Shown here: positions 1 through 64,000 of the stretch, piece after piece
How positions within the stretch are numbered: position 1 is the first letter of the stretch
How the letters are laid out: each line of letters starts with the position of its first letter
Assembly: GCF_025685625.1 (NCBI RefSeq)
Contig: NZ_JAGSYI010000001.1
Coordinates: 2,337,147-2,401,146, forward strand
DNA length: 64,000 nucleotides
Reading direction: 5' to 3'
DNA from: Acidicapsa acidisoli
GTDB taxonomy: Bacteria; Acidobacteriota; Terriglobia; Terriglobales; Acidobacteriaceae
The notes under the pieces: generated by a model
The model's database searches: none
The model's input: the letters and a program-made list of their open reading frames with translations, nothing else
What the model was told of the DNA's origin: nothing
Position numbers and translations under genes: made by a program

Positions 1-447
1 CATCGCTATCCCCATCAACACAAAGCGTATCGGCAGGTTCCTGAGCACGAAAGATAACGTTAATGGATAGAACGTACCCGCGCTAAGGCCAGCGATGATA
101 AGCAGAGCGATGACCACTTCGAGTGAATGGCAAAGAGGGATCAAAAAACTTACTGCGGTGAATATCCATGCACAAGCCAAAAGTACTCGTCTGGGACCGA
201 GGAGGCCCCCCAGATATACAGAAAAAGGACCGATAAACATCATGGACGCGTTGAACGAGGTATTAATCCAAGACGCCTCATCAACCCCGAGATGCAATGC
301 GCCTCGTATGTCAGCCAGACCTACGCTCATTAGTCGCCCCGTGCATGTCGCGATGAGTGCACCGAGGAGCACGCCAGCGACGCCAAGCAGTGGATGTGTT
401 GTGACTACCGGGTGTGTGTCTTGGGCGTTAGTATCAGGATCTGTCAT
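1..447 (-). CDS. emrB: DHA2/EmrB-type MFS drug efflux transporter (partial, C-terminus off left edge)
   Basis: Reading the minus strand from the ATG at 445-447 gives 149 uninterrupted codons running off the window edge. The N-terminus is cytosolic and polar. It is followed by a first membrane helix (about residues 19-34, rich in G, V, L and A) and then the HLGVDEASWINTSFN segment. That segment resembles the D-x-x-x-x-W-x-x-T-x-Y region between helices 1 and 2 of DHA2 (14-TM) exporters such as EmrB, and a GGLLGPRRVLL stretch resembles the loop 2/3 MFS motif. In tripartite EmrAB-TolC pumps this subunit drives proton-coupled export of hydrophobic drugs. The start ATG overlaps the stop of the upstream HlyD gene as ATGA, implying translational coupling. 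The family call is firm; substrate is unknown. Confidence 0.82.
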   Translation of the reverse strand, partial: MTDPDTNAQDTHPVVTTHPLLGVAGVLLGALIATCTGRLMSVGLADIRGALHLGVDEASWINTSFNASMMFIGPFSVYLGGLLGPRRVLLACAWIFTAVSFLIPLCHSLEVVIALLIIAGLSAGTFYPLTLSFVLRNLPIRFVLMGIAM

Positions 448-1589
448 TGGCCACCGTCCAATCGTCCTCCAGCCTTTCCGGTATGAACGGTCACAACTGC
501 CGAGAACCCCGGCCGCAACTGGTCCAGATAAGGTTGCCCCGAGAAGAAGACGACCTTTACGGGCACGCGCTGAACCACCTTGGTGAAGTTGCCAGTCGCA
601 TTATCCGGCGGCAACAGGGCGAACTGAGAGCCGCTGGCGGGAGACAACTGCTCAACCTTGCCGTGAAACACTCGACCTGGAAAAGTATCGATACGGACAT
701 CCGCCGTGTCGCCAACTCGCATATTAGTCAGTTGAGTTTCTTTGAAATTCGCCTGCACCCAGACCTCGTTTTGAACCAGATCGATCACCTGCGTTCCGGG
801 AGCGACCAATTGGCCGACGAGTGCGCGGCGCTCCCCGACCGTCCCATCGGTCGGTGCAGCGATTTGCGTGTAGGCCAGATTCACCTGGGCGACGACAATG
901 GCAGCCTTCTTCGCCGCTATATCAGCCTTGTAAACATCATCTTTTATATTCAGCGCCTCCCGTTGGCGCTTCGCAGTCTCAAGTTGACTTTGGCTGGCAA
1001 CCAGGGCTCCCTCGGCGCGCGCGAGATCCGCTTTACGCGACTCAACCACGCCGCTGAGCTGGCCCTTCTGTGCGGTGGCAATTTCCAACTGCTGGTGAGT
1101 TGCCGCCTTTGAGTCGAACAGAGCCTGTTGACGCTGCAACTCTGTCAAAGCGCGATCAAGTTCGGGGGTTGCCGAGGCAATGGCAGCTTTGGCGGCGTCG
1201 ATGGCGGCTTCAGCCTGTACAATCCCTGCCTTCGCCGCTTCGATTTGAGCGTCCTGTATTCTCTTCGCCGCCTGATTGTCTGCGAGGGAGGCTTCAGATG
1301 CGGCTAGTGCGGCCTGGGCCTGATTTAGGGCCGCTCGATAGTCGTCGTCGTCAAGCTCGATAACAGCCTGGCCCGCTTTGACGCTCTGATAGTCACTAAC
1401 GTTCACCTTGCGGACTGTTCCGGAGATTCGCGTGCTCAGAGGCGTCATGTCAGCCCTCAGGTAGGCGTCATCCGTCACCTGATCAGGACGGTTTCCTTGC
1501 CAACCAGTCCAGTGACCCGCAATGCCGAAGAGAAGACCCGCAGCAGCCAGCAAGACGATCAGCGGTATGATCCACGATTTTTTACTCAT
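444..1589 (-). CDS. emrA: HlyD/EmrA-family membrane fusion protein
   Basis: 381 residues. One N-terminal membrane helix (about 8-27) is followed by a biotinyl-lipoyl half motif (ISGTVRKVNVSDYQSVKAGQ, about 55-74), a long Ala/Gln-rich alpha-helical hairpin (about 85-225) and the returning beta-barrel half (APTDGTVGERRALVGQLVAPG). The layout and length match EmrA-type adaptors, which bridge an inner-membrane MFS pump to an outer-membrane channel. It is followed by the EmrB-like gene with a 4-bp ATGA overlap, so the two form an operon. No TolC-type outer-membrane gene is visible here; it would be further left or elsewhere. Family call firm, drug specificity unknown. Confidence 0.93.
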   Translation of the reverse strand: MSKKSWIIPLIVLLAAAGLLFGIAGHWTGWQGNRPDQVTDDAYLRADMTPLSTRISGTVRKVNVSDYQSVKAGQAVIELDDDDYRAALNQAQAALAASEASLADNQAAKRIQDAQIEAAKAGIVQAEAAIDAAKAAIASATPELDRALTELQRQQALFDSKAATHQQLEIATAQKGQLSGVVESRKADLARAEGALVASQSQLETAKRQREALNIKDDVYKADIAAKKAAIVVAQVNLAYTQIAAPTDGTVGERRALVGQLVAPGTQVIDLVQNEVWVQANFKETQLTNMRVGDTADVRIDTFPGRVFHGKVEQLSPASGSQFALLPPDNATGNFTKVVQRVPVKVVFFSGQPYLDQLRPGFSAVVTVHTGKAGGRLDGGQ

Positions 1590-1657
1590 GCCGTAAAGCC
1601 TCCGAGCCTAAATCAATTTCGACTGAAATAATACGCCGCTGCTCTTGACCAATGCGC

Positions 1658-2092
1658 TCAATGCACACCGAGCACGCCGCAGGGAGCTTCTTGTGCGAGG
1701 TCATATACGAAACTCCAAGGACGGGATAAATAGAAGTCGTGCCGATGGAGACCAATGACGAGCAGATCTGCACTTTCCGCCCTGAGATAGTGAAGTATGG
1801 CCTCTACCTCTTGACCTTCTACGATCGAGCCTGTTGCGTGAACTTCATGCTCCTGCGCTAAGAGTGACGCCTTTTCATGCAATTCACCGTGGACTCGGCG
1901 TCGGCCGTCCTTCATTGCGCTGGGGGCGCTTGGATCGACAACGATGGCGAATGAGGCATAGGCGGGAAGATCTCCCAGGTGGGACACCGTTGCGAGCTCG
2001 GCATTGCAGCCCCGTGCGAGGTCAATCGCCGCGCGAAGCGCACGCTGCGATTCAGGCAAATCATTCAAGGCGGCGACTATCTTGGAGAACAT
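1658..2092 (-). CDS. Universal stress protein UspA-family protein, degenerate ATP loop
   Basis: 144 residues, the usual length of a single UspA domain. The N-terminus (KIVAALNDLPESQRALRAAI) matches the first beta strand and helix of UspA proteins, with the usual D/S positions altered. The C-terminus ends in APCGVLGVH, the family's last strand (normally APCPVLVV). The ATP-binding signature G-x2-G-x9-G-(S/T) is not intact: GLHRHDFYLSRPWSFVYDL replaces it, so ATP binding is doubtful. It lies 68 bp upstream of the emrA-like gene on the same strand and may be cotranscribed. Family placement is good; role unknown. Confidence 0.82.
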   Translation of the reverse strand: MFSKIVAALNDLPESQRALRAAIDLARGCNAELATVSHLGDLPAYASFAIVVDPSAPSAMKDGRRRVHGELHEKASLLAQEHEVHATGSIVEGQEVEAILHYLRAESADLLVIGLHRHDFYLSRPWSFVYDLAQEAPCGVLGVH

Positions 2093-2307
2093 AGCGACTT
2101 AAGCGGAACCGACACGGATTCTATCGTATGAGTCCAGCTCAAGTCGTCGCTATTACATATTTCTGGTATAGACCGTGCGGCCTTGAAAAACTGGGTAGGC
2201 GCGGATTCGTCTACAAGGAGCATGTAATTTATCGAATTCGGACGGCTTGCTACGATCGCACTGTTCTTCTGCTGGAATATTTCATTCCGGCTGCGTGCAA
2301 CTCAGAA

Positions 2308-5300
2308 TCAGATTGTCGCAGGCCCTTTCACGACTGCGGTTGGCAGAGTGAAATGAAAGGTTGCGCCTCGTCCGCTGTTGGATGTGGCCCACAAACGGCC
2401 ACCATGCGATTCCACGATGGAACGACTGATCGCCAACCCCATGCCGCTGCCTTGAGGTTTAGTGGTGAAGAAGGCATTGAAGATCTCGTCCGCTTTTCCG
2501 GCCGGCAATCCTACGCCGGTGTCACTGACTGAGATCAGCACCTGACCGCCCTCGCCAGGTCCCGTTTTGACCGTGAGCACTCCGCCGGTCTCCTTCATCG
2601 CTTCGATACCGTTGAGCATGAGGTTCATCAATACCTGCTGCAGTTGCACCCGGTCCGCCGTGATTTTGGGAAGATCGGTGGCAAGGTCCGTACGAATCGA
2701 AACGGCGTACTCGTTGGCTTCGCTCCGCAACAGCAGGACCATTTCGCCGATGACGTCGTTTATCGCGACCAACTCTCGTCTGGGAAAGGACTTTTTGTAC
2801 AACGATCGCAAACGGTCAATAATCTCCGAGGCAAGGACGCCCGCTTCGATGATCCTTTCGGTCCCTTTGCGTACTTCCGTCAGATCGGGCGGGTCGCGCT
2901 GAAGCCAACGCAAAGATGCCTTGGCGTTGGCGGTTGTGACCGTGATTGGCTGTGCGAGTTCATGCGAGATGGAGGCGACCAGTTCTCCCATCGTGCTGAC
3001 CCGATTGGTGTGTGCAAATTCTGCCTGCAGCTGTTCCGCACGCTTGTGATCTTGAATGTCGGTCGCCACGCCATACCATTTCACGACCTTTGCTCGCTTG
3101 TCCCGCAGCGGCACGGAACGGCACAAAAACCACCGAAACTCCCCGTCGGTGCGGCGTATGCGCATCTCTTCCTCGAACGGCTCGCCACTGGCAAGGCTCG
3201 CGCCCCAACGTCGTACAATTCGGTCCCGATCTTCGGGATGAGTAGCAGATTTCTCGACTCCCTCCGCCTTTCCCAACTGCGACAGGCCGGTATATTCAAT
3301 CCAGCGTCGATTCCGAAATTGAACGGCCCCATCGCGTCCAATGATCCAGGCCATCGCCGGAATAGTCTCAATGGCTTCGCGAAGTTTTCCTTCCTCCCGC
3401 CGCAATTGTTGCACTCGGAGCTGATGCAGCCCCCAAAGGACCGCCAGAAACGCAGCCACGCACAACAAGCGGAACCAGTAAGTTTGATAGTAGGCCGGGG
3501 CGACGTTCAAAGCGATCGAAGTTTCAGGCCCGTTCCACAGCCCCCTGCTGTTGCTGGCAATTAGCCGGAATCGATAGGAGCCGGGGCCAAGGTTCGTGTA
3601 AATGGCTTCTCGGGCTGCAATCGGCTGGCTCCAGCTACTGTCGAAACCTTCGAGAAAATATCGAAAGCGGATCCGCCCTGGCTCCACGAGGCTAAGCCCC
3701 GTGTACTCAAATCTGATTCGCCTGGGAGATGGAGGAATTTGAACAAAGGCGGCGAGGTTTGCGATGTTGTCATCGGCGGTGATTGCATCGATGTGAGGTA
3801 GCGTGGGAACTGAATCGTCATTGATCTGGGATGAATTAACAACCGACAAGCCGCTGCCAAGTGAAAGCCAGATCATGCCCGCTGAATCCGAGACCACCGA
3901 TCGGCTCCGCTTCACTCCTTCAGTGCTCTCGAGACCATCGGACTGGTCATACTCACGAACGTCGACTGCTTTCATAACACCGCTCAGCAGTTCGTCGCGC
4001 GGAATGCGCAAAACGTGGTCTGAGGTCGCGATCCAAAGCCGGCCGTTTTTGTCTTCTTCAATGCCGAATATTGGTGCTCGCAGGGACTCAGATACTCCGC
4101 GGGGTACATACACGTGCCCATCTCTGAGGTAAGCGAGACCTCCAGCCGTTCCTATCCACAGGATTCTAGTTGAATCATGCAGGAGGCAGTTGACATCCTC
4201 GGAGGGTAATCCATCGTTGCCGGTATAGGTTCGCCATCCCTTCTGCGACATGGCACTGACGCCCTTCGGGGTCCCGAACCACATCGTTCCGTTTGGGCCC
4301 TCGGCAATCGACGATATTGTGTTCGCCGCTAACCCATCTGAAGTCGTGTAATTTGTGAAATGACCGTTCTTTAGCACGCTTACACCCTTGCTGAGAGTAC
4401 CGGACCAGACGGTACCATCACGGCTCTGATAGACCGCGTACACTCTGTTTTGTGCGAGGCCGTCTGCCTGCGTGTAGGTCTTGGCTCTAAATGAACTGCC
4501 TGAGTAGCGCAGATGGGTGAGTCCACCCTGTTGTCGTCCCACCCAGACATCATCCTTGCCGGTGCCGGTAATGGAGTAGACGACATCGTTGGCGATCCCA
4601 TCGGCAGTGACAACCGCACTTTTTCCTTCCTTCAGCCACCGCAAACCACCCTGGATGGGCGCAATCCAGGTGCGGCCGCCGGAGTCAACGTGCACTGGTC
4701 CCATACTCTGCGATTTCAAATTGGGAAGGGAGTACGTAACGAAGGCGCTGTCTCGCAGTCGCTCGAGGCCGTGTGCGCTACCGAACCATATGCTTCCTTC
4801 CCGGTCTTCGAAGAGCGCATCTACCGGTCCAGTGGTACTCAGGAAAGAAACCCCGTTTGCGTTGTACCGAAACAGTCCGCGACTCGTGCCAACCCAGATG
4901 TTCGAGTCCCGGTCGCGAAGCATGGAAAGTACCTCGATATTGCGAAGGGAAGGCGGTACACCAGCCGAAGTAAGCTCTGTTCCATTCCAGCGCAGCACAC
5001 CCTTCGCTGTTCCGACCCACAATTCTGAGTTTTGAAGAGGCAGAACGCAGTTAATCTTTGTATCATCCCGTCCATTCGATACGCTCGAAACGCGGCCTTC
5101 CTGGAGATGGAAGAGCCCTCGGCCTTCCGTGCCAAGCCAAATCTTGCCGTCATCAGTCTGTGTCATGGAGATCACCAGCGAGGACGGCGCCGCCAAACGA
5201 TCAAACCAACTGAAGGGAGTTGCTCGCTGGTCAGGAGCTTCGTTGTACGCGGCTCTTGCAGCGTCGGCCAGAAGAGTTGCGGACGACAGGGTTCGAAATC

Positions 5301-5856
5301 GGTTGTCACTGTATGTGACTGTTCCCTCAGCTAATGATGAGAGCAAAACCGCACCCGATGTTCCGCGTGCCATTGCCGTTGTGCCGTTCTCAGACCAGCC
5401 GCGGATAAGCTCGAAGTTTCCATTGTGATAACGAAAGACGATGGTGTTTTGTAACAAGATCCAGAGGTGATCGCTTGGGTCGACCAGGAGTGTTCGCACG
5501 GGACCAATCAGCATAGAATCAGGGTGGGCTTGCTCGAACTGGTGAAAATTCAAACCGTCGAAACGAACAAGACCTTTATCTGTCCCAATCCAAAGATAGC
5601 CATCGGAAGTCTGTGCGATAGCAGTTATGGATCCGCCCGGCAAACCTCCCTCCGTTCCCCACGAGTCGTGGAGATATTGCGACACGGTCCGGGCGGGATC
5701 GAGCGCAGACGCCGAAACAGCGAACGAGAGAACCGCGAGTCCGGCAATGGCATACCTGAGAAACCGGCGCCCTCCAAAAGCGTCCTTACGGAAGGTATTC
5801 AAACTTCTCAACCACAACCTCGCTTGGCTTCTGCATAGGATTTTTGTCGCTCGCAA
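2308..5856 (-). CDS. Hybrid beta-propeller sensor histidine kinase (Reg_prop, Y_Y_Y, PAS, HisKA, HATPase)
   Basis: 1182 residues. After a hydrophobic segment (about 33-51, ending ASA, a likely signal peptide) come many two-component-regulator propeller repeats of the type DGYLWIGTDKGLVRFDG (about 60-700), which form two periplasmic seven-bladed propellers in this family. A Y_Y_Y domain (about 720-795) is followed by one TM helix, a PAS domain and a kinase core: H-box SHELAQP, N-box NLMLNGIEAM, G1 DTGVGLP and G2 GSGMGLAI. There is no receiver or AraC domain, so it differs from Bacteroidetes one-protein hybrids and needs a separate response regulator, none adjacent. The start overlaps the end of the upstream lipoprotein gene by 71 bp; a downstream TTG near 5810 is a possible alternative. 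Polysaccharide-related signals are typical for this family; the ligand here is unknown. Confidence 0.92.
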   Translation of the reverse strand: MRATKILCRSQARLWLRSLNTFRKDAFGGRRFLRYAIAGLAVLSFAVSASALDPARTVSQYLHDSWGTEGGLPGGSITAIAQTSDGYLWIGTDKGLVRFDGLNFHQFEQAHPDSMLIGPVRTLLVDPSDHLWILLQNTIVFRYHNGNFELIRGWSENGTTAMARGTSGAVLLSSLAEGTVTYSDNRFRTLSSATLLADAARAAYNEAPDQRATPFSWFDRLAAPSSLVISMTQTDDGKIWLGTEGRGLFHLQEGRVSSVSNGRDDTKINCVLPLQNSELWVGTAKGVLRWNGTELTSAGVPPSLRNIEVLSMLRDRDSNIWVGTSRGLFRYNANGVSFLSTTGPVDALFEDREGSIWFGSAHGLERLRDSAFVTYSLPNLKSQSMGPVHVDSGGRTWIAPIQGGLRWLKEGKSAVVTADGIANDVVYSITGTGKDDVWVGRQQGGLTHLRYSGSSFRAKTYTQADGLAQNRVYAVYQSRDGTVWSGTLSKGVSVLKNGHFTNYTTSDGLAANTISSIAEGPNGTMWFGTPKGVSAMSQKGWRTYTGNDGLPSEDVNCLLHDSTRILWIGTAGGLAYLRDGHVYVPRGVSESLRAPIFGIEEDKNGRLWIATSDHVLRIPRDELLSGVMKAVDVREYDQSDGLESTEGVKRSRSVVSDSAGMIWLSLGSGLSVVNSSQINDDSVPTLPHIDAITADDNIANLAAFVQIPPSPRRIRFEYTGLSLVEPGRIRFRYFLEGFDSSWSQPIAAREAIYTNLGPGSYRFRLIASNSRGLWNGPETSIALNVAPAYYQTYWFRLLCVAAFLAVLWGLHQLRVQQLRREEGKLREAIETIPAMAWIIGRDGAVQFRNRRWIEYTGLSQLGKAEGVEKSATHPEDRDRIVRRWGASLASGEPFEEEMRIRRTDGEFRWFLCRSVPLRDKRAKVVKWYGVATDIQDHKRAEQLQAEFAHTNRVSTMGELVASISHELAQPITVTTANAKASLRWLQRDPPDLTEVRKGTERIIEAGVLASEIIDRLRSLYKKSFPRRELVAINDVIGEMVLLLRSEANEYAVSIRTDLATDLPKITADRVQLQQVLMNLMLNGIEAMKETGGVLTVKTGPGEGGQVLISVSDTGVGLPAGKADEIFNAFFTTKPQGSGMGLAISRSIVESHGGRLWATSNSGRGATFHFTLPTAVVKGPATI

Positions 5857-6871
5857 CGGCGAAAAATATCAGACGGAGGATTGCCTTACCCGGTTCTGGT
5901 ATGCCAGACGTGAACTCATGTTCAGAAACGAGTTGCCCTCCGGCATCAGCCGATCTTCCGCGGAAGGTCTTGAAAGTTGCATGTCCAGATTCCCAATGCA
6001 GAGCGTACGTCAAGGTGCCTGAGGGTGCCGCAAAAGCGAACAGGTTCCCAGGAATGTACAACGGTTGAATTTCATCTCGGGCATTGTTCTTATTCGCAGA
6101 GTCATGCCTGCCGCCGACCTCTACGCCCATCTCGCGAAAGTGCTGATCGGTAGCCCATTCGTCGAAGGTGAACATACTGAAAACAGCTGCGGGTTCTAAA
6201 TGAGAAGTATCACGTACTGTTACCGAATACGTGCCGTACCCGAGACTGCGATTTAAGAATATTTCTGCACACGACCATCTGTCCGATTTCTTCTTGATCT
6301 GCATGTGGAGCGCCCCGCTCGCATCGGTCCATGCATTTTCAGGATCGTAGAGATTGTTCAAGCCTCCCTTGACACTTGCAATCATGCGAACACGCCAATC
6401 ATAGCCGCTGAATTTAAGCGATCCGGTCGGGTTAAGCTGCGGCGTGCCAACGCCCTTCACGATTGTCACGAGAGCAATGGAGCCGCCTTGGGCCGGAGCT
6501 GTATCCATCACGGGCGGTGGACTATAATCCGGCTCCACGAGTAGCGCCGCATACTCAAACCCCAGATGGGTTTCCGTGCTCCACGTCGAGTCCGCTTTTA
6601 TGGGAATGAAGGCATGATCAGGCCAGGGCTGCACCCACCACGACCCGGCGTGTGCATAAATAACAATCTGCTGTTTTGGTCGAGCGTTTCTTACCCGCCC
6701 TGAGATCGTGTCGACTCTTTCTCGTCCACCTTCCGCCGCCGGCGGAAGGTGAGTGAACTCGATCGAAGGTCCGGAATCGGCATTATGCGACTGGCAACTG
6801 CTCAGCGCAATGCAGAAAACCAGCAGCAGCGATCGATGCACGAAAACTGGGAGCAACCATCGCAGATGCAT
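5786..6871 (-). CDS. Putative lipoprotein with a GH16/concanavalin-like domain, probably non-catalytic
   Basis: 361 residues with a type II signal peptide: a hydrophobic run followed by lipobox ALSSC with Cys26. The C-terminal half reads like a family 16 glycosidase jelly roll: GYGTYSVTVRDTSH aligns with the 'GYGxYevrmk' strand, then AAVFSMFTFDEW, then a VEVGG segment, and ALHWESGHATFKTF resembles the later 'W.PG.I.fyvDG' region. The GH16 catalytic E-x-D-x-x-E is not recognisable (REMGVEVGG stands in its place), so it may bind glycans rather than cleave them. It overlaps the propeller kinase start by 71 bp and is likely cotranscribed, suggesting a surface glycan-sensing pair. Resemblance was judged by eye. 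Confidence 0.65.
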   Translation of the reverse strand: MHLRWLLPVFVHRSLLLVFCIALSSCQSHNADSGPSIEFTHLPPAAEGGRERVDTISGRVRNARPKQQIVIYAHAGSWWVQPWPDHAFIPIKADSTWSTETHLGFEYAALLVEPDYSPPPVMDTAPAQGGSIALVTIVKGVGTPQLNPTGSLKFSGYDWRVRMIASVKGGLNNLYDPENAWTDASGALHMQIKKKSDRWSCAEIFLNRSLGYGTYSVTVRDTSHLEPAAVFSMFTFDEWATDQHFREMGVEVGGRHDSANKNNARDEIQPLYIPGNLFAFAAPSGTLTYALHWESGHATFKTFRGRSADAGGQLVSEHEFTSGIPEPGKAILRLIFFAVASDKNPMQKPSEVVVEKFEYLP

Positions 6872-7153
6872 GTGACCTCCCCAATAGACTGCCGGATGCG
6901 CGAGGTGAGAGGCTCCGTGCAGAGTGCTTGGGCCGAATTTTACCGCACTGGTCCCCAGTGTGCACCTTCAACGAGGTCCGTCCAGTTGACACGGTCGAGG
7001 TCAGGAGTTCGAATATCCCGACACCTGCCATATTTTTTCAGTTAGTTAGGGTTTCCCCTTCCAGATCAGGGCGCATGATCAGTCTCTCTTCATTTTCATT
7101 GCGAACGCAATTCGACTACAGACAGTCGCTCAAGCCTGGCCGAGCCGCTTCGA
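6872..7153. other. Intergenic region upstream of the lipoprotein-kinase pair
   Basis: 282 bp between the TonB receptor stop and the lipoprotein start; it should carry the promoter for the lipoprotein-kinase pair. It contains a short stretch near 6995-7030 that looks like the 3' half of a tRNA, but no complete tRNA could be folded. Otherwise nothing recognised. Confidence 0.4.
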
Positions 7154-9949
7154 TCAAAAGGAGAACCGTACTCCAACTTCGATACGTCGCGCGGTTTCGG
7201 CTGCGATGGGCTGCCCAATGCTCGAAGATGCAAGGACGGTGTTCACCGCAGTCACGTTCGTGTGGTTCAGGATATTGGCACTGCGTGCATTAAATGTGAC
7301 TGTGCGGGGGCGATCTTTGTCCGCCGGATTCAGGATGAAGGCTCGGGTCAGGTTCAGGTTGAGATGAATGGGACCGGGCATGATTCCAATGTCGCGTGGG
7401 ACGTCGCCGTCGACTGTATTGTTGGTGAGAAGACCAAAGCGGGTGCTGTAAACGCCGGGTCTAGGAGCAGAAGCGTATGCGGGACGGTCGTTGAAGTTGC
7501 CGTCACCATTGTTGTCCGTGCCTGTAGTGATGCTGTAATGCGGACCGTCTCCGGCATCGAATTGTGTGTCCAGCTCAACTTTCAGAGGGAGAATCAGATT
7601 TCCCGTAAGACTGTAGTAGTTGTTTCTCGACCATTCCACGCGGGCTGTCTCACCTTGAGTGGAATACGTCGATTGCGGACTGTTCAGGCCCGTGTCGACT
7701 ACATTGGCCTTGAAGTTCTGGTGCGCATATCGGAAGGATAGGCCGAGATGCTTGTAGTCATGCTGGTCAAGATTGAAGGAGATGAGATTGCCCGCAAGGT
7801 GGCCTGAATTCTGATATTGCAGGATGTTTTCATTGGGCGCAATGGGCCGCGGCGCGAGTAGGGCAGCAGAGGGGTTCGGCGCGGATCCGATGCTGCTGGC
7901 CACCATAGGCGCATTGATATTCAGAATGCGCAAGCTGCGCCAATCTTCTCCGCTGAAAAAGTTGATCTTTGCGTGCCAATGCTGAGGGAACTCGTGCTCC
8001 ACGTTGAGATACCCAAGAAACGTGGACATCTGGGAGAAAGAGCGTGGGAACTGGTTCACTGTGTTGACCTGAATGGATCCGGACGTGGGCGTGAGCGGGT
8101 CGTTGTAATCCGGTGCATAGATAATCGTCGATTGTTGGCGCGTACCGTTGAGGCGGTAGACCTGAGAGACTGCACTGAGGTCCGCTGCAGCGCGAGGAAA
8201 GAAGCCGCCGCGAAGGTGAATAATCCACGTCTGCTTCTTGTTCAAGGCCCAGGCAAAGCCCATGCGTGGGGCAAAGTTTGCAAAGCTGTCCGGTGCGGTC
8301 TGTATCTGGTAGCGGAAGCCGGCATCCATTGTTAGTTGTGGTGACAGCTTCACGCTGTCATTTGCATATATCCCGAGCTGCCACTGTTGGAACGGAACTA
8401 ACGGCGTGCCGGTTGTGACTTGATATGTGGTGGGCGTACCTCCTGGAAGATTGCGCAGCGCACGACGATATTGCTCAAGGCCTGTGATCGTGGTGGTCTG
8501 GCCAGTGGAATGGTTTTGCGCATCCAGAGCGGGTGCACTGCCGCCGCCGAAGACATACGCGCCGTTGAAGGTATCCGGATCGTAGTTGTGAACGAAGTAA
8601 CCAAGCGACTGCGCGCCAAACTTGAAGGTATGTCTTCCATGCGTGAGCATCCCATCATCATCTACTTCGAGATCGCGCTCGCGATCGTTCAGGTTCTGGC
8701 CTGCCGCACCGCCGCCGGTGAAAAAGCCTGCGACTTGCAACGCGGGTGCGGTTGAGTTTGGCGTCTCCCCGGTTCGTTTCCAGCTATATCCGATCCGGGT
8801 TTCATGCAGCAGATTCGCATTGGGAGTGTACGTATTGGTGAACCGCAGATCGTACTCACTCGCGAGGCTGGAATAACCGGCGTCTGCGAGAACCAGACCG
8901 CCAACGCCCTGGTTGCCAAGACTGTTGACATTCGCGGAGTAGGACAACGTCGCAATGTCGGCTGGCATAGCCTGCCAATCTGCGCGCGCCGAGGCGATCC
9001 AAAGACGCTGCGGCGCAGTTACCGTTTGCTGCAGAGATGCTGGAGCTCCCGCTGCATCAAAAGCGGTGGCATTGACGACGTTGAACTCATCGATATCGCG
9101 CTTTTCGAGCGCGAGCGTAAAGCCGCTCTTCTGGCGCACGATCGGGCCGCTCAGTTCGAAGCCGTATCGTTGTTTGCCGGCAGGAGTTGCGGTCGCTGAG
9201 AACGGGTCGGTTGCGTTGAATACTCCGTTGCTAACGGTGAAGAAGAGTGCGCCATGCAGCGAATACGCGCCGGGTTTGGTTATGATTTCGATGACGCCGC
9301 CGCCGAATGGAGGCCACTGGTACTGGGCTGAGAAGAGATCGGGGTTGATGCGGACGGAGGCAATCGAGCTTTTCGGCGGTAAGGCGCTCGTGTTTTGAAA
9401 GCCGTCGACGGTGACAACCGCTGACGAAGGATCACCGCCAGCGGCGGAAGCCAGAAGCTGAAGTTGCCGCAGAAGGTCATCGGGGTCGTCCGGCAGCCTC
9501 TGCACTTCGTCCGCAGTCAATGTGGTGCTGCCTGCGCTGTTATCGCTGTCCACATTGGTCGTGCCGGCATTGACCTGAACATCGGTCCGCGTAGAGGCAA
9601 TCGTCAATTGCAGATTGACCTGAGCGGTTTCCCCGGGACGGGCGTGCACTTGTAGCGTGCCTTCTGCAAATCCCGCAGCCATGGCTGTTATCGTGGCCGA
9701 TGTTACCGGGAGACATCCAAGAACGAATCGGCCGGATTCGTCGGTCACTGCTTTCTGACCGGAGGTGGATTGCACCTGGGCGCCGGGAATCACAGCTCCT
9801 GCCGGGTCCGTGATTGCGCCATCGATCCGGATACCGTTGGCGCATGGCTGCTGTGCTAACGCCAGGTGCGACATAAATACTCCAAAGAGGATGACTGCAG
9901 ATCGCGAACGCGTGTGCACGCGCATTTCCCGGAACCATCGAATGTCCAT
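7154..9949 (-). CDS. TonB-dependent outer-membrane receptor, Oar-like with carboxypeptidase-regulatory domain
   Basis: 931 residues. A signal peptide (about 16-32, ending ALA-QQ) is followed by a carboxypeptidase-regulatory-like beta-sandwich (about 40-125: IDGAITDPAGAVIPGAQVQ, then TDESGRFVLGCLP). Next is a plug-like region (about 145-250: VTVDGFQNTSALPPKSS and GGGVIEIITKPG) and a long beta-barrel ending in the aromatic C-terminus GVRFSF expected for BAM insertion. This layout is typical of the expanded Oar-like receptors of Acidobacteria. No metal-siderophore signature is visible, and polysaccharide or oligopeptide uptake is only a guess. The LytS/LytTR pair lies immediately upstream on the same strand. 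The SD sequence is embedded in a hairpin (9953-9978), so translation may be gated. Confidence 0.93.
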   Translation of the reverse strand: MDIRWFREMRVHTRSRSAVILFGVFMSHLALAQQPCANGIRIDGAITDPAGAVIPGAQVQSTSGQKAVTDESGRFVLGCLPVTSATITAMAAGFAEGTLQVHARPGETAQVNLQLTIASTRTDVQVNAGTTNVDSDNSAGSTTLTADEVQRLPDDPDDLLRQLQLLASAAGGDPSSAVVTVDGFQNTSALPPKSSIASVRINPDLFSAQYQWPPFGGGVIEIITKPGAYSLHGALFFTVSNGVFNATDPFSATATPAGKQRYGFELSGPIVRQKSGFTLALEKRDIDEFNVVNATAFDAAGAPASLQQTVTAPQRLWIASARADWQAMPADIATLSYSANVNSLGNQGVGGLVLADAGYSSLASEYDLRFTNTYTPNANLLHETRIGYSWKRTGETPNSTAPALQVAGFFTGGGAAGQNLNDRERDLEVDDDGMLTHGRHTFKFGAQSLGYFVHNYDPDTFNGAYVFGGGSAPALDAQNHSTGQTTTITGLEQYRRALRNLPGGTPTTYQVTTGTPLVPFQQWQLGIYANDSVKLSPQLTMDAGFRYQIQTAPDSFANFAPRMGFAWALNKKQTWIIHLRGGFFPRAAADLSAVSQVYRLNGTRQQSTIIYAPDYNDPLTPTSGSIQVNTVNQFPRSFSQMSTFLGYLNVEHEFPQHWHAKINFFSGEDWRSLRILNINAPMVASSIGSAPNPSAALLAPRPIAPNENILQYQNSGHLAGNLISFNLDQHDYKHLGLSFRYAHQNFKANVVDTGLNSPQSTYSTQGETARVEWSRNNYYSLTGNLILPLKVELDTQFDAGDGPHYSITTGTDNNGDGNFNDRPAYASAPRPGVYSTRFGLLTNNTVDGDVPRDIGIMPGPIHLNLNLTRAFILNPADKDRPRTVTFNARSANILNHTNVTAVNTVLASSSIGQPIAAETARRIEVGVRFSF

Positions 9950-9952
9950 ATA

Positions 9953-9978
9953 AAATTGCTCCTTCTAAGGAGCAATTT
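9953..9978 (-). promoter_or_regulatory. Perfect inverted repeat enclosing the TonB receptor Shine-Dalgarno sequence
   Basis: Two 12-nt arms (AAATTGCTCCTT and AAGGAGCAATTT) are separated by 2 nt. On the minus-strand transcript the 3' arm carries AAGGAG, 9 nt before the receptor ATG at 9947-9949. The SD is therefore fully paired in an 11-bp hairpin in the leader RNA. This could be a translational switch (protein, RNA or temperature responsive), or a dimeric operator in DNA. What is seen is the repeat and its position; the switching role is inference. Confidence 0.6.
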
Positions 9979-10047
9979 CCGCCAACGGACGGAGGCGATC
10001 CAGCAGATTGCAGCGAAAGTGGAAACCTTGCAGGGAGTGTTGAGGGC

Positions 10048-10092
10048 TATGCAGGCAGTGAACGGCGGATGCGGCGGTTCACTGCCTGCATA
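10048..10092 (-). terminator. Stem-loop directly downstream of the LytTR regulator gene
   Basis: A 16-bp perfect stem (TATGCAGGCAGTGAAC paired with its complement) with a 13-nt GC-rich loop starts 5 nt after the stop codon of the response regulator on the minus strand. No U-tract follows, so it may be a terminator of the strong-hairpin type or an mRNA-stabilising 3' end separating the regulator operon from the TonB receptor. Confidence 0.6.
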
Positions 10093-10097
10093 AAGTG

Positions 10098-10874
10098 TCA
10101 GGAGCGGCTTGCGGCCAGCAGGGCCTGCCAGCCTGTCTTGCTCATCTTGAGGCGTTGGCCGCTCGCGAGGAGAACCCAGCCCTCATTTCGTCCTTCACGA
10201 AGCACTTCGCGCACATGGCCAAGGTTCACAATGGCGGAGCGATGGACGCGCACGAAGGTGCGGGGATCAAGCGTATCCGCGAGTTGCTTGATGGTTTCGC
10301 GAAGCATCAGGCTTTTTGTGCCCACATGGAGGCATGAGTAGTAATCGGCTGCCTCGACCCATTCGATGTCGCCTACGTTGACGAAGGAATCCCGGCTGCC
10401 GCTGGGCACGACCAGCCGCTTCGGATACTCGCGCTGCCCACTATTCAATGAGTTGTTCAATGCAGCCAGCACCGACTTGAGCTGTTCGTGCGTTTTGACC
10501 GCATCCTGTGAGGCGATGCGCTCTTTCACGCGTGCCAGCGTTGCCATCAGGCGTTCCGGCTCCACTGGTTTCGTAAGGTAATCGAGAGCACTTACTTCGA
10601 AGGCTTTGACTGCATAGTGATTGTGGGCGGTCACAAACACAGTAGTGGGCATTTGCGCCGCGCCGATCTGCTCAACGATCTCGAAACCGCTGCCGCCCGG
10701 CATCTGGATATCAAGGAAGAGAACATCGTAGTGGTTCTCTTTAAGCTCGGCCATCACCTCTCGGCTGTTTCGACATTCCCCGGCTATCGCGATCTCTTCA
10801 TCTACGGCGAGGAGAAACCTCAACCGTTCCCGTGCCAACGGTTCGTCGTCGGCGATGAGTGTTTTCAGTTTCAT
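10098..10874 (-). CDS. LytTR-family response regulator
   Basis: 258 residues. An N-terminal receiver domain (1-120) has the acidic pocket D9/D10, phospho-acceptor D55 (LFLDIQMPGGSG), T in FVTAH and K in LTKP. After a linker, a LytTR DNA-binding domain (about 150-255) shows EAADYYSCLHV, FVRVHRSAIVNL and LKMSKTGWQ. Such proteins bind paired direct repeats about 10 bp apart. The start ATG directly abuts the stop of the upstream kinase (TGAATG), so the pair is translationally coupled. The adjacent TonB receptor is the obvious candidate target, but that is inference. Confidence 0.96.
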   Translation of the reverse strand: MKLKTLIADDEPLARERLRFLLAVDEEIAIAGECRNSREVMAELKENHYDVLFLDIQMPGGSGFEIVEQIGAAQMPTTVFVTAHNHYAVKAFEVSALDYLTKPVEPERLMATLARVKERIASQDAVKTHEQLKSVLAALNNSLNSGQREYPKRLVVPSGSRDSFVNVGDIEWVEAADYYSCLHVGTKSLMLRETIKQLADTLDPRTFVRVHRSAIVNLGHVREVLREGRNEGWVLLASGQRLKMSKTGWQALLAASRS

Positions 10875-12071
10875 TCAATTCCGTTCGTAGGGAATCGTGA
10901 TCGCAACTTCAAAGCCGCCCCGGTCCAGCGGTAAAGCATGCATGTCATAGCCATCCCGGTAGAAATGTGCGAGGCGCTCCCGCGTGTTGCTCAGGCCGAT
11001 GCCGCTGCCTGGCTTAGGACGCTGGTTGATTCCCGATCCGCTATCGCGCACACATAACCGCAACAGATCACCGTCGCGTCGGGCGGAGGCTTCGACCAGG
11101 CCGTCGCTCTCGCAGTTCGCAATGCCGTGCCGGATCGCGTTTTCCATGATGGGCTGAAGAAGGAAACAGGGAACGAGGCCGTCGAGCGCGCCTGGTTCCA
11201 CTTTGATCTCGATGCGCAGCCGGTCGGCGAATCGGGTTTGCTCAATTGCGAGGTAGTTCTCGACAATCTCTAGTTCCTGCGACAACGGAACTTTCTCCGG
11301 TGTTGTTCTCTTCAGGGTGTTCTTGAGGATGGCATTCAGATGCGTCAGCATCTCCGCGGCTTCCTTTTGCCGGCCAAGTTCGACAAGTGCGGTGATTGAG
11401 TTGAGCGTGTTGAACAGAAAGTGCGGCTCCAACTGCATCTGCAGCGCTTGCAATTGCGCGGCTGAGAGCTGCCGTTCCAGTTCGAGGGACCGCATTGCGT
11501 CCCGCTGGGCGCGAACCTGATTTTGAAGGACACTTACGATACCAAAGACGAAGCCGTAGATCAGGATTTCGATGCCGTAACGGTTCACATTGAAGAGATA
11601 GTGCGCCACGGACGCGGGAGTCTGACCGCTGTGCCACCCGAGAGGGGTGAACCCAAGACTCCACAGGAAAGCGAGATGGGTTGCTCCGAGCAATGCGGAC
11701 ACCGGGACATGGATTGCGGTCGCTTTGACTGTGAAATTCGACACGGACGGCTGCAGTTTACCGAGTTTCCATAGCGTGCTGGCAATTACACCCCACCAGC
11801 CCCAAAGCACAACGCCATAGATCAACGATGCCGGATGCGTGATGGATTGACACTCGTTGGCGGTGACCAAAGCGAGCAGTGCCGCAATGGCGAAGGTGAT
11901 GAGGTGGCCATTGAGATGAACGGGTAACCTTTTCGCCCTATCTACAGTCCTCTTCCCCTTGACGGGCCCTGCTTGCTGCGCGGTGTCCAGGTGCATGACG
12001 GTCTGGCGCGATGCGATCTCACCACTCGAGCTTTGGCACCAGTTTTTATTCCAGCTTTGATCTGTTCCCAT
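10875..12071 (-). CDS. LytS/YehU-type sensor histidine kinase
   Basis: 398 residues. About four membrane helices (roughly 55-210) precede a coiled linker (about 195-225) and a His_kinase (PF06580-type) phosphoacceptor region: LEPHFLFNTLNSI contains the phosphorylated His in the family's hallmark PHFLFN. The HATPase follows with ENAIRHGI (N box), DSGSGI (G1) and GSGIGLSN (G2). No extracytoplasmic sensor domain is present, so sensing is probably within the membrane. It pairs with the LytTR regulator downstream. The first about 50 residues are poorly conserved and a later start is possible. Confidence 0.95.
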   Translation of the reverse strand: MGTDQSWNKNWCQSSSGEIASRQTVMHLDTAQQAGPVKGKRTVDRAKRLPVHLNGHLITFAIAALLALVTANECQSITHPASLIYGVVLWGWWGVIASTLWKLGKLQPSVSNFTVKATAIHVPVSALLGATHLAFLWSLGFTPLGWHSGQTPASVAHYLFNVNRYGIEILIYGFVFGIVSVLQNQVRAQRDAMRSLELERQLSAAQLQALQMQLEPHFLFNTLNSITALVELGRQKEAAEMLTHLNAILKNTLKRTTPEKVPLSQELEIVENYLAIEQTRFADRLRIEIKVEPGALDGLVPCFLLQPIMENAIRHGIANCESDGLVEASARRDGDLLRLCVRDSGSGINQRPKPGSGIGLSNTRERLAHFYRDGYDMHALPLDRGGFEVAITIPYERN

Positions 12072-12511
12072 CGGCGAATCCCCGATCCCTAGAATCCTGA
12101 TCCCTATCGTATAAGTTTTGTCCTAACGGGGATGTTGCGCCAGGATTTTGCAGCGAATGCCGGTTTCCTTGCAGGGAATGATCGGAAGACACATACTACG
12201 GCATGGGATGAGAGGCTGCCTTGACAGGCTAAAGGCGAATAAAAATGGCCCCCCCCCGGGGGGGGGCCATTTTTGCGACTTATCATCAACTGAATGTGCG
12301 GTTTACGAGCAGTTTAGGGTGCAATTTGTGGCGGTTTTTCGCCGTTTTTGTGCACTTTTACGCGAATGGATGCCAATCAGTCGTGGAGCAGAGGAAAACT
12401 GAGTGTAACCGGGAACGCTGCGGAGCGGTGCCGGTGCTCCTAACTCCACCTCAAGTATGCGCCGGACAGGGGTAATTTCACGCAAATGGGGCGCTGTCAG
12501 CGCGACCGGCA
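12072..12511. other. 440-bp intergenic region with a perfect GC-rich palindrome
   Basis: Between the LytS-like gene start and the end of the lysozyme-like gene. It holds the kinase promoter region and the 34-nt palindrome at 12241-12274. Short open frames across it are artefacts of the palindrome. No RNA gene recognised. Confidence 0.45.
12241..12274. terminator. 34-nt perfect palindrome with C9G9 core, probable bidirectional terminator
   Basis: The sequence is AAAAATGG, then nine C, nine G, then CCATTTTT, and reads identically on both strands. Either transcript gives a very strong GC stem flanked by an A-run and a U-run, the form of an intrinsic terminator. It lies about 240 bp downstream of the lysozyme-like gene stop on the minus strand. 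The zero-loop C9G9 core is unusual and could also be a mobile-repeat remnant. Confidence 0.55.
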
Positions 12512-13513
12512 TCAGCCGATCTTCCGCCTGGCTGGGACGTTGCGCGCGCCTTTGTGCGGTTTTCTCGCGACATGCTTGTTATAAGACGCGGCTCGTAAAG
12601 GCCCTGCTGTGCTGCGCCTGCGCCGGTGGACGACGGCAGGACGCAGTGAGACTGCAACTCGCTGCCGCGCCCCGGCGGGGTCTGCGGGGTAATCCGGATC
12701 AAACATGGCGATTACGATTGAAGCGCGGCCCGTATAGAGCGTTGCCCATTGGCTATCGATCAGAGTGTGTTGTACTGTCTTCCAATGGTCCGGGTTGGAT
12801 GAGTCGGCGGGTTGGTCGGTGATGGCCGAGTGGGACCGGGCAGAGTCAGCGTTAAGAGTGTCGAGAAACAGGACGAACTCTTCCATGTTGACGCCCATCT
12901 GGAAGACCATCTGGCTTAACGCCATCTGCTGCGAAGCTGTCATCTGGTCGAAGCCACGACAGTAGGCTCTGGCGTTGTAGATCGCCTGGATGGCGGAGAT
13001 GCGCAGCAGGCTTGTCGCCTCTTCCTCGGTCACCTCAGGCTTGATTGTCCGCGCCAGAATCTTTCTTCGATACCTCTTCGCGGTCCACTTCGTTCGATCG
13101 CGGTCGTATTGGTCAAGGATCTGTTGCAATCGCGTGGGTTCCAGTCCGGCGGCCTGCCATAGCTGAGCCGAGGACGGTTCCAGGAACGGGTGCGGATTGA
13201 GCGGATCGCGCTGGGGGTGATCCACGGCCTCGATGTCGAGGCTGAATCCCGCACCAATCAGCGGCCGGCTTGTTTTTGGATCGGGATAGGCTGTCAATAC
13301 CCATCCTTCGTGCCTGCGATCGCGAAGGGTATCCATGAGGTTCTGCAGGCTGAACTTGATCTCCGATTCGTGGAAATCGAAAAGCGGTTGTGGCGTTACT
13401 ACGGGGCGTGATGAGATGTCAACAGGGTGCAAAGGTAGAGTCTGAGCGGCTGCGGAGGACACTACCGCGAAAATCAGTGCCGAAACTGACAGGAAGCGCT
13501 GCTTGATTGTCAT
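12512..13513 (-). CDS. Secreted T4-lysozyme-like (GH24-type) protein
   Basis: 333 residues with a signal peptide (1-23, ending AAA-Q). The core resembles phage T4 lysozyme. HEGWVLTAYPD places E69 and D78 nine residues apart, exactly as E11 and D20 in T4 lysozyme, followed by LIGAGFSL in place of T4 TIGIGHLL. QQMALSQMVFQMGV (195-208) mirrors the T4 AALINMVFQMG helix, and DSQWATLYTGRA mirrors KSRWYNQTPNRA. It likely cleaves, or once cleaved, peptidoglycan in the periplasm or outside. The third catalytic position (T26) is shifted or missing. An insertion of about 80 residues separates the two halves, and the last 50 residues are Arg/Ala-rich and may reflect a frame change near the end. No phage genes surround it. 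Assignment is by motif reading. Confidence 0.7.
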   Translation of the reverse strand: MTIKQRFLSVSALIFAVVSSAAAQTLPLHPVDISSRPVVTPQPLFDFHESEIKFSLQNLMDTLRDRRHEGWVLTAYPDPKTSRPLIGAGFSLDIEAVDHPQRDPLNPHPFLEPSSAQLWQAAGLEPTRLQQILDQYDRDRTKWTAKRYRRKILARTIKPEVTEEEATSLLRISAIQAIYNARAYCRGFDQMTASQQMALSQMVFQMGVNMEEFVLFLDTLNADSARSHSAITDQPADSSNPDHWKTVQHTLIDSQWATLYTGRASIVIAMFDPDYPADPAGARQRVAVSLRPAVVHRRRRSTAGPLRAASYNKHVARKPHKGARNVPARRKIG

Positions 13514-13898
13514 CTCTCTCCGGTGGCCGAAACGGGATTGCCCCTGTGATCAACGTTGACGGAAAATGGGGCGAATGACAATACCCCAAAAGAGAAACGT
13601 ACGGAGGGGGAATCCTGTCGGATATTGCCTGACAACCTCCTGACGGCTTCGCGGAAATCAGCCTTGTTGAAGTTTTCGCCAGTATCTCTGTTGGTGTGGA
13701 TGGTATTGATGGTATCGTCGCATTTATCCCGTAAAAGCGAATGGCGGGGAATGTTAGTTTTACGACGAGTCTGATTTCAGCCGCTTCATCCTGGGCATTG
13801 GATCTGGATTGGATCCAGCTGCGCCCTGGCATCTTGCGGCGCAGTGCACAAATTTCGACGCGCGAGCTTTGAAACCCACCAAAAGGCGAGGACACGCG
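13514..13898. other. Divergent intergenic region between lysozyme-like gene and glucan phosphorylase
   Basis: 385 bp expected to hold both outward promoters. An in-frame extension of the phosphorylase reading frame reaches 13809, but the ATG at 13899 has a better SD. No operator or RNA recognised. Confidence 0.4.
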
Positions 13899-16559
13899 AT
13901 GGCCCATTCCTACGAGGAAACCGATGCCAGTCATGTTTTGACTCTTGAGGAGATCACGAACCTCACTGAGGAGGGTGGCAAGCCCGCCGATACCCTCATG
14001 AATGTAGTTGCGTTGATTGCTACCCGGTTCAGGACCGATGTCTGCTCGGCCTATTTGCTTGAGCCGGACCGATCGCACCTCGTGCTGGCCGCGACCCTTG
14101 GGCTTCATCCGCGTTCTATTGGAAATCTGAGAATGCCGCTGCATGAGGGGCTGACGGGCATGGTGGCGGAACTGGTGCTCCCGGTTGCGGTCGATGACGT
14201 GGCAAGTCATCCCCGTTTCAAATACTTCCAGGAGTCGGGGGAAGAGATATACCACTCGTTCCTGGGCGTGCCTCTGGTTGATCGGGGGATTCTTCAAGGT
14301 GTCTTGATTGTTCAGACGAAAGAGAAGCGAGTCTTTCAGGAGGCCGAGATTCGCATGTTGGCCGAGGCGGCGAGCCAGGTTGCGCCGGTAGTGAGCGAAG
14401 CCCGCACGCTCGATCGCTTCATTGCTCCTATCCAGGAACGCCTTTGGTCGCTGGCGCGGAATCTCTGGTGGAGTTGGGACCACGATTGCATCAGCATCTT
14501 TCGCGATCTCAATCCCACCCGCTGGCGGGAACTGAATCAGAATCCAATATCGCTGCTCAGCGAGATGCCGCTGCGCGAGGTTGAGCGCCGAGCAACTGAG
14601 ATGGTGTTACACGGCAGAATCAATTACGTCTATCGACGCCAGCTTGAGTATTTGAAGGCCGATCGCACATGGGGAGCAGGGAACGCGGGTGTGCTGCGGC
14701 CTCGCCCAGTCGCGTATTTCTCCGCGGAGTTCGGCCTGCACGAGTCGCTGCCGATTTATTCGGGCGGTCTGGGAGTTCTGTCTGGGGACCATATCAAGAG
14801 CGCGTCCGATCTGGATATTCCGTTGATCGGAGTTGGCCTGTTTTATGGGCAGGGATACTTTCTGCAGCGGCTTGACCAGAGCGGATGGCAGCGGGAGGAG
14901 TATCTCCGGACAGACGTGAATCAACTGCCGATGCAGCCGGCGATTGGCCAGAATGGGGAACCGATTGTGGTCGAAATTCAAACGCGAGGCGGTTCCATTC
15001 GCGCAAAGGTCTGGCGGATCAAGGTTGGACGATGCGACCTTCTGCTGCTTGATTCCAATGTGGCTGGAAATGCGCCGGAGGACCTGGAACTTACCTCTCG
15101 TTTGTACGGCGGAGATGGGCGCACGCGCATTCGTCAGGAGCTTCTGCTCGGTGTTGGAGGTTTGCGGGCTGTGAGGGCGATGGGAATCACGCCGGGGGTG
15201 CTGCACCTGAACGAGGGACACAGCGGTTTTGCGGTCTTCGAGGCGATTCGCAATCGGATGCAGGAAGAAGGAATGCCTTTTAATAGCGCCGCACGTGAGG
15301 TTGCGAGGGAAGTGGTCTTTACCACGCACACTCCTGTACCGGCGGGTCATGACCGCTTTAACGCCGATCTGATTGAGGAGCATCTTGGGCCACTGCGGGA
15401 AGAACTCGGAATTTCCCACGAGAATCTGATGGGCTTTGGCCGCGAATATCCCACGAACTGGCAGGAACAATTCTGCATGACGGTTCTCGGACTGAAGCTT
15501 TCGCGACGGGCCAATGCAGTTTCTTCGCTGCATGGAGAGGTTTCCCGCGCGATGTGGGTCAGTCTTTACCCGGGCAAGCCGGAAGACGCGGTGCCTATCG
15601 GTCACATCACGAATGGAGTCCACGTGCCCTCGTGGCTTGCTCCGCAGATGTGCCGTCTCTATGATCGTCACCTCGGAGTTGGATGGCAGGAAAAGAGCGG
15701 ATCCGCGAAAACGTGGGAGCAGATCGAGAGCGTCGACGATGGTGAGCTTTGGGAGACGCATCTGAGCCTGAAAGCGCAACTGCTCGACTTTGTGCGACGC
15801 CGTGCGCGCGAGCAGGCCGAGCGGCGCAACGAGCCACAGGAGTCCCTGCTCAAACTCGGCAAGGTGCTTTCGCCGGACGCACTGACGATCGGCTTCGCGA
15901 GGCGATTTGCGACTTACAAGCGGGCGAATCTGATTCTCGCGGATATCCAGAGGCTGGCCGCCATGGTGAACGATCCCAAGCGGCCTGTGCAGTTCCTGTT
16001 TGCTGGCAAGGCGCATCCGCACGACGAACCGGGGAAGAAGGTGCTGCAGCAAATTGCCGAGCTGATGCGCGACTCCGAATTTGCCGACAAGTTTGTCTTT
16101 GTTGAGGACTACGACATCAACGTTGGCCGGCATCTGGTCCAAGGTGTCGATGTGTGGCTGAACAATCCACGGCGGCCGCTCGAAGCCTCGGGAACGAGCG
16201 GACAAAAGGTCGTGCTCAACGGAGGCCTGAATCTTTCGGTGCTGGATGGCTGGTGGGCGGAAGCATACGACGGCCTTAACGGCTTTGCCATCGGCACGGG
16301 CAGGACGCACTCGAATATGGACGTGCACGATCGCCGCGACGGGGATGATCTCTACCGCGTACTTCGCGATGAGTTGATTCCGCTGTACTATCAGCGCGAT
16401 AAGGATGGCCTGCCGCGAGGCTGGATCAGCCGGATGAAGCGGACTATCCGCACGCTGGGATGGCGCTTCAATGCCGATCGCATGGTGATGGATTACACGC
16501 AGAAATGTTACATTCCTGCGGCGGGAGGCACGTCGAGTAATATGAGATCGCCTGGCTAG
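13899..16559 (+). CDS. glgP: GAF domain-alpha-glucan phosphorylase fusion
   Basis: 886 residues from the ATG at 13899, preceded by AGGCGAGG; an upstream in-frame start at 13809 lacks an SD. Residues about 15-165 form a GAF domain (TDVCSAYLLEPDRSHLVLAATLGL, LHEGLTGMVAE, SFLGVPLVDRG), here N-terminal to a glycogen phosphorylase of the short TIGR02094 (GT35) type. That part begins at NLWWSWDHD and carries AYFSAEFGLHESLPIYSGGLG, HLNEGHSGF and the PLP site EASGTSGQKVVLNGG with its lysine. It releases glucose-1-phosphate from alpha-glucans. The GAF domain resembles the PtsP-type family and probably gives allosteric or redox control. It stands alone as a plus-strand gene. Enzyme class firm, GAF ligand unknown. 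Confidence 0.94.
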   Translation: MAHSYEETDASHVLTLEEITNLTEEGGKPADTLMNVVALIATRFRTDVCSAYLLEPDRSHLVLAATLGLHPRSIGNLRMPLHEGLTGMVAELVLPVAVDDVASHPRFKYFQESGEEIYHSFLGVPLVDRGILQGVLIVQTKEKRVFQEAEIRMLAEAASQVAPVVSEARTLDRFIAPIQERLWSLARNLWWSWDHDCISIFRDLNPTRWRELNQNPISLLSEMPLREVERRATEMVLHGRINYVYRRQLEYLKADRTWGAGNAGVLRPRPVAYFSAEFGLHESLPIYSGGLGVLSGDHIKSASDLDIPLIGVGLFYGQGYFLQRLDQSGWQREEYLRTDVNQLPMQPAIGQNGEPIVVEIQTRGGSIRAKVWRIKVGRCDLLLLDSNVAGNAPEDLELTSRLYGGDGRTRIRQELLLGVGGLRAVRAMGITPGVLHLNEGHSGFAVFEAIRNRMQEEGMPFNSAAREVAREVVFTTHTPVPAGHDRFNADLIEEHLGPLREELGISHENLMGFGREYPTNWQEQFCMTVLGLKLSRRANAVSSLHGEVSRAMWVSLYPGKPEDAVPIGHITNGVHVPSWLAPQMCRLYDRHLGVGWQEKSGSAKTWEQIESVDDGELWETHLSLKAQLLDFVRRRAREQAERRNEPQESLLKLGKVLSPDALTIGFARRFATYKRANLILADIQRLAAMVNDPKRPVQFLFAGKAHPHDEPGKKVLQQIAELMRDSEFADKFVFVEDYDINVGRHLVQGVDVWLNNPRRPLEASGTSGQKVVLNGGLNLSVLDGWWAEAYDGLNGFAIGTGRTHSNMDVHDRRDGDDLYRVLRDELIPLYYQRDKDGLPRGWISRMKRTIRTLGWRFNADRMVMDYTQKCYIPAAGGTSSNMRSPG

Positions 16560-16572
16560 CGGAGCCTGCGAA

Positions 16573-19035
<2,463 letters not shown>

Positions 19036-19415
19036 ACCGGTCCTCCACTTGAGTAGGTTGCTCCACGGGGGCAGCGATTCGCCTGAGGTATCGGAAGTTC
19101 TTGTGCTGTTAAGACTTCGAAACGATATCCGGAGGCGTCGTCAATGAGTCGGCAGTCATCGGAATGCTTGCTGCCTTGGGTTATCCCTGAATACCTTGAC
19201 AACTTACGTTGATATCAACATATCGGGGTCGTGTCAAGAGTTACGATCGTTTCTTAGGGGACCGCGGTACTGTTACGCATCGGATTGGGGGCGCAGAGGC
19301 CTATGCTGAATTGACAGAACAAGAGGTCGAAGTCTGCCAGGAAATGTCACTCATATTCGTCGCCTTGGGATTTGACTAGATGATTCGTTGAATTCGGCAA
19401 AAAATCGATGAGGAG
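19036..19415. other. Intergenic region upstream of the FtsX-type permease
   Basis: 380 bp. It contains a 12-bp perfect palindrome (19208-19219) and AT-richer stretches suited to a promoter for the permease on the minus strand. No RNA gene recognised. Confidence 0.4.
19208..19219. promoter_or_regulatory. Candidate dyad operator GTTGATATCAAC
   Basis: Perfect 12-bp palindrome about 170 bp upstream of the permease start. Similar permease genes in Acidobacteria are commonly PadR-controlled, so a PadR-like dimer is a reasonable guess, but no consensus comparison was possible here. Confidence 0.3.
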
Positions 19416-20783
19416 TTAATGCTTCTCTGGCGTCAGCACTGGCGCCCGAAGAGGCGTGGTCTCTATCTCGATGCGGGTGTTCCTGACGAAGTCTACGTTG
19501 TGTCCGGGGCGAAGAAAGTTTTCATAGACCGAGAGCGCGGCGGCGTAGTAACCGATTCCTGCGGCGAGATCGCGATTGCCCGCGGCGACCCCGACAACCC
19601 GGCCGACCAGGCCAAAACCGTTGGATGCAACTCCTGTTTGAACGGTGAGATTGCCGTCTTCGTCCAGTGCTCGGCCTGCAAGCGCAGTGAGCAGCAGCGG
19701 GGCGATGACGCTGGACTGGTTGCGAGGCGAGACTGTCCCTTCGGCGTTGAGCGAGAGACCTTGTGCGCTCGCGGTTGTGGCTCCGGCCAACAAGCCCTGG
19801 ACTGTGCTCTCCGAACCTTCGGGAAAACGCACTTGCTGGAATGTGAAGCGTAGTTTCCCGTTCCGGCCGAAAGAGCGGGCGGCCTTTGACGCGGTGACTC
19901 TGCCGATGAGAATCGAGTCCTGGGGAACGACGAGTTGGCGATTCTCATCGAACACCGGCTCGACTACGAGAGCCTGGACAGGGTCGCCGACCTTGGCCGT
20001 TGCCGAGGTTACTTCGGAGGTGAGCAGTGCGTTTACGGACCATAGCTCTGGCTTGCCCGGGCGAGCTGGAGCTGCGGATGAGGGCGTCTCAGGCAGCGAC
20101 CCTGGCAGTGCGAGCGGGGCAGCAAAGTCGAAGGAGTACATGGTCTTCGCCTCAATGCGCTCGGGGTGATAGGGAAGCTGATGGTAAAGCAACTGCAGAG
20201 CTCGATCGCCAAAACCAGGCGCGGTGAAATAAGCGATCCTGTCGTGTAACTGGGTTTTTGTCTGGGCCCAATAGCGAGAGAAGATTGATCCCTGCGTGGC
20301 GGAGCCGCTTGCCTGAAGGTGAAGTACCGGAGCGCCGGTCGCTAGCCCCGTTGTGGATATAGCGACCGCGCCGCTGGGCAGGATAAGTTGATCGAATCGG
20401 ACCTGGGGGATATGAAACGGGGTGAAATCTCCCCGCAGTCTTCCGTGCCAGCGCGTCTTTGTGTCGGCGGTTAATTTAACCACCGTACCGTGGACGGGAG
20501 TATCTTGAGGGATTGCCAATTTTCCTTGAACAAAGATGGGATGGAGAAGCCGAGCTTCGATTGGTTGATTCGCCTTCATCGGATAATGGCGCGTGATCTC
20601 GACTTGGAGGTTCGTTCCCTGGGCAAGAATCGGCTGCTCGTAGGCCTGCGATGGTTTGTTTGTTGGGATTTTGGGAGTGTCGGAAGAACGGGGTGTAAGA
20701 GTTTGACAACTCAATCTCGCAGCCACGCAGAGAACAATCAGGATCAGCAGGCCACGAGGGATGAGTTTTGCATCGTTACGCAT
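19416..20783 (-). CDS. Exported protein with two TrbI/VirB10-like beta-barrel repeats, function unknown
   Basis: 455 residues from the ATG at 20783, chosen because CAGGAG precedes it and a signal peptide (GLLILIVLCVAARLSC) follows; an upstream frame extension lacks these. Two related segments occur: about 74-145 (IEARLLHPIFVQGKLAIPQD, HGTVVKL) and 268-330 (VQALVVEPVFDENRQLVVPQD, IGRVTASK). Both look like the 'G..i.A.l..pv...g..liP.Gs.l.G.V' barrel of TrbI/VirB10 family proteins. No other conjugation genes are near. It lies 130 bp downstream of the YceI gene and may be the last gene of that transcript. An envelope-associated role is likely; nothing specific can be assigned. Confidence 0.72.
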   Translation of the reverse strand: MRNDAKLIPRGLLILIVLCVAARLSCQTLTPRSSDTPKIPTNKPSQAYEQPILAQGTNLQVEITRHYPMKANQPIEARLLHPIFVQGKLAIPQDTPVHGTVVKLTADTKTRWHGRLRGDFTPFHIPQVRFDQLILPSGAVAISTTGLATGAPVLHLQASGSATQGSIFSRYWAQTKTQLHDRIAYFTAPGFGDRALQLLYHQLPYHPERIEAKTMYSFDFAAPLALPGSLPETPSSAAPARPGKPELWSVNALLTSEVTSATAKVGDPVQALVVEPVFDENRQLVVPQDSILIGRVTASKAARSFGRNGKLRFTFQQVRFPEGSESTVQGLLAGATTASAQGLSLNAEGTVSPRNQSSVIAPLLLTALAGRALDEDGNLTVQTGVASNGFGLVGRVVGVAAGNRDLAAGIGYYAAALSVYENFLRPGHNVDFVRNTRIEIETTPLRAPVLTPEKH

Positions 20784-20914
20784 GGGATGGCTCCTGATGG
20801 ATGTTGTGCGTTGCGCCGCGAAAGTTAACCGCACCCCCTGTTCACGGATTTCCGGCTCAACGTCGATGCGGTTTCGGCTGAGATGCGATCTGGACCATTG
20901 TGAGCCGGTCCAGA

Positions 20915-21493
20915 TCAATTCGCAGAAGACAAGTGGCCTACGAGAGCAAGATCGATATCGACCTCTTTGGCGACTTTGAGGATGAAGACGCTCGGGTCCT
21001 TAAGGCCCCACTTTACGTATGGAACGACAAAATGCGTCTTTGCCGTGCAATTTGTTCCGTCGATGTGAACTTGTACGGGAACGGTCAAATCATGGGGTGT
21101 TCCGTGGAGTGTGAAGGTACCAGTTATCTGGATGGTGGAGTCTCCCGATGGCGCGATCGCTCCCTGGTAGCTCTGCGGGACAAACGAGACCTCGGCAAAG
21201 TGGGAAACATCGAGAACATCGTTCTTCATTTTCTTGTCCCGGCCGTCGTTGCCGCTGTTTCCGCTGCCGGCCGCGACGACCACAGAGCCTGAGATTTTCT
21301 GAGTACCACTATCGAAGTCAATTGAACCACTCTGCACATGAAATGTTCCCTTGACGGCATGATCGCTGCCGCCGAGAGTGAATGTTACCTGGCTTGCATC
21401 GGCGGCTATGGCAAGGGTCTGATGTTGAGCAAACGCCACAGGTGCGAAAGCGAGTGGCAGTACAAAAAGGAGTGAGCGGGCGAAACTCTTCAT
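20915..21493 (-). CDS. yceI: YceI-family periplasmic polyisoprenoid-binding protein
   Basis: 192 residues with a cleavable signal peptide (1-22, FAPVAFA-QH). YceI features are clear: a VTFTLGG start strand, MKNDVLDVSHFAEVSFVPQSY, ITGTFTLHGTPHDLTVPVQV and the C-terminal VDIDLALVG. The family folds as a lipocalin-like barrel that holds a polyisoprenoid chain; some members carry quinones or respond to acid or osmotic stress. The ATG overlaps the stop of the upstream cytochrome fusion (ATGA). A prenyl diphosphate synthase lies in the same operon, which supports a real isoprenoid ligand. Confidence 0.95.
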   Translation of the reverse strand: MKSFARSLLFVLPLAFAPVAFAQHQTLAIAADASQVTFTLGGSDHAVKGTFHVQSGSIDFDSGTQKISGSVVVAAGSGNSGNDGRDKKMKNDVLDVSHFAEVSFVPQSYQGAIAPSGDSTIQITGTFTLHGTPHDLTVPVQVHIDGTNCTAKTHFVVPYVKWGLKDPSVFILKVAKEVDIDLALVGHLSSAN

Positions 21494-23484
21494 TGTCGTT
21501 CTCCAGAGATTAAGACTCTTTGTTGATTCTTTTCTGGCAATGCGATCGTCTGCGACAGCCAGAGGCTGATGGAAGCAATCTCCCGGTCACGGAGATACTC
21601 GTGGCCGGGCATATCTGTTTCTGCAATGCCGAATTTTGTAATTTGGGCCAGGCGATCTACGAGAGTGGCGCGCACTGCTGCCGTGTCCGGTGTCTGCAGA
21701 TGCAGAAACGGCCCCACGCGCATATCTGGTGGAAGCCTCTTGAACTGGGAACGCCACTTCTGACGCGCAAGGCCTTCGGTGGTATGACAGGTGGCGCAAT
21801 AGTTTTGGAAGAGTTTCGCCCCCTCGTCGGCGTTCGCTTCAGCCACAGACTCCAGAGGCAGGCGCCAGGCCAACTCCGCAAGGAGATGTTTGGAGGAGTC
21901 GGAAGTCTGCAAACTGCTTACATACGCCACCAAATCGTCGCCTCGCTGGTCGCGAAAAAGATAAGCATAGGAAGGCATGATAGATGCGTAGCTAACATCT
22001 CTCGGGTTGAAGAAGTGCGCTTTCAGCCAGAGTGGAGACCTGCGAGTTCCCACCTCGGAAAGGTCTGGTCCTTGACGACGATTGCCGATCAGAGGCGGGT
22101 GTTGCCGCCGAAGCTCTTCCACGGTCTGAACGGGTCCCCATAACAATACATCGGAGGTGTTGGGACGCACGTATTGCGAATGGCAATGAATGCAGCCCTC
22201 CGAGATGTAGACCTGCCTGCCGCGTTCTGCGGCTGACATTGCTTTGACTGAGGTGTTTTGATTTCGAGTGGCAAGGTCAATTAGAAAAGCTGCGCCGAGA
22301 ACAAGTCCCACCAACGCGATCTCACGCAGGTGCGCTCGAACCCGAGAAAAGAACAAAGGCGCGATGATTACGACCCCGGCGAGCAAAACGAAGTTCGGAG
22401 GAACGTGACCGAGGTTCTGTCCCATTCCGATGCCCATCGCGGAGCCGAACCAGCCCGCGATTGCATAGATCCATCCAGCCTGGCGGCCCCGTTGCGCAAT
22501 GGAAGAAGCCGGCGCGAGCAGCGATGGATAAGCAACCAGAGCGACGGAATAAAGCGATACACCAACAGGATAGAGGAGTGACGCCGCGGCAGCCCGGCCT
22601 GGATCAAGCAAGAGCAAACAAGCTGAAGCGAGTGCGAGGAATGCGAGAATCAGGACGAGGCGTAGTCCGCGCCGACGCAGTAACCACGCGCTCCCCAGCG
22701 CAGCGCCGAGGTGGAGGATGCCATTGAGCCAAAGGTGGAGCGTGCCTTGCCATGTTCCCGCCTTGAGTGCCGGCGTGCTCTGAATGATGAAGAAGGCCGC
22801 CGAATCGAGCCAGACAAGCGCCGTAAAGCCAACCAGGACCGCCGCGAAGGGAACGGTGCGCTCAGACGGAATGATCGGATGCCGGGAGAATTCAGTTTGC
22901 GTCGTTAACTCTGTGGATTGCCCTTGCCGGAAGGGAACAAGAATCCCAGCGAAACACAGCGTTGCGGCCGCAATCGCCTGAGTCTGCGGCGAAGCTGTAA
23001 AGAGCGCAGGAAGATTGCAACACAGATAACCGATGCCGGTGCCAAGGCCAACCTTCATCAGAGGATCGTGGTCTCCGAGGGTGAGCCGCAGGTGAGTAAC
23101 GAGTGTAACGGTCAGAAGCCCCAGACCACTTCCGATGAGAGCTGAAACGACGATACTGCTCAGGAGATTGAGAGGTAGCAGCGTCAGAAGGGCGGCAATG
23201 GCGCAGGCAGCAAGCGATTGCCGGATGCGCAACTGTGGTGACGGATGAAACGAGATCCTCGGAGCAAGCAGGCTGAGCGTAATGCCGCCGAGGGCCATTG
23301 CGCTCATCACCAGCTTGAGGTGCGTGTCAGCGATGTTCAGGTCTTGAAGGCGTTTCAGAAAAGCGAATTGTGCAAAGATGAGGAAATAAACATAAGTGAT
23401 TGCGACGAGGGCAACGCCACCCCATCCTGCGCCGGATGCGCCCGAGTGTCGCGTGTCTAAGGCGCGAGCTTCAGACGGCGTCAT
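21490..23484 (-). CDS. Fusion of a 12-TM transporter-like domain, a CcoO-like cytochrome c and a second cytochrome c
   Basis: 664 residues in one uninterrupted frame. Residues about 22-408 form some 12 hydrophobic helices with MFS-like texture. A cytochrome domain follows with heme site CIHCH (431-435) and axial M503 (IMPSYAYLF). Its surroundings, EGCIHCHSQYVRP, PDLSEVGTRRS and AHFFNPRDV, match CcoO/FixO, the mono-heme subunit of cbb3 oxidase. A second domain has CATCH (563-567) and M625 (TDMPGHEYL), like a CcoP or class I cytochrome c. The oxidase subunit I-like gene is two genes upstream. The gene overlaps its upstream neighbour by 14 bp and YceI by 4 bp. Probable role: electron transfer in an inner-membrane complex; the transporter part may be only an anchor or a true carrier. 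No stop or frame break separates the parts. Confidence 0.88.
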   Translation of the reverse strand: MTPSEARALDTRHSGASGAGWGGVALVAITYVYFLIFAQFAFLKRLQDLNIADTHLKLVMSAMALGGITLSLLAPRISFHPSPQLRIRQSLAACAIAALLTLLPLNLLSSIVVSALIGSGLGLLTVTLVTHLRLTLGDHDPLMKVGLGTGIGYLCCNLPALFTASPQTQAIAAATLCFAGILVPFRQGQSTELTTQTEFSRHPIIPSERTVPFAAVLVGFTALVWLDSAAFFIIQSTPALKAGTWQGTLHLWLNGILHLGAALGSAWLLRRRGLRLVLILAFLALASACLLLLDPGRAAAASLLYPVGVSLYSVALVAYPSLLAPASSIAQRGRQAGWIYAIAGWFGSAMGIGMGQNLGHVPPNFVLLAGVVIIAPLFFSRVRAHLREIALVGLVLGAAFLIDLATRNQNTSVKAMSAAERGRQVYISEGCIHCHSQYVRPNTSDVLLWGPVQTVEELRRQHPPLIGNRRQGPDLSEVGTRRSPLWLKAHFFNPRDVSYASIMPSYAYLFRDQRGDDLVAYVSSLQTSDSSKHLLAELAWRLPLESVAEANADEGAKLFQNYCATCHTTEGLARQKWRSQFKRLPPDMRVGPFLHLQTPDTAAVRATLVDRLAQITKFGIAETDMPGHEYLRDREIASISLWLSQTIALPEKNQQRVLISGERQ

Positions 23485-23881
23485 CGCTCAGCCAGCCTTT
23501 CCTCAGGCCGATCACCTGGATCACAGCAAGGACCCCGTCCGAGACCGCAACCGTCAACCAGCCAAATTCGAGGGTGTTGGACAGGATGCTCACAAGTACG
23601 AATGCAGCCACAAGCCCACGCGTGAGTGCGGTAAGGAGCCACACCATTTCAAGTCGTTGTGACACATCGTGGCGGCCCGCAAGCCAGGCCCCGAAGAGAC
23701 AGCTCACACCTGTTGATAGGACGAATGCGCCGATGAACGAAAGAAACGGCAACGCGTCCTCAGCTACATGCAGTCGCATAAGGTGCAAGGTGAACCCAGG
23801 CTCCAGGATGAGCAGGATGCCCGTTCCTGCATCGGAGAGACCGGTCAGGAGTTGGTATGCGAAAAGTGCCCGCCGCCTCAC
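23471..23881 (-). CDS. Small 4-TM membrane protein in the cytochrome operon
   Basis: 136 residues, four hydrophobic helices (about 10-28, 45-67, 78-98 and 103-122) with short loops and a charged N-terminus. The start is GTG, overlapping the TGA of the upstream subunit I-like gene as GTGA; its 3' end overlaps the next gene by 14 bp. No family recognised. Position between the subunit I-like and cytochrome fusion genes suggests a small accessory or assembly subunit, comparable in place but not in sequence to CcoQ-type subunits. Confidence 0.8.
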   Translation of the reverse strand: MRRRALFAYQLLTGLSDAGTGILLILEPGFTLHLMRLHVAEDALPFLSFIGAFVLSTGVSCLFGAWLAGRHDVSQRLEMVWLLTALTRGLVAAFVLVSILSNTLEFGWLTVAVSDGVLAVIQVIGLRKGWLSDDAV

Positions 23882-25269
23882 CGCGCTCTCTCCGTCGAAT
23901 ACGAGAATTCAGGGGCGGAGGAAGTTCGTAACAGTTTCCCTGCATCGATTAGCCAGATTGCCGAGGCGCCCAGCATCAGCAATCCGGTCCCGAGGCGGGC
24001 AATATACAGCAGGTTGCGTTCTAGGCCTGGAATCATCGTGTAGGACGGATCGAATCCCTCGCGCCATCCGGTGTAAAACATCAACAATACGTAAGCCAGG
24101 ACACTGCCTTGCCATACATAGAGCGAACGCGCTCTGTTCAGTATCCAACCGTCTTCTCCCAGGAGCTGAACCAAAACGAAGATCAGCAGACTGGTGACGA
24201 AGCCTGCCATGGCTAAGAGCGAATGACCCACCAGGCCATCGGTGAACTTGAAGTGGTCCAGAACGCCGGGAAGAAAGAGCACCCATCCCGTAGGAACCAG
24301 CAAGGACCACCACGCAAGCATTGAAATTCGCCAGCCGCGAGTATTGGGATGCCATTGAAAGGCCGCGAAGTAAGCAGGCGTCAGCGGCAGCCATATGAGG
24401 AGGCTTCCAAGGCTGATGTACTGCACAGGGCGATGATGGCCGACATCCGCTCGTCCCAGGCCGAAGCAAAGTATCGACTCCGCTGCGAGGACGATCCATG
24501 CCGAGTTGATCTGCCATGATCGGCCAGTGCGCCGCTGCGTCAGGCCGAAGGGAATCACTAAGAGAATCGCAATGATCATCAGCGTCGATTCAAGTTGGCT
24601 TGCGCCGGTCGGGCCACCCGAATCTGGATTGATAGGCGGGTAAACCGTGGGGCTTGACGCGAAATAGAGAACTGCCGGAATAGCCAGCAGCAGGCACAGA
24701 CCAAGAACCTTCGCGATCCGGACAACTAACCTTGCATTTCCGCTTGAATGCCATTGTTGTATCAGCGAGGTTGCAAGAAGAGTCCAGAGTGTTGCCATCG
24801 CGATCGGGAAAAGAACCCGAGGGTAGCCGGTCCAGTCGAGAAAGAGCTTGCCTGTCGCGTGGCCGTTGAGCCAGGAAACTGAGCCGACGGCGAGTGCGAT
24901 GGACCAGACCCAGAGAACTGGGCTGCACCACTTCGCGATTCTTCCATGATCGGCGTCGTAGACCTTGAAGAGGAAGGCCATCATCGGCAGGCTGCACCAG
25001 CCGTAGAGTTCCAGATTCATATGCACCGGCATCCAACGACCGTAGGACCATTCGCCCAGGGTACGGTTGAGCCCGGGCACGATTAGCAATAGCGCAATCA
25101 GAACTCCGATGGCATTTGAAATCGCAAGCCATAGCAGGCTGTGCCAGACCGCTTGCACTATTGGTTTTGCTTGAATGTCGAAGCTCGCAGATGGCGAGAT
25201 GCTTTGCGACGGGTGTACTAAAAACTCGTTCGAGGTGAGAAGCTGGATCTCAGGAAGACTCGTGCTCAT
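23878..25269 (-). CDS. Heme-copper oxidase subunit I (CcoN)-like protein with incomplete ligand set
   Basis: 463 residues from the ATG at 25269, chosen for GGGAGG 6 nt upstream. About 12 TM helices. H83 in MPVHMNLELYGW matches the helix II heme His of oxidase subunit I, and H278-H279 (DVGHHRPVQ) sit where the helix VII His pair of Cu-B would be. In helix X only one His (H349 in GLVGHSLLAMAGF) replaces the usual H-x-H, and the helix VI region (NPDSGGPTGASQLESTL) shows no Cu-B His. By eye it is a divergent CcoN that may bind a low-spin heme but lack normal O2 chemistry. It overlaps the ABC ATPase end by 20 bp and the next gene by 4 bp. Family resemblance is good; the ligand mapping needs an alignment. 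Confidence 0.78.
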   Translation of the reverse strand: MSTSLPEIQLLTSNEFLVHPSQSISPSASFDIQAKPIVQAVWHSLLWLAISNAIGVLIALLLIVPGLNRTLGEWSYGRWMPVHMNLELYGWCSLPMMAFLFKVYDADHGRIAKWCSPVLWVWSIALAVGSVSWLNGHATGKLFLDWTGYPRVLFPIAMATLWTLLATSLIQQWHSSGNARLVVRIAKVLGLCLLLAIPAVLYFASSPTVYPPINPDSGGPTGASQLESTLMIIAILLVIPFGLTQRRTGRSWQINSAWIVLAAESILCFGLGRADVGHHRPVQYISLGSLLIWLPLTPAYFAAFQWHPNTRGWRISMLAWWSLLVPTGWVLFLPGVLDHFKFTDGLVGHSLLAMAGFVTSLLIFVLVQLLGEDGWILNRARSLYVWQGSVLAYVLLMFYTGWREGFDPSYTMIPGLERNLLYIARLGTGLLMLGASAIWLIDAGKLLRTSSAPEFSYSTERAR

Positions 25270-25957
25270 GGATCCTCCCATCCCGCATTTCAACGAGGCG
25301 ATCGCATCGCTGGGCCAATGTCTTGTCGTGCGTGGCCATCACGAGCGTAATCCCCTCGCTCGCGACAAGTTCGAGGAGCAGGTTAAAGACAGCAGAGCTG
25401 GTCTTCTCGTCGAGTGAGCCCGTTGGCTCATCTGCCAGGAGAATGCGGGGACTGTTCATGAGGGCCCGGCACAAGGCCGTGCGTTGCCGCTCTCCTCCCG
25501 AGAGTTTCTGGATGCGCTGATCAAGCCGGTGGCTTAAGCCCGTGCGATCTGCGAGTTGCTTGAGCCTTGTGCGGGCCTGCTTCTGGTCTATGCCTGCTGC
25601 AACCGTCGGAATCAGGCAGTTCTCTGCGAGAGTCAGATCCGGAATCAAATTATGAAGCTGGAAGACAAATCCAATTTCGTGTCGCAGAAGACGGAGCGGA
25701 CTGCGATGCCGATTGATCTCAACGCCATTGACCGACACTGTGCCCTTGTCCGCGTCGTCCAAACCGCCGAAGAGGTGCAGGAGCGTGCTCTTGCCGCAAC
25801 CAGATGGCCCGCAGAGCGCAACAGTCTGGCCTTCGAAGGTTTCGAGGTCCGCGCCCTTCAAGACTTCAATGGATCCTTCGTCGTAGCTCTTCCAAACGTT
25901 TTTTGCACGGAGGACAACACGCCTGTGCCCATTTTCCGAGGATGGTGAGAGGCTCAT
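25250..25957 (-). CDS. LolD/MacB-type ABC transporter ATPase
   Basis: 235 residues from the ATG at 25957, which overlaps the permease stop as ATGA; the longer open frame upstream lies inside the permease gene and is not real. Walker A GPSGCGKST (50-58), Q-loop FVFQLHNLIP, signature LSGGERQRTALCRAL, Walker B ILLADEPTGSLD and switch His in MATHD are all present. Length and the ...GRI ending fit LolD/MacB/FtsE ATPases, which power FtsX-type extruders rather than importers. Partner: the permease immediately upstream. Confidence 0.95.
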   Translation of the reverse strand: MSLSPSSENGHRRVVLRAKNVWKSYDEGSIEVLKGADLETFEGQTVALCGPSGCGKSTLLHLFGGLDDADKGTVSVNGVEINRHRSPLRLLRHEIGFVFQLHNLIPDLTLAENCLIPTVAAGIDQKQARTRLKQLADRTGLSHRLDQRIQKLSGGERQRTALCRALMNSPRILLADEPTGSLDEKTSSAVFNLLLELVASEGITLVMATHDKTLAQRCDRLVEMRDGRIHEHESS

Positions 25958-27066
25958 TCGAATCGAAGCGCCTCCACCGCACGGACCCGCATCGCGTACG
26001 CGGCCGGATAGAGAGCTCCGGCAATCCCTGTAAGCAATGCCAGTAGGATGACGAGCAGCATGACTCCGGGTTCGATTGACACGTCTACATAACCGTGCAA
26101 GGCCGGTATCAGCTTGAGCGTAAACAAGAGGGCAGAGCCGATGAGCAATCCGATGACAGCGCCGACGACTGAGACCACAGAGGATTCGCCAAAGATCATC
26201 AACGCGATTTGTAAGTTCGAGAATCCGTTCACCCGGAGAATGGCTATCTCGCGAATTCGGGTGAAGACGGACATGATCATGGTATTCGCGACCCCGAGGC
26301 CGCCCAGTAGCAGGCCACATCCGCCAACAGCCCAGGCCGTAGCTTTCAATATCTTGAATTGGGAATAAGAGTGCTCGAACTCAGAGTCCTCCAGGCCGAT
26401 CAGGCTGGGGTACCTGGCCTTCACCATGCTCTTGAATGCTGCTGCGTCATCCTTGTTGCGAAGTTTTATAGTGATCACGGACGAAGTGCCTTGTTTATGA
26501 AAGAAGCTTTGCGCCAGGTCGAGCGGCATGAAAACTCCGCCATCCTCGAAACCATTGGCCGTCTTCACGATGCCGATTACATGGAAGGTTGCATGCCCGA
26601 TGGGCACGTGGCTGTCGAGTTTCGCTGCGAGAAACTCAGCCGCGCGTTCGCCGAGAACAACATCGTCCGAGTGTTGGGCAAATGCATCTCGATTCCCCTC
26701 GATCCAGGTAGCTTTGCGGATACGAGCATCATTTGAGGTTACGCCGAAACAAGTGATGATGGGATGATCGGCGCTGGAAACAATGCCGAACAACACCGGG
26801 TCAGCGTGGAGAACCATGGGCCAGTGCGCGATGTCATTGTTGGCCGATGCCGGAACGCTGCTGAAGAAGAGATCGGATACGTTCCTTTCGAAGACGATCA
26901 TTTTGCTGTCACTCGAAAGTATGCCAGAGAACATTCCGATCGCTCCCTCAAGTATCGTTACGACTGTTAGCATGGCGGCGACGCTGAATGCGATTCCGGC
27001 AATGCTGATGAGTGTTCGGAGCCGATGACGCCGCAGGTTGGTTAAGATCAGTTTTAGAAAGATCAT
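25954..27066 (-). CDS. FtsX/MacB-type ABC permease
   Basis: 370 residues. N-terminal TM helix (about 16-36), a periplasmic MacB-PCD domain (about 40-235), then three C-terminal TM helices (about 245-355), ending YAMRVRAVEALRFE, the usual FtsX tail. One four-helix unit, so it should act as a dimer with the adjacent ATPase. MacB/LolCDE-type machines move lipoproteins, lipids or peptides from the inner-membrane outer leaflet. Its ATG overlaps the stop of the prenyl synthase as ATGA. Cargo unknown; a polyisoprenoid or a cofactor-maturation role is inference from context. Confidence 0.93.
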   Translation of the reverse strand: MIFLKLILTNLRRHRLRTLISIAGIAFSVAAMLTVVTILEGAIGMFSGILSSDSKMIVFERNVSDLFFSSVPASANNDIAHWPMVLHADPVLFGIVSSADHPIITCFGVTSNDARIRKATWIEGNRDAFAQHSDDVVLGERAAEFLAAKLDSHVPIGHATFHVIGIVKTANGFEDGGVFMPLDLAQSFFHKQGTSSVITIKLRNKDDAAAFKSMVKARYPSLIGLEDSEFEHSYSQFKILKATAWAVGGCGLLLGGLGVANTMIMSVFTRIREIAILRVNGFSNLQIALMIFGESSVVSVVGAVIGLLIGSALLFTLKLIPALHGYVDVSIEPGVMLLVILLALLTGIAGALYPAAYAMRVRAVEALRFE

Positions 27067-27986
27067 GCTCTCAGTTCAACCGGCTCGTCACAGCATTTTT
27101 CGGTAACTCGCACCAATTCCTCCTGGAGGTCGCTTCTCAATTTACGGAGAAAGAACAGGGCGGGCCTCATGACCAGGAGACGCTCCAACGTTCTGTCGCC
27201 AAGGTGAATGAGTCTTGCGAGCCTCTCAACAGCTCCCACGGTTCCAATGACAGAGGCAATGTTCGGCCGGTCAAGCAGAACGTCGCGAGCGCCGGTCTTT
27301 CCGCTTTCCTGGTCGCTTTGATGCATGTCCTTCAAGTCATCGACGATCTGGTAGCTCAAGCCCCAGTACGTCGCAATGCGCTCCAGAAGATGCACTTCCA
27401 GAATTGATGCGCCACCGAGAATTGCAGGCAGTACGAGTGCCAGCCGGATCAGGGATACGGTCTTGCCGTGTGCGATCCGCTCCGTTGTTTCCTCATCATG
27501 GGGCAGTGTTGCGAAATGGAGATCCAGACTCTGCCCATTCAACAGGCCATCCACTCCAAGACGATGTTCGAGATAGGCAAGTGCTTCTGCCTGGGCCGTC
27601 TGGGAGCAACGGGAGACAGCACGCCAACTCAATGCATATGCACGATTGATCAGCGCGAGCGCGGCAAGAATTGCTCCCGACTCGCCAGACTGGAGGTGGA
27701 CGCATGGAGCGCCACGACGCTGCGTCGCATTGTCCATGCACGGCAAATCATCAAAAAGCAGGGAAGCCGTATGGAAGTACTCGAGCGCGATGGCGAGATC
27801 TTTTGCGTGTTCCGTGGCCACTCCGTAAGCGGTCGCAACTTGATACACGATACGGGGACGCACAAGGCTGCCCGGGTTGTCGAGCACATGACGCAAGGCT
27901 TCTTCAAAATGCCGGTCAAGATTTTCGGGGAGGGGCAGAAAGGACCGAAAGTCTCTTTCGAATAAACCTCTATCCAATACATCCAT
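27063..27986 (-). CDS. Polyprenyl (geranylgeranyl/farnesyl-type) diphosphate synthase
   Basis: 307 residues from the ATG at 27986, preceded by GAGGGCGGCAAGG; an in-frame ATG at 28091 would add 35 basic residues with a weak SD. First Asp-rich motif DDLPCMDN (FARM) and second motif DDLKD (SARM) are both intact, with LLFDDLPCMDNATQRRG and SYQIVDDLKDMHQSDQESGKTG typical of GGPP/FPP synthases. The short FARM insertion resembles type II or bacterial FPP/GGPP synthases. It condenses IPP with allylic diphosphates. First gene of the overlapping run that ends with the isoprenoid-binding YceI protein. Chain length cannot be fixed by eye. Confidence 0.9.
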   Translation of the reverse strand: MDVLDRGLFERDFRSFLPLPENLDRHFEEALRHVLDNPGSLVRPRIVYQVATAYGVATEHAKDLAIALEYFHTASLLFDDLPCMDNATQRRGAPCVHLQSGESGAILAALALINRAYALSWRAVSRCSQTAQAEALAYLEHRLGVDGLLNGQSLDLHFATLPHDEETTERIAHGKTVSLIRLALVLPAILGGASILEVHLLERIATYWGLSYQIVDDLKDMHQSDQESGKTGARDVLLDRPNIASVIGTVGAVERLARLIHLGDRTLERLLVMRPALFFLRKLRSDLQEELVRVTEKCCDEPVELRA

Positions 27987-28466
27987 ATGCCTTGCCGCCC
28001 TCGATTTGATGCCGATTTTCTTTCGACGATTTGTCAATCTTTCCATTCTTGAAGCCGTGTTTGCAGGGTCTTTATAGAACTTCCTTGTCATCAGCTCTAA
28101 TTGTGAGACGGATTTTCAGTTCGATTGGGAGCACGACCAGTCTGTGGATTCTATGACGATTTGTTCATCTTGCCTGATGCTTCGGATGGAGAGCCTGTTT
28201 CTCTGGCATTGATAATGGCCAGTGTGGGCGCGTCAAAGCAGGAACCAAGCTGCATTCACTTTGCCGACCACTGATCAATCAACGCTTTATCATCGCCCGC
28301 TCTTTCAGAATATGCAATGATCGTGAACTATGGTTTGAGCATGACAGGGTGATAACAATTGAATGACAAGCCCTTCATCTTTGCTTCGTCAAAAAGTCGG
28401 ATTAGAGTACTGCGGGATTGTAGAGTGCAACTCATATTTGTCTGCCAATTGGACTAATATCCAACT
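27987..28466. promoter_or_regulatory. Divergent promoter region between the isoprenoid-cytochrome operon and the OmpR/kinase pair
   Basis: About 375-480 bp depending on the prenyl synthase start. AT-richer than flanking genes, as expected for two back-to-back promoters. No clear dyad or riboswitch recognised. The divergent two-component system is a natural candidate regulator of the operon. Confidence 0.45.
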
Positions 28467-29144
28467 ATGCGACTTCTGCTCGTTGAAGACGAAATTGACA
28501 TCCAAAATTTCCTGAAGAGCTCGCTGAAAGAGGCTGGGTATTTCGTCGATGCCGCCTCCGACGGCAGGAGTGCCGAGCAACTTGCGATAGAAGGCGAGTA
28601 CGACGTACTAGTTGTTGATCTCGGCCTACCGGACCAAGACGGTATATCCCTGATTTTGCGTCTGCGGCAACTTGGAGTCACCGCTCCAGTGCTCATTCTT
28701 TCTGCGCGCCGGTCAGTAGACGACCGCGTAAGAGGCTTGGAGCACGGTGGGGATGATTATCTGACGAAGCCCTTCGCACTGGCAGAGTTGATCGCAAGGC
28801 TGCGGAACTTGCTCAAACGGAACAGCTCTTCCGGAGGTGAGGCTACCAAATTGCGGGTCCTCGATCTCGAACTGGATCTGCTTCGGCATGAGGCTTTCCG
28901 GTCCGGTCACGCGCTTCAGCTTACTCCCCAGGAGTTCACGCTCCTGGAATATCTTTGCAGGAATGCCGGCCGCGTCGTGACGCGTTCGATGATTCTCGAT
29001 CAGGTTTGGGGAATGAGAATTCAGCCCGATACCAATGTCGTTGATGTCCATATTTACCGTTTACGCGGCAAGGTAGACGGCAAGGGGCAGACTCCGTTGA
29101 TTCGAACCTTGCGAGGTGTAGGTTATGTCCTCAAGGATCAGTAG
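28467..29144 (+). CDS. OmpR/PhoB-family response regulator
   Basis: 225 residues. Receiver domain with E7/D8 pocket, phospho-acceptor D51 (VVDLGLP), S/T in LSAR and K in LTKPF. C-terminal winged helix (about 130-223) ends with VDVHIYRLRGKVDGKGQTPLIRTLRGVGYVL, the standard OmpR/PhoB recognition and hairpin region. The next gene, a histidine kinase, starts 20 bp before this stop. It probably regulates itself and the divergent isoprenoid-cytochrome operon; heavy-metal-type kinases of this class often pair with it. Confidence 0.97.
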   Translation: MRLLLVEDEIDIQNFLKSSLKEAGYFVDAASDGRSAEQLAIEGEYDVLVVDLGLPDQDGISLILRLRQLGVTAPVLILSARRSVDDRVRGLEHGGDDYLTKPFALAELIARLRNLLKRNSSSGGEATKLRVLDLELDLLRHEAFRSGHALQLTPQEFTLLEYLCRNAGRVVTRSMILDQVWGMRIQPDTNVVDVHIYRLRGKVDGKGQTPLIRTLRGVGYVLKDQ

Positions 29145-30615
29145 ACCCGTATTTCGATCGGCAGCTTGGAGGATTTCTCTTTGGGCTACGCTCGCCTTTG
29201 CATTTGGCACGATGGTCGTTTTCGTTTTCCTTCATCGATTTGTCGCCAATGACATTCAGAGGAGGAGCGACGCGTGGTTGGCGGGCGAGGTCGAAGTTCT
29301 TGGTGATGTCGCCGCTCGGACACCGAAAGATGCTTTGTATGGCCGAGTCGTCAGGGAGGTCGCAGAGCTGGCAGGTCGCGAGGTACCGAACAAGCTGCAA
29401 TCCAATGGTGATGGCGCGCGGAATGACTCGGTCTTTTTTCTCCAGGCAGGCCCTGATGATTCGCTGCGGTTATGGGTAGGCACCGGTACGGGAGAGCCCA
29501 ATCTGCGCGCAATTCGTTCGACTCAAATTGCGCCGGATCACCCCACTGATTTACGGGTGAGCGGTTTTACCATTCCGTTTCGGGTCGCATCCGTTCGCAT
29601 GCAAGATGGGAGCCGGATTTATCTAGGACTCTCTGAGCGTGATGAGCTCCGCGTACTGAGAAGTCTTCGCTCTCGTTTCTTTCTATTGTGGCTCCTGATC
29701 GTGCTACTTGGCTTCTTGATCGTTTTCTTCACTACGCGGCGGATGTTGAGTCATGTTCGCAGAATCAGTGAAGCCGCATCCAGGATCGGCCATTCCGATA
29801 TTCATACTCGCGTCCCAACCACCGGGCGCAATGATGAAGTAGCGCACCTGGCACTGACCCTGAATGGGATGCTTGATCGTATCGAGAATTCGATGCATCA
29901 ATTGCATTCGATTACAGATTCACTCGCCCACGACCTCAGGAGCCCGCTAACTGCGATTCGAGGCCAGCTGGAGATGTCTCTCACCGATCCGAGGCATGCT
30001 GATCCGAGTCTTGGCGAGACATCTGAGCCGATCGTTACAGCCATCGAAGAACTGGATCGATTAACCGAGTTTCTGAACACGTCTCTAGATGTGGCCGAAG
30101 CGAAAGCGGATGCCCTGCGATTGACACGGACAGAAATAGATCTGGATGATTTGCTCAGATCGATGGTCGATCTGTACGAGCCATGCATGTCGGAGAGGGG
30201 CTTGCGAATCAGGCTAATTAGTGCGGGTTCTCTAAAGATAGAAGCAGATGCTGCGTTGATCCATCGCATGATTGCAAACCTGCTGGATAATGAACTGAAG
30301 CACCTTCCCGCTGGGTGCGTAGTGACGAGCCGGCTGCAACTTGTGGATGGTCACGCGGAGTTGATCCTGGAAGATAACGGCCCAGGCTTTGATACTGAAA
30401 TCAGTGCGCATTTGTTTGAGTGCCGCGTGAAAGGCAAAGGCTCCAAAGGGCACGGATTGGGCCTCGCATTTGTGGAGGCTGTCGCGCGTACTCACAGCGG
30501 AACCGTTGAGGCATTGAATCGCAGTCAGGGTGGAGCGATGATTCAGGTAAGGCTGCCTCTTTCGTCCGGTCAGAAAACCGAGAATGCAGTTTCAAGACTA
30601 GCGACTGCAAACTGA
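29125..30615 (+). CDS. HAMP-containing sensor histidine kinase
   Basis: 496 residues. TM1 (about 15-38), periplasmic sensor region (about 39-185), TM2 (about 188-208, LLIVLLGFLIVFFTT), HAMP (about 210-262), H-box SLAHDLRSPLTAIRGQ, N-box IANLLDNELKHLP, G1 DNGPGF and G2 KGHGLGLAF. Typical EnvZ/CusS-like topology. It overlaps the response regulator by 20 bp, so the pair is cotranscribed. The signal is not evident from the periplasmic domain. Confidence 0.96.
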   Translation: MSSRISRPVFRSAAWRISLWATLAFAFGTMVVFVFLHRFVANDIQRRSDAWLAGEVEVLGDVAARTPKDALYGRVVREVAELAGREVPNKLQSNGDGARNDSVFFLQAGPDDSLRLWVGTGTGEPNLRAIRSTQIAPDHPTDLRVSGFTIPFRVASVRMQDGSRIYLGLSERDELRVLRSLRSRFFLLWLLIVLLGFLIVFFTTRRMLSHVRRISEAASRIGHSDIHTRVPTTGRNDEVAHLALTLNGMLDRIENSMHQLHSITDSLAHDLRSPLTAIRGQLEMSLTDPRHADPSLGETSEPIVTAIEELDRLTEFLNTSLDVAEAKADALRLTRTEIDLDDLLRSMVDLYEPCMSERGLRIRLISAGSLKIEADAALIHRMIANLLDNELKHLPAGCVVTSRLQLVDGHAELILEDNGPGFDTEISAHLFECRVKGKGSKGHGLGLAFVEAVARTHSGTVEALNRSQGGAMIQVRLPLSSGQKTENAVSRLATAN

Positions 30616-30677
30616 CCGTTAGATCGGTTCATCGAATGTAACCCGGCGTAAGGTCTGGCAACCCAAGGAGAACAACG

Positions 30678-31118
30678 ATGAGCCACCAAGTGATCGCACG
30701 AGCTCTGCTGGCGCTGCTAAGCGGTGTCCAAGGACTCGCGACGCTGGGGGTCGACCTGAACCGGACTCATGCCACCAATCCATCCTGGACACGCCATGCA
30801 CGATTCCATCTTGTATGGCAGGCATCTAGCTGCGCGTTTCTATCAGGTCTCGGAATTGTGATTGTCCTGCTGCCGGGTCCCTATATGACGAGCTGTTTCT
30901 ATATCGCCGCAGCCATGGCTGCTATCCCGATGGTGAGTTGCCTGTCCGCGTTTCTCACCCGCAGGCTCTATGGCGGTGCGCTCTTCGACCCTAACGGAAT
31001 TCCACCGGTTACGGTCAGAATTTTCGCGCGGGCCAGGCAAATTGATATAAATCTCGCGACCGAGATAGTAGCGCTCGGAATGTTGTCCGGGATTGTGGCT
31101 ATATTCCGTTACAGATGA
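30678..31118 (+). CDS. Small membrane protein of unknown function
   Basis: 146 residues with four hydrophobic helices (about 5-22, 48-68, 74-95 and 125-142) and an AAGGAG SD 6 nt before the ATG. It lies 62 bp after the histidine kinase on the same strand, so it is probably part of that transcript. No family recognised. In size and topology it recalls the 136-residue protein in the divergent operon, but no clear sequence match is seen. Confidence 0.78.
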   Translation: MSHQVIARALLALLSGVQGLATLGVDLNRTHATNPSWTRHARFHLVWQASSCAFLSGLGIVIVLLPGPYMTSCFYIAAAMAAIPMVSCLSAFLTRRLYGGALFDPNGIPPVTVRIFARARQIDINLATEIVALGMLSGIVAIFRYR

Positions 31119-31142
31119 GCCTGGTCTGATTGTTCTCTTGTT

Positions 31143-31169
31143 GGGCCACACGGCTAAGTTATATGGCCC
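31143..31169. terminator. Weak hairpin between convergent genes
   Basis: GGGCCA and TGGCCC arms with a 15-nt loop, placed between the convergent stops at 31118 and 31215. Short stem and no U-run, so only a tentative terminator. Confidence 0.3.
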
Positions 31170-31214
31170 GGTTCTGTGAGTCGTCGCATCCGTTGACACT
31201 TAATTTCTTGTGAG

Positions 31215-32576
31215 CTAGCTCTGGATAGCTATCTGCGAGGCGGAGCGCTCGCGCGATCGTCCACGGGTGAAGTCGGGAAATTTCATCGGCGTGCTGCCGC
31301 TTGCGACGGAAGCCCGGCTAAGTGGCCCTGGCGCGGACCAGGCTGCTGCATCGTACACGTCCATATCGGGGATCAGACCGTCCCGCAAGCACTGCATCAG
31401 ACGATAGAGCATGATGTAATCCATCCCTCCGTGACCGCCGAGTTTCTTCGCAATCTCACCTTCCTGTTTCCAGAGTGGGTGCTCATGTTCCTTCCAGCTA
31501 TCGAGATTACTCCAGGATTCGCCGCCGGCCTGTCCGTCGAAGTAGATGCGCGACGGGTAATCCGCGAAGACGCCCTTTGTTCCGCCAATCACGTTGATTC
31601 GATCGTAAGGATGTGGATTTGAGGTGTCGTGTTTCAGGGTAATTGTGAGACCTTTCGCAGTCTTGATAAGCGACGTATTCATATCTCCGGTTACATAGCG
31701 TTCGGCCCATCTTGCGTCGGACGATGGCACATGCGCCTTTCGGTATTCGTCCAGTCCGCGTTGTGGCGTGCTCATCGAAACGATGTAGTCGAAGCTATCG
31801 CCTCTTTGAATGCCCATGTAATTGGCAACAGGTCCTAGCCCGTGCGTTGGATACAGGTTGCCGTCTCGCTGGGTGTGAAAGCCACGCCGCCACAAGCCTT
31901 CTCCCTTGCTGGAGAAGAGCTCTTCCCGCAGGTCGTGAAGATATGCGCCTTCGCCGTAGAGCAGATCGCCGAACAACCCCTCGTGGATCATCCTGAGGAT
32001 CAGAGTTTCGTTGTATCCATAACAGCAGTTCTCAAGCATGATGCAATGGCGACGGGTTTGCTCGGAGGTGTCGACGAGCTTCCAGCAGTCTTCGATCGAT
32101 GTGGCAGCCGGAACCTCGACCGCGGCATGCTTTCCGTGCGTCATGGCTGCGACGGCCATCTCCACATGCCAGTTCCAGGGCGTCGCGATGATAACGAGGT
32201 TCAGATCCTCTCTGGCTACAAGAGATTCGAAGGCATGATCGCCGTTGGTATAAAGTTCGGGCGCGCTCTGTCCGGACTTCACGACCAGCGATTGAGCGTG
32301 CTCCGCCTTCTCACGCACAACGTCGCATAGCGCGTGAACCTTGATATCGGCGGCGAGGAGATTTTGCAGCAGGCTTGTGCCTCTGCCACCTGTGCCGATG
32401 ATGCCGATCTTCGGATCGACTGGCGCGAACGGTATTCCGATCATGGTGGACGGGTGCGAAGTTGGGGATTCGGCCTGCATTGCCGGCATGGTCAAGCCAA
32501 CGGCAGTCAGGCTACTGAAACGAAGGAACTCCCTCCGCGACAAGTCAGCGATGGGATTGGACGTATCGTCGCTCAT
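31215..32576 (-). CDS. GH109-type Gfo/Idh/MocA oxidoreductase, Tat-exported
   Basis: 453 residues from the ATG at 32576, which has CAGGAG upstream and a Tat signal right after (SRREFLRFSSLTAVGL). Rossmann motif IGIIGTGGRGTSLLQNLL, then EVPAATSIEDCWKLV and MLENCCYGYNETL. The segments EGAYLHDLREELF and DGNLYPTHGLGPVANYMGIQRGD are hallmarks of GH109 alpha-N-acetylgalactosaminidases, which use bound NAD in a redox-assisted hydrolysis. Periplasmic glycan trimming is likely. The divergent neighbour is an aminosugar-acetyltransferase-like protein, which supports amino-sugar metabolism. Exact substrate is inferred. Confidence 0.85.
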   Translation of the reverse strand: MSDDTSNPIADLSRREFLRFSSLTAVGLTMPAMQAESPTSHPSTMIGIPFAPVDPKIGIIGTGGRGTSLLQNLLAADIKVHALCDVVREKAEHAQSLVVKSGQSAPELYTNGDHAFESLVAREDLNLVIIATPWNWHVEMAVAAMTHGKHAAVEVPAATSIEDCWKLVDTSEQTRRHCIMLENCCYGYNETLILRMIHEGLFGDLLYGEGAYLHDLREELFSSKGEGLWRRGFHTQRDGNLYPTHGLGPVANYMGIQRGDSFDYIVSMSTPQRGLDEYRKAHVPSSDARWAERYVTGDMNTSLIKTAKGLTITLKHDTSNPHPYDRINVIGGTKGVFADYPSRIYFDGQAGGESWSNLDSWKEHEHPLWKQEGEIAKKLGGHGGMDYIMLYRLMQCLRDGLIPDMDVYDAAAWSAPGPLSRASVASGSTPMKFPDFTRGRSRERSASQIAIQS

Positions 32577-32825
32577 GCTTCTCCTGATATGGGTGCGGCA
32601 TGTACGGCTTTGGATGCCGGTCAGATTCTGCCACTCGACCACTATACATTTGCTGGATACGAAGGAAGTTCATTTCTCGTTTTGCGATCGCTGAAATTGC
32701 TTCTGAATTCTTTTGTGGCTCTGGCGAAATGACCTGTGCTACCTTACGAACTTCGATAACTTTCCTGATTTTGCGAGAGCCTATTGCAAGACCGGAAAGC
32801 AAAACAACCGGTAAAGGCGACATGC

Positions 32826-34064
32826 ATGTCCGAGATAGTTACAATGGAGGCCGCTGAGGCTCTCCCATCAGACGTGGAGAGATTGATTGCGAAGACCGCG
32901 CCGCAACGCAATGCCGCTGTGGACGCCTATCGCGGGCTCGTGATGCTGCTCATGATGGGCGAAGTATTGCAATTCGCTGCTGTCGCAAGGTCGTATCCGG
33001 ATAGTCTCTTCTGGCATGTTCTTGCCTACAACCAGACGCATGTTGAATGGGCTGGAATGGGCCTTCACGACATGATCCAGCCGTCCTTTACCTTCCTGGT
33101 CGGTGTCGCTCTTCCTTACTCCATCAACAGCCGTTTGAGTAAGGGAAAGAGCTTTGGCAAGCTTCTATTGCATACGCTGTGGCGAAGCCTCGTGTTAATA
33201 GCCCTTGGTATCTTTCTTCGCTCCACTCATAGCGCGCAGACGAACTTTACCTTTGAGGACACGCTCACGCAGATTGGTCTGGGATACACATTCGCTTTTC
33301 TACTCGCATTCTGCAAGTCCAAATCGCAATGGGCGGCGCTGGCAACGATACTCTTTGGATATTGGCTGGCGTGGGCGCTCTATCCAGCTCCCGGGCCCGG
33401 TTTCAATTACGCAGCCGTTGGCGTTCCTTTGGGCTGGCATCACAATTTCAGCGGGTTTGCCTCGCACTGGAATAAGAACAGCAATCTTGGCCAGGCCGTG
33501 GATGTCTGGTTCCTCAATCTCTTTCCCCGGGAAGCGGCGTTCCGCTACAACGGCGGTGGCTATCTGACTCTGAGCTTCATACCGACTCTGGGCACAATGC
33601 TCCTCGGACTTCAAGCGGGCGAATGGCTTCGCTCAGACGCGCCGAAGATTCCAATGAAGCGTTTCCTGATCGCGGGAACGTTGCTGATAATTGCTGGTCT
33701 CCTGCTTCACCTGACCGGCATATGTCCTGTTGTCAAACGGATTTGGACGCCGAGCTGGACGCTATTCAGCGGAGGCATATGTTTTTATTTCCTCGCGGCA
33801 TTTTCCTGGGTAGTCGAAGTGAAATCCCAACGACGATGGGCATTCCCGCTGGTGGTTGTGGGAATGAATTCAATTGCCGCATATCTGATTGCGCATCTAT
33901 GGGAAGACTTTATTGTCGAAAATTTACATATCAACCTTGGTTACGGTGTCTTTCGACTCTTCGGGCCGGGACTCGAACCGCTGATGCTTGGGATTGCCGT
34001 GATGTCGATCTATTGGCTTGTTCTCTATTGGATGTACAGGAGGAAGATCTTCCTGCGAATTTGA
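32826..34064 (+). CDS. NagX/HGSNAT-like multi-TM acyltransferase (DUF5009/COG4299)
   Basis: 412 residues from the ATG at 32826; an earlier frame start lacks an SD. About 10-11 TM helices. N-terminal RNAAVDAYRGLVMLLMM matches the 'R...lDa.RGl.i..Mi' opening of the heparan-alpha-glucosaminide N-acetyltransferase/NagX family, and MIQPSFTFLVGVALPYSI matches the next helix. These proteins transfer acetyl groups across the membrane onto glucosamine. Divergent from a GH109-type enzyme. Family firm; acceptor unknown. Confidence 0.88.
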   Translation: MSEIVTMEAAEALPSDVERLIAKTAPQRNAAVDAYRGLVMLLMMGEVLQFAAVARSYPDSLFWHVLAYNQTHVEWAGMGLHDMIQPSFTFLVGVALPYSINSRLSKGKSFGKLLLHTLWRSLVLIALGIFLRSTHSAQTNFTFEDTLTQIGLGYTFAFLLAFCKSKSQWAALATILFGYWLAWALYPAPGPGFNYAAVGVPLGWHHNFSGFASHWNKNSNLGQAVDVWFLNLFPREAAFRYNGGGYLTLSFIPTLGTMLLGLQAGEWLRSDAPKIPMKRFLIAGTLLIIAGLLLHLTGICPVVKRIWTPSWTLFSGGICFYFLAAFSWVVEVKSQRRWAFPLVVVGMNSIAAYLIAHLWEDFIVENLHINLGYGVFRLFGPGLEPLMLGIAVMSIYWLVLYWMYRRKIFLRI

Positions 34065-34311
34065 TCGAACGGGCCCGGCGGAGTTCCAAAATTAAGTAGG
34101 AGGGATACTCTACGAGTTCCCGAACAGGGCTCGCGGTGCGAGTCATTTTCGACGTGGATTCCGCTGTTAGCCAGCGACCCCAGAATTCCAGAAAGGGTGT
34201 CTAATAAGATCAGGAAAGCGCAAATATATGGATATTTCGGGAGTTGCCCGGGTGGAGCGCGCGTAGTAGTGACTTCCAAGCAAGCGAGTGCCAGAGTCTC
34301 GGAGGTGGACC

Positions 34312-35115
34312 GTGGCCAGCCAACTTCAGCGAATTCTCGGGTTTTCATCGTGGCGTAGGAAAGTCTGGTGCGTGTGCTCCAACCTTGGTCTCGTAGCAGG
34401 TGCGGCTATGGGGCTGGTTAGCCAAGCGCTGCCTTCCGACCAAACTAGTGCGTCGGAACGGGATCAGCCGGGCGGAGGAATGGCGCACATGTCGGGCCAC
34501 ATGTACATGACTTCGCTCAGGACGGCGAAGCTTGGCGATCAGCAAAAGGCAGACGTGGTCGTTGAGGCCGCGAAGGCCGCCATGGCTCCTTACCAGGATT
34601 ATCACAAGGCTTTGGCTGACGGTTATCAGATCTTTCTTCCTGATATTCCTCAACCCCAATATCACTTTACAAAGTACGAGGACGGGCGCGAGGCGTGGTC
34701 TCACTTCGATCCGCTCAAACCGACCTCGCTCTTGTACCGGAAAACTGCGGGCGGAGGGTACAAGCTCATCGGCGCAATGTATACCGATCGGGTCGATGCA
34801 CCCGAGGATGAGTTAGATAACCGGATTCCTCTGAGCATTGCGCGCTGGCACCAACATATCAACTTCTGTAAAGCGCCCACCGGGCACCGGGCCGAATACT
34901 TTGGTCCGCAGGCGAAGTTCGGACTATTGGGCTCCATCACTACTAAGGAAGCCTGCGAAGCGGCGGGCGGCGAATTTCATCCTCACCTTTTCGGATGGAT
35001 GGTGCACGTTTACCCGTATGAGACTGATTCAAAGAGAATCTGGTCCACGGACGATGACGGTGAGGGCCACGACAACATGGATCACTCCGTCATGCCCGGC
35101 ATGAAGATGAACTAG
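34312..35115 (+). CDS. His/Met-rich exported protein of unknown function
   Basis: 267 residues from a GTG at 34312, chosen for GGAGG 6 nt upstream; an earlier in-frame GTG at 34288 has no SD. A hydrophobic segment near residues 22-42 suggests export or a lipid-free signal anchor. Histidines and methionines cluster: MAHMSGHMYM near the N-terminus, ARWHQHINFC and FHPHLFGWMVHVYP in the middle, and HDNMDHSVMPGMKM at the end. Such patterns occur in periplasmic copper-binding proteins. No known family recognised with certainty. Stands alone between the acyltransferase and the Wzz-like gene. Confidence 0.8.
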   Translation: MASQLQRILGFSSWRRKVWCVCSNLGLVAGAAMGLVSQALPSDQTSASERDQPGGGMAHMSGHMYMTSLRTAKLGDQQKADVVVEAAKAAMAPYQDYHKALADGYQIFLPDIPQPQYHFTKYEDGREAWSHFDPLKPTSLLYRKTAGGGYKLIGAMYTDRVDAPEDELDNRIPLSIARWHQHINFCKAPTGHRAEYFGPQAKFGLLGSITTKEACEAAGGEFHPHLFGWMVHVYPYETDSKRIWSTDDDGEGHDNMDHSVMPGMKMN

Positions 35116-35292
35116 GAAGTGGTGGAATCGCTATTTGATGCACCATGGCAGCCCGTTTGCCTTCTGCCTCGATCAACACGAGTCAAAGGAGAACTCAATA
35201 GCGCGAGAGGATTGAGCGCGAATTTCCTACAGGCCTGAATCTTAGAGAGTTTGCCCGATGGTTGATAAGATAGCGATTGGGAGTGAGTCCGC

Positions 35293-36528
35293 ATGAAGGT
35301 TGAAGCGATCAACGAAGAGGTCCGCGAAGCACAGACGCTAGGTAAATCCCCGGAAGCTCTTCAATTGCTGGACGTTTTAATCATCCTCGCGCGTCGCCGG
35401 AGATTCATTGCGGGTTTTACTCTAGGAGCGGTAATTTTGACCGTCATTTTTGTGATGGTCGTCCCAAGCAAATTCACGGCGTTGACTGTGCTTTTGCCAC
35501 CCGCGCAGAACTCCTCAATGAGTTCCGCGTTGCTTGGCCAACTGGGAGGGGGAGGTGCAAGTGCTCTTGCGTCCGTCGCGGGCGCGGGTCTGGGTATCAA
35601 GAACCCGAGCGACATGTATATTGCACTGTTTCGGAGCCGAACGATCGAGGATGCCATGATAGGACGTTTTGGCCTCATGGAACGGTACCACGCAAAGAAG
35701 TTGTCCCAGGCGCGTGCCGCGTTGGAGGGACATTCTACCGTGATTCTTGGGGCTAAGGACGGGCTGATTCGAGTTACTTTCTCAGACCGCGATCCCAAGA
35801 TGGCAGCCGAGTTCGCCAACGGCTATGTCGATGAATTTAGAAAGTTGTCCGCCACTTTGGCGATCACCGAGGCATCGCAGCGCCGTACTTTTTTCCAGCA
35901 GCAGTTGCTTGAGGCAAACGAGAACCTGGCTAAGGCCGAAGAGGCAATGAAACATACCGAGCAGTCAACTGGCGTGCTGCAAATTGACAGCCAGTCGCGA
36001 TCGCTGATCGAGTCTGCGGCGAATCTGCGGGCACAGGTGGTGGCGAAAGAGGTTCAGCTCCAGGGGATGCGCTCGTATGCCACGGAAGACAATCCAGACG
36101 TCGTATTGGCCCAGCAGCAACTTGCGGCCCTCAAGTCCCAACTCGCGCAACTCGCTGGCACGGGCCAAGGGGACAATACGGACTTGATTATGCCGAAGGG
36201 CAAGATTCCAGAAGCGGGGATGGAGTACATACGCAGTCTGCGTGATCTGAGATACTACGAGACGATCTCAGAGCTCATTGGCAAGCAGTTTGAGATCGCC
36301 AAGCTCGATGAAGCACGTCAGGGTTCCATAATTCAGGTTGTCGACCTGGCGATACCGCCAGATAATAGATCTTTCCCGAAACGCACTATCACAGTTGCTG
36401 CAGTTGCGGTGCTTAGTTTTTTCATGGCTTGCGCGTGGTGCGTCTTCTTTAATGGAATTCGCGAAAAGAATCAGGATCCGGGTTCGCGCGAGCGCATGGA
36501 AGCTCTTCGAGCCGCTCTACGAGAATAG
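35293..36528 (+). CDS. Wzz/GumC-type polysaccharide chain-length determinant (no kinase domain)
   Basis: 411 residues. TM1 (about 39-58) after LLDVLIILARRRRFI, a periplasmic alpha/beta base with a long coiled-coil (about 190-300) and TM2 (about 371-392) preceded by the proline-rich IPPDNRSFPKR motif of this family. The C-terminus lacks Walker motifs and a tyrosine cluster, so it is a Wzz/PCP-type protein, not a full BY-kinase. It likely sets chain length for the polymer made by the downstream locus. Confidence 0.92.
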   Translation: MKVEAINEEVREAQTLGKSPEALQLLDVLIILARRRRFIAGFTLGAVILTVIFVMVVPSKFTALTVLLPPAQNSSMSSALLGQLGGGGASALASVAGAGLGIKNPSDMYIALFRSRTIEDAMIGRFGLMERYHAKKLSQARAALEGHSTVILGAKDGLIRVTFSDRDPKMAAEFANGYVDEFRKLSATLAITEASQRRTFFQQQLLEANENLAKAEEAMKHTEQSTGVLQIDSQSRSLIESAANLRAQVVAKEVQLQGMRSYATEDNPDVVLAQQQLAALKSQLAQLAGTGQGDNTDLIMPKGKIPEAGMEYIRSLRDLRYYETISELIGKQFEIAKLDEARQGSIIQVVDLAIPPDNRSFPKRTITVAAVAVLSFFMACAWCVFFNGIREKNQDPGSRERMEALRAALRE

Positions 36529-36558
36529 ATAAGCTGATTTCATTTCCAGCAGTGAAAT

Positions 36559-36584
36559 GCCGTGGGAGTAGTTCATCCCACGGC
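36559..36584. terminator. Bidirectional hairpin between convergent Wzz-like and beta-helix genes
   Basis: A 9-bp perfect stem (GCCGTGGGA / TCCCACGGC) with an 8-nt loop lies 30 bp after the Wzz-like stop and 34 bp before the opposing stop. Flanking A/T stretches are short. Position makes shared termination likely. Confidence 0.6.
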
Positions 36585-36618
36585 CAAATTAAGCAGACGA
36601 TTAGATTTTCCGATTTTG

Positions 36619-38313
36619 TCAATTTCCGATACAGATAAAGTAGACACCGATGTAAGGTTGCCCGAAGACGACGATCTGATTTGGATATGGATTTGACGAC
36701 AGCATCCGAGGCGCAACAAGTTGGGCGCCCGTCTGGTAGCTTATCGTGCAGGTCGGCGTCTGAGAGAATCGCGCCTCCGATGCAAACGGGACGGTGGCCT
36801 GCCCGCTTGGCGGAAGAATGACCTTGCCAGTAGTGATATGCGGGTTCAGGATTTGGGAGCCAGACGAATTATAGGTCGCAGGCGATGCGTTCAGATTTAC
36901 AGGTGGAGTATGGCTCGTGACCACAATGGGTGGAGTACCGTCAGGCACGGTGCTCTTGAAGACGCCGTTCACGACCCCTGCATTGCAATTGTACGTACCG
37001 GCCCCGATGGCGGCCGCTCCATTGGAACAAAAATCAAGCTCGTTTGGTCCGGTTTCGCGGAGTTGCATACCGTAGTAAGAGTTCCCGGTTCCAGTCCATA
37101 AGTTAAAGCCTACGATCGGGTCGTACCCATCGCCCCCTATTTGTACGACAGGGGACTGACCATCCGATCCGTAGGTCTGGCTAAAGGAGAAGGGGGCCTG
37201 TGAGGTTACTTGGTCTGTGGCGTCCTGGCCGCCCAAAACCCAAATATAGGGGTTTCCAGATGCTATAACATATTGCGCCTGTGCCGCTCTCAGGGGCGCG
37301 TCAGCAATTAAGGTCAAATATGGCGAGCCGTTGATCAGCAGGTTTGTGGGTACATTTTTTGAGCCATCCAAATTCACGGAGCGCATCTGAGTAATTGTTA
37401 CAGTGGGGCCGCCATCCAACTCAATGAATGACGGGGGATACGGGTTGTTCTGGTCATTGTAGAAATCCGGTCCATCCATTACCACATCAGTCGCAGCAGT
37501 GTAAGCACTAAGTCGCACAAATGGCTCAGTTCCGGATCCGCTCCCTGGATTTTCAAAGTGCGGGGCATATAGTCTGATAGATCCCGCCCCGTTATTGATT
37601 ACTAATTGAGCATCATCGAAGTTGCACGAGACAAACGTTAAATTATTCAGGTTACTGAAATCGCTATCTGTATAGTCGTCAAATTCTACAGAGTTGGTAA
37701 ATGTGCCGCCTGTGAATGTGACGCTGTCAAATTCCATATTTTCTCCTCCGAAATGGAGAGAAGAAGCCCAATGAACATTCTGGGCATTCTGCGAGAAGAT
37801 TGAGTGTTCGATTTTGAAGTTCCAAACACCGCGTTGGAACTGCAGCCCTAATCCGAAGTTGCTGATGGTCAGACCTGATCCATAAAAACCTACTGAATTA
37901 CTAGTGCCGCCGAGCGCGATACCAGTCTGGCCATTTCCAGTTCCAGAGCCCAGCAAAGTTAGGTCTCGCAGGCCAAATCCATCTGCATAGATACCTCCTG
38001 ATGGGAATGCTGTGCTATTTCCATACAAGCTGACGGCCACTCCGGAGCCGGTGAAGCTCAGACACGTTGACGGCCCTTGGCCCGCGAGAATGATAGCCTT
38101 CGAGAGCACAATTGGAACACTGAAGGAATAGCATTGCCCACTGACTGGGGTTTCGATCACAATTTTTCCGCCATTGGCAGGCAGCGCGGCGACGGCTGCA
38201 TTAATTTGGGCACCGATATCTCCATTGTTAGTTGGTAACGTCACCTGCGAGAACGCGATTCCTGGGAAAACCAGTGGAAGAAGAATCAATGCCAGAGAAT
38301 AGAGCTTCTTCAT
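36619..38313 (-). CDS. Secreted right-handed beta-helix (pectate-lyase-fold) protein
   Basis: 564 residues with a signal peptide (1-22, FPGIAFS-QV). The start of the mature protein, NNGDIGAQINAAVAALPANGGKIVIE, is the cap of pectate-lyase-3-type beta-helices, followed by repeating Ser/Asn/Gly-rich strands (for example GIYADGFGLRDLTLLGSGTGNG). The C-terminal about 100 residues are a separate beta domain. Proteins of this fold inside exopolysaccharide loci often cleave or epimerise the polymer. Catalytic residues cannot be picked by eye. Confidence 0.75.
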   Translation of the reverse strand: MKKLYSLALILLPLVFPGIAFSQVTLPTNNGDIGAQINAAVAALPANGGKIVIETPVSGQCYSFSVPIVLSKAIILAGQGPSTCLSFTGSGVAVSLYGNSTAFPSGGIYADGFGLRDLTLLGSGTGNGQTGIALGGTSNSVGFYGSGLTISNFGLGLQFQRGVWNFKIEHSIFSQNAQNVHWASSLHFGGENMEFDSVTFTGGTFTNSVEFDDYTDSDFSNLNNLTFVSCNFDDAQLVINNGAGSIRLYAPHFENPGSGSGTEPFVRLSAYTAATDVVMDGPDFYNDQNNPYPPSFIELDGGPTVTITQMRSVNLDGSKNVPTNLLINGSPYLTLIADAPLRAAQAQYVIASGNPYIWVLGGQDATDQVTSQAPFSFSQTYGSDGQSPVVQIGGDGYDPIVGFNLWTGTGNSYYGMQLRETGPNELDFCSNGAAAIGAGTYNCNAGVVNGVFKSTVPDGTPPIVVTSHTPPVNLNASPATYNSSGSQILNPHITTGKVILPPSGQATVPFASEARFSQTPTCTISYQTGAQLVAPRMLSSNPYPNQIVVFGQPYIGVYFICIGN

Positions 38314-38440
38314 GAAGGTTAGCCTTTCCGGGCGTAATTAGTTTTCATGTTGGACGACAACAATTCAGACTACTGCGTTAGCTTCGATATTTTACATGTG
38401 CAGACTTGCTGCATTCGAGAGGGATCGCTTTCATAAACAC

Positions 38441-39457
38441 TCACGAAGCGCCGCCCAATTCCCGGTACATATTAATATGCAATGCCGCGATGGTTTCCCA
38501 GGAGAATTGCCGCGCATACTCTGTGGCCTGTTGCGAAAGCCGGAATCGTTCAGTTTCGGATGCCATCAGGCGTCTGGCGACTTCGACAGCCTCGAATGGA
38601 GAGGCAGCCAACACCACAGATTGGGCCAGTTCGAGCGGAGTCTGAGCACTGCTTGTTGTGATGCACGGAACTCCCGCCGCCAAAGCTGCCTTCAAAGACC
38701 CTCGTCGCTCAGACGCTCCATCGGGAAATGGCAGGTAGGCGAGTCCTGCTTTTGACAAGAGATCCGAAACTTCGTCAGCGCTCCGATCTAAGATCAATTG
38801 CACTTTATACGCCGCGAGGGAAGCAATCAGACTCTGCGCATAGGCTTCCTGGCCCGGGAAGATCCTTCCAATGGCAAGCAGATTCCAATTGAGGTTATTC
38901 GCGCGAACCTGCCGGGAAAACTCCAGAAAATCTTCGAGCCCCTTCCTTGGGGTGAGCAAGCCGAAGTATATAACGCTTTGTTCGCGGTCCATCTGAGGGG
39001 CGGCATGGGGATAGATATTACTGCCTATAGGAATGACTCGTACTCGACTCTTTGCCCATGGCATCCTCTGCACTAAAGCATCTCTTTCAAATTGAGATGG
39101 CATTACAATACAGGGCGAGCGCAACGTGAAGGGAAATAGCGAAAGCTTGCGGAGGGGATGGGCAAGGCTAAATTCGTGAATGGTTACAATGCCCTGTCTG
39201 GCCAAGAGACATAACTGAGGACCGAGACTGTATCCATATCCCAGAGAAGGATATTGCATATGTACCAATGCCTTACGCGCTGCCACTAGGTTCAATAGTG
39301 CCTTCGATGTCCCGGTCAGGCTCCAATCTCGATGGCAAAACACTTCCACTTGTTGTCCTGCGTTTTCTAGTGAGTCAGCCAGTGACGCGGTGTAGTCCCC
39401 AATTCCGCAGGGATCCGGAGGGGCCGATCCCGTAACCAAAATGATCTTCGGATTCAT
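38441..39457 (-). CDS. GT4-family (GT-B) glycosyltransferase
   Basis: 338 residues from the ATG at 39457, which overlaps the polymerase stop as ATGA; a longer frame start is inside the upstream gene. N-terminal MNPKIILVTGSAPPDPCGIGDYTASLADSL is a GT4-like opening, YFGLLTPRKGLEDFLEFSRQV is the usual 'GRl...KG' turn, and RRGSLKAALAAGVPCITT stands in the nucleotide-sugar-binding E-x7-E region, with a weakly conserved first Glu. Adds a sugar to the growing repeat unit. Donor and acceptor unknown. Confidence 0.88.
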   Translation of the reverse strand: MNPKIILVTGSAPPDPCGIGDYTASLADSLENAGQQVEVFCHRDWSLTGTSKALLNLVAARKALVHMQYPSLGYGYSLGPQLCLLARQGIVTIHEFSLAHPLRKLSLFPFTLRSPCIVMPSQFERDALVQRMPWAKSRVRVIPIGSNIYPHAAPQMDREQSVIYFGLLTPRKGLEDFLEFSRQVRANNLNWNLLAIGRIFPGQEAYAQSLIASLAAYKVQLILDRSADEVSDLLSKAGLAYLPFPDGASERRGSLKAALAAGVPCITTSSAQTPLELAQSVVLAASPFEAVEVARRLMASETERFRLSQQATEYARQFSWETIAALHINMYRELGGAS

Positions 39458-40851
39458 GCTGATTCCAAACCATGTTTTCTTTCTTGTGCCCCGTCTGATT
39501 TCCAACTCACTGCAATCGCCATACCGACAACAAGCCAGAAATTTCCAAATACCAGCGGGAATTCGATCAGTATGCTTGTGGCTAGGAAGACGGCGAGGCT
39601 GAGGAACCAAGCCGAGCGGGAGAGACTTGAAGGAATGCGTAACGAATCTAACGCTCGCCAATCAGCGCGTATCACCGAAAACATCGCACCAAGGAACGCA
39701 AGCGTTCCGAGAATGCCTACGTTGGACAAGAGTTTGATGATGAGATCATGCGATGTCGCACTACCCCACCCGATTCCCAGAATCGGGTACTGCACAAAGT
39801 ACCCATAGGCGAGAGCAATCGTCATCGCGCGTTCGATGCCGGAACCCGAGGTCGACTTGCTTAGAATGGCGGAGTTTACCATCTCACCCACAATAGGAAC
39901 AGAAAGCACGGCTGCAGCCAATAGACCCGTGGTGGCCAGAGCTCCAATCACGATTAGCAGAATTGCCTTTCCTTTAGAGATGGCACGAGTTCGTACCAAC
40001 AGAGGTACGAGCAATGCACCGAAAATGAACACGCCAACATAAGCCGTGGAGGATGTGCTCAGCAGCAAAAGGAGAAGGAATAATAAAGAGGCTAGTCGGT
40101 CGATCGGTACAGAAAATACGGAGCCGTTCCTGAGCCAGGCGGGAAGAGTTAGTGGCAACAGTGTGATCAGACTCTGCGCCAGGACGGAAGGCTCTACGGC
40201 GGTTGAAGAAACCCTGCTGATTCCGTTATCCAGCGTTTGCAAGAAGCCCTTACCCGAAGCCGATCCAGAGTTGTTGAATATGAAGTCCGGATAAGGCATG
40301 CCCGTAACATTGCAGAAGAACTGAAAGAGACCCCAGATTGAGATGAAGATTGCCGAGATCATGATTACTTTTTCGGTCTCGTGCCTATCTTCATCACGCA
40401 GATTAACATGCGCCACGCAAATCGCGACAAGACCACCAAACACCAGATACAGCAGTTGAGTGACATTGTGCGAGCTGAGATAGAGCGGCGTCTCTGTGTT
40501 TTCGCCGAGGATTGGAGAAGAGATTGTCAAGCGGCCGTTGATATAAGCCGGCATGACGAGGGATATGCCCGCAACAGCCAGAAACCCAATTAGCCAAAGG
40601 CACAAACGAAGGACTCGACGATCGATTGCAAAAGAAAGCGTCGAAAGGCGTTCGAGCAATAAGCGGAGAAGCCATAAAAAAGCAAAAACCATCCACACTT
40701 GCAAGGCTGAGCCGCTGTCACTATCGCCCAAGTTTATAGCAGACGAGGCGGAGAACAGAGTCCAGAAAACAAACAGTCGATAAAGCCACTTGGCGGATAA
40801 CAAGAGCCCTGCGAAACCGACGGGAAGAAGGATATATCCTAGGGGAGTCAT
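39454..40851 (-). CDS. Wzy-like O-antigen/exopolysaccharide polymerase
   Basis: 465 residues with about 11-12 TM helices. A large periplasmic loop near the middle and a later segment GYFVQYPILGIGWGSATSHDLIIKLLSNVGILG resemble the Wzy_C domain of O-antigen ligase/polymerase proteins, which typically have P-x-G-x-G...H-N. Overlaps both neighbours by 4 bp, so it belongs to one operon with the glycosyltransferases. Polymerase rather than ligase is inferred from the presence of Wzx- and Wzz-like proteins. Confidence 0.82.
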   Translation of the reverse strand: MTPLGYILLPVGFAGLLLSAKWLYRLFVFWTLFSASSAINLGDSDSGSALQVWMVFAFLWLLRLLLERLSTLSFAIDRRVLRLCLWLIGFLAVAGISLVMPAYINGRLTISSPILGENTETPLYLSSHNVTQLLYLVFGGLVAICVAHVNLRDEDRHETEKVIMISAIFISIWGLFQFFCNVTGMPYPDFIFNNSGSASGKGFLQTLDNGISRVSSTAVEPSVLAQSLITLLPLTLPAWLRNGSVFSVPIDRLASLLFLLLLLLSTSSTAYVGVFIFGALLVPLLVRTRAISKGKAILLIVIGALATTGLLAAAVLSVPIVGEMVNSAILSKSTSGSGIERAMTIALAYGYFVQYPILGIGWGSATSHDLIIKLLSNVGILGTLAFLGAMFSVIRADWRALDSLRIPSSLSRSAWFLSLAVFLATSILIEFPLVFGNFWLVVGMAIAVSWKSDGAQERKHGLESA

Positions 40852-41876
40852 CTGTGCTTCTTTCCAGAAGTCGGTATTGTCAATCCTTGCAGCATGAACG
40901 TAAGCATAGCCAGTGCTCGCTCCCTATCCCCATGCCAAAACCTGTCCACTGCGGCGAGAGAAACAGATGCCAAGACAGATGGGAGAGCCCAAGGGAAAAA
41001 TCTCTTCGTAAACAGAACTCTGCTTCGCGAGAGGTACTTGTCCGAAACCAGGCTGCGTTTTATCCGGTCCGGATGGGACCCGATGGACGCTCCCTCTTTG
41101 TGGTAAATCACACTTTCGCGTGCGTAGCTTAGCGCGAACTTCCCCTTAGCGCGCATTGCCCAGTCCAACTCCTCAAAATAGAGAAAATATGATTCCTCCA
41201 TCAGCCCCACTTCCTCGAGGAAGGTCCGGCTTACCATGGTGGCCGCCCCATTGACGAAGTCTATCGCAGGGGCAGAGGAATCCAATTCTTCTCGAGTCAA
41301 TTTGGGCAACTTGTCCACTCGGGATGTCCAGCGGTTGTATGTCTTGCCTCCCAACGCCTGGATGTCTTCGGGGTCGTGGTAGGAAAGGTTCAGGGAACCG
41401 CAAAGGCCAACCTTGGGGTGCTCATTCATTTCTCGGACGAGAGCTTCCAGAGCGTCAGGCTCAACCACTGTGTCGTTGTTGAGGAGCCAAAAGTGTTGGC
41501 AGTCACTGATACCCAAGGCGTATCGCAGTCCTACATTGTTGCCTGCGGCGAACCCAAGATTCGCGCCGTTCTGAATCAAAGTGAGCGACTCCTGGACCGT
41601 CACGGCTCCGGACTCAGCTTGTTCTCGGCTCAATTCCACGTAAGGTATCGGTTTCGGAACAGCTGGAACAGTTAGTCTCGAGAGTTGTGGGCTTTCTGAG
41701 GTGGCCTTGATCTCGCCTCTGGCCCACGCTTTAATTCTTTGGAGTGAGTTGTCGCGGGATCCATTATCGCAAACTACGACTCCGACATCCTTAGAGGTGA
41801 GTCGAAAAAGTGACTCCAGGCACTCAATCGTGTCGGACCACCCATTCCAGTTGAGAAGGATGACGCAGGTTCGCAT
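40848..41876 (-). CDS. GT2-family glycosyltransferase (rhamnosyltransferase-like)
   Basis: 342 residues. CVILLNWNGWSDTIECLESLF and VVVCDNGSRDNS open the GT-A fold, LLNNDTVVEPDALEALV carries the D-x-D-like metal site, and EELDWAMRAKG is the E-D/W acceptor motif. The pattern fits the dTDP-rhamnosyl-type GT2 subgroup (RfbF/WbbL-like). The stop overlaps the polymerase start. Sugar specificity is not certain. Confidence 0.9.
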   Translation of the reverse strand: MRTCVILLNWNGWSDTIECLESLFRLTSKDVGVVVCDNGSRDNSLQRIKAWARGEIKATSESPQLSRLTVPAVPKPIPYVELSREQAESGAVTVQESLTLIQNGANLGFAAGNNVGLRYALGISDCQHFWLLNNDTVVEPDALEALVREMNEHPKVGLCGSLNLSYHDPEDIQALGGKTYNRWTSRVDKLPKLTREELDSSAPAIDFVNGAATMVSRTFLEEVGLMEESYFLYFEELDWAMRAKGKFALSYARESVIYHKEGASIGSHPDRIKRSLVSDKYLSRSRVLFTKRFFPWALPSVLASVSLAAVDRFWHGDRERALAMLTFMLQGLTIPTSGKKHR

Positions 41877-41999
41877 ACGGTTATCCTATATTGGGAGTCG
41901 ACCACGGGAGTATCCCTGACGGTTTAGCTCGGTCATCACACATTTGCAATTCCTGCAGCGCATTGCGTTCAACGTACGCGGTCGGATGAGTCTGACCTA

Positions 42000-42989
42000 T
42001 CAATTTGCAGAAGGGTTTTCGTGAACCGATGGGAAGAACATATCTCGAAGCATGCTGATAGGACCACGCGCATATCGTTCATAACCGCGCCATAACTTGA
42101 GGATCGACCAGACCCGTCGAAGTAGCGAGGCATGCAGAGAGGACCTAGCAGTGAGATGTAGGATTTTCCCTTCAATCTCTGAAATCAATTCAGAATACTC
42201 ATCGTCGTGCTCTCTTTGGCGCAAATATCGCTTGAGGTCTGTAAATCGATCGATTAGCGCAAGATGTCCCTGGCGTCCGTTTCTTTTTGCGAATGCCAAA
42301 CGAGCGGAAAAAGATCGGCTCTCCAAACCAAGCTGCTGTCGCGAATGAATGCGATACGAAATTGTCACACCTGGATGTACGGCCAAACCGCTCTCAAGGG
42401 CTGCAAGCCATGCAATCCATGCGTCATGCACCCACGAGTCAGGTATCGGAACAAACTTGCTGCGAAAGCAAGTTCGAAAAACCATGGTTGCTCCAGTGGC
42501 CACGTTATTCAGCTTGAATAGAGTGCTTAGAATGCGAGTATCTAAGTACGAAACCTGAGATGCCGGCGAAAAGTGGACACTCCTCCAAAGTTTGCCACCG
42601 ATTGAGACGGAGTGACTATCGATGAGATCCGCGTCGCCAAATGCTGCGAGAGCATATGGAAAATTATTGAAGAGACGTTCAAAGATTTCCAATTTGTGGG
42701 GCAGCCATTCGTCATCTTGATCAGCTAGAGCTATCAAGTCTCCTTCGCAAAGTCCAATTGCTCTTTCAAAGTTCTTGGTGGTGCCAAGATTATGCTGATT
42801 CTCGAATATCCGAACGGGAAATCCGGCTGTCCGGGCAAAGTTGCGGATAAGGTCCAGTGTGTTGTCTTCTGATCCGTCATCGCATACGACTAATTCGCAT
42901 GGTGGACAAGTCTGTCTGGAAAAGCTATCCAGCTGTTGTTGCAGGTGCTTCCCGCCATTGTAGGTACACATTGCGATCGAGATTCGCAT
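42000..42989 (-). CDS. GT2-family glycosyltransferase
   Basis: 329 residues. RISIAMCTYNGGKHLQQQLDSFSRQT and LVVCDDGSEDNT start the GT-A domain; ALADQDDEWLPHKLE is the classic Q-D-D-x-W metal/acceptor motif of the WfgS/EpsE-like GT2 subgroup. A C-terminal amphipathic tail may touch the membrane. Separated by 4 bp from the next GT2 gene upstream. Specificity unknown. Confidence 0.91.
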   Translation of the reverse strand: MRISIAMCTYNGGKHLQQQLDSFSRQTCPPCELVVCDDGSEDNTLDLIRNFARTAGFPVRIFENQHNLGTTKNFERAIGLCEGDLIALADQDDEWLPHKLEIFERLFNNFPYALAAFGDADLIDSHSVSIGGKLWRSVHFSPASQVSYLDTRILSTLFKLNNVATGATMVFRTCFRSKFVPIPDSWVHDAWIAWLAALESGLAVHPGVTISYRIHSRQQLGLESRSFSARLAFAKRNGRQGHLALIDRFTDLKRYLRQREHDDEYSELISEIEGKILHLTARSSLHASLLRRVWSILKLWRGYERYARGPISMLRDMFFPSVHENPSAN

Positions 42990-42993
42990 CGGC

Positions 42994-44097
42994 TTAAGGT
43001 GCGACCTGTTTTTGCATCTCAGGTGCAGACGGCGTATTAATTTGATTTTGGACGATTCGTTCGTTCCGAAACCAATATCGAAGCATCATCGGAATAACGC
43101 GTATGACGCGATTTAAGACTCGGACGAACGAATACCACAAACGTGCCATGGCAAGCGGAAGTTTAATTAACGGATAGACATAGAACCAATAGCGTCCATT
43201 CGTCTTATAGATTGGCTCGAGTAATTCGCACATATTTTCGGAATTCAATTGGCTCCCCGTGCCTTCGCGAGACTCCATGATTGTACCCGGGAACCAGTTC
43301 TGTAGTGTATGATTGCAAAGTGCTGTCACGATGTCTCTTCGATCACCTATATATTGTTCAGCTACACGTTTGAGATTGATTCCAAATACCTGACAAGCTC
43401 CCCATCCGCTGCAGTTTCCACCCCTGGCTCCAACAATCCGTTCCCAGATATACAGATTACTCACACTCGAAGCAACTACCGGGAGGAGGTATCCCAATTG
43501 CATCAAATTCGTCCCGATGAGACGGTCCATGGGGGGATGCACAGAATTAAGATAGCGGTCCTTATTCACTATCATTGCGCTTATGAATGTCACCATAGCG
43601 CCAATTCTCCGAATTAACTCGAGTCCGCCCGTAAGTGGTTCTGCAATCCTTCCAAATTTGTCCCAAGTTCTCTCTGTTACGTAATCATTGCGGAACTCGT
43701 ATGTGCTTACGTAAGCTATCGCGTAATCCTGTCGATCCAGCAACGCGAGTATTCGAGCGACTCCGCCTGGAACAATGACATCGTCATCGCCGAAGAGCCA
43801 GAAATACTTTCCCTGCGCCTGTTCAAAACACTGCATGAAGTTTGCATCCGCACCGATATTGGTCTTATTGCGAATATTCCTCAGTGGAAGTCCGCGCTTC
43901 ACGAATTCCTCGATTACTTGAGGCGTTTCGTCGGGCGAAGCGTTATCGGAGATAATCAGCTCCACGCGCGGTTCGGCGACGAGTTGATCGAAGAGGACGG
44001 ATAGCAGTTCTCTCAGGTAGCGCGCCCGATTGTATGTCGGGATGGCTATTGTCAGCACTGGCCGGGAATCAGTTTTAGCTTGGATTTCCTCGATCAT
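42994..44097 (-). CDS. GT2-family glycosyltransferase
   Basis: 367 residues. LTIAIPTYNRARYLRELLSVLFDQ, LIISDNASPDET and YFWLFGDDDVIVPGGV give the GT-A fold with a D-D-D metal motif. The C-terminal third is hydrophobic and basic (LPLAMARLWYSFVRVL), suggesting membrane association. It lies 4 bp before the neighbouring GT2 gene and 22 bp after the flippase. Codon use is more AT-rich than the flanking sugar genes, as is common for exchanged polysaccharide genes. Confidence 0.9.
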   Translation of the reverse strand: MIEEIQAKTDSRPVLTIAIPTYNRARYLRELLSVLFDQLVAEPRVELIISDNASPDETPQVIEEFVKRGLPLRNIRNKTNIGADANFMQCFEQAQGKYFWLFGDDDVIVPGGVARILALLDRQDYAIAYVSTYEFRNDYVTERTWDKFGRIAEPLTGGLELIRRIGAMVTFISAMIVNKDRYLNSVHPPMDRLIGTNLMQLGYLLPVVASSVSNLYIWERIVGARGGNCSGWGACQVFGINLKRVAEQYIGDRRDIVTALCNHTLQNWFPGTIMESREGTGSQLNSENMCELLEPIYKTNGRYWFYVYPLIKLPLAMARLWYSFVRVLNRVIRVIPMMLRYWFRNERIVQNQINTPSAPEMQKQVAP

Positions 44098-44119
44098 ACG
44101 TATCTGGCCTTCATGAACG

Positions 44120-45532
44120 CTAAGCCTTCACTCCTATGGTGTGATTGTGCCATTCCCGGCGCTTGCGAATGAAGATGTACGTTGCGGATGGGAACCCGAG
44201 AATTATGCCGATGGCGAAGTAACCCACCGTCACGGCATTTGCGCCTGAAAATTTGCCGAGAAGGAAAGTTGTGCAGCCGAGAACGATAGCTGTTACCACC
44301 GTTTGTCCCAGGAAGGGTTCGCGTTTGTGTGCGCGCAGGTAAAGCGCCTCGCTGAAAACGATGTGATTCATGATTGTGGTGAGCAGCAGCAGCGCGAATG
44401 TCCACGGCGGTAGAACGCGCATGGCGAGATGCGGGAGCTTATAGCTTGCAACAAGTAGAACCACGAAGAAAGCTGTGGCTCCAGCGGCAAGGAGAGCTGT
44501 CGATTGCCAGAGCGTGCGAAAGAACAGGGAGTCGAGTGCGGCGATCTCGCCGCGGGCAACCAGGCTGCCGAAGGGCGACGCCTTGGTGTTCATCCAGGCC
44601 ATTGCCACTGCTCCGATGGAGGTCGCAATGCTGAGCGACATTCCCATGCGGCCGGCGGCGATTGGTCCCTGGTAGGCAAACAGAACCGGGTTGAACAATT
44701 GGAAGATGAAGTATCCGCAGAGCCAGCTGATGGCGATTCTCCATTGGAACGGCCAGATCTCGCGCCGCCAGCCGACAAAATGTTCGCCTACTTTATAAAA
44801 AAGAAGATTCTTCAGCAGCCGTCGTCGAGGCGAGGTGAGCAGAAATGCCGATCCCACAGTAGCCTGCCCCAGGATCATCATTGAAGGGGAGAACAACCCG
44901 TGATGGGTCGCCATTGCTGTCCATGCCAGAAGACTTCCAAGAATAGCCTGGCCAAGCCGCATTCGGGCAACTTGCGAGACGGACCCGCATCCCTCAAGGA
45001 ACGAGAACACGGGGTCGAGCTGGAAGATGAGCGCCGCCGCAAGCACCAGGAGGCACCAGGGAAGCTTCCAGGCAACTTCAGCTCCCGCGTGTTTATTTAC
45101 GATGAAGAAATAGAATCCGGTCGGAAGCAATGCCAGCGCCATGAGCACGGCCGCGACTGAATACCAGCGTACGGACTTTTGCAGTATGGATGCCAGGCGC
45201 GCATGGGAAATTGCATTGCCCGCAATTTCACCGTCTGGCAGAAAAGTCAGTTGGGCTCGTTCATGGGCTGCTAACTGCAAGATAACAAACGAAAATCCCA
45301 GTTCGAAAACGATTTGAAGCGCTACAAGGCTGGAGAAAGTGTAGTAGTAGCCCTGTTCTTTGGGTGTGAGGAACCGTGCGATCAGCAGCACCGTCACAAC
45401 GCCCGCGGTGGCTGACCAGAAGCGTGCCATCACGGTGAATGCGATAGCGCTGTCCAATCCCAACCAGTGCTTGAGTTGGGCTCGGAACGATCGAGGAGCA
45501 ACCGCTGTATTATCACCAACCGCAGTCTTCAC
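44120..45532 (-). CDS. Wzx-like polysaccharide flippase (MOP superfamily)
   Basis: 470 residues, 12-14 TM helices. The opening LLIARFLTPKEQGYYYTFSSLVALQ is the characteristic 'ar.l.p.e.G.y...' start of MOP-family Wzx proteins. It flips undecaprenyl-linked repeat units across the inner membrane. With the Wzy-like, Wzz-like and Wza-like proteins it defines a Wzx/Wzy-dependent pathway. Confidence 0.87.
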   Translation of the reverse strand: MKTAVGDNTAVAPRSFRAQLKHWLGLDSAIAFTVMARFWSATAGVVTVLLIARFLTPKEQGYYYTFSSLVALQIVFELGFSFVILQLAAHERAQLTFLPDGEIAGNAISHARLASILQKSVRWYSVAAVLMALALLPTGFYFFIVNKHAGAEVAWKLPWCLLVLAAALIFQLDPVFSFLEGCGSVSQVARMRLGQAILGSLLAWTAMATHHGLFSPSMMILGQATVGSAFLLTSPRRRLLKNLLFYKVGEHFVGWRREIWPFQWRIAISWLCGYFIFQLFNPVLFAYQGPIAAGRMGMSLSIATSIGAVAMAWMNTKASPFGSLVARGEIAALDSLFFRTLWQSTALLAAGATAFFVVLLVASYKLPHLAMRVLPPWTFALLLLTTIMNHIVFSEALYLRAHKREPFLGQTVVTAIVLGCTTFLLGKFSGANAVTVGYFAIGIILGFPSATYIFIRKRREWHNHTIGVKA

Positions 45533-45683
45533 GAAAACTCCGCCCCCCAGAATCTCGCGAGGCCGCTACTCGCAAAGACAGAAATGCAACTCCGGGCACC
45601 GACTGAATCGCCGCTTAGCGGCAGATTGTCTTCAATGCAGCACGAAGCGATCCTTCTGATTATAAGTGGTCTCGCATAAAGAA

Positions 45684-46742
45684 CTATAGATGATCCGAAT
45701 CCAAGGAATAGCCATGCCACATGACGGTTCGCCGTATCGCGTCTTCAAGAGTTATTTCGCACTCAAGTCCGAGTAGATCCCTTACTTTTTGGACGCTTGG
45801 GATGTACTGCCGGATTCGTGCCCCTTCGGTCGCGGGTTGCATGATTCGAACTTCAGCATTTGAACCGATTGCTGCGACGACCGTGTGCGCCAGTTCCGAG
45901 ATGCTGACGGCCTGATTCGAACCGACGTTAAAGGCCTCCAGTGGCGGGGCGCGGAACAGGATCGCCCACAGCCAGATGGCGAGATCGGCCGCGTAGAGAT
46001 ACGACCGCTTCGGGGTTCCATCTCCGTTTACACGGATCGAGTCACCCCGCATGGCGTCGCGAATGAAGTTGCCGATGGCAAAGTGGGCGCCCAGAGGGAG
46101 ATGAGGGCCGACGAAGGCAAAGCATCGAGCAATCTTGCATTCCAGAGGGTGAGTTGCGCCATAAATGGAGCACATGAGTTCAGCGGCCCGCTTGCCTTCG
46201 GCGTAAACAGAAGCGGGATCGAGCTGATTCGGCGCGCCTGGATAATCTTCTGCAAGGTGCGTGATTGACGGGGGCTGTTCGCCATATACAGCTCCCGAAC
46301 TTGTCAGCAGGAACTTCTGCGTACCGCGAGCCGCGGCAAATTCGAGAGTGCGCTGGGTTCCCTGCAGGATTGTGTCCAGCATTTCCAGCGGCTTCTCAGC
46401 GGAAAGTTTGGCGCTGGCCTCCGTTGCTGCATGGATTACAAATCGAAAATCGCCTTCGGGGAAGGGGAAATCGGAAACGTTCCCTGCCAGCAGCGAAAGG
46501 GCGGGGTCAGATGCCAGGTGCGGACACTTCAGCGCAAACGCCGCCGGATTTCGGGTTAGAACCGTACATTGTGCACCCAGTTGCTCGACGCGATTAATGT
46601 GGAGAAAGCTCTCCACCAGCCAGCAGCCAAAGAAGCCCGTGCCGCCCGTGATGAAAATCCTCTGGCCGCGCATTTCGGACCAAAGGTCTCGTGTTCGCGT
46701 GCGGATGTAGTCAAGATCGTCGAACGAAAGTGGTTTAGCCAA
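45684..46742 (-). CDS. NAD-dependent epimerase/dehydratase (extended SDR)
   Basis: 352 residues. Rossmann motif FITGGTGFFGCW, then catalytic S in TSSGAVYGE and Y-x3-K in YAEGKRAAEL; the sugar-nucleotide site follows with GDSIRVNGDGTPKRSYLYAADLA. Fits UDP/dTDP/CDP-sugar 4-epimerases, reductases or 4,6-dehydratases. In this locus it could reduce the 4-keto sugar made by the CDP-sugar genes; that is inference. No closer assignment is possible by eye. Confidence 0.88.
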   Translation of the reverse strand: MAKPLSFDDLDYIRTRTRDLWSEMRGQRIFITGGTGFFGCWLVESFLHINRVEQLGAQCTVLTRNPAAFALKCPHLASDPALSLLAGNVSDFPFPEGDFRFVIHAATEASAKLSAEKPLEMLDTILQGTQRTLEFAAARGTQKFLLTSSGAVYGEQPPSITHLAEDYPGAPNQLDPASVYAEGKRAAELMCSIYGATHPLECKIARCFAFVGPHLPLGAHFAIGNFIRDAMRGDSIRVNGDGTPKRSYLYAADLAIWLWAILFRAPPLEAFNVGSNQAVSISELAHTVVAAIGSNAEVRIMQPATEGARIRQYIPSVQKVRDLLGLECEITLEDAIRRTVMWHGYSLDSDHL

Positions 46743-46781
46743 CGTTTTTCCTGTGCAGTCCCTGTATCCAGAATGTCTCCA

Positions 46782-47762
46782 TTATTGGGCTTCCGGGATG
46801 GCTATCACTAGCGGCCATTCGAGCCCTGACTGGACAGTGGTCTTGCAGCGGTACCCGTAGCCTTCCAGGATGGAGATAACGGCCTTGTCCGAAAACACGC
46901 CATCGATCGTGTGAGGTTCAACAATAAGCTTTGGCCGGAAACGCTTGAAAAACGACTCTGCCCCTGTTAGGACTTCCAGTTCGGAGCCTTCTATGTCTAT
47001 CTTAATGAGGTCAATTCTCTCAAGGGAGCAGGTATCCGCGATGTCTTGAAGTCCAAGTGAAGCGATTTCAACTGAGACTCCGCGATTGTCGTTCACGATG
47101 GAGGCATTGGCCGCTCCCATGGTTCCGTCTGACGCGAAAGAGATCATCCCGCGTCCTGATCCTGCCGCGTTGTTCATGAGGACGATGTTGTCAATCTTGT
47201 TGATCAACACATGGCGTGCGACGTTAGTCTGCGCCGCTGCAAAATTGATTGGGTCCGCCTCCAACGCGATAACCTTTCCCGAGGGGCCAACTTCTCTGGA
47301 AAAGGCGATGGAAGTCAGACCGGAATAGCATCCCAGGTCAAGAACGATGTCGCCTGCCTTGAGCTGGGCGTACTTGAGGTATTCCAGCGTGGTGACATAC
47401 GGCTCTGTGAAGCTGGGACACAGGATTGGAAATTCCGGGAAGCCGGAGACTTCCTGAAAGCGAGGAGTTGAAAAATCAACTACGTTGAAGGTGGTCCCAT
47501 TTGCCGAAATCCTGATTGGGGTTGCTGACCCGTAGTAATAGTCGAAGCAATCCGCCAGATGCGGTAAGTAAATTGCATTCTTCCGACTGACCCTTATCTT
47601 GCGACATTTTTTCCTGTCAACGATGTCGAACCAGCCTGGTTGGGTCTCCAGGCTGAGAGATGCGCGAGCCTCCGGTGAGGCCATTTGGAAAACGCGCCAG
47701 GGCCTGAATCTCGCATTAAAGGCTGATGCATATAGGTGATAAAGCTTTTTCGCGGTCGACAT
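46782..47762 (-). CDS. FkbM-family SAM-dependent methyltransferase
   Basis: 326 residues. SAM-binding motif VLDLGCYSGLTSIAF with the acidic partner VIALEADPINFAAAQTNV, and the FkbM signature LIKIDIEGSELEVLTGAESFF. Family members O-methylate sugars or sugar-linked polyketides. The protein lies 39 bp upstream of the epimerase and probably methylates a sugar of the exported polymer. N-terminal 100 residues are variable. Confidence 0.9.
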   Translation of the reverse strand: MSTAKKLYHLYASAFNARFRPWRVFQMASPEARASLSLETQPGWFDIVDRKKCRKIRVSRKNAIYLPHLADCFDYYYGSATPIRISANGTTFNVVDFSTPRFQEVSGFPEFPILCPSFTEPYVTTLEYLKYAQLKAGDIVLDLGCYSGLTSIAFSREVGPSGKVIALEADPINFAAAQTNVARHVLINKIDNIVLMNNAAGSGRGMISFASDGTMGAANASIVNDNRGVSVEIASLGLQDIADTCSLERIDLIKIDIEGSELEVLTGAESFFKRFRPKLIVEPHTIDGVFSDKAVISILEGYGYRCKTTVQSGLEWPLVIAIPEAQ

Positions 47763-48444
47763 TCAAGCCCCGTAATCTAAATCTCTTCCTACAGCTCACC
47801 ACTATAACAGTGCGCGAATCCTATGTTTCGCTCGCTGCGGCACTGATCATCCGGAGAATTGCATGAACAGAGAACGAGGCGAAATTACCCTCAACTTTCT
47901 TGAAAAGGCGAAGAAAAGGAGTGGTACGGGGGGGGGGTAGCGATCTCTGGGTGTATCCATAAGAAAATAATAAGCTTATGGGTAATTTCATGCCCTATTT
48001 AGGGCGCTTTTCTCGTTTTTTGCGCTTTGGCGTATAGGATTTTCTGCCCCCTGGGTGGTCTGCCGCATCGAAAGCATCGGCTCTTTCTATTGTGCACCGT
48101 TGGATGGTAATTCTCGGCAACGGTAGGTTCGAGCGTGCTGGCCGATCCTGTGATTGCCCTTCACAGATGATTCGAACATCAAATAGAGGGCAGTATCTTG
48201 CAACCTTGACCACAGGTGAACCAACATGACTGCGGTTTTGGGCTCGCAATCCGTGAGGGTCGGTCTCGCGTAATCGGTCTTGCGAATATTCGCAGGCGAG
48301 GTCGTGAATATAACTCTCTCAGACGAACGTTGCGTGAGATGCGGAGCTAGCTGAACCTGTTCAAGTAGGGGAGGTTACTATAAGAGTATGCCCGTGTAGC
48401 GTTTGTCCTCTTACGGACTACGTCAGAGTGAGACTCGCTGGGAT
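47763..48444. other. 680-bp intergenic region with short hairpins and a G10 run
   Basis: Separates the minus-strand epimerase/methyltransferase block from the plus-strand TPP operon, so both promoters should lie here. It contains a run of ten G (47928-47937), a hairpin CCATAAG/CTTATGG (47957-47981) and a GCCCTA/TAGGGC hairpin (47992-48005) followed by T-rich sequence. An 84-codon minus-strand frame (47995-48249) has a low-complexity basic tail and no SD; it is not called as a gene. Possibly a remnant of a lost gene or element. Confidence 0.4.
47992..48005 (+). terminator. Small hairpin followed by T-rich tract
   Basis: GCCCTA-TT-TAGGGC followed within 15 nt by TTTT and TTTTTT runs, the pattern of a weak intrinsic terminator on the plus strand. 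No plus-strand gene ends just before it, so a small transcript or lost gene is possible. Confidence 0.3.
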
Positions 48445-50274
48445 ATGAAGACTATGATGAAGCTATCCGATTATCTTGTTGAAACTCTGGCGGGATGGGG
48501 TGTACGCCACGCCTTCCTGGTGACTGGCGGCGGCGCCATGCATCTCAACGACTCCTTTGGCAAAGCCAGCGGAATCAGCTATCTGTGCACCCATCACGAG
48601 CAGGCGGCGGCGATTGCCGCCGAAGGTTATGCGCGCGTCACCGGCACTCCCGGAGTGCTGAATGTGACGGCCGGCCCGGGCGGCATCAATGCTTTGAATG
48701 GTGTTTTCGGCGCATGGACCGATTCGATTCCGATGCTGGTGGTTTCTGGCCAGACGAAGCGCGAAACCTGCATGGCGACCTATGGGCGAACCGACCTGCG
48801 ACAGTTGGGAGACCAGGAAGTGGACATCATCTCCATGGTCCGCGGAATCACCAAGTATGCTGTGCTGGTTCAGGATCCGGCATCGATTGCTTACCATCTG
48901 GAGCGCGCGTGGTTTCTGGCCTCCAATGGGCGTCCCGGCCCGGTCTGGCTGGATATCCCTGTCGATGTGCAATCCGCGCAGATCGATCCCGCGACGTTGC
49001 GGCATTATGACCCCAGCGAGGACGCGATTTCAGGCCTGGTTGAAGACGTAGCGGAGGAGGTAGCCAGTGTTTTGGCACTTATCGCCAGGGCTGCGCGGCC
49101 GGTGATCATGGCAGGGACGGGCGTTCGTCTGGCTCACGCCCTGCCGGAGTTTGAACGGGTCATTCGGCAACTGCGCATCCCGGTCACAACGGCCTGGACG
49201 CATGATTTGATCGCCTCGGATGACGAACTGTTTTGCGGCCGTCCGGGAACGATCGGCGAGCGGGCGGGCAATTTCACGGTCCAGAATTCGGATCTGTTGC
49301 TGGTGCTTGGTTCGAGGCTGAATATTCGCCAGGTGAGTTATAACTGGAAGTCGTTTGCGCGGGCAGCCTTCAAGATTCAGGTGGATATTGACGCCGCGGA
49401 ACTGGACAAGCCGACCGTGCGCGCCGACCTGCCGATTCATTGCGATCTGAAGGTATTTCTGGAGGAAATGGCTGCCCAGTTGGAGCGCGGCGGGATATCG
49501 AAGACCTCCGTGGATCATGAGGAGTGGCTGGCGTGGTGCCGCGAACGCCGCTCGCTCTATCCGGTGGTGCGGGATGCGCAGAAAGAAGACGGCCCGCCGA
49601 TTAACTCCTATGGGTTCATTCACAGCCTCTTCCAGAACCTGAAGGATGACGATGTCGTGGTATGCGGCAATGCGACGGCGTGCATTGTGCCGTATCAGGC
49701 AGCGGATTTGAAGAAGGGGCAGCGGCTGATCTCAAACTCCGGCTCTGCTTCGATGGGGTACGATTTGCCTGCAGCGATTGGAGCTGCCGTGGCGCGGGAC
49801 GGGGCGCGGGTGATCTGTCTGGCCGGGGATGGCAGCATTCAGATGAATGTCCAGGAGTTGCAGACGGTGGTTCACAATCAACTGCCGGTGAAGATATTCG
49901 TCCTGGAGAACGGCGGCTACCTTTCTATCCGCTCTACCCAGTCGTCCTTTTTTGGCCGGCTGGTGGGCGAAGGGCAAACCTCCGGGGTTTCGTTTCCTTC
50001 CATGGTCGAACTGGGCAAGGCGTACGGCATTTCGAGCTTCGATATGTATTCGATGAGTGATTTGCCGGCAGTGCTTGCGGAACTTGAAAAGCCGGGTCCG
50101 TCTCTCATTCAGGTTCACCTCGACGTGAGCCAGGGATTTGAGCCGCGTCTTCGTTCGCGGCAGCAGGCCGACGGAACAATTGTGACGCCGAACCTCGAGG
50201 ATATGTACCCGTTCCTTTCTGAGGAGGAACTGGCGAAAAACATGATTGGCATTCCCGAGGAAGTGAAGAAGTAG
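48445..50274 (+). CDS. Thiamine-pyrophosphate enzyme, acetolactate-synthase/YerE-like
   Basis: 609 residues from the ATG at 48445; several nearby ATGs are alternatives. Catalytic Glu in THHEQAAAIAAEGYARVTG, central domain typical of the acetolactate synthase fold, and the TPP/Mg motif GDGSIQMNVQELQTVVHNQ...LENGGY. Stand-alone ALS-like enzymes in CDP-3,6-dideoxyhexose loci include YerE of yersiniose synthesis, which adds a two-carbon unit from pyruvate to the C4 keto group. The CDP-sugar genes of this window (rfbF, rfbG, rfbH) lie 2 kb away. No ilvN-type regulatory subunit or other branched-chain amino acid gene is adjacent, which favours a sugar role. True ALS activity is the alternative. Confidence 0.88.
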   Translation: MKTMMKLSDYLVETLAGWGVRHAFLVTGGGAMHLNDSFGKASGISYLCTHHEQAAAIAAEGYARVTGTPGVLNVTAGPGGINALNGVFGAWTDSIPMLVVSGQTKRETCMATYGRTDLRQLGDQEVDIISMVRGITKYAVLVQDPASIAYHLERAWFLASNGRPGPVWLDIPVDVQSAQIDPATLRHYDPSEDAISGLVEDVAEEVASVLALIARAARPVIMAGTGVRLAHALPEFERVIRQLRIPVTTAWTHDLIASDDELFCGRPGTIGERAGNFTVQNSDLLLVLGSRLNIRQVSYNWKSFARAAFKIQVDIDAAELDKPTVRADLPIHCDLKVFLEEMAAQLERGGISKTSVDHEEWLAWCRERRSLYPVVRDAQKEDGPPINSYGFIHSLFQNLKDDDVVVCGNATACIVPYQAADLKKGQRLISNSGSASMGYDLPAAIGAAVARDGARVICLAGDGSIQMNVQELQTVVHNQLPVKIFVLENGGYLSIRSTQSSFFGRLVGEGQTSGVSFPSMVELGKAYGISSFDMYSMSDLPAVLAELEKPGPSLIQVHLDVSQGFEPRLRSRQQADGTIVTPNLEDMYPFLSEEELAKNMIGIPEEVKK

Positions 50275-50278
50275 ACGA

Positions 50279-50953
50279 ATGCCAAGCGGTTTTGCGCCAC
50301 AGAACCTGATCTTCGACCTGGATGGAACGCTTGTTGATTCTCTGCCTGGGATCGCGTCTTCGATTCAATACGCCGTGCGAAACCATGCGCCGGGTGTGTC
50401 CCTTGCGGAACTTCGCAATCTTGTCGGACCTCCGGTGAGACAGATACTGCGCAAGTTGCTGGCCCCTGTGTCGGACGCGCAACTGGACGACCTTGAGGGG
50501 GAGTTTCGCATTGCGTATGACTCCTGGGGGTGGAAGGAAACAGAAGCGTTTCCGTCGGTTCTTGCCACTTTGCAGTCGCTGCACGGGCAAGGACTGAAGC
50601 TGTTTCTCTTCACGAACAAGCCGGAGTTTGCCGCGACGAAGATCTGCGAAGCGCTCGGGCTGAGGCAGCTCTTTGAGGCCATGTTGAGCAAGGATTCCAG
50701 GCAGCCGGAGTTTGCGTCGAAGACGGAGATGCTGCGGGCCCTGGTGGATGAATATGCATTGAGCAAGGACGCCTGCCTGGTTATCGGGGACGGCCAGGAC
50801 GATTATCTGGCCGCCGTCCAACTTCAGATCGCATTTGTGCACGCGAGCTATGGGTATGGCAGACTAACAACAGTAGATTCAGTGTCGAGCGCGAGGTCGA
50901 TTGACCGGTTCAGCGCGTTGCCTGAATTCTGCGGGAGGCAAAATTTCGCATGA
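50279..50953 (+). CDS. HAD-superfamily phosphatase
   Basis: 224 residues. Motif I IFDLDGTLVDS (nucleophile D13, acid D15), motif II LFTNKP, the Lys of motif III near FASKTEM and motif IV VIGDGQDD. The helical cap matches the phosphoglycolate-phosphatase (Gph/PGMB) subfamily. It begins 4 bp after the TPP enzyme stop and overlaps the NeuB-like gene (ATGA), so a sugar phosphate tied to this pathway is the likely substrate, for example the phosphorylated product of the NeuB-like enzyme. Confidence 0.92.
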   Translation: MPSGFAPQNLIFDLDGTLVDSLPGIASSIQYAVRNHAPGVSLAELRNLVGPPVRQILRKLLAPVSDAQLDDLEGEFRIAYDSWGWKETEAFPSVLATLQSLHGQGLKLFLFTNKPEFAATKICEALGLRQLFEAMLSKDSRQPEFASKTEMLRALVDEYALSKDACLVIGDGQDDYLAAVQLQIAFVHASYGYGRLTTVDSVSSARSIDRFSALPEFCGRQNFA

Positions 50954-52101
50954 TTGACAGGGATATTTTCGAGGATTTGTTTGTTCTCGAAATGGCAAAC
51001 AACCACTGGGGCAAATTGGATCGAGCCCTTAAGATAGTCTCCGAGTTTTCCAAGCTCGTCCGCTTTAACAATGTTAGAGCAGCCATCAAGGTCCAGTTTC
51101 GCGATGTGGACGGATTCGTTCATAGGGATTTTCGGGATCGAACGGATATCCGCTATGTGAATAAGACACTGAAGACGCGGCTCAGGGACGAGGAATTCGC
51201 AACGCTTGTCAAAGCGATTCGCGAATCGGGGTGCATTCCCATGGCGACTCCGTTTGATGAGCGATCGGTGGACTTGTGCGTTGAGCTTGGCATTCCCATC
51301 ATCAAGATTGCGAGTTCGGACCTGAACGACTGGATGCTGATCGAGAAGATTGCAACGACCCGAAAGCCCTGTATCGCATCCACGGGTGGGTCTTCGCTGA
51401 AGGATATGGACGATCTCGTAACTTTTTTTGAGAATCGCAATATTCCTTTGGCGATCAACCACTGTGTGTCACTGTATCCGTCGGAAGACTCGGAACTAGA
51501 GCTTAATCAGGTCGATTTTCTGAAGAACCGGTATCCGAAGCTGACCATTGGATTCTCAACCCATGAGTATCACGATTGGACTTCGTCCATCATGATTGCC
51601 TATGCCAAAGGGGCCCGGACCTTTGAACGGCACATCGATATTGACGACAACGCCATCCAGGTTTCCCCGTATTGTTCGCTGCCGGAACAGGCTGATTCGT
51701 GGTTCAAGGCATTCCTCAAGGCGAAGGAGATGTGCGGAGCGCCGGGCACGCAAAAGCGAGTTCCACCCCGCCGTGAAGTGGAGTACCTTGATTCGCTGGT
51801 GAGGGGAGTCTACGCAAAGACGGATCTGCCGGAAGGGCACATTCTCGCGGACAAAGATGTCTATCTTGCGATTCCGCTGCAAAAAGGGCAAATTTCCTGC
51901 CGGGAATTGATGCGTGGAGAAGTGCTCTTGAAACCGGTGGCCAAGAATGCGCCCGTTCGGATCGATGATATCGATAGCCCTTATGCGTACATTCCGTCGC
52001 TCAAGAAGCTGATTTACAATCGTGGGCTTGATCTTGGGACCGACGGAGCAAAAACAGCGCCGCAGGCGGTCAGCGAAGGGAAGAGTCAAGAGCCAGCCTG
52101 A
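50950..52101 (+). CDS. neuB: NeuB-family PEP-dependent sugar synthase with SAF domain
   Basis: 383 residues. TIM-barrel NeuB core: LFVLEMANNHWGKLDRALKI, PMATPFDERSVDLCVELGIPIIKIASSDLND, STGGSS and FSTHEY. The C-terminal SAF/antifreeze-like domain (about 285-350) reads VYAKTDLPEGHILADKDV and GEVLLKPVAKNAPV. NeuB enzymes condense phosphoenolpyruvate with an N-acetylated hexose or its phosphate to a nonulosonic acid. No NeuA, NeuC or PseB-type genes are in the window, so the acceptor is unclear and may not be a classical sialic acid precursor. Cotranscribed with the TPP enzyme and HAD phosphatase. Family firm, product unknown. Confidence 0.9.
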   Translation: MIDRDIFEDLFVLEMANNHWGKLDRALKIVSEFSKLVRFNNVRAAIKVQFRDVDGFVHRDFRDRTDIRYVNKTLKTRLRDEEFATLVKAIRESGCIPMATPFDERSVDLCVELGIPIIKIASSDLNDWMLIEKIATTRKPCIASTGGSSLKDMDDLVTFFENRNIPLAINHCVSLYPSEDSELELNQVDFLKNRYPKLTIGFSTHEYHDWTSSIMIAYAKGARTFERHIDIDDNAIQVSPYCSLPEQADSWFKAFLKAKEMCGAPGTQKRVPPRREVEYLDSLVRGVYAKTDLPEGHILADKDVYLAIPLQKGQISCRELMRGEVLLKPVAKNAPVRIDDIDSPYAYIPSLKKLIYNRGLDLGTDGAKTAPQAVSEGKSQEPA

Positions 52102-52123
52102 GAAGGCTGTTTCGTCTTAAATG

Positions 52124-52155
52124 CCGCAGGGCCTTCGTTGCTGAAAGCCCTGCGG
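52124..52155. terminator. Bidirectional terminator hairpin between neuB-like and rfbH genes
   Basis: CCGCAGGGC and GCCCTGCGG form a 9-bp stem with a 14-nt loop, 22 bp after the neuB-like stop and 25 bp before the rfbH stop on the other strand. Confidence 0.65.
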
Positions 52156-52180
52156 GAAAGAACACCAATTGCCGTGGCCG

Positions 52181-53509
52181 TTACCCGACGGCGCACCGGC
52201 TGGAGACTTCGTTCAGGCTCTCCACCACGTAATCCAGCATCGGTTGGGTCAATCCTGGGTAGACGCCGATCCAAAAGACGTTGTGGGTGATGAAGTCCGA
52301 GTTGGGAAGGTCACCGACGACGCGTTTTTCGATGTCTCGATAGGCTGGCTGACGCAACAGGTTCCCGCCGAAGAGAAGCCTTGTTCCAATTTTGCGCCCG
52401 TTCAGAAACCGGATGACTTCGTCCCGTTCGAGACCCGATTCCGGCCGCACCGCCATAGGATAGCCGAACCAGCTCGGAACCGATCCGGGTGTCGCCTGGG
52501 GCAGAAGGAATGTCTTCGAGAGGGGCTTGAGCTGCTCGGTCAGGTAGGCGAAGTTGTTCTTGCGTGCTTCGATAAAGCCTTCGAGTTTTTCGAGCTGGGC
52601 TACTCCGGCCGCTGCCTGCATGTCGCTGACCTTCAGATTGTAGCCAAGGTGCGAGTAGGTGTACTTGTGGTCGTACCCATGCGGCAGAGTTCCCAACTGC
52701 CAATCAAAGCGCTTGCCGCAGGTGTTGTCTTTGCCCGGAGCGCACCAGCAATCCCGGCCCCAGTCGCGGAAGGATTCGATTAGCTTCGTGAGTCGCGGCT
52801 GGGAGGTACCCACGCATCCGCCCTCGCCCATGGTGATGTGGTGAGCCGGGTAAAAGCTGAAGGTCGCCAGATCGCCAAATGTGCCCACGCGTCGTCCAGC
52901 GAATGTGGAACCGAGAGCGTCGCAGCAGTCTTCAATGAGCCACAGATTATGTTTGCGGGCGAACTCCGCAACGGCTGCGACGTTGAAGGGATTGCCCAGC
53001 GTGTGTGCGAAGATCAGTGCTTTGGTTCTCGGACTTAGAGCCTGCTCCAGCATCGACACATCGACGTTGTAGGTACCCAACTCAACGTCGACGAAGACCG
53101 GCACCAATCTGTTTTGGATGATTGGATTCACGGTTGTCGGGAAACCCGCGGCAACGGTGATGATCTCGTCGCCGGGTTTGAGTTGACGTTCTCCCAATGT
53201 GGGAGAAGTCAAAACGGAGACTGCAACCAGGTTTGCGGAGGAGCCTGAGTTGACCAGTCGCGCATCCCGCACTCCGACAAACTTGGCGAACTTGAATTCA
53301 AATAATTCGGCAAATCGACCGGCCGTGAGCCAGAAATCCAGTCCGGATTCAATCACGGCGAACATGTCGCGGTCGTCAAAAACCCGCCCAGAAACAGGCA
53401 CAGGGGATTCTCCGGGGGTGAACGACTTTTCGGCGTAGGCTTCTTCGTAGTATTCGGTTGTCAGTTGACGGATCGCGGCCCGGATCTCATCTTTGCGGTT
53501 TGCGCTCAC
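52181..53509 (-). CDS. rfbH: CDP-6-deoxy-4-keto-glucose 3-dehydratase (E1, PMP and [2Fe-2S])
   Basis: 442 residues, DegT/aminotransferase fold. The usual PLP lysine is replaced by His in [14 protein letters not shown], the diagnostic change of the E1/RfbH dehydratase, which uses PMP. The cysteine group [18 protein letters not shown] matches the [2Fe-2S] ligands of this enzyme. It removes the C3 hydroxyl of CDP-4-keto-6-deoxyglucose on the way to CDP-3,6-dideoxyhexoses (paratose, tyvelose, abequose, ascarylose, yersiniose). Its ATG overlaps the RfbG stop. The reductase partner E3 is not obvious in the window. Confidence 0.96.
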
Positions 53510-54627
53510 GCCTGTACTCCGTTTGATCCAGAATTCTTGACAGCCCGCGCGAGCGCGTGGTCGCCGCGATCTTCATACGCCTGGATCTGCGCGATGGTGA
53601 ACTGATGCATATCGTGTTCCTTCGATTTTAGTCTGTACCATTTTGCGGTCATCGCAAGCGCCTCTTGAAGCCTCAGTTTGGGAGCCCAGCCAAGGCGATG
53701 TTGCGCTTTGGACCAATCGAGCTTCAGAGTGTGCGCTTCATGCGGCTGTGCTGTATCTTCAAGTTCCCAGCTTGCGCCGTCGCCCCAGACCTCGGCGAGT
53801 TGGCGCACGATCCACTCAACCGGTTGCGCGTCCGATTGCTCCGGCCCGAAGTTCCAGGCCTCGCCACCTGCGACGCCCTCGTCGTATGAGGTCTCTGCGA
53901 CGCGGATGTACCCTCGCAGCGGCTCCAAAACATGCTGCCAGGGGCGAATCGCGCGGGGATTTCGTATTCGTACAGGGCGCCCCTCGATGAATGCGCGGAT
54001 GATGTCGGGAACAAGCCGGTCCTCAGCCCAATCCCCTCCGCCGATTACGTTTCCTGCGCGAACGGACGCGATCGCGACTCCGTGCCGGCTGTAGGCTGCC
54101 GGATTAAAAAACGAATTTCGGTAGGCGGACACCACCAACTCGGCGCACGCCTTGCTGTTGCTGTAAGGATCGTAGCCGCCCAATCTGTCCGTCTCACGAT
54201 AGGGCCATTCCCACTCCCGATTTTCGTAGCACTTATCTGTGGTGACAACGACAACAGCACGCACACTGTCGGTATTGCGAACAGCGTCCAGTACGCTTGC
54301 AGTACCTATTACATTCGTCGTGTAGGTGCCAATCGGGTCGTCATACGAACTGCGCACGAGCGGCTGCGCAGCTAGATGGAAGACAATTTCGGGTCGATGC
54401 TCGAGCAAGGTCTTCTTGACCAGGTCGGTATTTCGTATGTCTCCAATCACCGAGCGCATGCCACGTTCTACCGCAGCATCCTGAAAGATATTCAGCCTGG
54501 TTGGAGGATTCAGCGCAAGACCGCAAAGTTCCGCGCCTTTCTGCTGCAGCCACAAGGACAGCCAGCTTCCTTTGAAGCCAGTGTGCCCGGTCAGTAGCAC
54601 CCGTTTGCCGCTCCAGTTCATTCCCAA
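53506..54627 (-). CDS. rfbG: CDP-glucose 4,6-dehydratase
   Basis: 373 residues. NAD-binding GHTGFKGSW (about 14-22), [12 protein letters not shown], catalytic VTTDKCYEN and Y-x3-K in YSNSKACAE, then [19 protein letters not shown] and [17 protein letters not shown], all diagnostic of RfbG/DdhB. It converts CDP-glucose to CDP-4-keto-6-deoxyglucose. It overlaps RfbF by 10 bp and RfbH by 4 bp, giving the operon rfbF-rfbG-rfbH on the minus strand. Confidence 0.97.
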
Positions 54628-55394
54628 ACCTTCCAGGGGGCTGAACCGCTGCCCCAGAGAGCCTCCAGAACGGCGCGGTCATGGACAGTATCCATAGGCT
54701 GCCAGAACCCGGGATGCTTGAAAGCTGCGACATTGCCTTCCTTGGCGATCGTCTCTATTGGCTCTCGTTCCCAGATGGTCGAATCGTCTTTGAGGTAATC
54801 ACCTACTTTGGGAGACAAGACAAGGTAGCCGCCATTGACCCACCGTCCATCCCCCTTTGGCTTTTCGGCAAAAGACAAAACAGTTCCATCGTCGTCCAAA
54901 TCCAACGCCCCGAATTTTCCAGTGGGCTGCACTGCGGTGAGACTCACTAACTTGCCGTGCCGTTTATGGAATTCGATGAGTTCTGCTATGTTGACATCCG
55001 CCAGACCGTCGCCATAGGTAAAGCAGAACATCTCTTCGTCTTTCACAAAGGGAAGAACACGCCGTAGCCTGCCGCCGGTCATCGTCTCTGCTCCGGTGTC
55101 AACCAGGGTAACGCGCCATCGTTCAACGCCACTCCTGTGGCACTCGGTGGTGCCTTTTTCCAGATCGAAAGTTACATCGGAAGAGTAGATGAAGTAGTTG
55201 GCAAAGAACTCCTTGATCATGTAGCCCTTATATCCCAGGCAGATGACGAAGTCATTGATTCCAAAGGAGGAATAGATCTTCATGATGTGCCATAGGATCG
55301 GCTTACCGCCAATTTCGACCATAGGCTTGGGACGGAGTGTAGTTTCTTCACTTAAGCGGCTGCCGAGCCCTCCCGCCAGGATAACTGCCTTCAT
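54618..55394 (-). CDS. rfbF: Glucose-1-phosphate cytidylyltransferase
   Basis: 258 residues. MKAVILAGGLGSRLSEETTLRPKPMVEIGGKPILWHIMKIYS is the RfbF/DdhA signature (G-G-x-G-S-R-L...R-P-K-P). It makes CDP-glucose from CTP and glucose-1-phosphate, the first committed step of 3,6-dideoxyhexose synthesis. Length matches the family. First gene of the rfbF-rfbG-rfbH operon; the promoter should lie in 55395-55663. Confidence 0.98.
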   Translation of the reverse strand: MKAVILAGGLGSRLSEETTLRPKPMVEIGGKPILWHIMKIYSSFGINDFVICLGYKGYMIKEFFANYFIYSSDVTFDLEKGTTECHRSGVERWRVTLVDTGAETMTGGRLRRVLPFVKDEEMFCFTYGDGLADVNIAELIEFHKRHGKLVSLTAVQPTGKFGALDLDDDGTVLSFAEKPKGDGRWVNGGYLVLSPKVGDYLKDDSTIWEREPIETIAKEGNVAAFKHPGFWQPMDTVHDRAVLEALWGSGSAPWKVWE

Positions 55395-55663
55395 TCTTCG
55401 TTCCTGATTCTTTCCAGCACCAATACTGTGCTAATCATTTGCCGCGCGGCGACCGCGATTCGAACAGCCTTTTCCGATTTTAGATGAGTCTGGCGATCAG
55501 AGATACCTCACCTAAGCGCTTGGTATCATGGATATGGAAAGAAAGCTCGGATGCTGCCCTTTCGGATATTGGCCTGCTAGTCCTCGGCGCTCCTGGCGAA
55601 GGAAAATCTGACGACGCCGGGACCATCTGCCTTGTGTAGATACGCGGGAACAAGAAGGGAATC
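55395..55663. promoter_or_regulatory. Divergent region between rfbF and the GT9 gene
   Basis: 269 bp with both start sites pointing outward. No dyad or RNA motif recognised; holds the promoters of the CDP-sugar operon and the GT9 gene. Confidence 0.4.
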
Positions 55664-56776
55664 ATGAAGCGGGGTAAAGCGACCAACAGGCTTGTCGATT
55701 TCTATCTCGGGATTCCGGTGCTCAACTCCTTGGCGACTGTCCGGCGAAAACGCAGTCTCCCCAGAAATCCCGTTCGGATAGGTTTGCTTTTCAATCCCGC
55801 TTTAGGCGATACTCTGCTCGCTTCCGCAGTCGTGCAGGACATTCGGGCTCTTTATCCGAACGGGAAGCTGATCTTGTTTGCTACCACCGCGAATGCGGCA
55901 GCCGCCAGATTGCTCCCAGAGATAGATGCCATCGAAACTCTTCCGATTACGCGTCCACTTGAAGCCGTGCGAATGCTCCGCCGATCAAGACTGGATCTTA
56001 TGCTAGATTTCAGCGCCTGGCAGCGGATCACGGCACTGTATACGCTCTTGTCGGGAGCCAAATTCACTGCGGGATTTGAGCGCAGGAAACAGTATCGTCA
56101 CCGTGGATACGATAAGACGGTGCCTCATCAGGGAGACTGTCATGAATTGGAAAATCTGCGCCGGCTGACGCGCTCTCTGGGAGCCATTGCTCATGCCGCA
56201 CCACGGCTAAAGATCCCGGATGTGCCACTTCCAGAGGTTTTCTCGCAAACGGAAGAAGTCATTCTTTTCCATCCGTGGGCCTCGGGCGCAAAGAGCTGGC
56301 TCCGGGAGTGGCCGGAGGAAAACTGGGCAGGCCTTGCACGAGAATTGATGGCGCCCGGGCGCAGCATCCTGATTACCGGCGCGCCGTCCGACGAGCCTCG
56401 TTGTCAGACACTCAGCCGAAGGCTGGCCGCCGATGGGATCGCAGTGCAGATTCTGATCGGGCGTACCGGAATCGGTGAAGTCGCTTGCGTACTCAAGCGG
56501 GCAAAGATGCTCATTAGTGTGAATACGGGGATCATGCACCTCGGCGCAATCCTGGGTACTCCCACGATTTCCATCAATGGTCCAACCTCCGCAGAACGTT
56601 GGGGGCCGATCGGACCCAGGGTAGCGAACGTCTGTCCTCCCGATGGCAGCGGCGGCTTTCTCGATCTGGGTTTTGAGTATCGGGGAAGACCTACGGATGT
56701 AATGAACAAAATCTCAGTTGTCGATGTGATGTGTGCCGTGAACAGTTACGCGCAATTACGATTGGCGCCGAGCTAG
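55664..56776 (+). CDS. GT9-family glycosyltransferase (heptosyltransferase-like)
   Basis: 370 residues. The opening VRIGLLFNPALGDTLLASAVVQDIRALYP matches the GT9 nucleotide-binding start, and the C-terminal half has ILFHPWASGAKSWLREWPEENWAGLARELM and NTGIMHLGAILGTPTISINGPTSAERWGP, the 'H-L-a...P-t-v..fGpT....W.P' signature of WaaC/WaaF. It probably transfers a heptose or hexose to a lipid-A core or polymer. Plus strand, opposite to the flanking rfb and wza blocks. Confidence 0.92.
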   Translation: MKRGKATNRLVDFYLGIPVLNSLATVRRKRSLPRNPVRIGLLFNPALGDTLLASAVVQDIRALYPNGKLILFATTANAAAARLLPEIDAIETLPITRPLEAVRMLRRSRLDLMLDFSAWQRITALYTLLSGAKFTAGFERRKQYRHRGYDKTVPHQGDCHELENLRRLTRSLGAIAHAAPRLKIPDVPLPEVFSQTEEVILFHPWASGAKSWLREWPEENWAGLARELMAPGRSILITGAPSDEPRCQTLSRRLAADGIAVQILIGRTGIGEVACVLKRAKMLISVNTGIMHLGAILGTPTISINGPTSAERWGPIGPRVANVCPPDGSGGFLDLGFEYRGRPTDVMNKISVVDVMCAVNSYAQLRLAPS

Positions 56777-56841
56777 TTGTTGGCGATTAGTCTCAACGGA
56801 GTTTAGCTCAGGAGTTCGGCCCAGATAAGATACGATGCAAA

Positions 56842-56881
56842 GCGAGGTTGAGACCGCCTGACTACGCGGCCTCAACCTTGC
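56842..56881. terminator. Bidirectional terminator hairpin between GT9 and wza-like genes
   Basis: A stem of about 15 pairs (GCGAGGTTGAG... with ...CTCAACCTTGC), one internal mismatch and one G-U pair, with an 8-nt loop. It lies between convergent stops at 56776 and 56893. Confidence 0.65.
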
Positions 56882-56892
56882 CTTGTTCCTTA

Positions 56893-59625
56893 CTAAAGGA
56901 GTTGGATTGCGGCGACGCCAAGGGCAAGTTGCGAGAACAATTGGGACCAGTCCAGGAAGCCGCGTAATGCCGTGGGACGTAAGACCTTGTCCGGCACCAC
57001 AATGGTATCTCCCGGATTCAACTTGAGGTCGTTGAACGTATTCCCCCACGGTCCTTTGACGGAGTTGTGAGCGACGACTGAACCATCGGCCCGAATCACG
57101 AAGGTACGCCGCCAGTCGGCGTCGCGATCAGGGCCGCCAGCCATGCGAAGGTAACTTCCGGCTGAACCACGAGCGTGATAGAGGAATGAATTCTGGTCAT
57201 ATACGGCGCCTACGACGTTGATCGTCGCCGGCACAGGGGGAACCGTGAAGCGGTCCCCGTTTTCCAGGCTGATCTCAGGCACTTCGTCGATGCTTGAGCT
57301 GGTCGACTGGAAGTTCAATACAACGCGTCCGGTAGCCCGGATTTGTTTGAGACGGTCGATTAGATCGCGTTCCGCGGTAGCAGCGCCAGCAGTGTTGACA
57401 GCACTGCTGGAAGTCGAGGAGGCGGTTAATGCAAGGGTGCCACGCCCAGAGTCGATACCAACGCGGCGAATGTATTCGTCGATGCGTTGTTGCTGTAATA
57501 CCCGCGTCGATTCGCGATCGAATTCGGAACCGTAGAGATAAGCCTTACTGGTGAAACCTCCAGCTCGCCGAACCAAGTCACGCAGAGTCTCACCAGGTTG
57601 TGCGCTGTAGACGCCAGGATGCGCGAATTCCCCTTCCAGATGGATGTATTTGGTCTGTTCAGCCAAGGGAACCCGGATGTCTGCCTGTGAGAACACGGTA
57701 ACCGTGTCGCCGGGCTGGACGGCCAGATCCTGGGCTGGGTCATGCTTGAGCACGAGTTTTCCAAGATCGAAGGGAATCAGCGAAGTTCTGAGGGTTTCGG
57801 GGTCCAGACGTTCGATGACTGCGTAGTTCCAATCGATCTCAGGAGCTGCTATCCGTACATCTGTCCGCTTTGTCTGTGTCGGATTTCCAGGCCCTGACAT
57901 CAGATCGAACTGCGAGGCTACCGTGCCCCCAACGTTAGACGGACGGGAACCCTGAGCTTCCACGCCGTAACCGGCAGAATCTTGCCTGTCGCTGGAGGCC
58001 AACCCGGAAGTCAGTGCTTCCTGAGCCTCGGGAGAGGTGAGATCGCGATTGTAGGGCTGTTGATTGGTTGTTGTATTCGAGTTGTTTGAGTTTGAATAGT
58101 TTTGGTTGGAATACAGGCATGGATTCTCAGAATTCAGAGTGCTTTGAGAAGTCTGCGCAAGGTTGTCGGAAGTCGGATTGATCGACGACGACAGATTATT
58201 TCCGTTCGGAACGCACGGATAGTACGTCGGAGGAGGTCTTCGCAGATTTGCTTCAAAGTTGGCGATAAACGGCTCGAATTCCGGCGCCGGCAATCCGAGA
58301 TGGCTTCGCTTCCACCAGTAGTCGCGGCTCAACAACGAGTCCCGGTCGGGGATCAAGTCGCTCAGGTGCATATTGGCGTGCCATGCAAAACGTCCAGCAT
58401 TGGCCACGTCTCCGCGCAGGGTAACGGTCTTCTGATAGGAAGGAACAATGGAGAAGACGCGTAAGATATCACCGCCTGCCAGGGGCGCTGACAAACCAGA
58501 GGTATCCAGAGGGAATTCCATCGCTTGACGAATTTGGTGGTCACCTAAGCGTTCGAGTGAGATCCGAGAGCTTGAGGCAATCGTAGTGGTTTCGCCAGCC
58601 GCTTTAATTAGATCGTCGATGGTTTCTGTTCCGTTTAGTTCATAAATGCCCGGGCTATGGATACTGCCAATAATCGCTACCTGAGCTCCGGCTGGTGGGA
58701 AATAGAGAACATCTTCCGGAAGCAATCGGGTGTCTTTTGACTTATCCCCATGGATCAAAAGCGCGTACAGGTCGAAGTCGCTGACAGTTTTTCCGTTCCG
58801 GCGCAATTCGACATGACGCAGAGATCCCTGTGCCGACGGCCCACCAGTCGCAAAAAGGGCGTCTACAAGAGAGCTCAATGAGCTCACGGTATATGCCCCA
58901 GGACGACGTGCCTGTCCGGTCACGTAAATCTGCATCGAGCGGATTCGCCCGATGTCGACGGAAAGATCGAAATTTCGATACATTCTGCCGACTGCGGAAC
59001 GCAGATGCTGGTCTACCGCAGAGAATTGCAGGCCCGCCACGTGGACTGAGCCCACGTCGGGGAGATAGACATCACCCGACCTGTCAATACGCAGATTTCC
59101 GGAGTAATTGATCTGGCCCCAGATCCGGATTCTCAGTTCATCGTCAGGGCCAAGGACGTAGTCGGAAGTTACGGGAGCGAGATCATTGGGTGAAAACGTG
59201 GATGGAACATTCCGAAAGAGATTGGCTCCATAGATCGGCAGAAGTTGACCGATCGTAGCAGCCACAAATTTTTGGAACTCCGTTAGTGGCTCTTGCGGCA
59301 AAGTCCGGTTTTGAAGCGAATTTCCGGTGCTTGACTGCCCGGTCAGATCGGCGCCTTCAGCGGCACCCGCCACGGTATTTCTACGGTTGGCCGGTTCGGT
59401 GACGTCACGGGGCGTCAGCTGCTGTTGCTGCGAGGTCGACTGGCATCCAAGACTGCCGTCCGCCATCGTTGCCGCGGGAGAACCGTCAGGGCAAAGAGAA
59501 GTCGAGTTCTGCTGCCCGTTTTGCGAACCGCTTTGATCCGGGAACTGGGGGAAGGTTTGAGATTGGAGTGCAAGAGGAGCAGTCAGGAGCAGGAGCGCGA
59601 ACGGTGCGGAAAAACGCCTAATCAT
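56893..59625 (-). CDS. Wza-like outer-membrane polysaccharide export protein with multiple SLBB domains
   Basis: 910 residues with signal peptide (about 1-22). Poly_export domain (about 150-250: YVLGPDDELRIRIWGQINYSGNLRIDRSGDVYLP), then several SLBB repeats (QIYVTGQARRPGAYTVSSLSSLVDAL; VAIIGSIHSPGIYELNGTETIDDLI; a third near VTLRGDVANAGRF; a fourth near IHLEGEFAHPGVYSAQPGETLRD). An Asn/Ser/Gln-rich linker near 460-560 is low complexity. Much longer than E. coli Wza (about 380 residues), which is usual in Acidobacteria and Bacteroidetes. It should form the outer-membrane exit channel for the polymer. Confidence 0.94.
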   Translation of the reverse strand: MIRRFSAPFALLLLTAPLALQSQTFPQFPDQSGSQNGQQNSTSLCPDGSPAATMADGSLGCQSTSQQQQLTPRDVTEPANRRNTVAGAAEGADLTGQSSTGNSLQNRTLPQEPLTEFQKFVAATIGQLLPIYGANLFRNVPSTFSPNDLAPVTSDYVLGPDDELRIRIWGQINYSGNLRIDRSGDVYLPDVGSVHVAGLQFSAVDQHLRSAVGRMYRNFDLSVDIGRIRSMQIYVTGQARRPGAYTVSSLSSLVDALFATGGPSAQGSLRHVELRRNGKTVSDFDLYALLIHGDKSKDTRLLPEDVLYFPPAGAQVAIIGSIHSPGIYELNGTETIDDLIKAAGETTTIASSSRISLERLGDHQIRQAMEFPLDTSGLSAPLAGGDILRVFSIVPSYQKTVTLRGDVANAGRFAWHANMHLSDLIPDRDSLLSRDYWWKRSHLGLPAPEFEPFIANFEANLRRPPPTYYPCVPNGNNLSSSINPTSDNLAQTSQSTLNSENPCLYSNQNYSNSNNSNTTTNQQPYNRDLTSPEAQEALTSGLASSDRQDSAGYGVEAQGSRPSNVGGTVASQFDLMSGPGNPTQTKRTDVRIAAPEIDWNYAVIERLDPETLRTSLIPFDLGKLVLKHDPAQDLAVQPGDTVTVFSQADIRVPLAEQTKYIHLEGEFAHPGVYSAQPGETLRDLVRRAGGFTSKAYLYGSEFDRESTRVLQQQRIDEYIRRVGIDSGRGTLALTASSTSSSAVNTAGAATAERDLIDRLKQIRATGRVVLNFQSTSSSIDEVPEISLENGDRFTVPPVPATINVVGAVYDQNSFLYHARGSAGSYLRMAGGPDRDADWRRTFVIRADGSVVAHNSVKGPWGNTFNDLKLNPGDTIVVPDKVLRPTALRGFLDWSQLFSQLALGVAAIQLL

Positions 59626-59881
59626 AGATGGACTTCATTCTCTGAGATTTGATCCTGCCGCTGCAAACATAATCCGACTACACCGGTCTGGTTTCCGGAG
59701 GAGACCAGACCGGTGCCTGACAGGGACTCCACTTGAATACCTTATTCAGTGCGTGCTTGGAGCCAAATTGAAACAATCGGATTAGCGGTTTCTACTCGAA
59801 TACAAATTCCGGCCTGAATGGAGAAGACCAAAGAGCGGAAAGTTCGACTGGACAATGCGTCCCTGGCCATCGATTTAGTGT
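59626..59881. other. Intergenic region upstream of the wza-like gene
   Basis: 256 bp between the sugar transferase stop and the wza-like start, both minus. It carries a 12-bp-stem hairpin (59681-59715) and, closer to the gene, the likely promoter. Nothing else recognised. Confidence 0.4.
59681..59715 (-). terminator. Hairpin upstream of wza-like gene
   Basis: CACCGGTCTGGT and ACCAGACCGGTG form a 12-bp perfect stem with an 11-nt loop. It may end the sugar transferase transcript or act as an attenuator in the leader of the exporter gene. No U-run on the minus strand. Confidence 0.5.
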
Positions 59882-60625
59882 TTACCGCGCTCCGACCCGA
59901 CCAAGGACTGCAGGAATGGTCCGCAAGAGAATGCCGAAATCCGATCGCAGACTCCAATTCCGGACATAGTGCGCATCAAGATCCGCACGCGCTGCAAAGC
60001 TGATGTTGCTTCGTCCTGAGACTTGCCACAAACCCGAGAGCCCGGGGGTAGCTGCAAGATAAAAGTGCTGCAGATGTCCATACAAGGGCACCTCCGCATC
60101 GATCACCGGACGAGGGCCGATAAGCGACATTTCTCCGCGGAGGACGTTCATTACCTGAGGAAGTTCATCCAGGCTCCAGCGGCGAAGAAAACCGCCGACC
60201 GCCGTAATGCGGGGATCGCGCAGGTTCTTGTGAACTCTCCAGTGCAGGAAATTTCCGCTGGAAGGACCGGCTTTCACGACCTCGCGCCACTCGGCCTTCT
60301 GGCACATCGAACGGAACTTCCAGATGCGAAAGGGTCTGCCACCGCGTCCAATCCTCATCTCTCTGTAGAAGATTGGGCCTTCCGAAGTAAGAGCGATGGC
60401 TGCTGCAATAATGACGCCCGGGATGATCGATAATGCAATCATCAGCAGGGAGCCCGCGATATCGATCCAACGCTTGATGTGCAGGTACCGCCAGGAGTGA
60501 ATATGCGTCCCGGTGGATAACAGCGGTAATTGCGAACTGCGAGCTTCAGAAACAAAGGCGTTTCCTTCGAATGTCACGCCCGCATAGTCATACTCAGACT
60601 GAACCTGAGCCTCGAGCTTTCCCAT
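59882..60625 (-). CDS. Initiating sugar-phosphate transferase (WcaJ/PglC type)
   Basis: 247 residues. One membrane hairpin (about 52-76) then the polyprenyl-phosphate hexose-1-phosphate transferase core: FYREMRIGRGGRPFRIWKFRSM, RRWSLDELPQVMNVLRGEMSLIGPRP (with the D-E catalytic dyad) and LSGLWQVSGR. It adds the first sugar-1-phosphate to undecaprenyl phosphate, starting the repeat unit. The SD AGAGAGG sits 5 nt before the ATG. Short form without the four-helix CoA-binding-like N-terminus of WbaP. Confidence 0.95.
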   Translation of the reverse strand: MGKLEAQVQSEYDYAGVTFEGNAFVSEARSSQLPLLSTGTHIHSWRYLHIKRWIDIAGSLLMIALSIIPGVIIAAAIALTSEGPIFYREMRIGRGGRPFRIWKFRSMCQKAEWREVVKAGPSSGNFLHWRVHKNLRDPRITAVGGFLRRWSLDELPQVMNVLRGEMSLIGPRPVIDAEVPLYGHLQHFYLAATPGLSGLWQVSGRSNISFAARADLDAHYVRNWSLRSDFGILLRTIPAVLGRVGAR

Positions 60626-61441
60626 TGGACCTCTCTGGAAAATGATCGTCTAAAATGTCGTTCTTACAAGGCAATGAAGCAAATGGATCGGAGACTCAGT
60701 TTGAATTCTGCCCTGAAATGTTGGACTCAAATAGCGGGCAAAACGGTTCAAGAAGCAGCAGCACATCCAAGAGTCCGTGTGCTATAAGTGGCTTGTTTTC
60801 ATTCGCCTTCACGGGCCCAATCGACAAAGTTCTAGCGAGTCGACGCGTTTGACGCTTTTGGCATTCATCGGTCACCCTCGACGTCACATTATCTTCCCGC
60901 TGTCAAAGAGAGTTGCGCAATTCCGTACAAGCCAAGCGTGAAACTGAGTGTTCTGCATTGTGAACCGAAAGAGCACATTGCCACAACCAGACAAATTTAC
61001 CGGAAAAATCAATGCGAGCGCTCATAAGGCCTTTCCATTAAATTGCCTGGCGACCTGACGTGCGATCGGTTGTAGCCCTTGCTTAAGAGGAGCATAACAC
61101 AGCACTAAACCAAGCCGTGAGTTACATTTCGAGGATCATGATTGCACCGCGCGAGCCAATCTGCTATGAAATAGCTTTCGTATATACTACTAAGTACATA
61201 CGAAAGGGCATTTTTCACGCATCAGGGGTGCTATCTTCAATCAAATTATCACAGATTATTTACTATATTGTAAATACAGAGATTCCTATTACTGTGTGCA
61301 AGAAATCACATAAGAACCGATAAGTGCAAAGAAAAGCCAAGGTGTGAGTATCTGCACGACCCTGTGGGATCTCGACGCCGTCAATGATGCGGCTAACGTG
61401 ACGGACTGGTTGTGCGATTCTGAAAGGTGAGGATCTCGCAC
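60626..61441. other. 800-bp intergenic region, partly AT-rich
   Basis: Divergent region between the sugar transferase and the siroheme genes. 61100-61330 is markedly AT-rich and holds a 32-nt inverted repeat (61175-61206). The short open frames (for example 61117-61323) have no SD or coding character. Nothing else recognised. Confidence 0.45.
61175..61206. promoter_or_regulatory. 32-nt inverted repeat, candidate operator
   Basis: CTTTCGTAT and ATACGAAAG (9 bp each) flank an AT-rich middle that is itself partly symmetric. Lies about 235 bp upstream of the siroheme gene start in an AT-rich stretch. Could be a dimeric repressor site or a small transcript hairpin. Confidence 0.4.
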
Positions 61442-62083
61442 TCGATGGAGATGTTTCCTGTCTTTTTCAAGCTCGTGGGGCGCCCTTGTCTTGTTGTGGG
61501 CGCTGGTACGATTGCCGCGCCCAAAATTGTCAGCCTCTTGCGCGCAGGCGCCGCTGTGAAAGTTGTCGCGCCAAAGGCCCGCCCGGAGGTAGAGATGCAG
61601 GCCCGCACAGGCGAACTGGTATGGCACGCGCGCGAGTTTGTGGACACGGATCTTGATGGAATGTTTCTGGTGATCGCTGCAACAGATTTGCAGCGAGTGA
61701 ATCATCAGGTGGCAGAGTTCGCACGGGTACGCAATGTTCTTTGCAACTCTGTCGATGATCCTCCTGACTGCGACTTTTTCTATCCCTCCGTCGTGAGGCG
61801 AGGCGATCTGCAGATCGCGATATCGACCGCTGGCAAGAGCCCCGCGCTGGCTCAACGCTTGCGCGAAGAAATAGACGCATTGCTGCCAGAGGATACCGGC
61901 GCTTGGCTCGATCAACTGGGAATCACGCGGTTGAGGCTTTTGGCTGCTTTCCCGAGCAGTGAGGAGCGCAAGCACGCGCTGCATTTGTTGGCCAGACGGG
62001 ATAGCTGCGATCCCACGATGTGTCCAGTGCAGCAGACACTTGATCGCCTTCTTGAGCATAAAGATGAGGACGCAGGGCAATGA
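61442..62083 (+). CDS. Precorrin-2 dehydrogenase/sirohydrochlorin ferrochelatase-type protein (CysG N-terminal type)
   Basis: 213 residues from the ATG at 61442 (GTGAGG upstream). NAD-binding VVGAGTIAAPKIVSLLRAGAAVKVVAP, then VIAATDLQRVNHQV, LCNSVDDPPDCDFFYPSVVRRGDLQIAISTAGKSPALAQRLREEIDALLP, the Met8/SirC/CysG-B signature. It oxidises precorrin-2 to sirohydrochlorin and may insert iron. It overlaps the methyltransferase gene by 4 bp (ATGA). Siroheme is the cofactor of sulfite and nitrite reductases; neither enzyme is in the window. Confidence 0.95.
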   Translation, partial: SMEMFPVFFKLVGRPCLVVGAGTIAAPKIVSLLRAGAAVKVVAPKARPEVEMQARTGELVWHAREFVDTDLDGMFLVIAATDLQRVNHQVAEFARVRNVLCNSVDDPPDCDFFYPSVVRRGDLQIAISTAGKSPALAQRLREEIDALLPEDTGAWLDQLGITRLRLLAAFPSSEERKHALHLLARRDSCDPTMCPVQQTLDRLLEHKDEDAGQ

Positions 62084-62817
62084 ACGGTTTGACACGCGCG
62101 GAGCAAGGCAAAGTCTATCTGGTCGGAGCTGGTCCTGGCTCGTTGGAATTGCTTACCCTGCGGGCGCACTCTCTAATTTCGTCTGCAAGCTGCTTGTTGC
62201 ATGACGATTTGGTTTCAACGGAAATCTTGTCGCTCGCCTCGTCTGACGCCTTGGTGCGCAATGTTGGCAAGCGCTGTGGCGCGAAGACCATCACACAGGA
62301 AGAAATCAATACCTGGATCGTCGAGTACGCCGAGGCAGGACACAGCGTTGTTCGCCTTAAAAGCGGAGATCCTTTGCTCTTTGGCCGCGCTGCTGAAGAA
62401 ATCGATGCACTCCAACATGCGGCGATCCCATTTGAAGTTATCCCGGGTGTTTCTGCTGGCTTCGCGGCGGCTGCGGTCGCTGGCCTTCCACTCACGGGCC
62501 GCATCACGAATTCGCGAGTCCTTTTTGCAACCAGGCACCTGGCAGCTGGCGCGACCAACGGCCTCGCAGGCATCGCGCCCAATGTCAGCCTGGTGCTTTA
62601 TATGCCAGGGCGGGATTACGCTGCGATAGCCAAGGAGTTGAGCGCCAACGGTTGGCCAGCCAATACGCGCTGTCTGGTTGTATCCTCCCTTGGCACGCCA
62701 TCGCAGCAATGGAAGAAATGTGACTTGAGGGACTTACCGCACTTGGCACACTTGCCTGCGCCGGTGCTCATGCTTTTTGTCCCGGCAGAAAAAGAAGCGT
62801 TTGAGCAACCTGGATAA
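62080..62817 (+). CDS. cobA: Uroporphyrinogen-III C-methyltransferase
   Basis: 245 residues. GKVYLVGAGPGSLELLTLRA (SAM-binding first loop), LHDDLVS, VRLKSGDPLLFGRAAEEIDAL, EVIPGVSAGFAAAAVAGLPLTGR and YMPG near the C-terminus are the SUMT signature. It makes precorrin-2 from uroporphyrinogen III. With the preceding gene it forms a two-gene siroheme operon equal to a split CysG. Confidence 0.97.
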   Translation: MNGLTRAEQGKVYLVGAGPGSLELLTLRAHSLISSASCLLHDDLVSTEILSLASSDALVRNVGKRCGAKTITQEEINTWIVEYAEAGHSVVRLKSGDPLLFGRAAEEIDALQHAAIPFEVIPGVSAGFAAAAVAGLPLTGRITNSRVLFATRHLAAGATNGLAGIAPNVSLVLYMPGRDYAAIAKELSANGWPANTRCLVVSSLGTPSQQWKKCDLRDLPHLAHLPAPVLMLFVPAEKEAFEQPG

Positions 62818-62992
62818 ATGAGGCCTGTTGCAATCGCATCGTGAATCATTGCCCAGCTAAATTGGAGCAAGCGGACGATTCCTGACGGTGGGGCTTCCCA
62901 TATGCAAGTCGTGCGATTTAGGCTTTAAGCTCGATTGCGCGGACTGATAGTACCGCATTCCTGCGCATTGAATCGTGGGAGGAAAGAGAACC

Positions 62993-63259
62993 GTGGCAAA
63001 GCCATCCTGTGGACATATCAAAGATCATGTGAAGGCGGTAAAGCCCTCCGCAAAAGGCTGTGAAGACTGCCTCAAGACCGGCGATTCCTGGGTTCATCTG
63101 CGCATGTGCCTGGAATGCGGGCATGTCGGTTGCTGTGATTCTTCAAAGAATCGTCATGCGCGGGCTCACTTCGGCGCGACGAGTCACCCCATCATTCAAT
63201 CCGCGGAGCGCGGCGAAAAATGGCGCTGGTGCTATGTGGACGAGATCTATCTGGACTAG
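62993..63259 (+). CDS. UBP-type zinc finger protein
   Basis: 88 residues from a GTG at 62993 (GGAGG 11 nt upstream); an earlier in-frame GTG overlaps that SD. CGHI near the start, CEDCLKTGDSWVHLRMCLECGHVGCCDSSKNRHARAHFGATSHPII carries the Cys/His ligands of a ZnF-UBP domain. In eukaryotes this domain binds ubiquitin's C-terminus; bacterial single-domain versions are known but their partner is not established. Follows the siroheme operon by 175 bp. Confidence 0.93.
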   Translation: MAKPSCGHIKDHVKAVKPSAKGCEDCLKTGDSWVHLRMCLECGHVGCCDSSKNRHARAHFGATSHPIIQSAERGEKWRWCYVDEIYLD

Positions 63260-63325
63260 CAGCTTTGCTTATTAGTCCGGGACTTCTCTAGAAGCTGTCA
63301 GGATCTGTCAGCCCCAAAATGCAGA

Positions 63326-64000
63326 TTAATTGCGGGAAGCAGCGGCACACGCGTCGAATGCAGCAGTTTCGATTGTGTTGCCATGCTTCATCTGCACAAA
63401 GATGCGGTAAGCGCCGGCAGCCGGGAATCCGTAAGGGAGGCCGACGGTATTCGGAAGTTTGGTGGGAGCGTTGCTGGCCGCCGGCATTGCCATGCCGGGC
63501 ATCGAAGCCATCTCATCGGCCTTAGATGCGCCCGTTCGATTTTGCGCCGCGGCCATCATCAGCGCGGCCATTGAGACAGTGCCCGATGGATGTACATGCG
63601 CAAAGACTGTGCCGTCATCCTTCACGAATGCGGCATGACCCAGCATGCCCATGTAGAGCGCGGTGTCCGAGGCTGGCTTGCCTTTGACATCCAGGAGCGA
63701 AAACCCGAATATCTGCGGTGTCTTCGCGGGTAAGATTCCGGGGTTGTCCCAAACCATCGTGTATCCATCCGGCAGAGGGAAGCTCGATCTGGTGATCAAA
63801 CTGGCTGGGCAGGAGTTTCCATCGACGCGCGCCGGATTCAGAGCTTGCGCCAAACCCTTCGCGTCATCTCCCGTCAAAGGCCGTCCGGCGATCACCGGCA
63901 ATGTGAGTTGAGCTACCAGCGTCTCAGGGAAGCCGGTAGCGTGCACCACATCCGCGTACAAACTATAAGTTCCCGCTGGTATAGAAGGGAGCGCAAGTTG
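63326..64000 (-). CDS. Met/His-rich exported protein (partial, N-terminus off right edge)
   Basis: At least 225 codons; the frame is open through the right window edge, so the start lies beyond it and the TTG at 63961 is not the true start. Features: GYTMVWDNPGILPAKTPQIFGFSLLDVKGKPAS, then a GHAAFVKDDGTVFAHVHPSGTVSM segment, and a Met-rich linker MASMPGMAMPAA. The His/Met-rich part resembles a YtkA-like or copper-resistance accessory protein. Judged by eye; no exact family claimed. The C-terminal TIETAAFDACAAASRN is the end. Confidence 0.72.
   Translation of the reverse strand, partial: QLALPSIPAGTYSLYADVVHATGFPETLVAQLTLPVIAGRPLTGDDAKGLAQALNPARVDGNSCPASLITRSSFPLPDGYTMVWDNPGILPAKTPQIFGFSLLDVKGKPASDTALYMGMLGHAAFVKDDGTVFAHVHPSGTVSMAALMMAAAQNRTGASKADEMASMPGMAMPAASNAPTKLPNTVGLPYGFPAAGAYRIFVQMKHGNTIETAAFDACAAASRN

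Follow-up and report, generated by a model that had tools for sequence, protein, structure and literature searches.

YceI proteins are widespread carriers of isoprenoid chains, and their pairing with membrane cytochromes is poorly understood. LolCDE loads LolA in lipoprotein sorting. According to the available part of one report, the LcoA-BcnA system consists of a cytochrome b561 that is gene-linked to a YceI-type lipocalin and is proposed to act on the quinone bound by that lipocalin (PMC9113575). A second report, also available in part, describes Cbp2D of Cellvibrio japonicus, which carries a YceI-like quinone-binding domain and two c-type cytochrome domains and was studied in relation to LPMO reduction (PMC8981238).

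The locus described here shares features with these systems. As far as the available text on LcoA-BcnA goes, the locus resembles it in the gene linkage of a YceI-type protein (PF04264) to a membrane cytochrome. It differs in that its cytochrome is cbb3-derived with c-type hemes rather than a b561, and it adds its own prenyl synthase, an MFS domain, an ABC pair, and regulators. No cytochrome b561 family was found among the proteins of the unit by Pfam and NCBIfam. Like Cbp2D, the unit couples a YceI-type domain to two c-type cytochrome domains, whereas Cbp2D, in the available part of its report, is one polypeptide that includes a carbohydrate-binding module, has been detected in secretomes, and has no membrane core. 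The cbb3 oxidase (CcoNOP; 3mk7) has in common with the unit the subunit I fold, a CcoO-type domain, and a second mono-heme c domain. Distinct from that oxidase, CcoO of the unit is joined to an MFS domain and its gene partners are a polyprenyl diphosphate synthase (PPS), YceI, and FtsX/ATPase. By analogy with LolCDE-LolA, a LolC/E-like permease and a LolD-like ATPase lie beside a periplasmic lipid-binding protein; however, there is one permease gene, YceI takes the place of LolA, and the pair is missing in several lineages. A literature search found no description of the function of the unit, and nothing joining YceI or cbb3 with polyprenyl, or MFS with CcoO. The unit adds its own prenyl synthase, a relay of two hemes, and an oxidase core without the copper site, and thereby makes the idea of lipid-borne periplasmic electron transfer directly testable.

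Gene order and parts of the locus

The window is the whole stretch of 64,000 nucleotides that was analysed. The predicted minus-strand run of seven genes at 20915-28091, joined by 4-20 bp overlaps, was confirmed in place, as was the response regulator/kinase pair divergent from it. The features are as follows.

27063..28091, minus strand: PPS; PF00348, 128 bits; FARM and SARM present
25954..27066, minus strand: FtsX/LolC-MacB type permease; PF12704 (MacB_PCD) and PF02687 (FtsX)
25250..25957, minus strand: LolD-type ABC ATPase, ATG 25957; PF00005 (ABC_tran), 121 bits
23878..25269, minus strand: CcoN-like membrane protein; hhalign, Foldseek, His columns
23471..23881, minus strand: 4-TM protein (4TM); no Pfam or NCBIfam family
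21490..23484, minus strand: fusion of an MFS domain, a further TM helix, a CcoO-type heme c domain, and a second heme c domain
22180..22194, minus strand: first CxxCH of the fusion, C431-H435, CcoO-type
21784..21798, minus strand: second CxxCH of the fusion, C563-H567
20915..21493, minus strand: YceI-family protein with an N-terminal signal-like stretch; PF04264, 78.8 bits
28467..29144, plus strand: OmpR-type response regulator; TIGR01387
29125..30615, plus strand: sensor histidine kinase; TIGR01386

Pfam and NCBIfam back the earlier identities of the PPS, the FtsX permease, the ATPase, the FixO plus Cytochrom_C protein, and YceI. The CcoN-like label is backed by a weak NCBIfam match, a profile-profile comparison, and a fold match. 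The overlaps are 4 bp for PPS/FtsX (27063-27066), FtsX/ATPase (25954-25957), CcoN-like/4TM, and fusion/YceI, and 14 bp for 4TM/fusion. The ATPase/CcoN-like overlap is 20 bp with ATG 25269 and 44 bp with the alternative start TTG 25293, from which the residues of the CcoN-like protein are numbered. ATG 25269 (residue M9) is invariant across six aligned sequences. The true start of the PPS is probably near 27986, because five aligned relatives are without most of the first ~35 residues. A promoter and terminator scan returned 7 promoter-like sites against 5.6 expected and 7 terminator-like sites against 11.7 expected; these counts are at chance level and uninformative. The ORF at 19416-20918 was rejected as an eighth gene: it has no family, its first ATG is at 20783, and it has no tblastn match in the loci of five relatives.

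Recurrence of the unit in other genomes

Conservation of the neighbours in relatives was checked; the set recurs as a multi-gene unit, and the original prediction of a joint unit stands. The first set contained 60 related loci, each with at least 4.5 kb on either side of the CcoN-like gene. PPS and CcoO were present in all 60 loci, MFS in 59, 4TM and the second cytochrome in 58 each, FtsX/ATPase and YceI in 56 each, and the two-component regulator/kinase pair in 47. Three results count against the envelope redox module proposed below: YceI was not found nearby in 4 of the 60 loci, the second cytochrome was unmatched in L107 and L110, and PPS was absent from 3 of the 16 loci of the second set (L178, L179, and L181, the last also without YceI).

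The hosts belong to Acidobacteriaceae, other Acidobacteriota, Verrucomicrobiota, and Bdellovibrionota, and the protein identity of the co-occurring genes in other genera and phyla is approximately 35-80%. The cultured species Terriglobus roseus and Edaphobacter modestus are among the carriers. Since the same genes are found together in other genera and phyla, their association is not due to chance. Rank correlations of pairwise distances between families within Acidobacteriaceae were 0.53-0.86; host phylogeny by itself could account for much of this. YceI, PPS, CcoN-like, and di-heme cytochrome are the most constant part of the unit. Loci L122, L172, and L174 lack MFS and 4TM yet keep these four; L172 and L174 also lack FtsX/ATPase, and only the four and the regulator pair remain of the set. 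The CcoN-like and 4-TM proteins are in one frame in the relatives L015, L016, and L096, as are MFS and CcoO in 69 loci. In L126, a fusion of CcoN with MFS was discarded because its reading frame crosses a masked stretch. No relatives of the unit were found in the viral contigs and plasmids searched.

The best NCBIfam matches of the ABC pair were LolD for the ATPase (217.2 bits, cut-off 307.75) and lolCE for the permease (75.7 bits, cut-off 362.45); both proteins fall below the curated LolCDE cut-offs. The pair was not found in L110, L128, L136, and L138, nor in L172, L174, and L182, and was rejected as the core of the unit on account of these seven loci. Extrusion by the ABC pair had been predicted; with several lineages lacking the pair, it cannot be essential everywhere.

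The CcoN-like protein and the MFS/di-heme fusion

The CcoN-like and 4-TM proteins had no Pfam match. The CcoN-like protein gave a weak NCBIfam match pointing to cbb3 (1.2e-4), and its hhalign comparison with true CcoN covered 388 columns (probability 88%, E 3e-6 for one comparison). A sequence search of solved structures gave no match for the CcoN-like profile and one chance match for the single sequence. The best Foldseek match was cbb3 3mk7 (E 3.3e-8, prob 1.00), obtained with the modelled protein of the relative L015 rather than that of the window. The fold model was fed by alignment A5, in which the tails of CcoN rows slip into the 4-TM region. Judged by sequence profiles and the modelled fold, the CcoN-like protein is a homologue of cbb3 subunit I.

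As in cbb3 oxidases, the TM2 His is kept (82 of 82 CcoN-like rows), and so is the first TM10 His (79 of 82; the remainder are two gaps and one unread). The TM6 column and the TM7 pair correspond to the CuB-ligand His positions. Unlike in cbb3 oxidases, the TM6 column holds His in 1 of 82 rows and not in the window protein. The TM7 HH is present in 55 of 82 rows, the window included, and is not universal. The CcoN-like family thus does not carry the three-His CuB set of cbb3 oxidases, and this state of the TM6 column and TM7 pair makes oxygen reduction by the complex unlikely. The TM2 His and the second TM10 His correspond to the bis-His ligands of low-spin heme b. The latter is replaced by Leu/Phe/Ile in all 55 resolved sequences of the window's clade and kept in 38 rows from other lineages, so the window's clade lacks this cbb3 ligand pair, which makes it less clear how electrons would pass through the CcoN-like protein. 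The original prediction called this protein CcoN-like and pointed out that cbb3 subunits bind heme; ligands of a cbb3 catalytic subunit are missing from it. The unit provides an example of a heme-copper oxidase relative that has lost catalytic ligands step by step and kept its fold and partners.

The fusion protein matched FixO (102 bits), Cytochrom_C, and, below threshold, MFS_1 in Pfam. Its model (mean pLDDT 86.1) places 13 long helices in residues 21-410, and Foldseek returns MFS matches. Both Cys and the His of the first CxxCH, as well as the Met ligand column, are conserved in 73 of 73 CcoO rows; the same residues of the second CxxCH, and its Met, are conserved in 71 of 71. FixO was detected in 43 of 43 scanned proteins and Cytochrom_C in 42 of 43, which shows that the CcoO and CcoP-like heme c domains are kept.

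Lipid supply and possible functions

The window PPS has the FARM DDLPCMD and the SARM DDLKD, with Ala at position -5 of the FARM. The FARM pattern occurs in 78 of 80 PPS and the SARM in 79; thus, the family has both Asp motifs. All 78 PPS that matched the FARM pattern have a small residue at -5, as in a plant GGPPS, yet the FPPsyn model outscores CrtE, both being below cut-off. The product is tentatively predicted to be C20. A quinone-like compound or a heme side chain had been proposed as the isoprenoid product. The former is indirectly supported at two loci, where the cluster contains an isochorismate synthase in addition to the copy that these genomes hold elsewhere; the latter was dropped, the neighbourhoods showing nothing in its favour. 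A naphthoquinone-specific role was kept as a hint only, given that isochorismate synthase occurs at just these two loci and that the window genome has no MenA match; this genome also has no isochorismate synthase above cut-off. No prenyltransferase or quinone-ring enzyme was seen to recur in the unit, and the window genome contains four YceI genes and two PF00348 genes besides those of the unit; both points count against the proposal that follows.

By analogy with LcoA-BcnA, we tentatively propose, at somewhat less than even confidence, that the unit forms a specialised redox module of the cell envelope, with electrons passing between the cbb3-derived complex and an isoprenoid or quinone bound to YceI. 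PPS would provide the isoprenoid chain (probably C20) from which a lipid, for example a polyisoprenoid or a quinone with a short chain, is built, and YceI, as its family suggests, would hold this lipid in the periplasm. A membrane complex would consist of the MFS/di-heme subunit, the 4-TM protein, and the CcoN-like protein as its core; it may exchange electrons with the lipid via periplasmic c-type hemes and, because the copper site is gone, would not reduce oxygen. In the window's lineage, YceI may receive the lipid from the LolCDE-like pair, in the way that LolA is loaded by LolCDE. The adjoining Cus-like two-component system probably controls the operon. The likely purpose of the module would be to maintain a lipid of the periplasm in the reduced state, so that it can protect against lipid radicals or shuttle electrons. 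Of the single machine originally envisaged, one recurring unit is retained; its product, ligand, and electron path are what we infer.

A closer counterpart of LcoA-BcnA, in which the complex re-reduces a YceI-bound, peroxyl-quenching quinol and a copper- or oxidant-sensing system induces the genes, is unlikely. The placing of YceI beside a membrane cytochrome matches that of LcoA-BcnA, as given in the available part of that report (PMC9113575), but the unit has no cytochrome b561 and no aldehyde reductase was recognised in it. The regulators also point this way: their best scores are against models of the heavy-metal (Cus/Czc) type, and HprR is in the top five of the response regulator. However, the closest matches, CusR/CopR for the regulator (TIGR01387, 237 bits, cut-off 279.2) and CusS/CopS for the kinase (TIGR01386, 186.5 bits, cut-off 292.55), are below cut-off, and the NAPE-PLD-like gene that would fit lipid-radical detoxification adjoins a minority of loci (13 of 60). 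An outward shuttle is improbable. Electrons from quinol would pass through the complex to YceI-bound lipid and c hemes and on to outer-membrane or extracellular acceptors, e.g., polysaccharide oxidases. Cbp2D, with its YceI-like and two cytochrome c domains, offers a precedent in the context of LPMO reduction, as far as the available text goes (PMC8981238), but none of the recurring neighbours examined, most of which are unannotated, was recognised as such an acceptor.

We give little credence to a respiratory enzyme, i.e., either a genuine reductase of oxygen or NO whose ligands are unusual or a main-chain quinol:cytochrome c oxidoreductase. The fold nearest to cbb3, the retained CcoO- and CcoP-like domains, the TM2 and first TM10 His, and the TM7 HH of 55 rows agree with it. 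The near-complete loss of the TM6 ligand and the non-universal TM7 pair argue against it, as do matches in only 6 of 15 genomes searched of the window's genus, its own included, and the two PF00115 (COX1) genes that the window genome has besides. Nor do we put much weight on a regulon of stress-induced genes with separate lipid and redox tasks, linked by shared control alone. Each of FtsX/ATPase, MFS, 4TM, YceI, and PPS can be lacking from a member, and contact between the subunits is itself presumed, which would suit a regulon; but order, overlaps, and fusions (CcoN-4TM at three loci, MFS-CcoO at 69) recur over phyla beside differing regulator arrangements.

The fusion could be a redox-coupled transporter, in which electron transfer between the cbb3-derived core and the two c hemes drives or gates the MFS domain and passes the isoprenoid or quinone to YceI. 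We regard this as very improbable; if true, transport across the inner membrane would be energised by electron transfer, beyond an ion gradient or ATP.

Conservation of the gene block

The seven overlapping minus-strand genes (20915..28091) and the divergent response regulator/histidine kinase (RR/HK) pair were present where the original prediction had placed them; with starts set from relatives, the overlaps along the block were 4, 4, 20, 4, 14, and 4 bp. Pfam and NCBIfam named the polyprenyl diphosphate synthase (PPS), the FtsX/MacB permease, the LolD-type ATPase, YceI, and the regulators, as well as the CcoO and cytochrome c domains of the unit's proteins. No Pfam family was found for the CcoN-like and 4-TM proteins of the window. 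Downstream of the operon, a separate 820-aa protein (16573-19035) resembles, by eye, an FtsX/MacB-type duplicated permease. Two more histidine kinases, of other types, lie nearer the start of the window (2308-5856, propeller/PAS; 10875-12071, PF06580).

A first search of 61 near genomes matched the CcoN-like protein in 6, all from the window's genus. In the other five of these, the order PPS-FtsX-ATPase-CcoN-4TM-fusion was retained throughout; YceI was matched in three and the regulator pair in one. In a profile search, 40 of 396 genomes from the window's phylum had a match, which was strong and nearly full-length in 8; the others matched weakly, over the first third, in frames that proved, where inspected (some of them), to be ordinary cbb3 subunits. 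In an 84,980-species collection, a scan found 85 related loci, and the top 80 were retained; this is a lower bound because the scan depends on peptide patterns. After removal of five duplicates from 90 loci (near-copies left in), 85 remained, 60 of which had flanks of at least 4.5 kb on each side. The label 'Acidobacteriaceae' was hand-set for the 60-locus count and takes in otherwise-named loci such as L065 and L076, which fall inside Acidobacteriaceae on the CcoN-like tree.

A broader profile run, over 288 Verrucomicrobiota and 45 Bdellovibrionota genomes (the phyla of loci L122 and L120), supplied a second set. Matches at E <= 0.001 occurred in 36 and 8 genomes, and strong near full-length matches in 16 and 2, counting L122's and L120's own; one further Bdellovibrionota genome carried the CcoN-like gene split in two pieces. 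Sixteen new loci (L170-L185) were taken in, and L186, a repeat of L120, was left out.

Gene content of related loci (component; 60 flanked loci; 16 new loci)
PPS; 60; 13
CcoO; 60; 15
MFS; 59; 12
4TM; 58; 11
Second cytochrome (CytC); 58; 13
FtsX; 56; 11
ATPase; 56; 11
YceI; 56 (same strand in 52); 15
Regulator/kinase; 47 (pair); RR 7, HK 7
NAPE-PLD-like hydrolase; 13; 3
Isochorismate synthase; 1; 0

Within the 60 flanked loci, the second cytochrome was not matched in L107 and L110. Several members of the second set count against a fixed gene set: PPS was not found in L178 and L179, nor MFS in L179; L181 is without PPS, YceI, and the ABC pair; and on the 5.5-kb contig of L185, YceI and the CcoN-like gene are on opposite strands, about 3.5 kb apart. 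MFS and 4TM are absent from L122, L172, and L174, and FtsX/ATPase also from the latter two, while YceI, PPS, the CcoN-like protein, the di-heme cytochrome, and the regulators are retained. In L174 and L122, the di-heme cytochrome starts with a short hydrophobic segment resembling a signal sequence in place of the MFS domain. These three loci are read as losses, since they are nested among fuller loci on the CcoN-like tree, and they reveal which parts are dispensable.

CcoN-like protein and the MFS/di-heme fusion

Against a profile of seven cbb3 CcoN sequences, picked by motif from same-phylum genomes, the profile-profile alignment covered 388 columns (probability 88%, E 3e-6 for one comparison) with the TM2, TM7, and TM10 motifs in register. 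The natural CcoN-4TM fusion of a relative, L015, was modelled with AlphaFold2 (mean pLDDT 89.6), and the best solved matches of the model were cbb3 subunit I chains (E 3.3e-8, prob 1.00; TM 0.47 by query, 0.60 by target), followed by NOR, ba3, and bo3. Across 82 CcoN-like sequences, His is conserved in TM2 (82), at the first TM10 position (79; two gaps, one unread), and in TM1 (77); both positions of the TM7 pair are His in 55. The TM6 column aligned with a copper ligand of cbb3 is mostly Ala, Thr, or Ser, with His in 1/82. At the second TM10 position, where cbb3 has its low-spin heme ligand, 23 sequences have His, 55 have Leu/Phe/Ile, and 1 has Asp, with 3 unresolved.

In a quick tree (SH-aLRT support only), a long branch separates 96 CcoN-like from 7 ordinary CcoN sequences. 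The 55 sequences without the second TM10 His form one group (SH-aLRT 99), next to a group of four Verrucomicrobiota rows that retain this residue. From the ligand columns and this grouping, the copper site appears to have been lost first and the low-spin pair broken later, in the window's lineage. Given these ligand losses, oxygen reduction is unlikely. On this tree, the CcoN-like proteins of Acidobacteriaceae fall together with a few rows from Verrucomicrobiota (one named Luteolibacter) and not with other Acidobacteriota, which suggests operon transfer between phyla.

In the fusion model (mean pLDDT 86.1), thirteen long helices precede the heme domains. Among solved structures, the model matches MFS transporters best, with 376-441 columns aligned in the first ten; SV2A is best by E (3.5e-6), and NorA reaches TM 0.72 by target. 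Twelve MFS helices plus one would place the heme domains in the periplasm, in agreement with c-type hemes. Every row over the score floors (73 CcoO, 71 CytC) keeps the full CxxCH and the Met ligand.

Candidate envelope redox module and possible lipid links

The most economical account of the unit is an envelope redox module, in which PPS would feed an isoprenoid lipid, YceI would hold it, and a cbb3-derived complex would exchange electrons with the YceI-held lipid. The unit itself, its folds, and the conserved and lost motifs are observed, whereas the ligand, the formation of a complex, the direction of electron flow, a loading role of the ABC pair, and the purpose of the unit are all putative. 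The closest functional precedent is LcoA-BcnA, a cytochrome b561 with a YceI-type lipocalin; its authors suggest that the cytochrome re-reduces quinone on the lipocalin (PMC9113575). By the features tested, the unit qualifies neither as a cbb3 oxidase nor as LcoA-BcnA, and we group it by working principle with membrane cytochrome plus YceI systems. No paper combining its defining terms was found in the open-access library searched, which takes in a minority of subscription papers and no bioRxiv preprints.

Two Acidobacteriota genomes have an isochorismate synthase gene inside this cluster: L110 (7470-8951; 268.9 bits) and L118 (6761-8254; 311.5 bits; cut-off 224.75), the latter outside the 60 loci for its short flank. 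Both genomes hold another copy elsewhere, in L110's genome <5 kb from MenA. No MenA match was obtained in the genomes of the window and of its Acidobacteriaceae relatives L069 and L049; therefore, the same quinone route is not to be assumed there. A metallo-beta-lactamase-fold protein adjoins the cluster in L110 (13478-14506) and L088 (13780-14799). The L088 copy is closest to human NAPE-PLD (4qn9, E 2.2e-58), and such neighbours occur at loci from Acidobacteriota, Verrucomicrobiota, and Bdellovibrionota, which may point to a connection with phospholipids.

The first Asp motif (FARM) was matched in 78/80 PPS sequences (not in L118 and the incomplete L099) and the second (SARM) in 79/80 (not in L127). 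Ala or Ser occupies the position five residues ahead of FARM in each of the 78 FARM-matched sequences; in an alignment to a solved structure, plant GGPPS has Ser there. Among the 60 best of 139 structural matches, GPP, GGPP, and FPP synthases came top. With NCBIfam, the FPPS model outscored CrtE for the window PPS, both below cut-off. The predicted product is C20. Of three PF00348 genes in the window's genome, that of the unit scores lowest.

Elsewhere in the window, a glycosyltransferase (38441-39661), a DegT-type aminotransferase (52181-53509), and an SLBB polysaccharide export protein (56893-59625) suggest an exopolysaccharide region.
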